In this document: in pieces, positions 1-32,185 of the stretch
Position numbering within the stretch: position 1 is the first letter of the stretch
Layout of the letters: every line of letters begins with the position of its first letter
NCBI GenBank assembly: GCA_030613065.1
Contig: JAUWMQ010000019.1
Span: forward strand, 1-32,185
DNA: 32,185 nt
Reading direction: 5' to 3'
From: Candidatus Aegiribacteria sp.
Lineage (GTDB): Bacteria; Fermentibacterota; Fermentibacteria; Fermentibacterales; JCC-6
The notes under the pieces: generated by a model
What the model saw: only the letters and a program-made list of their open reading frames with translations
The model's database searches: none
Told to the model about the DNA's origin: nothing
Translations under genes and position numbers: made by a program

Positions 1-171
1 AGCACATTCGCACCATTCCACGGTAATTGAGCCGTTGAATGTTGATACTTCAACTGTGCTGTTCGCGGGAATTGAATGAGTCTCAGTGGTAACTGATGTG
101 TACCCTGCACAGCCAGCGAAGAGTACAGGGAGTACAGCTAAACATGAAATCCTGATTGAGAATGGATTCAT
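1..171 (-). CDS. Lipoprotein, N-terminal part only (DUF4097-like adhesin fold possible)
   Basis: The first 57 codons of a gene that runs off the left edge of the window. The reading begins MNPFSIR, followed by a hydrophobic stretch and a lipobox (LFAGC, Cys21), so the protein should be a lipid-anchored envelope protein. The mature part starts with a Thr/Ser-rich linker and then VEVSTFNGSITVE, a pattern typical of the first strands of DUF4097 'putative adhesin' beta-solenoid proteins. That family call rests on one short motif and is tentative. An AGGGGA ribosome site lies 8 bases before the ATG. It follows lexA by about 45 bases on the same strand and could be co-transcribed with it. Confidence 0.7.
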   Translation of the reverse strand, partial: MNPFSIRISCLAVLPVLFAGCAGYTSVTTETHSIPANSTVEVSTFNGSITVEWCECA

Positions 172-216
172 GATTTAAATCCCCTTATTCTGATTCTGAT
201 AATACGGCGGATCAGT

Positions 217-825
217 TTACTCGAGTGTTCTCAATACCGCCGTAACCTTGCCCACAATCCGTACATCTTCATCGCTATCAAAGAATACAAAGGGTTTGTA
301 ATTCGGGTTATCAGAATGCAGCTCTACACGGGTGTTAAATCTGAACAACCGCTTGACAGTTGCCTCATCTCCGATTCTGACAACTGCTATTTCCCCCTGT
401 TCTACGAAGGGCTGGGGGCGAACAAGTACAAGATCTCCATCAAGAATTGCGGCGTTGATCATGCTGTCGCCGTTTATCCTGAGGAAGAACATCCCATCGG
501 TTCTTGCCATATCGGCTGATACGGGCAGGTAATCCTCAATATTCTCTTCAGCCAGAAGGGGCAGGCCCGCGGCAACGGTTCCGACAAGTGGAATTTTCCT
601 GCTGGTATCGTTTTCTCTTACCACTTTCAGTGCCCTTGCGGTGCCCTCTGTTCTTATCAGGAAACCTTTTTCCACCAGTCTGTCGATGTGGTCTTTGACA
701 CCTTTCGTACTTTTCAGTTCGAAGTGTTTCTGAATATCTCTTATGCTTGGCGCATATGCGTGTTCATCAATGAAATCGCAGATATATTCAAGAACCTGTT
801 TCTGACGATCAGTGATTTTTCTCAC
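217..825 (-). CDS. lexA: LexA repressor (SOS response), self-cleaving
   Basis: Transcriptional repressor of the SOS DNA-damage regulon, inactivated by RecA-stimulated self-cleavage. The 202 residues match the usual LexA length. Residues 1-70 form the winged-helix DNA-binding domain. The Ala86-Gly87 cleavage bond sits in VGTVAAGLP. The catalytic dyad is Ser121 (in NGDSM) and Lys158 (in EATVKRL) within the peptidase S24 domain. The start is a GTG preceded by a perfect AGGAGG site 9 bases upstream. A consensus-like promoter with an overlapping palindrome lies just upstream, as expected for autoregulation. No other SOS gene is visible in the window. Confidence 0.96.
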   Translation of the reverse strand: MRKITDRQKQVLEYICDFIDEHAYAPSIRDIQKHFELKSTKGVKDHIDRLVEKGFLIRTEGTARALKVVRENDTSRKIPLVGTVAAGLPLLAEENIEDYLPVSADMARTDGMFFLRINGDSMINAAILDGDLVLVRPQPFVEQGEIAVVRIGDEATVKRLFRFNTRVELHSDNPNYKPFVFFDSDEDVRIVGKVTAVLRTLE

Positions 826-843
826 CAGCTATCACCTCCTACC

Positions 844-874
844 TATACATATGTTTACTTATGAATATGTCAAG
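844..874 (-). promoter_or_regulatory. lexA promoter with overlapping palindrome (candidate LexA operator)
   Basis: Read on the minus strand: -35 TTGACA (869-874), 17-base spacer, -10 TATGTA (846-851). An imperfect inverted repeat at 847-870 has perfect ACATAT/ATATGT arms and fills the spacer and -10. This is where a self-repressing LexA would bind. The arms resemble neither the E. coli CTGT-N8-ACAG box nor the Bacillus GAAC-N4-GTTC box, so the operator role is inferred from position. Confidence 0.6.
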
Positions 875-967
875 ACGCTTATTTCAATTCTATTATTGAC
901 CTTCCATCTGGATGAATACATATTATTTATGTAAGTTTTATCAATTCAACATATTAGGTGGGATGTA

Positions 968-1126
968 ATGGAACCAGTTAAAAAGGGTGATGTACTTGTC
1001 TGTTCTGAATGCGGTGTTGAGCTTGAAGTTAAAAAAAACTGCGGTTGTTCTGACTGCGAAGTAATCTGCTGCGGTACACCAATGGAAGTAAGAGAAAATT
1101 CTTCAGGAGGCTGCTGCTGCTCATAA
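968..1126 (+). CDS. Desulforedoxin-like small metal-binding protein (52 aa)
   Basis: A very short gene with an AGGTGGG ribosome site. It has the layout of desulforedoxin and of the N-terminal domain of desulfoferrodoxin: a GDVLVCSECG start (Cys12, Cys15) and a paired Cys34-Cys35 followed by GTPM. Those four cysteines should bind one Fe or Zn. Oddities are an extra CGC-SD-C loop (Cys25, Cys27, Cys30) between the two halves and a CCC tail (Cys49-51), giving ten cysteines in 52 residues. A role in redox or oxygen stress handling in an anaerobe is inferred from the family. It is divergent from lexA. A weak promoter (TTGACC at 896, TATTAT at 921, 19-base spacer) lies upstream. Confidence 0.8.
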   Translation: MEPVKKGDVLVCSECGVELEVKKNCGCSDCEVICCGTPMEVRENSSGGCCCS

Positions 1127-1240
1127 ATCAGAAAGCTTAGACCCTTCAGACCTCTTCTGTCTTATATTACGGTACAGTAAACGGCTGTAATCGGTATGCG
1201 GAAAAGCAGGAAATACAGATATATCACGAGAGGTTTTCAT

Positions 1241-2671
1241 TTGAAAGTTGCTCTGGTTTATCCCAGATGGGACTGGATTGAGTACAACGGACTCGCCGAG
1301 CCGGTGGGACTGCTGCAGCTGATATCAGCTCTCAGGAATGCCGGCCACCAGGTTGAGTTCCTTGACTATTCCTTCTGCAGCAGACTGAATGAGCTTGATG
1401 AAAAGGCTGCCGGGGCCGGTCTTATCGGAGTTGCTATTTCTGCCGCAGCCAAGATGAGCAGGGCCGATATTGTGACCAGACACCTGAGAAGTGTCGTTCC
1501 TGATGCTCTGTTTCTTGCAGGTGGAGCATACCCGAGCATTTTTCCCGGCGAGACACTTAAGAGTATTCCGTTTGATTTTGTTCTTGTGGGTGAAGCCGAG
1601 GATTCGATCGTTGAACTGTCGGACGCAATCGCAAACGGAAACGACACCAGCGGTATACGAAACCTCGTATACTTCAAGAATAATGAACTTGTTGAAAATC
1701 CAAGAAGACCTGTTCCATCTGATCTTGATGCCCTGCCTTTCCCGGCCCGGGATGTTGTGGATTACGATTCGTACCTTTCTGAGGGTATGTCCGAGTATGG
1801 TATGATCACCACTCGCGGCTGCCCGTTCAAATGCCTTTACTGCAAGCCCAGCACAGATTTCATCTTTGGGGGAAACATAAGGTACCGAAGTGCAGAAAAT
1901 GTAATGGAGGAAATCATCCAGCTGGCGGAGATCAGATCCGTCAGGAAGCTGCCCGTATTCTTCAAGGACGATACCATAACAATGCATCCGGCAGAATGGT
2001 TCGAGACTCTGAATCATCTGCTTCGCGGGGAGGACATCGAACTCTGCTGGCACTGTAACAGCAGGGTTGATACGGTAACACGTGAGAAAATACGCGTTAT
2101 GGCCGAGAGCGGGTGCAGCTGCATATCATTCGGAGTGGAAAGCGGCAGTCAGAAGATCCTTGATTTTTACCGCAAAGGAACAACACCTCAGCAGGCCGAG
2201 GAGGCATTTAGATGGTGCCATGAATTCGGTGTTGAGGCAACTGCCAATCTTATGATAGGCTTTCCCATGGAGAATGAGGAAGATCTGAGGATGACCTACG
2301 ACCATCTGAAAAGGCTCAAACCAGATGATATCATCGTGTATTTCTCAACGGCGATTCCAGGCAGGTATATACATGACTGGGCAAGGGAGAACGGTTACCT
2401 GACCAGCGACTCAAACCCCGAACTACTGGATCCTGCAAGAAACAGAGCAAATGAAGTCATGAACATGCGTCTTCCTTTCCTTGAGCTGAACGATGTTATC
2501 CACTGGAAGAGGCGTATAGAGAGATACCGCAGCTGGCGGAAAGTATCCAGCTATAATAATATAAAGCACTGGACGGCCGAACTTGTACATCATCCAGGTT
2601 CTGCGACGAAAAAGGCTTTCAGGGTCGTCCGGGGATTCGGCGGCAAGGGAGAGGACGTAGTCAGCAAATAG
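1241..2671 (+). CDS. B12-binding-domain radical SAM protein
   Basis: Cobalamin-dependent radical SAM enzyme of unknown substrate. From the proposed start, residues 1-130 form the B12-binding Rossmann-like domain (start LKVALVYPRWDW; GGAYPS near 95). The radical SAM core follows with the CxxxCxxC motif GCPFKCLYC (Cys194, Cys198, Cys201) that holds the [4Fe-4S] cluster, and a GVESGSQ segment typical of the SAM-binding part of the barrel. I chose TTG 1241 because a GAGAGG ribosome site sits 7 bases upstream and family members start with this MKVALVYP-type sequence. An in-frame ATG at 1196 would add 15 basic residues but has no ribosome site. It has no pathway partners nearby, so the methylated or rearranged substrate cannot be guessed. 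Confidence 0.88.
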   Translation: MKVALVYPRWDWIEYNGLAEPVGLLQLISALRNAGHQVEFLDYSFCSRLNELDEKAAGAGLIGVAISAAAKMSRADIVTRHLRSVVPDALFLAGGAYPSIFPGETLKSIPFDFVLVGEAEDSIVELSDAIANGNDTSGIRNLVYFKNNELVENPRRPVPSDLDALPFPARDVVDYDSYLSEGMSEYGMITTRGCPFKCLYCKPSTDFIFGGNIRYRSAENVMEEIIQLAEIRSVRKLPVFFKDDTITMHPAEWFETLNHLLRGEDIELCWHCNSRVDTVTREKIRVMAESGCSCISFGVESGSQKILDFYRKGTTPQQAEEAFRWCHEFGVEATANLMIGFPMENEEDLRMTYDHLKRLKPDDIIVYFSTAIPGRYIHDWARENGYLTSDSNPELLDPARNRANEVMNMRLPFLELNDVIHWKRRIERYRSWRKVSSYNNIKHWTAELVHHPGSATKKAFRVVRGFGGKGEDVVSK

Positions 2672-2698
2672 CATCCTCTTCAGATACAAGGTTTCAAT

Positions 2699-2735
2699 AA
2701 AACCGCCCGATTGAAAACCGGGCGGTTTCTTATTG
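2699..2735. terminator. Bidirectional rho-independent terminator
   Basis: Perfect GC-rich stem AACCGCCCG / CGGGCGGTT (2701-2709 with 2719-2727, extendable by an A-T pair) around a 9-base loop, followed by TTCTTATT. It lies between the ends of two converging genes and probably serves both. Confidence 0.88.
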
Positions 2736-2755
2736 AAAGCAGGTTACTTCTTCTT

Positions 2756-3193
2756 CTATTCCTCCAGAAGATCGCTGAAGAATATCAGGAATATGGCGAT
2801 CCGTTCAGTCATATATGTATGGGTTCCATCAGCGTATAGAATGACCTGAAAATGGTTGTTCTCAACGGTTCCGTCGCTCTGGATCTCGGCGACTTTCAAG
2901 AAACTTGTATCGGTGAGTCTTCCGTTTCCGTTCAGGCTGTAAAGCTCATTGAATGAATCGTCCTCAATTCCGCCATTTTCATCTATATAGCCCAGAGTAT
3001 GAAATGAATTGTCCTCAATTCTTCCATCTTCCTTGATATATCCAAGTATCTCAAAAGAAGAGTTCTCTATTCTGCCGCTATCCCTTATGTAGGCAACAGT
3101 GCTGAAATTGCTTCCTTCGAGTCTTATATCGCCGGCGGTGGTGAAAGCTGCCAACAGGAGCATGATTACGACCATAGCAAGTAGGTTCCTCAT
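2756..3193 (-). CDS. Secreted protein of 17-residue tandem repeats (beta-flower-like)
   Basis: 145 residues with a clean signal peptide (MRNLLAMVVIMLLLAAFTTA, cut before Gly21) and a GGAGG ribosome site. The mature protein is five consecutive 17-residue repeats of the form I-x-x-x-G-x-I-E-x-x-S-F-x-x-L-x-Y, starting at IRDSGRIENSSF and IKEDGRIEDNSF, preceded by a half repeat. A short hydrophobic tail (IAIFLIFF) ends it. The repeat period and the recurring 'GYI-x2-DG-x-I' resemble the small beta-flower proteins recognised from predicted structures; bactofilin-like solenoids are an alternative. Function unknown; location periplasmic or surface. It is divergent from the gene at 3251. Confidence 0.75.
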   Translation of the reverse strand: MRNLLAMVVIMLLLAAFTTAGDIRLEGSNFSTVAYIRDSGRIENSSFEILGYIKEDGRIEDNSFHTLGYIDENGGIEDDSFNELYSLNGNGRLTDTSFLKVAEIQSDGTVENNHFQVILYADGTHTYMTERIAIFLIFFSDLLEE

Positions 3194-3250
3194 TAGAGCC
3201 TCCTTTCTTATTATAGGTATGCTTCACCTGAAAGCGAGGATTGTCAAGTA

Positions 3251-4345
3251 ATGAATTGGATATTGATCATATTATTGACTATTTCATTATTATCAACTGA
3301 CTATATCGATATTAACACTGCGGACGAAGAGACACTTCAGGAGCTTCCGGGCATCGGTCCGGTCAGGGCTTCGAACATAGTTGAGTACAGAACTCTGTTC
3401 GGTCCTTTCAGGGAGCTGTCCGAACTTGAATACGTAAACGGTATCAGTTCGGGAACGGTCACAATGCTCGAAGGCCTGATTTTCGTAGATACCAGCCTTG
3501 TCCCTGCTGCAGACACTCTTCACTGGATCGAGAGAGTGGACTCTCTTTCCACCGCTCTGATTGTATCCTATCTTGATGTCGGCCAGGGGGACGCGATTCT
3601 TGTGGAGGCAGTAGGAGGTAGAACTCTCCTGTTCGACGGAGGGCCCGATACAGGCGGCCCTCTTGAACCGTCTGTTGTGTTCAGGCTCCATGAACTGGGC
3701 GTAGATACCATAGATATTCTCTCGTTTTCGCACCCTCATGCTGATCACATCGGAGGGCTTGCCTCGGTGATGAGAAATTTCACCGTTCTTGAAGTACTGG
3801 ACCCTGGTATGCCCTTTTCATCCTGGGAATACGAGGACTTCCTCAACTCGGTTATAGATACGGGCTGCGACTACAGGTTTCTTGAATCGGGAATGACATT
3901 CCAGCTTTCACCGGTCGTTAATGTCTGTGTAGTATCCGTCGGTTTGGGAGAAGCCGATCTCAACATCAACGAGAATTCCGCCATTCTGAGAATAACTTGC
4001 TTTGACTTCTCAACTCTTCTCACCGGTGACATGGAAGAGAAGTCCGAAAGATCCCTGACTCCGGACGCTCTTCCAGTAACGGTATTGAAAGTACCTCATC
4101 ATGGAAGTCTCACCTCGGTCTTTCCTCCATATTTAAGAAGGTTGAGCCCTCAGGTAGCCGTATTCTCAGCAGGAAGGAATAACAGCTTCGGTCATCCGCA
4201 TCCGCGAGTTGTTGAAATCTATAGAGAGCTGGGTTCTGAAATCTTGCGAACGGACACTCAGGGAACTATTGTTGTGCAAACTGACGGAGAGGTTTTCAGT
4301 ATATCAACTCTAATGATCGGGATTCAATCCGGGGATAATCATTGA
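3251..4345 (+). CDS. ComEA-like HhH domain fused to ComEC-like metallo-beta-lactamase domain
   Basis: 364 residues. Residues 1-15 are a hydrophobic signal or anchor. Residues 20-80 are a ComEA-type helix-hairpin-helix (INTADEETLQELPGIGP) that binds DNA in competence proteins. Residues 103-350 are the metallo-beta-lactamase domain found at the C-terminus of ComEC/Rec2: YLDVGQGDAI, then the metal motif SHPHADH (His161, His163, Asp165, His166), LTGD (Asp260), PHHGS (His283, His284) and GHPHP. The multi-pass competence channel domain of ComEC is absent. The product may be a secreted DNA-binding nuclease or phosphodiesterase, perhaps for DNA uptake or scavenging; this is inference. Its end overlaps the next gene's TTG start by 4 bases. 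Confidence 0.88.
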   Translation: MNWILIILLTISLLSTDYIDINTADEETLQELPGIGPVRASNIVEYRTLFGPFRELSELEYVNGISSGTVTMLEGLIFVDTSLVPAADTLHWIERVDSLSTALIVSYLDVGQGDAILVEAVGGRTLLFDGGPDTGGPLEPSVVFRLHELGVDTIDILSFSHPHADHIGGLASVMRNFTVLEVLDPGMPFSSWEYEDFLNSVIDTGCDYRFLESGMTFQLSPVVNVCVVSVGLGEADLNINENSAILRITCFDFSTLLTGDMEEKSERSLTPDALPVTVLKVPHHGSLTSVFPPYLRRLSPQVAVFSAGRNNSFGHPHPRVVEIYRELGSEILRTDTQGTIVVQTDGEVFSISTLMIGIQSGDNH

Positions 4346-5286
4346 AAATTAGAACGAAATTTGCCCCTTACTTTTATATCCTCCCTGCACTGCTGATAGT
4401 GCTGGTTTTCAGAACCCTGCCTATTCTCAGTTCCTTTGCTGCTTCATTTACAGATTATGACATCGGTGGATTTCACGGGTTCGTCGGCCTTGCGAATTAT
4501 GCGCGTATGCTGAGCGATGCCCGTTTCTGGCAGAGTGTTCTGAATACGTTATTCTTTGTTCTGGGTGTAGTCCCCGCGGGAATACTGATTCCACTCTTTC
4601 TTGCCATGCTTTTAAGGCGCAAACTGGCGGGTAAGAGTTTTTACAGAACTATCTACTTCCTCCCGGTTGTTACATCTGCTGTGGCTATCTCCGTTGTATG
4701 GGCCTGGCTATATAACCCTGAAGCAGGTCCCATTAACCAGATTATCACAGCCCTTGGCGGAGAACCGCTGCTATGGCTGCGGGAACCCCGCGGCATTTTT
4801 GAAATGATGCTGGCTCCGATTGGAATACACCCAACGGGAATTCTGGCGGGACCCAGCCTGGCTCTGGTATCACTGATGATCGTCAGCGTATGGAAGAGCA
4901 CAGGATATAATACCGTGCTGTTCCTGGCGGGTCTCGAAAACATTGACGATACCTACTACGAAGCGGCAAGACTGGACGGAGCGAACTCCTGGGGCACATT
5001 GCGTCACATTACATGGCCACTCCTTTCACCAACAACTTATTACGTGCTAATCATGAGCACCATCATGTCGTTCAGTACATTTGCACTGGTTTACGTTATG
5101 ACACCTCCTCCCGGCGGTGGGCCACTGGGAACGACTAATGTAATGGTGTTCTATCTTTTCCAGAAGGCGTTCGACCGGTTCGATATCGGCTATGCAAGCG
5201 CAATCTCCGTTTTCCTTTTTCTCATCCTCCTTACCCTTACGATAATTCAGCGCAGGGTTGCTGGTAGAAAGGTGCATTACTCATAA
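4342..5286 (+). CDS. Sugar-type ABC transporter permease (MalF/UgpA family)
   Basis: Inner-membrane permease of a binding-protein-dependent ABC importer of the carbohydrate or glycerol-phosphate class. 314 residues with six predicted membrane spans (first ILPALLIVLVF). The cytoplasmic EAA loop, YYEAARLDGANSWGTL, lies near residue 205 and contacts the ATPase. The start is TTG, overlapping the previous stop (TTGA). A periplasmic loop of about 25 residues (around REPRGIFEMM) sits mid-protein. The partner permease follows directly. Neither a substrate-binding protein nor an ATPase gene is nearby, so the substrate cannot be assigned and a shared ATPase elsewhere is likely. Confidence 0.9.
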   Translation: MKIRTKFAPYFYILPALLIVLVFRTLPILSSFAASFTDYDIGGFHGFVGLANYARMLSDARFWQSVLNTLFFVLGVVPAGILIPLFLAMLLRRKLAGKSFYRTIYFLPVVTSAVAISVVWAWLYNPEAGPINQIITALGGEPLLWLREPRGIFEMMLAPIGIHPTGILAGPSLALVSLMIVSVWKSTGYNTVLFLAGLENIDDTYYEAARLDGANSWGTLRHITWPLLSPTTYYVLIMSTIMSFSTFALVYVMTPPPGGGPLGTTNVMVFYLFQKAFDRFDIGYASAISVFLFLILLTLTIIQRRVAGRKVHYS

Positions 5287-6074
5287 TGTCGACGAATCCA
5301 GGGGCAGCGGCACTGAGTATCACCAAGCATTTCTTTCTTATGCTGGGGGGTATCATCATGCTGCTCCCCTTCCTCTGGATGGTCAACACTTCTCTCCAGC
5401 AGGGAGGCCTGAGTAATTACGTCGAAGCATGGACCAAGGTTCCATTCGGGAGATATTTCTTAAACACGCTGCTTGTTACGGTGCTCACCGCTGCAGGAGT
5501 GCTGGTCACAGCCAGTCTGGCTGCATATTCCTTTGCCACAATGAAATACAGGGGGAGAAACACGCTGTTTCTCCTTTTCCTCTCAACAATGATGGTGCCT
5601 CAGCCTGTTTACCTCGCTCCATCATATGTAATTCTTGCAAAGCTTGGCTGGATTAACACATATATGGCCCTGATAGTGCCCTGGACGGCGAATGTTTTCA
5701 GCATTTTCCTTCTCAGACAGCATTTCAAGACTATTCCGAAGTCCCTCTACGAAGCAGCTATTCTCGATGGTTGCGGAAGGCTAAAATACTTATGGAAGGT
5801 CGTTCTGCCCCTCTCAAAGTCAGTCATCATTACAGTTCTTCTGTTCAATGTCATCGGATCATGGAACAGTTTCATGTGGCCATTGGTGGTTACACATTCG
5901 GAGAATCTCCGTGTACTCCAGGTGGGGCTTTCATATTTCAACCAGGAGCAGTCCAGCAACTTCGAGCTTCTAATGGCGGCTTCAACATTCTCCACACTGC
6001 CCCTGATCGTCCTTTTCCTTTTTCTTCAGAAACGCATCGTGGCAAGTTACAGCCGATCCGGAATCAAGGATTGA
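5286..6074 (+). CDS. Sugar-type ABC transporter permease (MalG/UgpE family)
   Basis: Second permease of the heterodimer. 262 residues with about six membrane spans and the EAA loop LYEAAILDGCGRLKYLW near residue 155. The ATG overlaps the last base of the previous stop (TAATG), so translation is probably coupled. The N-terminus has a first span at GGIIMLLPFLWMV, typical of MalG/UgpE. Same substrate uncertainty as its partner. Confidence 0.9.
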   Translation: MSTNPGAAALSITKHFFLMLGGIIMLLPFLWMVNTSLQQGGLSNYVEAWTKVPFGRYFLNTLLVTVLTAAGVLVTASLAAYSFATMKYRGRNTLFLLFLSTMMVPQPVYLAPSYVILAKLGWINTYMALIVPWTANVFSIFLLRQHFKTIPKSLYEAAILDGCGRLKYLWKVVLPLSKSVIITVLLFNVIGSWNSFMWPLVVTHSENLRVLQVGLSYFNQEQSSNFELLMAASTFSTLPLIVLFLFLQKRIVASYSRSGIKD

Positions 6075-6075
6075 T

Positions 6076-6510
6076 TTGAAAAATATTATCCCCTTCGTTC
6101 TGCTGGTGGCTGTAATTCAGTCAGCAGGAGGTACACTGCGTTCCGAAGCTTTATCTTTCCTTGAGAGATTGTCATCTCAGGGTTATACCGGAACCGGGAT
6201 AATCGGCTGCAATCTCAACCTGCTGGAACCCTGCACTGTTATGGTCTATCCCCCGTTGAATTCGTCAACTGGAGGTTTCTACGCTGCCCTGGGCGGGAAC
6301 AATATCCTTGATCTCGGTCTAAGACTGGAGGGAGAGGACTGGTTTGTGGAAGATACAATGCCGGACGATGTTCCTGTTCTCAGGCTCGATTCAGTACAGG
6401 TTTCCGAGGGAAAACGTTTGATTATATGCGCATATGGCATGATCAGGGGCTTCCGGAGCGACAGCGCCTCAGTCGTATGGGCATTTTCCCCTGTTGACCG
6501 GACCGATTAA
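6076..6510 (+). CDS. Hypothetical secreted protein
   Basis: 144 residues starting at a TTG one base after the permease stop. It begins with a signal peptide (KNIIPFVLLVAVIQSAGG), so it is probably periplasmic or surface located. No family is recognised. The mature part is rich in short beta-like segments and contains two cysteines close together (GCNLNLLEPC) that could form a disulfide. Its place between ABC permeases and a PorV-like protein suggests an envelope role but nothing more specific. Confidence 0.6.
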   Translation: MKNIIPFVLLVAVIQSAGGTLRSEALSFLERLSSQGYTGTGIIGCNLNLLEPCTVMVYPPLNSSTGGFYAALGGNNILDLGLRLEGEDWFVEDTMPDDVPVLRLDSVQVSEGKRLIICAYGMIRGFRSDSASVVWAFSPVDRTD

Positions 6511-6560
6511 TGGTCATAGTCTATCTGTTATTCAAAAGAATTGCGAAACGGAGAATATCA

Positions 6561-7469
6561 ATGAAGAAAATTCTAGCAGCAGTCATGCTGACAATATTAG
6601 CAGGCTCAGCATCCGCTGGTACGGCAGGTTTCGCCTTCCTGCAGGTTCCAGTCGGAGCCAGGGCTGTCGCGATGGGGGGAGCTTTCACAGGAGTTCCCGG
6701 AGATCCCATGGGGCTGTACTGGAATCCAGCAACACTTGCTGGAATGCAGGGACAGATGTTTACTTCTACATATACGGGTTATCTGATGGATATGCAGGCT
6801 GGCTTCGCGGGATGGGTAAATCCCGCTGGAAATGATCTGGTAGGAGTTTCAGTAAATTATTTTTACGGAGGCAGCTTTACAAGAACATCAATGATGAACC
6901 CAACTGGAAACGGCGAGGAATTCAGCACTAACAGCGTTTCACTCGGAGGAACCTATGTGCATAAATTCGGACAGTCCTTTGCCGTAGGAACAACTGCCAA
7001 GTTCGTCTATTCAAGCATCGATACGTATAGCGGGAATGCATTCATGGTTGATGTGGGTGCATGGTACAAACCAGCTCTTTTCTCATTCGGATTTGTAGTA
7101 AGAAACGCGGGCATTCAAACCAAGGCGTTCTACCAGGAAAACGATCCCCTTCCAACAACAGTTGCAGCGGGAGCATCGGCCGAATTTCTTGACGACAGGC
7201 TCCTGATCGCGGCGGATGTGAGCTATCCTCTTCAGGGAGATTTCGATGCGGCCCTCGGCGTTGAGTATTCCCCTATTGATATGCTTTCTTTAAGGGCGGG
7301 TGGCAATCTCCATGACAAGAACGCTGCCGATAACGCAGGCGGCAGTTTCTTTGACGCTCTGGCATTCGGTGTCGGAACCAACTGGAACAGGTTTTCCCTT
7401 GACTACGCGTACAAACCCTTCGCTGACCTGGGAACCATTCACAGATTCAGCCTTGGCATTACTCTGTGA
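6561..7469 (+). CDS. PorV/PorQ-family outer-membrane beta-barrel protein
   Basis: 302 residues. A signal peptide (MKKILAAVMLTILAGSASA) is followed by the conserved start of this family: GFAFLQVPVGARAVAMGGAF, then DPMGLYWNPA. This signature is shared by PorV and PorQ (FadL-like barrels), which work with the type IX secretion system as shuttle or accessory proteins in Bacteroidota and relatives. The C-terminus ends in alternating strand residues (HRFSLGITL). I start it at ATG 6561, with ACGGAG 7 bases upstream. An in-frame ATG at 6510 would place 17 basic residues before the signal peptide and is less likely. The T9SS-sorted protein at 23416-24819 is consistent with such a system. Confidence 0.85.
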   Translation: MKKILAAVMLTILAGSASAGTAGFAFLQVPVGARAVAMGGAFTGVPGDPMGLYWNPATLAGMQGQMFTSTYTGYLMDMQAGFAGWVNPAGNDLVGVSVNYFYGGSFTRTSMMNPTGNGEEFSTNSVSLGGTYVHKFGQSFAVGTTAKFVYSSIDTYSGNAFMVDVGAWYKPALFSFGFVVRNAGIQTKAFYQENDPLPTTVAAGASAEFLDDRLLIAADVSYPLQGDFDAALGVEYSPIDMLSLRAGGNLHDKNAADNAGGSFFDALAFGVGTNWNRFSLDYAYKPFADLGTIHRFSLGITL

Positions 7470-7813
7470 CATTCCCCACTTTCACACTTCTGTTATTACT
7501 GGGGATAGTCATGATCTCATCCTGCCACAGGGAAACCCGGCTTGAAGGAAGACAGAAAAGACTTGACACTTTCAGGACTTCCCTTCCCGATAATGTCAGA
7601 GTGGAATTTGATGCCATCTCAAGCAGAGAAGATTGCGAATACGTTGGCCTTCTGCTTGAAGAAGCCAGAAATGATTTGTGGGAAGTGAACAGTGCTTTAG
7701 ATTCTATTGTGCATGCAGAGCTGATAGACACATTTTCAAATGAGGAAATAGTCTACTATTTCTGGTATTATTTTGATTACGCCATAGAGACAGGTTCTGT
7801 AAGAGGACCCTGA
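7466..7813 (+). CDS. Small lipoprotein, unknown function
   Basis: 115 residues starting at a GTG that overlaps the previous TGA (GTGA). A hydrophobic segment (FTLLLLLGIVM) leads to the lipobox MISSC (Cys20), so the protein should be lipid anchored. The mature part is acidic and probably helical (EEARNDLWEVNSALDSIV), with a Tyr-rich stretch (EEIVYYFWYYFDYA) near the end. No family recognised. It is the last gene of the run that starts at 3251. Confidence 0.65.
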   Translation: MTFPTFTLLLLLGIVMISSCHRETRLEGRQKRLDTFRTSLPDNVRVEFDAISSREDCEYVGLLLEEARNDLWEVNSALDSIVHAELIDTFSNEEIVYYFWYYFDYAIETGSVRGP

Positions 7814-7847
7814 GGGGGGGCTCCACCTGTTAAGAAACCGGAACCAA

Positions 7848-8372
7848 TTGAATATTGACGCAATACCCGGCAGCACGATGATTCTGGGTCTTGGAAATCC
7901 GATTCTCGGTGATGATGGAATTGGCTGCTCTGTGGCTGAATTCATCGGGAAAAGACTTGGGAAAGATTCTGAAGTGACAGTGCTTTCCACTTCAGTTTCT
8001 CTAGTCAGGCTGGTGGATGAAATCTCAGGACACCATCGACTTATCATCATAGATTCTATTACGACAGGTCAGGCTGATCCGGGAGAACTACTGGAAATTG
8101 AGTTTCGGAGACAATGCCCATCCCCGGTATCCGCTCATCATTTTTCTATAGAACAACTTCAGGATATCGGCAATGCACTGGGTCTTTCAATGCCCGAATA
8201 CGTGAAGGTCTACGGGATAGAAATAATCCAGCCTGAAGTATATGAAGAAGGCCTTTCCCCTGCGCTGGAGGAACTCCTTCCTGAATTTGCTGAAGAGATT
8301 ATCAATAGAGAGCTTACCAACTGCATGGTGCACGACTCCAATACCACACCGAGAGGAGACTTGGCGGTATGA
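7848..8372 (+). CDS. [NiFe]-hydrogenase maturation endopeptidase (HycI/HyaD family)
   Basis: Protease that trims the C-terminus of a hydrogenase large subunit once nickel is inserted. 174 residues; family signature ILGLGNPILGDDGIG near residues 12-26. The expected nickel-sensing ligands are present: an acidic residue in GDDG (Asp22/23), Asp69 in IIIDS, and His97/98 in SAHHFS. The start used is TTG 7848; ATG 7878 is an alternative that would begin right at the conserved strand. Neither has a strong ribosome site. It opens the hydrogenase operon, and its natural target is the MvhA-like subunit at its end, which keeps a 26-residue tail after DPCFGCATH. It overlaps hdrC by ATGA. Confidence 0.88.
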   Translation: MNIDAIPGSTMILGLGNPILGDDGIGCSVAEFIGKRLGKDSEVTVLSTSVSLVRLVDEISGHHRLIIIDSITTGQADPGELLEIEFRRQCPSPVSAHHFSIEQLQDIGNALGLSMPEYVKVYGIEIIQPEVYEEGLSPALEELLPEFAEEIINRELTNCMVHDSNTTPRGDLAV

Positions 8373-8812
8373 GTGAAAACATGGGGCTGGCTCCCCCAAA
8401 AAGCCCTCCGATCCGGCTGACCCGGGAAGTAGTCAATTCCGGATTCAAACAGCGGGTGAATGAGTTGAGCGGACAGCATATGGATGCCTGCTATCAGTGC
8501 GGAAACTGCTCATCAGGTTGTCCCCTGGCACAGGAGATGGACATTCTCCCCAACGGAATCATCAGACTGGTTCAGCTGGGACAGAGAGATGAAGTTATCA
8601 ACAGCGAAACTTTATGGATATGCGCAAGTTGCTTCCAGTGTACAGTCAGATGCCCAAAGGGAATCGACATACAGGCAGTAATGGACGCACTAAGGCAGAT
8701 GGCGCTGGATGAGGGAGTTGACCATTTCGGCCCGGATCAGATCGATCCGGAGCAGGCGGCTCTGGTCCCTCAACCGGGGCTTGTTGGTGTTTACAGAAAA
8801 CTGTCAACCTAG
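8369..8812 (+). CDS. hdrC: Heterodisulfide reductase subunit C-like protein
   Basis: 147 residues with two ferredoxin-type [4Fe-4S] motifs: CYQCGNCSSGC (Cys41, 44, 47, 51) followed by P, and CASCFQCTVRC (Cys85, 88, 91, 95) followed by P. In HdrABC complexes this soluble subunit carries electrons from the flavin in HdrA to the catalytic HdrB. No membrane segments, so this is the cytoplasmic HdrABC form rather than HdrDE. The start ATG overlaps the protease stop. hdrB follows after 13 bases. Confidence 0.93.
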   Translation: MSENMGLAPPKSPPIRLTREVVNSGFKQRVNELSGQHMDACYQCGNCSSGCPLAQEMDILPNGIIRLVQLGQRDEVINSETLWICASCFQCTVRCPKGIDIQAVMDALRQMALDEGVDHFGPDQIDPEQAALVPQPGLVGVYRKLST

Positions 8813-8825
8813 AACTGGAGGAAAC

Positions 8826-9767
8826 ATGGCCAAGATTGCTTACTATCCGGGCTGTGCCCTTAATGAAAGGTCCTCCCATCTCGACCGCTCAGCACGGGAT
8901 GCTACCGTGAGACTTGGTTTCGAGCTGGACGAGCTGGATACATGGACCTGCTGCGGGGCGGTTCCCCCGGTATCGAAAGAAAGGGTAATGAATCTCATAG
9001 CCCCTTCCAGAATTCTGAAAAATGTACGTGATTCGGGAAGAGATATTCTTATAACAATATGCGATTTCTGCTACAACACCCTCAAGCGGACAAATTTTAG
9101 CATAAAAACCGATGATATTACCAGGAAAAGAGTGAATGCCTTCCTCGCCGATGATACACCTGAAAGGGAATATCTTGAAAAGGACGATACTCTCTGGGAG
9201 GATTACGCCGGTGAAGTCAGGGTCATTCATCTCATGGAATACCTGCGCGATGAACTGGGTTACGAAAAGATCACCGAAAATCTTAAAAGACCCCTTAAGG
9301 GGCTCAAGATAGCCCCCTACTACGGCTGCGTCATGTTGAGGCCACAGAACGAAATACAGCTGGACGATCCTGAAAATCCTTCGATCATCGAAGATTTTAT
9401 CACCGCTCTGGATGCCCAGCCAGTAAAATACCCCTACCGAACGGAATGCTGCGGTTCGTATCTGTCGGTCTCCAGCCCAGACGCTTCAACAAGGTTATGC
9501 TACAGAATACTCACTTCAGCCAGAAACAGCGGTGCGGATGCGATTGTTGTAAGCTGTCCACTCTGTTTCTATAACCTTGATTCAAGGCAGAAAGCTATAA
9601 CCGAAGCCTATTCCGATTTCAAGCCTCTTCCGATATTCTATTTCACTCAGCTTCTCTCTGTTGCGCTTGGTGTTGAATATGGAAGGCAGGGGTTTGAAAA
9701 ACACTATGTAGATGTTACCCCTGTTCTGGATAAGATCGACATCAGTACCGGAAAGGGGGATGAGTAA
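8826..9767 (+). CDS. hdrB: Heterodisulfide reductase subunit B-like protein, two CCG domains
   Basis: 313 residues starting at ATG 8826, with GGAGGAAAC just before it. It has two complete CCG (DUF224) motifs: Cys10, Cys42-Cys43, Cys79, Cys82, and Cys168, Cys208-Cys209, Cys244, Cys247. In methanogen HdrB these hold two noncubane [4Fe-4S] clusters that cleave the CoM-S-S-CoB disulfide. Both sets are intact here, so disulfide-type chemistry, or transfer of electrons through those clusters, remains possible. A bacterium is not expected to make CoM/CoB, so the true acceptor is unknown. Its stop overlaps the hdrA start. Confidence 0.93.
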   Translation: MAKIAYYPGCALNERSSHLDRSARDATVRLGFELDELDTWTCCGAVPPVSKERVMNLIAPSRILKNVRDSGRDILITICDFCYNTLKRTNFSIKTDDITRKRVNAFLADDTPEREYLEKDDTLWEDYAGEVRVIHLMEYLRDELGYEKITENLKRPLKGLKIAPYYGCVMLRPQNEIQLDDPENPSIIEDFITALDAQPVKYPYRTECCGSYLSVSSPDASTRLCYRILTSARNSGADAIVVSCPLCFYNLDSRQKAITEAYSDFKPLPIFYFTQLLSVALGVEYGRQGFEKHYVDVTPVLDKIDISTGKGDE

Positions 9768-11722
9768 TGAAAAGGATAGGAGTCTTCGTATGCCACTGTG
9801 GCATCAATATCGCTATGACAGTCGACGTTAAGCGTGTGGCCGAAGAAGCGATGAATATGCCGGGGGTAGCGTACGCCCAGGATTATATTTACATGTGCTC
9901 GGAGCCGGGGCAAGCCCTTGTCCGGGAAAAGATAAAGGAAGAAGAGCTGGATGCTGTTATCATCGCTGCCTGCTCCCCCAATCTTCATGAATCCACTTTC
10001 AGAGCAGCCGCAGAGGAGGCAGGACTCAATCCATGGCAGTGCGAAATCGCTAATATCCGCGAACAGTGCAGCTGGGTTCACACAAATAGAGAAAAGGCGA
10101 CCAGCAAGGCAATAAGAATTGTCGATACATTAGTTCAGAAGACAATACTGAACGAGTCACTCGAACCGATTCCGGTATCAATCACAAAAAAGGCTCTTGT
10201 GATCGGAGGAGGGATCGCCGGTATCCAGGCTGCCCTTGATATCGCTGACTCAGGCTACAAGATTATCCTTGTAGAAAAGGAATCATCCATCGGCGGGCAT
10301 ATGGCCCAGCTTTCTGAAACATTCCCCACACTGGACTGCTCACAGTGTATTCTCACGCCAAAGATGGTTGCTGCTGGAAAACATCCGAACATCGAACTGA
10401 TGACCTATTCCGAAATCGAAGAGGTTTCCGGATATGTTGGCAATTTCAATGTCAAGATAAAACGGAAAGCTTCCTTCGTAGACTGGTCCAAATGTAACGG
10501 CTGCGGTCTCTGCATGGAAAAATGTCCCGCAAAAGTTCCCTCCCTCTTTGACAGGGAGCTTGCAACGCACGGGGCTATCTACGTTCCATTTCCCCAGGCG
10601 GTCCCGAACAAACCGGTAATCGATAAGGACAATTGTATCTACTTCAAATCAGGAAAATGCCGTTTGTGCGAAAAGGTATGCGAGATAGGTGCTATAAACT
10701 TCGAGCAGGAAGATCTGATCGTTGAAGAAGAAATAGGAGCCATCATAGTCGCAACCGGTTTCGAAACCCTTCCTGTTCCCAACCTGGTCGAATACGGCGC
10801 AGGTGATGTTCCCGATGTCATTGACGGACTAGCTTTCGAACGCCTTCTATCAGCATCAGGTCCAACCGTAGGAGAGGTAAGGAGACCCTCTGACGGCATG
10901 GTTCCTAAGGAGATTGTTTTCGTTCAGTGCGCGGGTTCAAGGGACCCTGAGCGGTACAGACCCTACTGCTCCAAGATCTGCTGTATGTATACGACGAAGC
11001 ATGCCCTGCTGTACAAGCACCGTGTTCATGATGGCCAGCCCTACATCTTCTATATAGACATCAGGACAGGTGGAAAAGGCTACGAGGAATTCTACCATAA
11101 CGCCGAGCTGGATGAGGGGATCATCTATCTCCGGGGCAAGGTTGCGAAAATATTCCGTGACGGTGACAAAACGGTGGTATGGGGAACAGACACCCTTACC
11201 GGCAGGAACATCGAAATAGCGGCCGATCTTGTTGTCCTTGCCACTGCGATGATTCCGAAGGACAGCACGGCCGAGCTTGTAAAGAAACTCAGAATACAAA
11301 CAGGACCCAACGGTTTCCTCTCCGAGGCCCATCCGAAGCTGCGTCCGGTGGAAAGCATCAACAGTGGTTTCTACATAGCCGGAGCTGCCCAGGGGCCGAA
11401 GGACATACCGGAAACGGTCGCCCAGGCCAGCGCTGCCGCGTGTAAGGTGATATCCCTCTTCTCAAGGGATCATCTGGAGCAGGATCCCGCAATCGCCTGG
11501 GTTGATGAAGACCTCTGCGGCAACTGCCGGATCTGCATTTCAGTGTGCCCATACGATGCCCGTGAATTTGATGAAGAGAAGGGCATAGTGATTGTCAATG
11601 AGGCTCTCTGCGAAGGTTGTGGCTCCTGCGTGGCCGCATGTGCCTGCGGAGCGACTCAGCAGAGGAATCTGTCTGATTCCCAGATAAGATCCATGGTTAC
11701 CGCCAGTTTGGGAGGTGAGTAA
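9767..11722 (+). CDS. hdrA: Heterodisulfide reductase subunit A-like protein (electron-bifurcating flavoprotein)
   Basis: 651 residues. Order: an N-terminal domain with Cys9/Cys11 (GVFVCHCG), Cys44, Cys69, Cys92 and Cys101; a thioredoxin-reductase-like FAD domain with VIGGGIAGIQ at 145-154 and ESSIGGHMAQ; [4Fe-4S] motifs at Cys243-253 (CNGCGLCMEKC) and Cys290-305; and a C-terminal ferredoxin pair CGNCRICISVC and CEGCGSCVAAC. In MvhADG-HdrABC the HdrA FAD is the site of flavin-based bifurcation, splitting electron pairs between ferredoxin and the HdrB side. The length matches stand-alone HdrA, with no MvhD or FrhB fusion. It overlaps both neighbours by one base. Confidence 0.94.
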   Translation: MKRIGVFVCHCGINIAMTVDVKRVAEEAMNMPGVAYAQDYIYMCSEPGQALVREKIKEEELDAVIIAACSPNLHESTFRAAAEEAGLNPWQCEIANIREQCSWVHTNREKATSKAIRIVDTLVQKTILNESLEPIPVSITKKALVIGGGIAGIQAALDIADSGYKIILVEKESSIGGHMAQLSETFPTLDCSQCILTPKMVAAGKHPNIELMTYSEIEEVSGYVGNFNVKIKRKASFVDWSKCNGCGLCMEKCPAKVPSLFDRELATHGAIYVPFPQAVPNKPVIDKDNCIYFKSGKCRLCEKVCEIGAINFEQEDLIVEEEIGAIIVATGFETLPVPNLVEYGAGDVPDVIDGLAFERLLSASGPTVGEVRRPSDGMVPKEIVFVQCAGSRDPERYRPYCSKICCMYTTKHALLYKHRVHDGQPYIFYIDIRTGGKGYEEFYHNAELDEGIIYLRGKVAKIFRDGDKTVVWGTDTLTGRNIEIAADLVVLATAMIPKDSTAELVKKLRIQTGPNGFLSEAHPKLRPVESINSGFYIAGAAQGPKDIPETVAQASAAACKVISLFSRDHLEQDPAIAWVDEDLCGNCRICISVCPYDAREFDEEKGIVIVNEALCEGCGSCVAACACGATQQRNLSDSQIRSMVTASLGGE

Positions 11723-12141
11723 TGTTTGAGCCCAAGATAGTCTGCTTTTTATGCAAATGGTGTACCAGTGCAGGCGCGGACCTGGCAGGCACTTCCCGGC
11801 TGAAGTACAGGCCCAATGGAGTTAACATAAAATTCATGTGTTCAAGCAGGGTTGATCCGGAGCACATTCTCTGGGCATTCCATGAGGGTGCTGACGGAGT
11901 TCTCATCGGAGGATGCCATCCTGGAGACTGCCATTACGAGGATGGCAATTACAAAACACAGGCTCGCGTATCCCTCCTGAATCGCCTGCTGGATGATCTC
12001 GGGATAGATACCCGGCGCCTTCGCCTGGATTGGATCTCGGCTGCGGAGGGATCAAAATTCGCAAATGTTATGAATGAATTCACAGAGGAGCTGCGTTCAT
12101 TAGGACCGATAAAGCTTGCTGCAAGGGAGATGGCAAAATGA
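11722..12141 (+). CDS. mvhD: MvhD-like subunit (hydrogenase delta, [2Fe-2S] electron link)
   Basis: 139 residues. It matches MvhD/FrhD-family proteins: an N-terminal KIVCFLCKWC (Cys8, 11, 14), MCSSRVDP (Cys40), and IGGCHPGDCHYEDGNY (Cys65, Cys70). In methanogens MvhD carries a [2Fe-2S] cluster and bridges the hydrogenase MvhAG to HdrA. It starts after GGAGG with a one-base overlap with hdrA, and its stop overlaps the next ATG (ATGA). Its presence supports physical coupling of the hydrogenase to the Hdr module. Confidence 0.93.
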   Translation: MFEPKIVCFLCKWCTSAGADLAGTSRLKYRPNGVNIKFMCSSRVDPEHILWAFHEGADGVLIGGCHPGDCHYEDGNYKTQARVSLLNRLLDDLGIDTRRLRLDWISAAEGSKFANVMNEFTEELRSLGPIKLAAREMAK

Positions 12142-12881
12142 CAGAACCGTCTGAAACGACCGGGGACTTGCTGGTTCCCATTTTCTTCATGGGGAAAAGG
12201 TACAATGTGCCAGCCAGTCTGACAATTCAGAAAGCATTGGAATACGCCGGTTATCAGCATATCAGGGGGTGCGGTTGCCGTGGAGGAGTATGCGGTGCCT
12301 GCGGTACCGTTTACAGAATACCTGACAGCTATAAACTTCAGGTGGGACTGGCATGCCAGACTGTTGTGCAGTCCGGAATGCACCTGATGATAATGCCCTA
12401 CTATCCAGGGAACAGGTCTATCTTTGATATAGAGAAGATGTCCGGAACCGGCGGTGAAATTGCCGCCCTTTATCCAGAGATATACAAATGCATCGGATGC
12501 AATGCATGCAGCCAGGGCTGCCCGATGGACATAGATGTAATGCACTATATGGCTCAAGCTATAAGAGGTGATGTGCCGGGAGTTGCCGAAACATCCTTCG
12601 ACTGCATAATGTGCGGCCTGTGTGCCTCCAGGTGCCCGGCGGAAGAAGTACAGTTCAATGTAGCAATCCTCGCAAGAAGGTTGAATGCAAGACACAGAAT
12701 CCCCAGGGCAAAACACCTGGAAGAAAGAGTTAAAGAGGTCACTGACGGGAAATTCGAGCAACCTCTGAGGGATCTGATGAGTAGATCAACTGAAGAACTG
12801 AAGGAGTTGTACAGATCCCGGGAATCGGAGCCTCAGATGACAGAGGACGACTGGGTGCCTCTGAACGCGAGGTATGTCTGA
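12138..12881 (+). CDS. Fumarate reductase/succinate dehydrogenase-like iron-sulfur subunit
   Basis: 247 residues. The N-terminal plant-type ferredoxin domain has a [2Fe-2S] motif (Cys47, Cys52, Cys55, Cys73; local CGCRGGVCGAC). The C-terminal domain has two [4Fe-4S] motifs (Cys118, 121, 124, 128 and Cys156, 159, 162, 166). SdhB/FrdB usually has one [2Fe-2S], one [4Fe-4S] and one [3Fe-4S]; here both C-terminal sets look like full four-cysteine motifs, closer to TfrB of Methanothermobacter thiol:fumarate reductase. It lacks the HdrB-like CCG tail of TfrB, since HdrB is a separate gene here. A helical tail follows residue 180. It overlaps mvhD and precedes the flavoprotein. Confidence 0.88.
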   Translation: MTEPSETTGDLLVPIFFMGKRYNVPASLTIQKALEYAGYQHIRGCGCRGGVCGACGTVYRIPDSYKLQVGLACQTVVQSGMHLMIMPYYPGNRSIFDIEKMSGTGGEIAALYPEIYKCIGCNACSQGCPMDIDVMHYMAQAIRGDVPGVAETSFDCIMCGLCASRCPAEEVQFNVAILARRLNARHRIPRAKHLEERVKEVTDGKFEQPLRDLMSRSTEELKELYRSRESEPQMTEDDWVPLNARYV

Positions 12882-12911
12882 TGAGAATAAAAATTGGACT
12901 GGAGGTCGGCA

Positions 12912-14591
12912 ATGCCGTATCCTGAACCACTGAAAAAGCTTATAGAGAAAGTAGAGGCCACCCGCCCGGCGAGGGTGGAGAGAAAATTGAAAGAGGAAGA
13001 ATTCCCTCCCCTCAAACTTGAGGAGCGGGATCCTGTTCTCAGGAATTTCCATCCGGATTTTATCGAAGGAACGCGCCGTGAGATCAAAGTCGGTCCCAGT
13101 AAAGGTTACGCTATCAGTAATGAAATAGTTGACCTCCTTGAAGCCAGAAGCAGAGTGAATCCTTATCTGGTCAGCCTTTCCAAACCGGATTACGAAACTG
13201 ACGTCCTTGTAATCGGCGCAGGTGGAGCCGGAACAGCGGCTGCCATTCTTGCGGCTGAAAACGGGGCGAAAGTATTGATCGCGACAAAACTGCGCCATGG
13301 TGATGCGAATACAATGATGGCCGAGGGGGGCATTCAGGCAGCTGATAAAGTTGGAAAGGATTCGCCCTATTACCATTACCTGGACATTCTTGGAGGCGGA
13401 CATTTCCTGAATGATCCAGAGCTTGTATACACAATGGTCCAGAATGCACCGGACGCTGTAAAATGGCTCGAAGGGCTGGGAACATCATTCTCCAAGTTCG
13501 AAGACGGCAGAATGAAGACGATGCACGGTGGGGGAACATGCCGTAAAAGGATGCATTACGCCGCTGATATCACCGGCGCTGAAATCATGAAAACCATTCG
13601 TGATGAAGCCAGAAATCACACGGATATGATCGAAGTGATTGAGTTCTGCCCCGCGGTTGAACTGGTCCTTGATGATAATGGGCGCTGCGCAGGCGCTGTT
13701 CTCTACAACCTGGAGACAGCGGAGTACCATTATGTAAAAGCAAAAGCTGTTATCATCGCAACCGGTGGAAGCGGAAGGCTGCATATACAGAATTTCATGA
13801 CAACCAACCATTACGGTGCCACCGCGGATGGCATTGTTATGGCTTATAGAGCCGGAGTTCCTATCTCCTTCCTTCATACTGTGCAGTATCACCCCACAGG
13901 TGTAGTTTTCCCGGAACAGGCCGAGGGGATTCTGATAACTGAAAAATTCCGCGGTGCTGGCGCGAATGTACTTAATATCCATGGTGAGCAGTTCGTCTAC
14001 GAGCGTGAGCCGAGGGATGTTGAGGCGGCCTGCATTATCCGCGAATGCAGCCCGAAAGGAAGAGGCAACGGGGTTCCTACTCCCACTGGGAAATTCGGTG
14101 TATGGCTCGATTCTCCCATGATCGAACTGCTCAAGGGTGAAGGGACTGTAAGGAAGGAATTCCCCGGCAAGCACATTCTTTTCAGACGGTTCGGAATCGA
14201 TATATCTAAAGAGCCTATGCTCATTCACCCGACGCTTCATTACCAGAATGGCGGATTGGACATTAACAGCAAATGTGAGACGAATGTACCCGGTCTGTAC
14301 GCTGCGGGTGAAGTTTCCGGCGGAGTTCATGGCGAAAACAGGCTGATGGGGAATTCTCTGCTGGATGTTATCGTGTTCGGCAGAATAGCCGGTGAGCAGG
14401 CCGCTGAGTACGCGAGTAAGCATACTGAAAGTGGTTACGCAAATCTTGATCATGTGAAACGCTACAATGAAGAATTGGAAACCGCAGGAATAGAGGGAGA
14501 GAGAATAGCACCCATGATACTGCCGGATTACAGCAATCCCGAGGTCAGGGAAAAACAGCTTACAAAGGATTACTTCGGAACCCTGTCCTGA
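12912..14591 (+). CDS. Fumarate reductase/succinate dehydrogenase-like flavoprotein subunit
   Basis: 559 residues from ATG 12912, with GGAGG 6 bases upstream. FAD-binding GAGGAG is at 102-107, and the active-site residues of fumarate reductases are all present: His327 (QYHPTG), Glu344 (TEKFRG), Arg368 (PRD, proton donor equivalent), His443 (HYQNGG) and Arg477 (GENRLMGNSLLD). Three features are unusual. About 95 residues precede the FAD fold, where FrdA normally has only a few. The covalent-FAD His of FrdA is Asn133 (NTMMAEGG), predicting non-covalent FAD. Only about 60 residues follow the conserved FGRIAGEQAAEYA, so most of the usual C-terminal helical domain is missing. No membrane anchor gene is present. 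It probably reduces fumarate, with the iron-sulfur subunit as donor. Confidence 0.9.
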   Translation: MPYPEPLKKLIEKVEATRPARVERKLKEEEFPPLKLEERDPVLRNFHPDFIEGTRREIKVGPSKGYAISNEIVDLLEARSRVNPYLVSLSKPDYETDVLVIGAGGAGTAAAILAAENGAKVLIATKLRHGDANTMMAEGGIQAADKVGKDSPYYHYLDILGGGHFLNDPELVYTMVQNAPDAVKWLEGLGTSFSKFEDGRMKTMHGGGTCRKRMHYAADITGAEIMKTIRDEARNHTDMIEVIEFCPAVELVLDDNGRCAGAVLYNLETAEYHYVKAKAVIIATGGSGRLHIQNFMTTNHYGATADGIVMAYRAGVPISFLHTVQYHPTGVVFPEQAEGILITEKFRGAGANVLNIHGEQFVYEREPRDVEAACIIRECSPKGRGNGVPTPTGKFGVWLDSPMIELLKGEGTVRKEFPGKHILFRRFGIDISKEPMLIHPTLHYQNGGLDINSKCETNVPGLYAAGEVSGGVHGENRLMGNSLLDVIVFGRIAGEQAAEYASKHTESGYANLDHVKRYNEELETAGIEGERIAPMILPDYSNPEVREKQLTKDYFGTLS

Positions 14592-14610
14592 TAAGGGAGG
14601 AGGAAAGTAC

Positions 14611-15582
14611 ATGAGCAAACCGAAAGTAGCCCTTTACTGGGCTGCCAGCTGTGGCGGATGTGAGATAGCCGTTCTTGATATAGGCGACAGAATCCTTGCT
14701 CTTTCCGAAGCTGTGGAGATCGTTTTCTGGCCCTGTGCCATCGATATCAAATACGATGATGTCAGAGCCATGGAAGATGGCGAGATAGATCTGTGCCTGT
14801 TCAACGGAGCCATCAGGAATTCGGAGAACGAGGAGATGGCGAAACTTCTCAGGCGGAAATCGAAACTTCTGGTGGCTTACGGCTCATGCGCCTATGAGGG
14901 GTGCATACCTGGACTTGCCAATCTGAAAACCCGCAAGGAAATCCTCAGGCGCAGCTACATTGAAGTACCTTCAATGGACAATCCTGAGGGTATCTACCCC
15001 CAGACCAGAACTGAAGTACCAGAAGGTGTACTGGTACTTCCGGAACTCTACGATACCGTATACACACTGGATCAGGTTGTGGATGTGGATTACTACGTTC
15101 CCGGCTGCCCTCCAGTTGCGGATCAGACCTGGGCTGTCCTGGAAGCTGTGCTTGAAGGCAATCTTCCTGAAAAGGGCAGTGTTGTTGGCGCGGGAATGAA
15201 GATTGTGTGCGATGACTGCCCGCTGGAAAAAAAGGAAACAAAAATATCCCAATTTTTCAGGCCCCACCAGATCATACCTGAGCCGGACAGGTGCCTGCTT
15301 GAGCAAGGCATATACTGCGCGGGAATAGCAACACGTACGGGCTGTGAAGCTCTCTGCCCCACTGTTGGAATGCCGTGCAGAGGGTGCTACGGACCCCCAC
15401 CCGGAGTATTGGACCAGGGCGCGAAAATAGTAAGTGCCCTCGGTTCAGTTATAGACTCCGAAGATCCTGATGAAGTTGACAGGATAATGGAACAGATCCC
15501 CTGTCCCGCAGGCCTCTTCTACCGTTTCAGCCTGCCGCATTCAATACTCCGGAGGAAGACTACAGATGACTACAAAGATTAG
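14611..15582 (+). CDS. mvhG: F420-non-reducing-type [NiFe]-hydrogenase small subunit (group 3c)
   Basis: 323 residues with a strong GGGAGGAGG ribosome site. The proximal cluster ligands are Cys14 and Cys17 (AASCGGCE), Cys93 (YGSCAYEGC) and Cys166 (VPGCPP). A second Cys-rich part near residues 205-275 (CDDCPLE, GCEALCPT, PCRGCYGPP) holds the medial and distal clusters. No twin-arginine signal, so the enzyme is cytoplasmic. It relays electrons from the NiFe site to MvhD. It overlaps mvhA by 17 bases. Confidence 0.94.
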   Translation: MSKPKVALYWAASCGGCEIAVLDIGDRILALSEAVEIVFWPCAIDIKYDDVRAMEDGEIDLCLFNGAIRNSENEEMAKLLRRKSKLLVAYGSCAYEGCIPGLANLKTRKEILRRSYIEVPSMDNPEGIYPQTRTEVPEGVLVLPELYDTVYTLDQVVDVDYYVPGCPPVADQTWAVLEAVLEGNLPEKGSVVGAGMKIVCDDCPLEKKETKISQFFRPHQIIPEPDRCLLEQGIYCAGIATRTGCEALCPTVGMPCRGCYGPPPGVLDQGAKIVSALGSVIDSEDPDEVDRIMEQIPCPAGLFYRFSLPHSILRRKTTDDYKD

Positions 15583-17029
15583 TATTGACCCAATCACCCG
15601 CCTTGAGGGTCACGGGAAGGTAGAGATATTTCTCGACGATGCGGGTAATGTGGAAAATGTCTATTTCCAGGTTCCGGAACTCAGGGGATTCGAAACATTC
15701 TGTGAGGGGCACCCTGTGGAGGAACTGGCTAGAATAACTACCAGAATATGCGGTGTCTGCCCTGAAGCTCACCACATGGCTTCTGCAAAGGCTGCGGATG
15801 CTGTTTACGGAGTGGAAATACCATCAGCTGCAAAAAAACTGAGGGAACTGCTCTACAGCGCATTCTACGTAACTGATCATGCAACTCATTTCTACATTCT
15901 TGGAGGACCTGATTTCATTGTCGGTCCTGATTCAGACCCGAAGGTCAGGAATATCCTCGGCGTCATTGCAAAAGTGGGTAGGGAAACCGGCCTCAGGGTG
16001 ATCAATACAAGACACAGATGCCATCAGGTTATCAAGACTCTTGGTGGAAAGACCATACATCCGGTTTCATCAATCCCGGGTGGAGTCTCGAAGGGGCTCA
16101 ACGAGGAGGAACGAAAGGAAATCGAGGGTGTGGCCCGTGATGCTGTTGAGTTCGGTAAGTTCAGCCTGAAAGTTTTCGAAGACATTGTACTGGCAAACAA
16201 GCAGTATGTGGACTTGATCCTGAACGAGGGATACTCACATAACACCTACAACATGGGAACCGTCGATGAGAACAACCACATCAACTTCTACGAAGGTATG
16301 GTGAGGGTAACGGACCAGGACGGCAATGAATTCGCGAAATTCAACCCTGACGACTACCTGGATCATATAGCGGAAAGAGTTGAACCCTGGACATACCTGA
16401 AATTCCCCTATCTGAAGAAGGTCGGCTGGAAGGGATTCGTTGACGGCAAGGAGAGCGGTGTATACAAGGCCACTCCTCTTTCCAGGTGCAACGCTGCAGA
16501 TGGTATGGCCACCCCGCTGGCACAGGAACAGTACGAGAAGATGTACGATACTCTGGGGGGGAACCCGGTGAACGCGACTCTGGCCACACACTGGGCCCGT
16601 CTTGTGGAGCTCCAGTACGCGGCTGAACGTATGCTCGAGCTGGCAACCGATCCTGAGATAACCTCTGACAACATAAGGACAATACCAACGAAGACACCGT
16701 CAGAGGGTGTGGGTCAGGTTGAAGCCCCAAGAGGAACACTTTTTCATCACTACATTACGGATGAGAACGGTATCGTCAAAAAAGTCAACCTCATAGTGGG
16801 AACCACGAACAACAACGCGGCCATCTGCATGTCACTCAAGAAAGCAGCGCAGACTGTAATAAAGGACGGTAATATAGGACAGGGACTTCTGAACCTGGTG
16901 GAAATGGGATTCAGGGCATACGACCCCTGTTTCGGATGCGCAACGCATTCTCTTCCAGGCTCAATGCCGTTAATAATAAATGTCCATGGCAGAAATGGTG
17001 ATATTCTGGAACGGGTAAGAAGGGACTGA
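15566..17029 (+). CDS. mvhA: F420-non-reducing-type [NiFe]-hydrogenase large subunit (group 3c)
   Basis: 487 residues, catalytic subunit that splits or makes H2. The N-terminal NiFe ligands are in RICGVCPEAHH (Cys62, Cys65) and the C-terminal ligands in DPCFGCATH (Cys455, Cys458, His461). The 26 residues after His461 should be removed by the maturation protease encoded at the start of the operon. The N-terminus (SIDPITRLEGHG) is standard. Starts after GGAGGA inside mvhG. Together with mvhD and hdrABC it defines an MvhADG-HdrABC type complex. A hairpin follows the stop. Confidence 0.95.
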   Translation: MTTKISIDPITRLEGHGKVEIFLDDAGNVENVYFQVPELRGFETFCEGHPVEELARITTRICGVCPEAHHMASAKAADAVYGVEIPSAAKKLRELLYSAFYVTDHATHFYILGGPDFIVGPDSDPKVRNILGVIAKVGRETGLRVINTRHRCHQVIKTLGGKTIHPVSSIPGGVSKGLNEEERKEIEGVARDAVEFGKFSLKVFEDIVLANKQYVDLILNEGYSHNTYNMGTVDENNHINFYEGMVRVTDQDGNEFAKFNPDDYLDHIAERVEPWTYLKFPYLKKVGWKGFVDGKESGVYKATPLSRCNAADGMATPLAQEQYEKMYDTLGGNPVNATLATHWARLVELQYAAERMLELATDPEITSDNIRTIPTKTPSEGVGQVEAPRGTLFHHYITDENGIVKKVNLIVGTTNNNAAICMSLKKAAQTVIKDGNIGQGLLNLVEMGFRAYDPCFGCATHSLPGSMPLIINVHGRNGDILERVRRD

Positions 17030-17035
17030 AATCAC

Positions 17036-17062
17036 GGGACACGCGCCGCCGATGAGTGTCCC
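17036..17062 (+). terminator. Hairpin after the hydrogenase operon
   Basis: Inverted repeat GGGACAC / GTGTCCC with a 13-base loop, starting 6 bases after the mvhA stop and followed by a pyrimidine-rich tract with few T residues. It is probably the operon terminator, though the tail is atypical. Confidence 0.5.
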
Positions 17063-17077
17063 TCCTCCCTTCCGCCC

Positions 17078-17105
17078 TTGACAGTCGCGGCTTCTTTCCT
17101 ATAAT
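17078..17105 (+). promoter_or_regulatory. Consensus sigma-70 promoter of the initiator tRNA
   Basis: Perfect TTGACA (17078-17083) and TATAAT (17100-17105) with a 16-base spacer. Transcription would start about 6 bases before the tRNA. This is the strongest promoter match in the window, as expected for a stable RNA gene. Confidence 0.92.
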
Positions 17106-17117
17106 GCGCCTTGCAGT

Positions 17118-17194
<77 letters not shown>

Positions 17195-17199
17195 AAACG

Positions 17200-17230
17200 A
17201 ACCCGGCTTAACGGCCGGGTTCTGCTATTC
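17200..17230 (+). terminator. Terminator of the tRNA-fMet gene
   Basis: Perfect 8-bp stem AACCCGGC / GCCGGGTT with a 6-base loop (17200-17207, 17214-17221) and a short T-containing tail, 5 bases after the CCA. Confidence 0.8.
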
Positions 17231-17259
17231 CAGGACAGGGACTGTGTTTCCCGACCCCG

Positions 17260-18447
17260 TTACAACCAGTCCTCCACCAGAAACTCAGGTAAATATGCAT
17301 GTCTGATGCCGCCTCTCGATGGGAAATCCCTGTCCATGGAAAGAACGATCTTTTGATAATTGTCCCGGATGGATTCAAGTACTGAAAACTCTCGCTCTAT
17401 CGTATCGGGCGATGAAAGATGGAAAGCTACCTGGACATAAACTGTCTCATCCCCCTTCTCAGCGATAAAATCGATCTCTCTGTTTCCGGATTCTCCAACT
17501 AAGACGGTATAATCCCTGCGCATAAGTTCCAGGCAGACGATGTTCTCTAGAAAGCCGGAGATGGCTCCATCCCTGAAACCGAATAATGCATGCCTGAACG
17601 AAAGGTCACTCAGGTATGCCTTCTCAGTGTAGGAGAGCAATTTCTTTCCCCGAATATCGAATCTTTTCAAATTGTAGATCGCATAAGCGTCAGCCAGATT
17701 TCGGATGTAGTCAATGACTGTACCTGCCGTTGTGTTCCTACCGTGGGATCTCATGTAATCAGCGATACTCTTCCCCGAGTGTAGTGAACCCACATTGTCC
17801 GCCAGGAACGAAAACACGGATTCCAGCAGCGGTATGCTGCGGATACTGTTCCTCATTATTACATCATTGAGGATCACGGTGTCCATGACAGAGCCGAGAT
17901 ACTGGTAGACCACCTCTGTCGTGAGTTGCATGGAATGAATCCCCGGCATACCACCCAACCGGAGGAAGAGTCCGAATTCCTTCGGGAGAGATCCCGAGTC
18001 CTCTCCGCGGAACTGCACAAATTCCGCCAGGCCAAGTGGATAGATATGCAGCTCAACGTACCTCCCGGATATAGAAGATGCAAGCTCGGAAGCGAGCATT
18101 CCGGCATTCGAACCCGAGATGTAGATGTCTATTCCGCCTTCGGCGAGTAGAGATGCAACAAACTCTTCCCATCCTCTGATATCCTGCACCTCATCAATAA
18201 GAAGGGCCGATAATTCAGTGAACTCTTTTATGTAGCGATAGAGAGCATCCATATCTCTGAATCGGTGATTTTCGATCAGCTCCATGTTCAGATACAGGGG
18301 GTTTCCACCGCGTGCCTGGATTAGATCAGTTACTTGCTTGAGGAATACGCTCTTTCCCACACGCCTCATGCCTGTGATCACTTTTATTAACGGAGCGTCG
18401 ATGAAGGGTTCGATTCGTTTTAGATATATTCTTCTTTTATAATACAA
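17260..18447 (-). CDS. DUF4143-type AAA ATPase
   Basis: 395 residues starting at TTG (TTGTATTATAAA) with GGAGG 7 bases upstream. Walker A GMRRVGKS is at 26-33 and Walker B LLIDEVQD (Asp85, Glu86) follows, as in AAA_14 ATPases. The C-terminal DUF4143 domain has the ESGNREIDFIAEK motif and then VYVQVAF, resembling the core of PD-(D/E)XK nucleases (E-x-D ... Q-V). The biological role of this common, horizontally scattered family is not settled. It converges on the tRNA and belongs to the repeat-scarred stretch. A second, only distantly similar member lies at 21497-22666. Confidence 0.87.
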   Translation of the reverse strand: MYYKRRIYLKRIEPFIDAPLIKVITGMRRVGKSVFLKQVTDLIQARGGNPLYLNMELIENHRFRDMDALYRYIKEFTELSALLIDEVQDIRGWEEFVASLLAEGGIDIYISGSNAGMLASELASSISGRYVELHIYPLGLAEFVQFRGEDSGSLPKEFGLFLRLGGMPGIHSMQLTTEVVYQYLGSVMDTVILNDVIMRNSIRSIPLLESVFSFLADNVGSLHSGKSIADYMRSHGRNTTAGTVIDYIRNLADAYAIYNLKRFDIRGKKLLSYTEKAYLSDLSFRHALFGFRDGAISGFLENIVCLELMRRDYTVLVGESGNREIDFIAEKGDETVYVQVAFHLSSPDTIEREFSVLESIRDNYQKIVLSMDRDFPSRGGIRHAYLPEFLVEDWL

Positions 18448-18937
18448 GATCTTACCTCCATATCATATTTCTTATCTTATATCAGAAGATATCAAACGTC
18501 AATACCTGCAACTGACACGACACTGTTAGTGTCTCTCTACAAGTATCAAGTGCGTTTATTGCACTATTCCTCTTCTCTTCATCATTCTAGTTCCCTGTTT
18601 AACACCTTTGTAAACCCAGTGAACGGATACTGTTGGAATTGTGTACGAATCGGGTGCATATACCGTCCCCGCTACCAAATCGAACCCCGGCTTCATGCCG
18701 GGGTTTTCCTTTTGTGACCGGACTTCACTTGCGACACTTACGAAATACAAATACCTTTAATAAGCAGCAGTTCATTGTTTATTCTGAACTGACTTGTATA
18801 CTTCGTAACTACGCTGGAAGTCCTCACCTCTGTAGACCACTCTCTTTTAGTCCTTGTTGAAACCTGGTTAGCCAGATGCTTGTGGTTCCCGGGAGATCCC
18901 GGAAGTTCATCCTCTTCTTATGCTTCTCGAATTCTGT
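18448..18937. other. Gene-free interval carrying tRNA-tail repeat copy B
   Basis: No convincing gene. The interval holds the 5' leader of the ATPase at the left, a repeat with an orphan terminator (18605-18723) in the middle, and a weak hairpin (about 18889-18908, TTCCCGGG/CCCGGAA with one bulge) downstream of the prolyl oligopeptidase. Short open frames here have no ribosome sites. Confidence 0.6.
18605..18723 (+). repeat. tRNA-tail repeat, copy B (best preserved, with intact terminator)
   Basis: Contains GTCCCCGCTACCAAA, identical to the last bases of tRNA-fMet plus two flanking bases, then one mismatch and CGAACCC as after the real tRNA. A perfect terminator follows: AACCCCGGC / GCCGGGGTT (18683-18691, 18697-18705) and TTTCCTTTT. 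The preceding 71 bases match copy D (22854 onward) at 66 of 71 positions by eye. The bases before the identical block only weakly resemble a T arm, so this is not a functional tRNA. Confidence 0.8.
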
Positions 18938-21052
18938 TTATTCGCTCATTCTAAGCATCTGCCAGAAAAATGCATACATATCAGATAATTGATCCAGACC
19001 TTCGGACAGGCCCACTGCTCCACCGTGTCCGGCTCTTGCATGAATCGACATCAGGATGGGCGCATTTCCGGCCTGAGCAGCCTGCAGCCTGGCTCCGTAC
19101 TTAAAGCTGTGTCCTGGAACCACTCTGTCATCGTGATCCGCAGTCGATATCATAACAGGCGGATATTCGATATCAGGCTCGATGTTGTGGTATGGAGAGT
19201 AACCGAGAAGGAAGTCAAATTCATCAGGATTATCGGGATCACCGTATTCTGAGACCCAGGCCCACCCGATTGTAAAAAGGTGAAATCGAAGCAGATCCAT
19301 TACTCCCATGGCTGGAGCAGCAGCACCGAAAAGATCCGGTCTCATGTTCAGGCATGCCCCGACCAGAGTTCCCCCGTTAGAGCCCCCGGAAATGGCAAGT
19401 TTCGGCGTTGATGTATAGCCCTCCTTTATTAAGTACTCCGCCGCACTGATAAAATCGCCGAATACTACAGGACGGTTCTCCTTGATTCCAGCCAGGTGCC
19501 ACTCCTCACCGTACTCTCCACCCCCTCTAATGCAGGGAATAGCGTAAATTCCGCCCATCTCCAGCCAGACAAGCCTTGCGGTACTGAACCAGGGTGTCAT
19601 TGACACCCCGAACCCTCCGTAGCCGGTCAGCAGCGTTGGGTTCGATCCATCCAGTTCAATGCCCTTCGGGTAGACAAGAAACATGGGTATCATCGTTCCG
19701 TCTTGGCTCTCATAGAAAACCTGTTCTTCATCGTATTGGGAGAGATCAGCGTTTATCTCGGGAGCCCAGAGGAAAGAGCTTTCAGCAGTTTCGAAATCGT
19801 AACTGTAGACTTCTCCGGGATGGAGGAAGGAACTGAAACTATAAAAAGTTTCGGTGTCTGACTGAAGAGCCCAGAAGCCCCACACTGTTCCCCGGCAGGG
19901 AAGTTCAAGTTCTTTCTGAAACTCCCCCTTAATGTCATACAGACATATTTTACTGTAGGCATCCCACGAATACTGTAGAACCAGCGACTCGCTGTTGTTC
20001 AGTATAGAAGCGCTCTCAAGTATCTCCTCTGACTCGGAGATGATTTCTCCCCAATTATCTCTTGAAGGATTGTTAATATCAATACAGATAATCCTCTCGT
20101 GTGGGGCATCAAGATTCGTACGAACATAGAAATATTCACCGATATTGCCGATCAGAGAGTATTGAGCATCAAAATCCCCCAGAAGCTCTACCAACTGTCT
20201 ATCCTCCGATAGCAGATCTATGTAGAACATGCCGTTCTTACTCACCAGACTCGAATCCCAGACCCAGATTATCAGGTATCTGCCATCTTCCGTCTCATAG
20301 GCTCCAATCATCCACTCAGGTTTGTCAGGCCGCTCGTAGATCAAACTGTCCTGATCCTGCGAAGTGCCAAGACGGTGGTACATAATTCTCTGGCCCACGT
20401 TGCGCTCGGTGTATTCCTGTCCTTCCTCGGGTTCTTCGTACCTGGTATAGTAAAATCCTGAATTATCTGCGTTCCAGCTTACACCGCCCTTTGACCAGAG
20501 GATGGTATCACTCAGAGCAGCCTGTGTTTCTATATCCATTACGTACCATGTGGACCAGTCCGACCCGCTCTCACTGGTTGCCCATGCGAGCATATTTCCG
20601 TCGTCGGTTACGACGATTCCAGCAAGAGACAACCTTTCCTCCTCGGGGAACTCGTTCGGGTTGATAAGCACAATCGGTTCACCATCAAGGCTTTCGCGAC
20701 AGCAAAATATGGAGTGATCCTGCAACCCGTCGTTGAGGCTGAAAAAATAGCGTTCACCTTTCTTGTAAGGCATTGAGTAGCGCTGGTAGTCGTAAATGTC
20801 CTCAAATCTTTCTCTTATCCATTCCCTGTGGGGGATAATCTCAATAAAACCCTCCCAGAGGTCGTTCTGAGCAGCTATCCACTCCATTGTTTCATCGGAG
20901 TCCACATCTTCGAGCCACCTGTACGGATCCGGAACGAGTGTTCCGAAGTAATCATCCACCTGATCGGAAACTCTGGCTTCCGGATACTCGATATCGAAAG
21001 CACCAGGGGAAGCACAGATCACTAAGACAGAAAGTATTATTATCAATTTCAA
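18938..21052 (-). CDS. Prolyl oligopeptidase (S9A family), secreted
   Basis: Serine peptidase that cuts short peptides after proline. 704 residues, normal for S9A plus a signal peptide (MKLIIILSVLVICASPGAFD). An N-terminal part YPEARVSDQVDDYFG-x-PDPYRWLED precedes the beta-propeller (to about residue 440), then comes the alpha/beta-hydrolase domain. Catalytic triad: Ser558 (GGSNGG), Asp641 (TADHDDRVVP) and His676 (RAGHGG); the substrate-carboxylate Arg643 is present. The start is TTG with GGAG 7 bases upstream. The signal peptide suggests periplasmic peptide degradation. It stands alone between two repeat-bearing gaps. Confidence 0.95.
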   Translation of the reverse strand: MKLIIILSVLVICASPGAFDIEYPEARVSDQVDDYFGTLVPDPYRWLEDVDSDETMEWIAAQNDLWEGFIEIIPHREWIRERFEDIYDYQRYSMPYKKGERYFFSLNDGLQDHSIFCCRESLDGEPIVLINPNEFPEEERLSLAGIVVTDDGNMLAWATSESGSDWSTWYVMDIETQAALSDTILWSKGGVSWNADNSGFYYTRYEEPEEGQEYTERNVGQRIMYHRLGTSQDQDSLIYERPDKPEWMIGAYETEDGRYLIIWVWDSSLVSKNGMFYIDLLSEDRQLVELLGDFDAQYSLIGNIGEYFYVRTNLDAPHERIICIDINNPSRDNWGEIISESEEILESASILNNSESLVLQYSWDAYSKICLYDIKGEFQKELELPCRGTVWGFWALQSDTETFYSFSSFLHPGEVYSYDFETAESSFLWAPEINADLSQYDEEQVFYESQDGTMIPMFLVYPKGIELDGSNPTLLTGYGGFGVSMTPWFSTARLVWLEMGGIYAIPCIRGGGEYGEEWHLAGIKENRPVVFGDFISAAEYLIKEGYTSTPKLAISGGSNGGTLVGACLNMRPDLFGAAAPAMGVMDLLRFHLFTIGWAWVSEYGDPDNPDEFDFLLGYSPYHNIEPDIEYPPVMISTADHDDRVVPGHSFKYGARLQAAQAGNAPILMSIHARAGHGGAVGLSEGLDQLSDMYAFFWQMLRMSE

Positions 21053-21496
21053 CTGACCACTCCATCCGATTAAAACAAAACTAAGGCTCGCATAAAAATA
21101 TAATACGCAACAATCTATTCACGAACCCCATCTGAAGCGGAGCAATCCTATCGGGGCCGTCCATTAGCTGACTGATGTCAAGAGTGCAGACTTATCCGTA
21201 CTCACGCAATTCCCTCTCCTTAACGATCTTACTGTCCTTGTAGTCTCCCAGAGCTTCGATTTCATTCGGTTACTGATATTCTTGAATCCTCGTATCCACA
21301 ACAAAATTTGGTTCAAACGAAGCTCGGTTTCCGCTACCAAATCGAACCCGGTCTTCATGCCGGGGTCTTACTTTTCTCGAACCGGACAGCACAAATCCTG
21401 ATTCAATCCGTGAACTGCCGACACTTGCATCCTGGGGGGACCACCACTATACTTCAGTGGAAAAATGGCATTATAAATTCCGAATTAAGGGGCAAA
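21053..21496. other. Gene-free interval carrying tRNA-tail repeat copy C
   Basis: No intact gene. It contains the leader of the prolyl oligopeptidase, a possible decayed small reading frame on the minus strand (about 21190-21300, see findings) and repeat copy C close to the second ATPase. The reading frame of that ATPase stays open upstream to 21308 through the repeat, but the ribosome site supports a start at 21497. Confidence 0.55.
21328..21387 (+). repeat. tRNA-tail repeat, copy C
   Basis: Contains CCGCTACCAAATCGAACCC followed by an imperfect terminator-like hairpin (CCGG-x-CTTCATGCCGGGG) and a tail ending in ACCGGAC that it shares with copy B. The part before CCGCTACC does not match B or D, so the similarity starts near the tRNA acceptor end. 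Confidence 0.7.
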
Positions 21497-22666
21497 ATGG
21501 AATTAGCACCTCGATTTCTCAAGTATCCTCCTGATGAAAGTTTCTTCCTCTTTGGCGCGCGCGGTACTGGCAAATCAACTTGGTGCCTTCAGGAATTCAG
21601 AAGTGCCGCAAGACTCGATCTGCTCGCTCCAGATGTTCTAAGAGCTTATACAGCAAAACCGGAAAGACTTACAGAATACACACTGGGTCAACCTGATGGA
21701 GCCACGATAATAATCGATGAGGTCCAAAAGGCTCCTGAACTGCTGATGGTTGTTCATTCCATAATGGAGCTTAAACGGGGATACCACTTCATACTCACCG
21801 GTTCCAGCTCGAGGAAACTCAAGCAAACCGGTGTGGATATGCTGGCTGGACGAGCCCTTCTTCGAACAATGCATCCTTTTATGGCAGGTGAATTGGGGAA
21901 ACACTTTTCACTTGAGATTGCCCTTGAACAGGGAATGCTCCCTGTTGTCTGGGATTCCTCCGTACCTTCGGATGTTCTGAAAAGCTATGTGGGAATCTAT
22001 CTTCGAGAAGAGGTCTTGATGGAAAGCCTTGTGAGAAACCTCGGCAACTTTTCCAGATTCCTTGAAGCTGTGAGTTTTTCCCACGGGCAGGTTCTCAACA
22101 TCACTAATGTCGCACGGGAATGTAGTGTTCAGAGAAAATCCGTTGAAGGCTATATCTCAATCCTGGAGGATCTGCTCCTGGCTTCGAGGGTTCCGGTTTT
22201 CCAAAAAAGAGCAAAGCGTGCTGTGACAGCACATCCCAAGTTTTACTATTTCGATACAGGAGTATTCAGAAGCCTCAGACCAAAGGGGCCGTTGGACAGA
22301 CCTGAGGAAATCAACGGCGCTGCACTTGAGGGTTTGGTATTTCAGCACCTTAGAGCATGGTCAGACTACAGCAGCGAGGAGATGAAGCTGTATTACTGGA
22401 GAACCCGGTCAGGCACAGAGGTAGACTTTATTCTGTACGGGACCGGATGCTTCTGGGCAATTGAAGTGAAAAACACTTCGGAAATCAGAAGCGGAGATCT
22501 GAAACCCCTGAAATCATTCAAAGATGATTATCCCGAATGCATACCTCTTATGCTTTACAGAGGTACTTCACCTATGATGATTGACGGTATTCTATGTATG
22601 CCTGTATATCAGTTTCTCCAAGAACTTCATCCGGACAAAGGTCTTTCGCAGCAGAAAGCCCGTTGA
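21497..22666 (+). CDS. DUF4143-type AAA ATPase (second, divergent member)
   Basis: 389 residues from ATG 21497, with AAGGGG upstream. Walker A GARGTGKST (20-28), Walker B IIIDEVQKAP (Asp74, Glu75), then LTGSSSRKLK, the sensor-like segment common in this family. The C-terminal DUF4143 domain shows YYWRTRSGTEVDFIL and WAIEVK, the nuclease-like E-x-D ... E-V-K core. It differs clearly from the ATPase at 17260-18447 in its start and C-terminus, so the two are not a recent duplication. Role unknown. It is flanked by repeat copies C and D. Confidence 0.87.
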   Translation: MELAPRFLKYPPDESFFLFGARGTGKSTWCLQEFRSAARLDLLAPDVLRAYTAKPERLTEYTLGQPDGATIIIDEVQKAPELLMVVHSIMELKRGYHFILTGSSSRKLKQTGVDMLAGRALLRTMHPFMAGELGKHFSLEIALEQGMLPVVWDSSVPSDVLKSYVGIYLREEVLMESLVRNLGNFSRFLEAVSFSHGQVLNITNVARECSVQRKSVEGYISILEDLLLASRVPVFQKRAKRAVTAHPKFYYFDTGVFRSLRPKGPLDRPEEINGAALEGLVFQHLRAWSDYSSEEMKLYYWRTRSGTEVDFILYGTGCFWAIEVKNTSEIRSGDLKPLKSFKDDYPECIPLMLYRGTSPMMIDGILCMPVYQFLQELHPDKGLSQQKAR

Positions 22667-22690
22667 AGCAAAAGGAATCTTGATTTCAAA
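22666..22690 (+). repeat. 25-bp exact repeat, copy 1
   Basis: Identical over 25 bases to 26040-26064, about 3.4 kb away. It begins at the stop codon of the second ATPase. On the minus strand it reads LKSRFLLL, the same peptide as at copy 2. Confidence 0.8.
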
Positions 22691-23415
22691 GTATCTTCTT
22701 CAAGAATATTTTCAAATGCCTCTATTGCAGTATCTTACATGTATTTACCTGTGGCACCGATGAAGCAAATATGGTTATTTTGAGAGCATAATGATTTGCT
22801 TGATTCAGACTATAATGCCAAGTCGTTCCAGCTTCTTCTCTCCATGTTTTACTCCTTTGTAAATCCAGTGAACGGATACTGTCGGAATTGTGCACCAATC
22901 GGGTGCAAATACCGTCCCCGCTACAAAATTGAACCCGGGCCATTGGGCCGGATTCTTCTTTTTCCATTTAATTACATGTTGCATTTACTATCAATGATGA
23001 TTCAAAGGATCTCTTCCCAGTCATGGGCGCTACTTGCGCCAGATATATAAAACTTCAGAACGAGGTAGGCTGAATTAGGAATGTATCCATACATGCCAAG
23101 AAAGGCAGAATTGTATTCCTTTAAATCCTGTAAAGCCATTCCAGTGCTTACACCACATTCACTTGAAATTACCTGTGTCGTTGTTGATATCCCCCAGGAG
23201 ATCCCTCGGAATAGCGGTCGTCGTTAACTATGGGACCAGTTGTGATCCTGGTAAAATCCTGAGCAGAAAGCTCTGTGATCGCCAGAGAAAAGCTCAAGAG
23301 AATCACTGGGGTACGAACCGAAGATCAACCAGCTGGAGGGAATGCAACGACTAAAAGCCTCTTCCACAATCCTGGAGCTTTTGAATATATCTGTTCAGTC
23401 CACTTACTCATCCAA
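22667..23415. other. 749-base gene-free interval with repeat copy D
   Basis: No gene I can support. It holds the 25-bp repeat, repeat copy D with a hairpin, and a small GC hairpin (GGCGC-TACTT-GCGCC, 23026-23040). The rest shows no long open frame with a ribosome site, and may be decayed coding sequence. Confidence 0.6.
22854..22965 (+). repeat. tRNA-tail repeat, copy D
   Basis: Matches copy B over 71 bases with 5 mismatches, through GTCCCCGCTAC, then AAAATTGAACCC. The hairpin region has drifted but still folds (22931-22941 with 22945-22955, two mismatches) and is followed by TTCTTTTT, so it could still terminate transcription. Confidence 0.78.
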
Positions 23416-24819
23416 TCAAATGGATATCACTTTGCAGGATACTATACCTGTAGAATGATGAAGTCGGACGAAGTAGATCCCTGAAGCAGGCAGTTCTCCC
23501 AGAGAAGAAATTCCCTCTCCTGGTATCTCACTTTCAAGAACTGTTCTACCTGAAAGATCAAAAACAGTTATAACACCTGAAGTTGTACCGGATATCTCAA
23601 CAGAAAGATAACCACAGACTGGATTTGCTACAGGTGAAATAAGAACACCTGTTTCAATGGATGGGTTCTCTCTATCATCCACTCCTGTAACATCGTCGGA
23701 GTTCACAAAAACAACTTCGGGCTCAGAAGCAGTCCCCGGCAGCCATGCTACCCAGTAGCCATCGGTATCAGCGCAGACTGCTATTTCCTCAAGGTCGGGA
23801 GGGTACGAAGAATATGCAACGAAATAGTCGAAATTGTTCCACTCACCGTCCCAATGTCTGCATCTGATCTCACCGTCTCTGTACCAGACCATAAGCATCC
23901 CGGGAAGTTCATAAGTAGATGTAAAAGCTACTGGATCATCCAATTCCGGGAAATCCCAGGGCAGTATCTCTGTGGATTCCGGGACAGGTGAAAAAGCTGT
24001 GAATGTGGACCAGTTAACCTCTCCGGTATTATCGGAATACAGAAGAATCATGTCGGTGTCTGAAGAACATCCAAGCCCCATTACACCGGCCAAGTCGGGA
24101 TCCCAGTCCTCTCCAATAGTGTAGCAGAGCAGATCAGTTGAATCCGGATCGAACATAAGAGTGTGATTAACAAGCCACTGACTGGAGGAACCGTTGTAAC
24201 CGAAGGAGGTTCCAATAAGAACGTTACCGTCTGGACAGACAACCGGCCCCACCATCATGGCGGGGTATAAAGAAAGAAGATCACATTCACTCATGTAATA
24301 GTTCTTGTTCCAGGCTCCATAACCGGTCTGGGTCAACGTGCCATTGGCGCTGATCGAATACGAATACTGCCACATCATGAGCTGAGTAACAGAACTGCAG
24401 AAGGTTATACCGCTATGCGCAAGAAGAGCATCCCATCTTTCATCCTCTGTTTTTACGAAACCTATTCTTTCGTGCTCCAAGGGCCCCTGCAAATAATATG
24501 TGCTTTCATATGCGAAATCACTATATGAATAGGAGATGATCTCATTGTTCTCTAAATCGTACCCTTTATACGGAACGAACAGGATGTGTTTCTCCTCGGC
24601 AGCGTCTGTTGCAATGGTAACAGCTCCTGCATCCATACCCGGTTCTGAAACAACCTGGGTGAACACAGTACCAGAGTATTTTCCCGCAAAAGCGCTGTCG
24701 CCGTATGCCCATGAGATGATAAGCTCATCCTGATCAGCATCACCCATTACCATATCTACATTTGCAAAGGATAAGAATGGGAGCAGAACCAGAAGAAATA
24801 GTTGTAATGAAGGTCTCAT
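23416..24819 (-). CDS. Secreted protein with T9SS type A C-terminal sorting domain
   Basis: 467 residues. Signal peptide MRPSLQLFLLVLLPFLSFA, then a large extracellular part with no recognised catalytic motif but many Trp/Asp-rich short segments (ADQDELIISW, DTDGYWVAW) that suggest a beta-propeller-like repeat fold. The last roughly 75 residues match the Por secretion system sorting domain: NPVCGYLSVEI, ITVFDLSGRTVL, ASGIYFVRL, then a final strand VSCKVISI. Such proteins are exported through the outer membrane by T9SS. The ribosome site is AAAGGTGG. Single gene between repeat-bearing gaps. Confidence 0.8.
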   Translation of the reverse strand: MRPSLQLFLLVLLPFLSFANVDMVMGDADQDELIISWAYGDSAFAGKYSGTVFTQVVSEPGMDAGAVTIATDAAEEKHILFVPYKGYDLENNEIISYSYSDFAYESTYYLQGPLEHERIGFVKTEDERWDALLAHSGITFCSSVTQLMMWQYSYSISANGTLTQTGYGAWNKNYYMSECDLLSLYPAMMVGPVVCPDGNVLIGTSFGYNGSSSQWLVNHTLMFDPDSTDLLCYTIGEDWDPDLAGVMGLGCSSDTDMILLYSDNTGEVNWSTFTAFSPVPESTEILPWDFPELDDPVAFTSTYELPGMLMVWYRDGEIRCRHWDGEWNNFDYFVAYSSYPPDLEEIAVCADTDGYWVAWLPGTASEPEVVFVNSDDVTGVDDRENPSIETGVLISPVANPVCGYLSVEISGTTSGVITVFDLSGRTVLESEIPGEGISSLGELPASGIYFVRLHHSTGIVSCKVISI

Positions 24820-25045
24820 GGTAAACCACCTTTCACATTATCATTCATGAGAATCAAAAGCAATTCTAATGGGTTTATCTTAATCCCTTAACCTGCTTAC
24901 AAAATAGCACATTCGGTCCAATAAACCTCCGATTCCTGCCTGAAAATAACTATACCATCCGAAACCATCCCACGTCAACAAGAATAAGAAGATATACTCG
25001 TGTAACTGCACATCCGGACGTACCTGTCCTCTTAAGCCGGATTAT

Positions 25046-25090
25046 CCGATTTCTATCTTCGGGACATTGTCATTCCAGGGCATATAATCC
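25046..25090 (-). pseudogene. Putative C-terminal gene remnant (DYMPW motif), copy 1
   Basis: 45 bases matching 26192-26236 with 6 mismatches. On the minus strand both read as a protein end, here DYMPWNDNVPKIEIG followed by TAA. The stop falls at the same place in both copies, which suggests tails of two related genes, but no upstream coding part is found. Confidence 0.4.
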
Positions 25091-25100
25091 ACATAGAATC

Positions 25101-25140
25101 CGTATATCGAACCCCGGCTTTCATGCCTGGGTTTTCTTTA
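25101..25140 (+). repeat. tRNA-tail repeat, copy E (terminator part only)
   Basis: TATCGAACCCCGGC, then a hairpin with one mismatch (25110-25118 with 25125-25133) and TTTTCTTT. The tRNA acceptor part has been lost. Downstream, CGACCGGAGTTC resembles the GACCGGACTTC after copy B. Confidence 0.65.
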
Positions 25141-25451
25141 ATGGCTCCCCTCTGAACAACTCCTCTCGACCGGAGTTCGCTCTTCGGGTCAGACTTAACT
25201 TACGCCCTTACAAAAGCAAAAACTGGTGAGATATACGGATTGATATGGTTGGACCCGTCAATGGGCAAGAGGAACGGTCTTTCGTGGAAGAGGTGGATTT
25301 CTCTTTCCTGAGAGCGTTCATTCCTGTCCAGATCGAATTAAGACCGATATAGAAGGCGCCTATCTTATCAATTCGATTCAGTATCAATCACTTCTTTATC
25401 CATTCCTACTCTATTATCAGGCCAAAGAGTAAAAAGAACAGTCTGGAGGTA

Positions 25452-25988
25452 TCAGTAGAAATCGAACTTGATTCCCAGGTAAAGAGCGCCATCGAAGACG
25501 TTACCGTTTTTATTTTCGTTAGTGCCAAAGAGCTTCGCTCCCACACAGGTGTACGGTTCAAGATCCAGAAGTAATCCCCGCCTGAACAGTGGTATTCGCC
25601 ATCCCAGTTTAACGCCGGCTGAGATGGCCTCCACCTGCTCCTCACCCGACCTCCAGAGCGCTCCTGCGCCCAGGTACGCTCCAGCGAAGAGACCCGACAT
25701 GGGCCGCATGAAGTACTTTCGCAGTTCAGCTCCCAGCTCAATGCCGAACCCCGTACCTCTGGTTTCAACGGGGCTTAAGATATTAACGAGTGTCGGCCCT
25801 CCGTAGAGTATCCATGTACCCATGGTATCCGGCAGCAATGGTCCCTCGATGTGGAATGTAACCTCGAGTGTCTGCATGATCGTGAACTGATTCTCTGTTC
25901 CGGGCCAGGGAGAGGGATTGGCCAATGCAACACCTGTTAATTGAAGCGTAACCACCAACATCGGTATAATAATAGTTTTGATACTCAT
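25452..25988 (-). CDS. Small outer-membrane beta-barrel-like protein
   Basis: 178 residues from ATG 25988 with TAGGAGT upstream. Signal peptide MSIKTIIIPMLVVTLQLTGVALA. The mature protein alternates polar and hydrophobic residues, with Gly/Tyr-rich turns (GLFAGAYLGAGALW) and ends GALYLGIKFDFY, an aromatic C-terminal residue as in many barrels. No specific family recognised. The frame stays open upstream to 26063 over the 25-bp repeat, but the signal peptide and ribosome site favour 25988. Confidence 0.65.
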   Translation of the reverse strand: MSIKTIIIPMLVVTLQLTGVALANPSPWPGTENQFTIMQTLEVTFHIEGPLLPDTMGTWILYGGPTLVNILSPVETRGTGFGIELGAELRKYFMRPMSGLFAGAYLGAGALWRSGEEQVEAISAGVKLGWRIPLFRRGLLLDLEPYTCVGAKLFGTNENKNGNVFDGALYLGIKFDFY

Positions 25989-26039
25989 TTTACTCCTATA
26001 CAATCCCTTTGCCCTGTACATCCAAGGGAATGGAGCAAT

Positions 26040-26064
26040 AAGCAAAAGGAATCTTGATTTCAAA
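26040..26064 (+). repeat. 25-bp exact repeat, copy 2
   Basis: Identical to 22666-22690. It lies just upstream of the barrel protein gene, in its open frame (minus strand LKSRFLLL). Confidence 0.8.
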
Positions 26065-26191
26065 TTTCTGACTGAAACTAACCATACGACCTGGAACAGC
26101 TGCGGTCAAACATCATTGCTGACAAATGCGCACTGGGATATCTGGTATAAAGGTACACGCTCTCCCGGAAGTCGGATTTGCTGAATTTCAC

Positions 26192-26236
26192 CCGACCTCT
26201 ATCTCCGGGACATCGTCCTGCCAGGGCATATAATCC
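26192..26236 (-). pseudogene. Putative C-terminal gene remnant (DYMPW motif), copy 2
   Basis: Minus strand reads EDYMPWQDDVPEIEVG followed by TGA. It matches 25046-25090 at 39 of 45 bases with the stop codon at the same position. It follows the cbiO-like gene's stop and has no start of its own. Confidence 0.4.
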
Positions 26237-26280
26237 TCTCTGTTATTTACCGGAACTGAAATGAAATCAGTAATATTCAG

Positions 26281-27057
26281 TTAATCCCTATGATGTGGTT
26301 CCGAATGTGGAACCAGAGAATGGGGTTTTTCGAAACCGTGAGAATTCATAAGTGATTCGTTACCCATTATCTCCCTGGAGAAGCCATCGGCGCATATTCT
26401 GCCATTATCAAGCAATGCCGTTCTTTCACAGGTTTCCAGCAGGAACTCGAGATCATGTGAAGCGATCAGCAGAGTTTCTCCTGAATTTTTGAGAAACTCT
26501 ATCAGCTGCCTTCTTGCCCTGCTGTCAAGACTGGACTCCGGCTCGTCAAGCAAAACAACAGTCGGGTTCATGATCATTACCCCTGCAATCGAGATCATTC
26601 TTTTTTCTCCCCCCGATAGGTTGTGGGGAGGTCTTTCCGCCAGATCAGACATCTCCATTCGGGTCAGGTATGCATCTATCATTGAACCAGCTTCCTCTTT
26701 GGAATAACCGAGATTAAGAAGGCCAAAAGCCAGGTCGTCCCTGACAGTCGGACAAAACAGTTGATCATCAGGGTTCTGAAAGACAAAGCCAAGATTGCCG
26801 TTGAAACTTCCGGTTTCCACGCGAGAATCAAGAACAGCCACAGAACCTGAATCAGGCGCGAGTATTCCTGCAAGAAGCAGAAACAGTGTAGTTTTACCCG
26901 ACCCGTTGGGGCCGATTATTCCAACCTTTTCACCTGGCATTACTTCTAGATCAACACCTTTGAGAACAGGCTCCTGCCGGGGGAAGGTAAATTTCAGATT
27001 CTTTCCGATTACATGAGTACCGGTCTGCATAGATATTCTTGATTTACGATGTTTCAA
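26281..27057 (-). CDS. ECF-type nickel/cobalt transporter ATPase (NikO/CbiO)
   Basis: ATP-hydrolysing subunit of a nickel or cobalt uptake ECF transporter. 258 residues: Walker A GPNGSGKTT (49-57), Q-loop FQNPDDQLF, signature LSGGEKR, Walker B VVLLDEPES, and the H-loop SHDLEF. FQNPDDQ is typical of the CbiO/EcfA group. The start used is TTG 27057 with GGAG 7 bases upstream; ATG 27030 is possible. It overlaps the T-subunit gene by 14 bases. Confidence 0.92.
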   Translation of the reverse strand: MKHRKSRISMQTGTHVIGKNLKFTFPRQEPVLKGVDLEVMPGEKVGIIGPNGSGKTTLFLLLAGILAPDSGSVAVLDSRVETGSFNGNLGFVFQNPDDQLFCPTVRDDLAFGLLNLGYSKEEAGSMIDAYLTRMEMSDLAERPPHNLSGGEKRMISIAGVMIMNPTVVLLDEPESSLDSRARRQLIEFLKNSGETLLIASHDLEFLLETCERTALLDNGRICADGFSREIMGNESLMNSHGFEKPHSLVPHSEPHHRD

Positions 27058-27814
27058 CAGCGATCTCCAGAACTATCAGAAGTACAGATGCGGTTACAAT
27101 CGCAAGAAAGATGATAACGTCGGACCTGGAGAGCCTTGTCAGAACATAACTTCTGTCTTCGTCGGCTGCGCTGCTTCCATAACCTCTCATTCGCATCGCG
27201 TTGAAAACTCTCTCGGACTGTTGAAAACCATTTATCAGCAATGTTGCTGCCGTTGGAACAATAACTCCAAATCTTCGAGCGATACTTTTCCCCGGTGTAT
27301 AACCCCTCAGTTTTCTGGCGGTTGTCATCTTACTGTAATCTTCTCCTATGACCATTATGTACCTGCCGGTCATAATACCGATATCAACAATAATATGGGG
27401 AATCAGCATCCCTTTCAGTTTTCCTGACAAATCGGAAAGAGGCGTTGTGGTAATCATAACTATTCCCACGGTAATAATGCTCAAAACCCGCACACATGTA
27501 TTCAATGCAAGAATGGCTCCCTGGGATCTCAGGATAACGGGACCTATTCTGAAAAGAGCCTGACCTTCTGAAAAGAGTATCAGGAATACGCTGACGAACA
27601 GAAGAAAGCTAACCGGAGCGCGAAATCTTGACAGAAGCAGCGACAGAGGAACTCCTGAAGCAATGAACAGAATGGCGGCGATGCATGGCAACATGAATAT
27701 CAGGTGCTGATCCCTGATGAAAGCCATAGCCATCATGAGCAGAAACAGACCGGGAATTTTCAGGGTGGTTTCCCAGTTTTCGAACACTCTCATTCGGTGG
27801 TTTTGAAGCGACAC
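27044..27814 (-). CDS. ECF transporter transmembrane subunit (NikQ/CbiQ)
   Basis: 256 residues, GTG start, about five to six membrane spans. The two Ala-x-x-x-Arg-Gly coupling motifs of EcfT proteins are present: ARKLRGY and AMRMRGYG in the cytoplasmic part, which grip the ATPases. It follows the M gene by one base and overlaps the ATPase gene. Confidence 0.9.
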   Translation of the reverse strand: MSLQNHRMRVFENWETTLKIPGLFLLMMAMAFIRDQHLIFMLPCIAAILFIASGVPLSLLLSRFRAPVSFLLFVSVFLILFSEGQALFRIGPVILRSQGAILALNTCVRVLSIITVGIVMITTTPLSDLSGKLKGMLIPHIIVDIGIMTGRYIMVIGEDYSKMTTARKLRGYTPGKSIARRFGVIVPTAATLLINGFQQSERVFNAMRMRGYGSSAADEDRSYVLTRLSRSDVIIFLAIVTASVLLIVLEIAVETS

Positions 27815-27815
27815 G

Positions 27816-28445
27816 CTACAACAGCATATCAGGTTTGACCCTCAGCAGGAACCGGGCAACAAGAGCTGTGAATACCCCCTCTGCCAGGGCCAGCGGGAGG
27901 TGCGCGACTGCCATGGCGAGAACAGCGGATACTTCTGCTTCTGTATTGATATAAGCAGGTATCGTCAGAATCAGGACAGAGCCTACAGCAATCACGGCGA
28001 ATGATACTCCGGCAAAGCCTGCAACAAATCCTGATAGAAGGATATTCCTTTCTCCCTGTCTTCTCAGTAATCGGTACATACCCCAGGAGAGCAGTGCAGC
28101 CCCGCCCATTGAAAGAGCGTTTACTCCGAGTGTGGTAAAACCTCCGTGACCGAACATCGCCGCCTGGAAGAATAGTCCGACAAGAATTGCCGGGAAAGAT
28201 ACCCAGCCCAGTAGAATCCCCATCAGACCTGCCAGAACAGGGTGAACGCTGACCGGGGGCAGGGGAATATGAATCCAGGATACCACGAAGAAAGCGGCAG
28301 CCATGACCGATGCCCTGGAAACAACTCTAGCCGTATCTTCGCTGCTGCTGTTCGCTTTTTTTATACAAAGCCACGTTAAAGCTGCGGTACCGGCGTATCC
28401 GGCAATACAGATCTCCAGCGGCAGCATCCCGTCAGGTATGTGCAT
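27816..28445 (-). CDS. ECF transporter substrate-specific subunit (NikM/CbiM)
   Basis: 209 residues from ATG 28445. It starts MHIPDGML, the conserved N-terminus of NikM/CbiM in which the Met-His-Ile end binds the metal. Further motifs: SVHPVLAGLMGILLG, then AAMFGHGGFTTLGVNAL. Seven-span integral membrane protein for Ni2+ or Co2+. I chose the internal ATG because upstream residues would bury the metal-binding N-terminus. It overlaps the upstream NikL-like gene by 14 bases. Confidence 0.92.
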   Translation of the reverse strand: MHIPDGMLPLEICIAGYAGTAALTWLCIKKANSSSEDTARVVSRASVMAAAFFVVSWIHIPLPPVSVHPVLAGLMGILLGWVSFPAILVGLFFQAAMFGHGGFTTLGVNALSMGGAALLSWGMYRLLRRQGERNILLSGFVAGFAGVSFAVIAVGSVLILTIPAYINTEAEVSAVLAMAVAHLPLALAEGVFTALVARFLLRVKPDMLL

Positions 28446-28902
28446 TATACTTTTCTCGTTTTGATGCGAAGAAGAATGCGGTTCCAATAAAGCCCCATAC
28501 AATACAGACCGACATAAGTACTATCTGAAGAGTGGATAATCCACACTGTTCAGTATCGGTCGCGGAATCTTCAGCAAGAGATATATGCACGATATCTCCG
28601 TGTCCGGCTTTGCGGACTTGCACATCCCAGTTCAGCGATTCCTCTTTGTCGGGCATGAATGAGAATTCTCCGGAATCGTCAGTCATTCCGATAAGGTACG
28701 GTACTGATGGGGCAGCTTCTGAGAATACAGTGACCTGTGCTCCGTTCATAGGCTGCCCGTCATCAAATGATGCCGAGATATATACAGAATCACTCAGTAC
28801 TTCCCAGGTCACCCGTGCTCCATGTCCGAAGAGAGGAGCAGTAATCAAAAAGAGAACTGCTGTAAACAGAAAGCCCTTTACTGTATTATCGTGCAATAAC
28901 AA
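28432..28902 (-). CDS. NikL-like accessory component of the nickel transporter
   Basis: About 156 residues. A signal peptide ends at TAPLFG, leaving a mature protein that starts HGARVTWEV; an N-terminal His after processing is typical of NikK/NikL-type components. The middle is an Ig-like domain (MNGAQVTVFSEA, MTDDSGEFSF) as in the periplasmic parts of those proteins, and one C-terminal membrane span (LQIVLMSVCIVWGFIG) anchors it. No CbiN-like gene is present, so the set resembles NikMLQO. The start is uncertain: TTG 28902 or 28896, both after GGGAGAAGG; a TTG at 28932 is less likely. Confidence 0.72.
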   Translation of the reverse strand: MLLHDNTVKGFLFTAVLFLITAPLFGHGARVTWEVLSDSVYISASFDDGQPMNGAQVTVFSEAAPSVPYLIGMTDDSGEFSFMPDKEESLNWDVQVRKAGHGDIVHISLAEDSATDTEQCGLSTLQIVLMSVCIVWGFIGTAFFFASKREKYNAHT

Positions 28903-29729
28903 TGTCCTTCTCCCGTATGACCTAGCGTGCAAAGAACTTCCAGGAGTTTGGTGTATGTCTCTTCAGGCAGCTTCTCAGAGAGCGACGCAAGGTTTTCCTG
29001 CACTGTACCCTCCTGCATCAATGCCGCGAAGGGTTCGAATCCGATAGCCATCATGTTAAGATCGCAATCAGCGGGTTGATCAATATCCCCGAAAATATGA
29101 TCAAAGTGGAAGGTCATTTCAAGCTCACTGGACTCTCCGGGTGTGACGAAGCCTTTCCTTGTGTCACCCACGAATTCTCCCGCGGAATATCTGTATCCGG
29201 TTTCAAATCCGAAACTTACGTTGTAGGATTGGTTTCCCTTTTCCGCCTGTGCGTCAATATAGACGCTGTAGCCTTTGGAAGGACCTTCTTCACAAGGAAT
29301 CATACTCCATGAAATGGCGTTGTAATGCCCTGCGGGCACGTCTTCCAGAATTCCAAGGAGAATCGGCTCAGCGTTATCGTCACCTTCAGCCAGATCAACA
29401 GTGAAAACACCGTTTAACTCAACCATCACATCACCGATTATCTCGGAGCCCGAATGCGGATCGTACGGAGGATCGGTCTGATAGGCGGTGACATCTGTGA
29501 TGGTAACGTAAAGGTGCCTGAATGTGATATGCCATCCATCGTTTGAAACAAATCCTGATCGGACAAAATCTTCACCATTTGCTGTAAATCCTAATTCTCC
29601 GACAACCTCCTGCTGTATGTCATCTGTTATCTCCTGTGCGTCCTGACCGGCTTCATCCGCGCCGCAGGATACAAATGTTAGGCCAAGAACCAACCATGCT
29701 GATGCCAGTACTGCTGTTCCTTTAAACAT
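28878..29729 (-). CDS. Lipoprotein with clustered His/Cys ligands, unknown function
   Basis: About 283 residues. Lipobox FVSC after a hydrophobic stretch (AVLASAWLVLGLTF). No family recognised with certainty. It contains potential metal ligands: HFDHIFGDID, PADCD, and a C-terminal GHTGEGHCYC. Its position directly upstream of the nickel ECF genes, with a 25-base overlap, suggests a metal-binding function at the membrane surface. ATG 29729 follows GAGGGAG; a GTG two codons earlier is possible. Confidence 0.65.
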   Translation of the reverse strand: MFKGTAVLASAWLVLGLTFVSCGADEAGQDAQEITDDIQQEVVGELGFTANGEDFVRSGFVSNDGWHITFRHLYVTITDVTAYQTDPPYDPHSGSEIIGDVMVELNGVFTVDLAEGDDNAEPILLGILEDVPAGHYNAISWSMIPCEEGPSKGYSVYIDAQAEKGNQSYNVSFGFETGYRYSAGEFVGDTRKGFVTPGESSELEMTFHFDHIFGDIDQPADCDLNMMAIGFEPFAALMQEGTVQENLASLSEKLPEETYTKLLEVLCTLGHTGEGHCYCTIIQ

Positions 29730-29756
29730 TTCCACTCCCTCTTATATGGTACAATT

Positions 29757-30449
29757 CTATACACCGGCAACAAATCCGAAAGATACTCCTGTTTGAGTTT
29801 CGTCATCACCGGTGTTTATCAGATCGAATTGGGATATCATTTCTATGGATTCCGTTACCGGGAAGTTAATCCCGAAGGAAACAGATGAATAATCGAATTC
29901 TTTTTCTCCGTCTTCATTCTCAGCGTATTCAAAATCAACTGCCGACAGCAGCTCAACTCCGCTGGCCAGCCTGTAGTAAAGAAGTGGCTGCAGCCTTGTG
30001 GATTGATCTCTTTCATTAGAATTCCTGTTTTCAATCGTTTCTTCGATCTGCCCCTGGAATCCCCAGTTATCGAAGTCGAGGTTTGATTCTATTCCCAAGG
30101 ATATACTGCCGCCGGTACTTGTGGAGCCGAAGAAATCCAGCTTGACAGCTTCATCTTCAATTGCGGTCCAGAACAATCCCAATGTAAAACCATCTTCGGC
30201 ATTGGCCAGATATCCGTCTGCCTTAGTGCAAAAACTGACGAAAGTAGAAAAATTCCCTGTCACTCCAATTCCTAACAGTGTTTCTGTTGAAACAGCCGAA
30301 GATTCCGAAGGACTGTCCAGACCCTGGTACCCGAAGTAGACTTCAACATCACTGAATCCCGGATCGAATGCCTCAGTTGTATCGAGAGCATATCCTGCAC
30401 TGCAAACGACAAGTAACATACCCAGAAGAACTTCAGTTCTGTTTCTCAA
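29757..30449 (-). CDS. Outer-membrane barrel-like protein, Fur-site controlled
   Basis: 230 residues starting at TTG 30449 with AGGAGG 4 bases upstream. Signal peptide LRNRTEVLLGMLLVVCSAGYA. The mature protein is an acidic, strand-rich sequence of alternating residues (SVSFGINFPV, ISLGIE, GVSFGFVAGV at the end), consistent with a porin-like barrel. It is first in the nickel operon and would let the metal cross the outer membrane; that is inference from position and from the operator in front. Confidence 0.65.
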   Translation of the reverse strand: MRNRTEVLLGMLLVVCSAGYALDTTEAFDPGFSDVEVYFGYQGLDSPSESSAVSTETLLGIGVTGNFSTFVSFCTKADGYLANAEDGFTLGLFWTAIEDEAVKLDFFGSTSTGGSISLGIESNLDFDNWGFQGQIEETIENRNSNERDQSTRLQPLLYYRLASGVELLSAVDFEYAENEDGEKEFDYSSVSFGINFPVTESIEMISQFDLINTGDDETQTGVSFGFVAGV

Positions 30450-30466
30450 TTTTCCTCCTCTTTTAT

Positions 30467-30525
30467 TGCGAACATTCGCATTAACAACTATTCGCAATTA
30501 TTCCATTCCCGATCCGTTCTGTCAA
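30467..30525 (-). promoter_or_regulatory. Promoter and Fur-family operator of the nickel operon
   Basis: On the minus strand: -35 TTGACA (30520-30525), 17-base spacer, -10 AATAAT (30497-30502). Downstream lies the palindrome TGCGAA-CA-TTCGCA (30467-30480), and an extra half-site TTGCGAA at 30491-30497 touches the -10. The same palindrome occurs at the start site of the adjacent Fur-family gene. Confidence 0.75.
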
Positions 30526-30562
30526 TATTCCGGAAATGTTAAATGGAAAATGTCAATCGGTT

Positions 30563-30997
30563 TCAATCCGTGTTAGTATCTCTGCAGTTCCTGCATAGGC
30601 CGTGTACAGAAAAATGATACGGACGACAATTGAAATCGTAGATATCTTCAATTTTATCGAGAGACGCGGAAATATCACTTTCAGTAATTTCGGTTACCGA
30701 ACCGCAATGCCTGCAGACAAGGTGAACATGAGGACCGTGCTCACCGGTTGCGTATGCTGTTTTCCCATTGCCTAAATCAATCCTGGTTGCCAATCCGTTC
30801 TCAACCAGCAGATCCAGTGTTCTGTACACGGTTGCAATATTCATAGAGCTGGTTTTTTCTCTGGTCTTCTCCATCACCTCTTCCGCGGACATATGTCTGC
30901 CGCTATGGGCTATGATATGTACGATCATTTCCCTCTGCGGAGTGATTCTGTAGCCATGATCGCGAAGCTTTTTCAGGTAAGTATGACAATGGGGCAT
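30563..30997 (-). CDS. Fur-family metal-responsive repressor (nickel or zinc type likely)
   Basis: 144 residues from ATG 30997 with AGGAG upstream. Winged-helix N-terminal domain (YRITPQRE, NIATVYRTLDLL), C-terminal dimer domain. Structural zinc site: Cys95/Cys98 (CRHC) and Cys135/Cys138 (CRNC). Sensor-site candidates: His87, His90, His92 (HGPHVH), His128, His132, and an unusual N-terminal HCH (His3, Cys4, His5). The nickel transporter genes beside it and a shared operator suggest a Nur-like role, but Zur or Fur specificity cannot be excluded. Confidence 0.9.
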   Translation of the reverse strand: MPHCHTYLKKLRDHGYRITPQREMIVHIIAHSGRHMSAEEVMEKTREKTSSMNIATVYRTLDLLVENGLATRIDLGNGKTAYATGEHGPHVHLVCRHCGSVTEITESDISASLDKIEDIYDFNCRPYHFSVHGLCRNCRDTNTD

Positions 30998-31011
30998 TTC
31001 GACTCCTTTGA

Positions 31012-31058
31012 TGCGAACCTTCGCAACAAGCAATATCAGATTTTCTTTCTCCAGTCAA
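31012..31058 (-). promoter_or_regulatory. Promoter and autoregulatory operator of the Fur-family gene
   Basis: On the minus strand: -35 TTGACT (31053-31058), 17-base spacer, -10 TATTGC (31030-31035), then TGCGAA-CC-TTCGCA (31012-31025) covering the expected start of transcription. The layout mirrors the operon promoter 0.5 kb away. Confidence 0.75.
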
Positions 31059-31299
31059 CCGGACCCTGATATCGAATTTACCCTCTTCTCTCACCTGATC
31101 CGGTTTGATTCCACTGAATCTTTCAGTTGCTTAAGTGGATATCAGCTGAAATATGTTAATATTCTGCGATAATACGCGAACAACGATATAATAAATTATT
31201 CTGTAGTATATAATAACATCATATATTTGAAACATTTCAATAATGATATATATTCCTTCAGATAAATTGAAGAAGTTGAGTTCTTCCCTGGAGGTTTGT

Positions 31300-32185
31300 A
31301 TGGTCGAGTATCAGAAAACCGGTCGGTTCTTCGGTATGATTGCCGAAGATCTCAAATCCATAGGTGAAGAGGAGCTTCACAGCCTCGGTGCCAGCGAACT
31401 CGAAATGACATACCGCGGTATCTTTTTCCAATGTGACATCGAAACACTTTACAGAATCAATTATCAGGCCAGATTCTTTTCAAGGATTCTAGCTCCAATT
31501 ATTACCTTTGATTGCCACAGTGACAGATACCTGTATAGAACAGCCCAATCAATAGACTGGTCTCAATTCCTTACCCCTGACAGCACATTTGCAATTTTCT
31601 CCTCTGTACATGATTCAAATATTACACATTCGCAGTACGCTGCTCTGAAACTGAAGGATGCCATAGCCGACTGGTTCATGGACAGGTATGGCAGAAGACC
31701 TAATATAGATACCATCTCTCCCGACCTCTGGATCGGTCTTCGGATCCAAAAGAACCGAGCCTATATCAGGCTCGATACTTCAGGCGGATCTATGCATCGG
31801 CGAGGTTATCGGAAGCAATCTGTAGAAGCTCCAATGCAGGAAACACTCGCTGCAGGCCTGGTTGAATTATCCGGATGGGACGGGTCCATTCCCCTCTACG
31901 ATCCCTTCTGCGGATCAGGTACCATTCTTTGCGAAGCGCTGATGAAGTACTGCCGCATACCCTCCGGTTATCTCCGGAAAAGATTCGGATTTGAAAATCT
32001 TCCAGAATATGACAGTGAACTCTGGAGCACTGTCAGGAAATCCATTAACTCCGGAATCAGAGAGCTTCCGGAGGGATTGATCGCCGGTTCTGATATCTCC
32101 AGGGAAGCGGTTAAGGCAGCACGCAGCAAATGCACCCAGCTGCCTTCCCGCAAAAGGAAAAAACAAAACACCTCACCCTATTCAA
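31300..32185 (+). CDS. RlmL-type 23S rRNA (guanine-N2) methyltransferase, N-terminal part
   Basis: The first 295 codons of a gene that runs off the right edge, starting at ATG 31300 after GGAGG. The N-terminal THUMP domain binds RNA; YRGIFF near residue 45 is typical. The Rossmann-fold methyltransferase part has the SAM motif DPFCGSGTI, followed by GSDIS. RlmL-family enzymes make m2G2445 in 23S rRNA; related THUMP methyltransferases act on other rRNA or tRNA sites, so the target is not certain from this half. Confidence 0.85.
   Translation, partial: MVEYQKTGRFFGMIAEDLKSIGEEELHSLGASELEMTYRGIFFQCDIETLYRINYQARFFSRILAPIITFDCHSDRYLYRTAQSIDWSQFLTPDSTFAIFSSVHDSNITHSQYAALKLKDAIADWFMDRYGRRPNIDTISPDLWIGLRIQKNRAYIRLDTSGGSMHRRGYRKQSVEAPMQETLAAGLVELSGWDGSIPLYDPFCGSGTILCEALMKYCRIPSGYLRKRFGFENLPEYDSELWSTVRKSINSGIRELPEGLIAGSDISREAVKAARSKCTQLPSRKRKKQNTSPYS

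What the first reader, a model, noticed from the sequence alone, without database searches (positions are those of the whole stretch)
7848..17029. Hydrogenase, heterodisulfide reductase and soluble fumarate reductase in one bacterial operon
Nine overlapping or closely spaced genes encode a maturation protease, HdrCBA, MvhD, FrdB-like and FrdA-like subunits, MvhG and MvhA. MvhADG-HdrABC is the known bifurcating complex of methanogens. Here its usual disulfide acceptor is not expected in a bacterium, and a fumarate reductase with all catalytic residues but no membrane anchor sits in the middle of the operon. I infer a cytoplasmic complex coupling H2 oxidation to fumarate reduction (strongly downhill) and to ferredoxin reduction (uphill), or the reverse. 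Thiol:fumarate reductase (TfrAB) of Methanothermobacter is the nearest known precedent, but it is not linked to hydrogenase in one unit. I do not recall a described enzyme of this composition.
Basis: partly seen in the sequence, partly recalled or inferred. Interest (0 to 1): 0.85.

Follow-up and report, generated by a model that had tools for sequence, protein, structure and literature searches.

The report
Hydrogen-linked membrane-free fumarate reductase operon
A bacterium from a poorly known phylum carries one operon joining a hydrogenase, an electron-splitting module and a soluble fumarate reductase, which probably lets the cell reduce fumarate with hydrogen while charging ferredoxin; similar gene clusters have been reported in other bacteria, and the mechanism is still untested.

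Summary
In detail: a nine-gene operon (hydrogenase protease, hdrCBA, mvhD, frdB, frdA, mvhG, mvhA) lies at 7848-17029 of a Fermentibacteria MAG. FrdA has the fumarate-reductase catalytic residues, conserved in 80 relatives, but the covalent-FAD histidine is Asn in all 80; FrdB keeps every cluster cysteine plus one that predicts a second cubane instead of 3Fe-4S. By published precedent this favours fumarate reduction over succinate oxidation. Neither of two membrane-anchor models finds a hit in the genome. Across phyla FrdBA travels with HdrB and HdrC (58 and 55 of 60 loci), with HdrA in 33 and MvhA in 8. Some Fermentibacteria lack mvhGA and keep only a stub of mvhD beside intact hdrCBA-frdBA. 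Fumarase, succinyl-CoA synthetase or 2-oxoacid oxidoreductase genes flank the unit in a minority of relatives. Best reading: a cytoplasmic HdrABC-FrdAB fumarate reductase with a detachable H2 input, bifurcating electrons to fumarate and ferredoxin. Complex formation and bifurcation are inferred. Related clusters (Flx-Hdr-FR, Flx-Hdr-TfrAB, Mvh-Hdr-TFR) are in print: a new variant of a known kind.

The parts
7848..8372 (+). hydrogenase maturation protease (HycI/HyaD type)
   Evidence: PF01750 26 bits, TIGR00072 87 bits, both over cut-off; MvhA has a 26-residue tail after the L2 motif
8369..8812 (+). HdrC, two CxxCxxCxxxCP motifs
8826..9767 (+). HdrB, two CCG (non-cubane 4Fe-4S) motifs
   Evidence: PF02754 in two stretches, TIGR03288 177 bits; motif spacings 31/35 and 39/34; PDB 8rvu chain b E=1.4e-42
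9767..11722 (+). HdrA, flavin (proposed bifurcating) subunit
   Evidence: NF040770 787 bits; PDB 8rvu and 5odc HdrA, E<1e-200
11722..12141 (+). MvhD, hydrogenase-to-HdrA linker
   Evidence: PF02662 171 bits
12138..12881 (+). FrdB-like subunit: plant-type 2Fe-2S and two 4Fe-4S motifs, no CCG domain
   Evidence: all 11 E. coli FrdB cysteines aligned plus a Cys at the Val207 position in 74 of 74; hhalign to E. coli FrdB/SdhB prob 95.7
12912..14591 (+). FrdA-like flavoprotein (ATG start; an in-frame TTG lies at 12894)
   Evidence: PF00890 266 bits; TfrA model NF004900 342 bits, below its cut-off 718; catalytic residues in the 80 relatives
14611..15582 (+). MvhG, hydrogenase small subunit
   Evidence: PF01058 82 bits; NF045875 227 bits, below its cut-off 450
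15566..17029 (+). MvhA, Vhu/Mvh-like [NiFe] large subunit with L1 RICGVCPEAH and L2 DPCFGCATH
   Evidence: NF041785 410 bits, below its cut-off 800; motifs
17118..17194 (+). tRNA-Met after the operon; it directly follows frdA in L009 and L022, where mvhGA is absent

Best explanation
The operon encodes a cytoplasmic fumarate reductase of HdrABC-FrdAB type fed by an MvhADG hydrogenase. Proposed path: H2 is oxidised at MvhA; electrons pass MvhG and MvhD to the FAD of HdrA, which splits them. The high-potential branch runs HdrC, HdrB, FrdB, FrdA to fumarate; the low-potential branch reduces ferredoxin: 2 H2 + fumarate + Fd(ox) gives succinate + Fd(red). Shown here: gene identities, catalytic residues, cluster motifs, the FrdAB-HdrBC association across phyla, fumarate/succinate genes beside the unit in a minority of relatives, and genomes that lack the hydrogenase genes but keep the rest. 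Inferred: physical complex, HdrB-to-FrdB transfer, bifurcation, use of H2 in vivo, direction toward succinate.
For: Catalytic and substrate residues in 80 of 80 relatives (one Thr to Ser). FrdB within 400 bases of FrdA in 75 of 75 loci with enough upstream DNA; HdrB in 58 and HdrC in 55 of 60. Neighbours: fumarase subunits around the unit in four of 11 Chloroflexota loci (L073, L079, L085 both sides, L086 one side), sucC-sucD behind frdA in L023, L025, L036, L047 and sucC in L058; 2-oxoacid:acceptor oxidoreductase genes behind frdA in L034 and L049, with sucD and a fumarase subunit further on in L049. L049 carries the whole mvhGA-hdrCBA-mvhD-frdBA set in another order. HdrA and HdrB match solved methanogen complexes. 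Own genome: no hit to two anchor models; the only other long FAD_binding_2 protein pairs with L-aspartate oxidase; sucC, a gene read by eye as sucD, and fumarase side by side on C61; methylmalonyl-CoA mutase present. Non-covalent FAD fits fumarate reduction. The coupled reaction stays downhill at 1 Pa H2, -12.6 kJ at Fd -500 mV and equal fumarate and succinate.
Against: No biochemical data; no complex could be modelled, and both single-chain models are mediocre (pLDDT 69 and 66). HdrB keeps both CCG sites, so it could still reduce a disulfide. 24 of 60 loci have HdrC-HdrB-FrdB-FrdA with no HdrA found within 9 kb upstream, and two (L024, L058) have no Hdr gene there at all, so bifurcation cannot be a property of the whole family. 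Five Fermentibacteria genomes have FrdA but no close MvhA, so H2 is not always the donor. Only about 12 of 80 loci show fumarate/succinate neighbours. The 80 loci are the best of 262 hits, so counts describe near relatives only. In the tree the family stands apart from E. coli FrdA/SdhA as well as from NadB, so its substrate rests on residues and neighbours.
Confidence: 0.6

Rival explanations
1. Non-bifurcating: H2 electrons pass through HdrABC to FrdAB and reduce fumarate, with no net ferredoxin reduction; a plain electron sink in succinate/propionate fermentation.
For: H2 to fumarate alone is -86 kJ at 1 bar H2. Fumarase, sucC and methylmalonyl-CoA mutase are in the genome.
Against: HdrA is full-length with the C-terminal 4Fe-4S motifs and its matches among solved structures are the methanogen HdrABC complexes. 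2-oxoacid:acceptor oxidoreductase genes, whose products normally use ferredoxin (recalled), sit behind frdA in L034 and L049.
Confidence: 0.15
2. Two enzymes share an operon: Mvh-HdrABC reduces a protein or small disulfide (DsrC or other), and the thiol product feeds FrdAB, as in thiol:fumarate reductase.
For: HdrB has both CCG motifs. A DsrC with two C-terminal cysteines is in the genome. TfrAB of methanogens uses thiols (recalled; cited in PMC6315080). A DsrC-like carrier is one option in the model discussed for Endoriftia (PMC11636981, passages).
Against: DsrC lies beside a different Hdr cluster on C33, not here. FrdB lacks the fused HdrB domain of TfrB, while separate HdrB and HdrC genes accompany it in 58 and 55 of 60 loci.
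Confidence: 0.17
3. The complex runs backwards: succinate and reduced ferredoxin are oxidised to fumarate and H2 (confurcation), as a syntrophic H2 producer.
For: Fermentibacteria are described as H2 and acetate producers (PMC5763382, passages). MvhADG-HdrABC is reversible in principle (recalled).
Against: Covalent-FAD His is Asn in 80 of 80; characterised enzymes with non-covalent FAD lacked succinate oxidation (PMC2680327, passages).
Confidence: 0.06

Closest known systems
Flx-Hdr plus fumarate reductase 'succinate operon' of Pseudoclostridium thermosuccinogenes (PMC7282089, passages; the 2019 preprint it cites was not available)
   Same: fumarate reductase genes in one operon with Hdr genes; link to ferredoxin reduction proposed
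   Different: input is NADH through Flx, not H2 through Mvh; whether its FrdA is of the same clade was not tested here
TFR-OGOR-fumarase-SCS-Mvh-Hdr cluster of Ca. Celaenobacter, Cloacimonadota (PMC8542988, section 9)
   Same: Mvh group 3c, Hdr and a soluble fumarate reductase in one cluster; L049 here has a similar set
   Different: read as rTCA carbon fixation driven by H2; the paper says 'functional link' and does not name fumarate as the bifurcation acceptor; sequences not compared here
tfrAB and korABCD interspersed with flxABCD-hdrABC in tubeworm symbionts and Thioflavicoccus (PMC6315080, passages)
   Same: soluble fumarate reductase integrated with an Hdr complex; direct electron delivery suggested
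   Different: Flx input; annotated as TfrAB
Thiol:fumarate reductase TfrAB (Heim 1998, recalled; cited in papers seen)
   Same: TfrA is the best-scoring NCBIfam model for this FrdA
   Different: TfrB is one protein with FrdB-like and HdrB-like parts (recalled, and as the model matches suggest); here they are separate genes, and the TfrA score is below the cut-off
E-type SdhABE / 8-methylmenaquinol:fumarate reductase of Wolinella and Campylobacter (PMC2680327, abstract and passages)
   Same: non-covalent FAD, second 4Fe-4S instead of 3Fe-4S, an Hdr-related third subunit
   Different: quinol-linked and exported by the Tat pathway; here an MvhADG-HdrA input
MvhADG-HdrABC of methanogens (solved complexes 5odc, 8rvu)
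   Same: HdrA and HdrB match them; the hydrogenase subunits match the Vhu models
   Different: fumarate reductase subunits added; the heterodisulfide is not expected in a bacterium
MetVF-MvhD-HdrABC of Moorella (described in PMC7325909, passages)
   Same: Hdr-MvhD module coupled to another reductase in a bacterium
   Different: methylene-THF instead of fumarate

Membership tests
MvhADG-HdrABC bifurcating complex | six subunits with motifs: HdrA flavin domain and 4Fe-4S, HdrB two CCG, HdrC two 4Fe-4S, MvhD, MvhG, [NiFe] L1/L2 | tested here: met
MvhADG-HdrABC bifurcating complex | curated CoB-CoM Hdr / Vhu model cut-offs | tested here: not met
   TIGR03288 177 of 345, NF040770 787 of 1100, NF041785 410 of 800 bits
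MvhADG-HdrABC bifurcating complex | H2-dependent ferredoxin reduction coupled to an acceptor | not testable with these tools
   needs purified enzyme
Complex II flavoprotein (FrdA/SdhA) | dicarboxylate-binding and proton-donor residues (His232, Thr244, Glu245, Arg248, Arg287, His355, Arg390 of E. coli FrdA; numbering and roles recalled) | tested here: met
   80 of 80 relatives, except Thr in 79 and Ser in 1; the same residues are in NadB
Complex II flavoprotein (FrdA/SdhA) | covalent-FAD histidine | tested here: not met
   Asn in 80 of 80
Membrane quinol:fumarate reductase | membrane anchor subunit | tested here: not met
   no PF01127 and no TIGR02046 hit in own genome; PF02300 and PF02313 not run; genome 92.7% complete
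FrdB/SdhB iron-sulfur subunit | 2Fe-2S and two further cluster motifs | tested here: met
   11 of 11 E. coli FrdB cysteines aligned in 74 of 74; the third motif has an extra Cys
TfrAB | TfrA model cut-off | tested here: not met
   342 of 718 bits
TfrAB | TfrB with fused HdrB-like CCG domain | tested here: not met
   FrdB 247 aa without CCG; HdrB is a separate gene
TfrAB | thiols (CoM-SH, CoB-SH) as donor | not testable with these tools
   biochemistry
E-type SdhABE (MFR) | no covalent-FAD His, and second 4Fe-4S motif | tested here: met
   against PMC2680327
E-type SdhABE (MFR) | SdhE and SdhA model cut-offs | tested here: not met
   NF042965 137 of 500 (HdrB), NF042982 248 of 1100 bits (FrdA)
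Flx-Hdr fumarate reductase of P. thermosuccinogenes | FrdA of the same clade | not tested
   its sequence was not fetched

The most novel reading that the evidence does not exclude
HdrBC-FrdAB is a distinct, widespread and uncharacterised class of soluble fumarate reductase in which HdrB hands electrons straight to FrdB, so that fumarate takes the place of the heterodisulfide as the high-potential acceptor; the electron input (Mvh with HdrA, doubled HdrA with MvhD and an Fe-S protein, two HdrA, or none in the cluster) is swapped between lineages. In Fermentibacteria the input is H2, making an H2:fumarate,ferredoxin oxidoreductase.
Probability: 0.45. Interest if true: 0.8.

Novelty: new variant of a known kind. 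Interest (0 to 1): 0.58.

Why it matters
If right, fumarate reduction, normally a membrane process with quinones, can be run in the cytoplasm and its energy captured as reduced ferredoxin. That would tell how anoxic lineages without an anchored enzyme gain from fumarate, and how a reductive TCA route could get both succinate and low-potential electrons for the next carboxylation from one complex. The natural relatives without mvhGA give a ready comparison for testing whether H2 is the true donor.

Tried and rejected
Fold comparison of FrdB: model pLDDT 69; no PDB match at E 0.001 or better, the best at 2.1e-3 to complex I subunits; not decisive. A sequence profile of FrdB finds ferredoxin-type proteins first; FrdB/SdhB chains come lower, and only over the 4Fe-4S part. 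FrdA model pLDDT 66 with the stretch 127-221 under 50; its best PDB match is E. coli FrdA, with TM-scores of only about 0.46. L-aspartate oxidase as identity of FrdA: not favoured, because NadB models score lower than TfrA and FrdA/SdhA models (285 against 342 and 304 bits) and because of the FrdB/Hdr partners; the tree cannot decide, since the family is far from both outgroup pairs. Terminator-like patterns: 21 found against 9.8 expected in the stretch 7400-17300, both strands; none of those on the + strand was followed up. Exact phrases such as 'bifurcating fumarate reductase' returned no paper; other literature searches. Opened without use in the argument: PMC8671834, PMC12542636, PMC6129605, PMC10439189. 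The library holds open-licence PMC papers only. The Ca. Fermentibacter genome paper (Kirkegaard 2016) was not read.

Limits: the 80 loci are the best of 262. Eight FrdA match sequences hold a stop, six at the upstream edge and two near the C-terminal end. Cluster counts use tblastn at 1e-6 within 9 kb on the same strand; in loci with several Hdr clusters a hit may belong to another cluster, and the MvhD count includes the stub in L009. The tree is a quick search without bootstrap. Phylum names come from record labels of MAGs.
Full report
What is there. The window is a whole contig (G000:C74; length 32185) of a 2.81 Mb MAG, 92.7% complete. Its closest relatives are records labelled Candidatus Aegiribacteria, Fermentibacteria or Fermentibacteraceae, 85-91% identical in FrdA. 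The nine genes lie at 7848-17029 on the + strand with 1-17 base overlaps or gaps of up to about 30 bases. FrdA's better start is ATG 12912 behind GGAGG. MvhA has the L1 and L2 nickel motifs and a 26-residue tail; HdrB has two CCG motifs; HdrC has two and HdrA three 4Fe-4S motifs. HdrA and HdrB match solved methanogen Hdr complexes.

The fumarate reductase. FrdA was aligned with E. coli FrdA, SdhA and NadB. Seven substrate or proton-transfer positions are the same in 80 of 80 relatives except one Thr to Ser; NadB has the same seven. The covalent-FAD His is Asn in all 80. In Wolinella SdhABE, and in E. coli and yeast variants, non-covalent FAD goes with loss or lack of succinate oxidation, though restoring the bond in Wolinella did not restore it (PMC2680327, passages). 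I therefore predict fumarate reduction as the working direction. Pfam finds no PF02910 domain. FrdB has all 11 E. coli FrdB cluster cysteines and an extra cysteine where E. coli has Val207, in 74 of 74 relatives. This predicts a second 4Fe-4S in place of the 3Fe-4S, the E-type pattern described in the same paper. A profile comparison with E. coli FrdB and SdhB gives probability 95.7.

Is there another fumarate reductase or an anchor? The only other long FAD_binding_2 protein of the genome (C153) pairs with E. coli NadB in the tree. No Sdh_cyt (PF01127) or b558 (TIGR02046) anchor is found. One class I fumarase subunit, sucC and a gene read by eye as sucD are neighbours on contig C61, and methylmalonyl-CoA mutase is on C7. 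A route from fumarate through succinate to propionyl-CoA is plausible.

Neighbourhood across bacteria. Of 262 confirmed hits the best 80 were kept; their records carry eleven phylum names and some candidate divisions. FrdB lies within 400 bases upstream of FrdA in 75 of 75 loci with at least 0.8 kb upstream. Of 60 loci with at least 6 kb upstream, HdrB is found in 58, HdrC in 55, HdrA in 33, MvhD in 28 (one a stub), MvhA in 8 and MvhG in 7. 24 of the 60 have HdrC-HdrB-FrdB-FrdA and no HdrA; two, L024 and L058, have no Hdr gene. So the conserved unit is HdrBC-FrdAB, and the hydrogenase is one of several inputs. Neighbours that name the substrate are present in about 12 of 80 loci: fumarase subunits before and behind the unit in L073, L079 and L085 and before it in L086, four of 11 Chloroflexota loci; sucC and sucD behind frdA in L023, L025, L036 and L047, and sucC in L058; fumarase genes on the opposite strand downstream in L021 (families checked on L073 and L025, on L049). 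Behind frdA in L034 and L049 lie 2-oxoacid:acceptor oxidoreductase genes (NF006412 over its cut-off; models specific to 2-oxoglutarate below theirs), with sucD and a fumarase subunit further on in L049. L049 has MvhG-MvhA in front of HdrC-HdrB-HdrA-MvhD-FrdB-FrdA, the same eight genes in another order. L034 has the end of a MvhA at the edge of the fetched stretch, three other open frames before HdrC, and MvhG outside what was fetched.

Relatives without the hydrogenase. In 42 genomes of the phylum, FrdA is in 20. MvhA lies beside it in 11 of the 20 (G000, G007, G008, G009, G013, G014, G015, G018, G019, G020, G025). In G041 a MvhA is on the same contig 20 kb away, on the other strand. Three cannot be judged: G010 and, if it is the genome of L014 as the coordinates suggest, G024 end near FrdA, and G006 has a FrdA fragment with MvhA on another contig. 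G011, G012, G016, G017 and G022 have no close MvhA although their contigs go on. L009 and L022 (by coordinates the genomes G017 and G016) and L014 show how: mvhD is reduced to an open frame of 37-51 residues holding its C-terminus between hdrA and frdB. In L009 and L022 a tRNA-Met follows frdA directly; in the window, L012 and L017 the tRNA-Met follows mvhA instead. No protease is found in L009 and L022. On the FrdA tree this state needs at least two changes, with a quick tree without bootstrap. Reading: MvhADG and its protease form one removable unit; HdrABC-FrdAB is kept without it.

How it most likely works. H2 to MvhA, MvhG, MvhD and the HdrA flavin; from there one path through HdrC, HdrB, FrdB and FrdA to fumarate and the other to ferredoxin. 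At E0' +33 mV for fumarate (value in PMC5861303, passages) the coupled reaction is -69.7 kJ at 1 bar H2 and -12.6 kJ at 1 Pa with ferredoxin at -500 mV (H2 and ferredoxin potentials recalled, equal fumarate and succinate assumed). The complex, the HdrB-FrdB contact and the bifurcation are inferred. Single-chain models were mediocre and no complex could be predicted.

What is known. Fumarate reductase genes with Hdr complexes are in print: the P. thermosuccinogenes succinate operon with Flx-Hdr (PMC7282089, passages), tubeworm symbionts and Thioflavicoccus with Flx-Hdr, tfrAB and korABCD (PMC6315080, passages; PMC11636981, passages), Ca. Celaenobacter with Mvh, Hdr, TFR, OGOR, fumarase and SCS (PMC8542988, section 9), and Culexarchaeia clusters with SdhA and Hdr (PMC9723716, passages). 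I saw no report of this operon for Fermentibacteria (listings; PMC5763382 and PMC7382037 searched by terms) and no purified enzyme of this kind in the listings. What is added here: the residue-level case for direction, the split of the system into an HdrBC-FrdAB core and exchangeable inputs with counts, and the relatives that lack the hydrogenase. Verdict: a real and well-founded observation, a new variant of a proposed kind, biochemically untested.

Noticed in passing
window 26281-28502 (-) and 30563-31033 (-): An ECF-type cobalt/nickel uptake system (CbiM, CbiQ, ATPase) and a Fur-family regulator lie on the same contig as the [NiFe] hydrogenase; a role in nickel supply is a guess.
   Followed up: partly
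G000:C33 (L099) 9038-17406: A second Hdr cluster with a doubled HdrA, MvhD, Flx-like genes and HdrC-HdrB (genes read by eye), beside a DsrC with two C-terminal cysteines.
   Followed up: partly
G000 contigs C155, C35, C120: Three further HdrA-containing contigs in the same genome: a bacterium rich in Hdr genes.
   Followed up: no
L009 8093-8248, L022 8126-8239, L014 2228-2356: Short open frame left of mvhD that still overlaps the frdB start, possibly kept for translational coupling.
   Followed up: partly
L023 6931-8118 and its cluster c6, 17 loci in all: Conserved Fe-S protein of about 382 aa, between mvhD and frdB in most of these loci; no Pfam match at 1e-8 and no NCBIfam match at 1e-20; perhaps the electron input there.
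   Followed up: no
window 17078-17105: Perfect 12 of 12 sigma-70 type promoter match just before the tRNA-Met.
   Followed up: no
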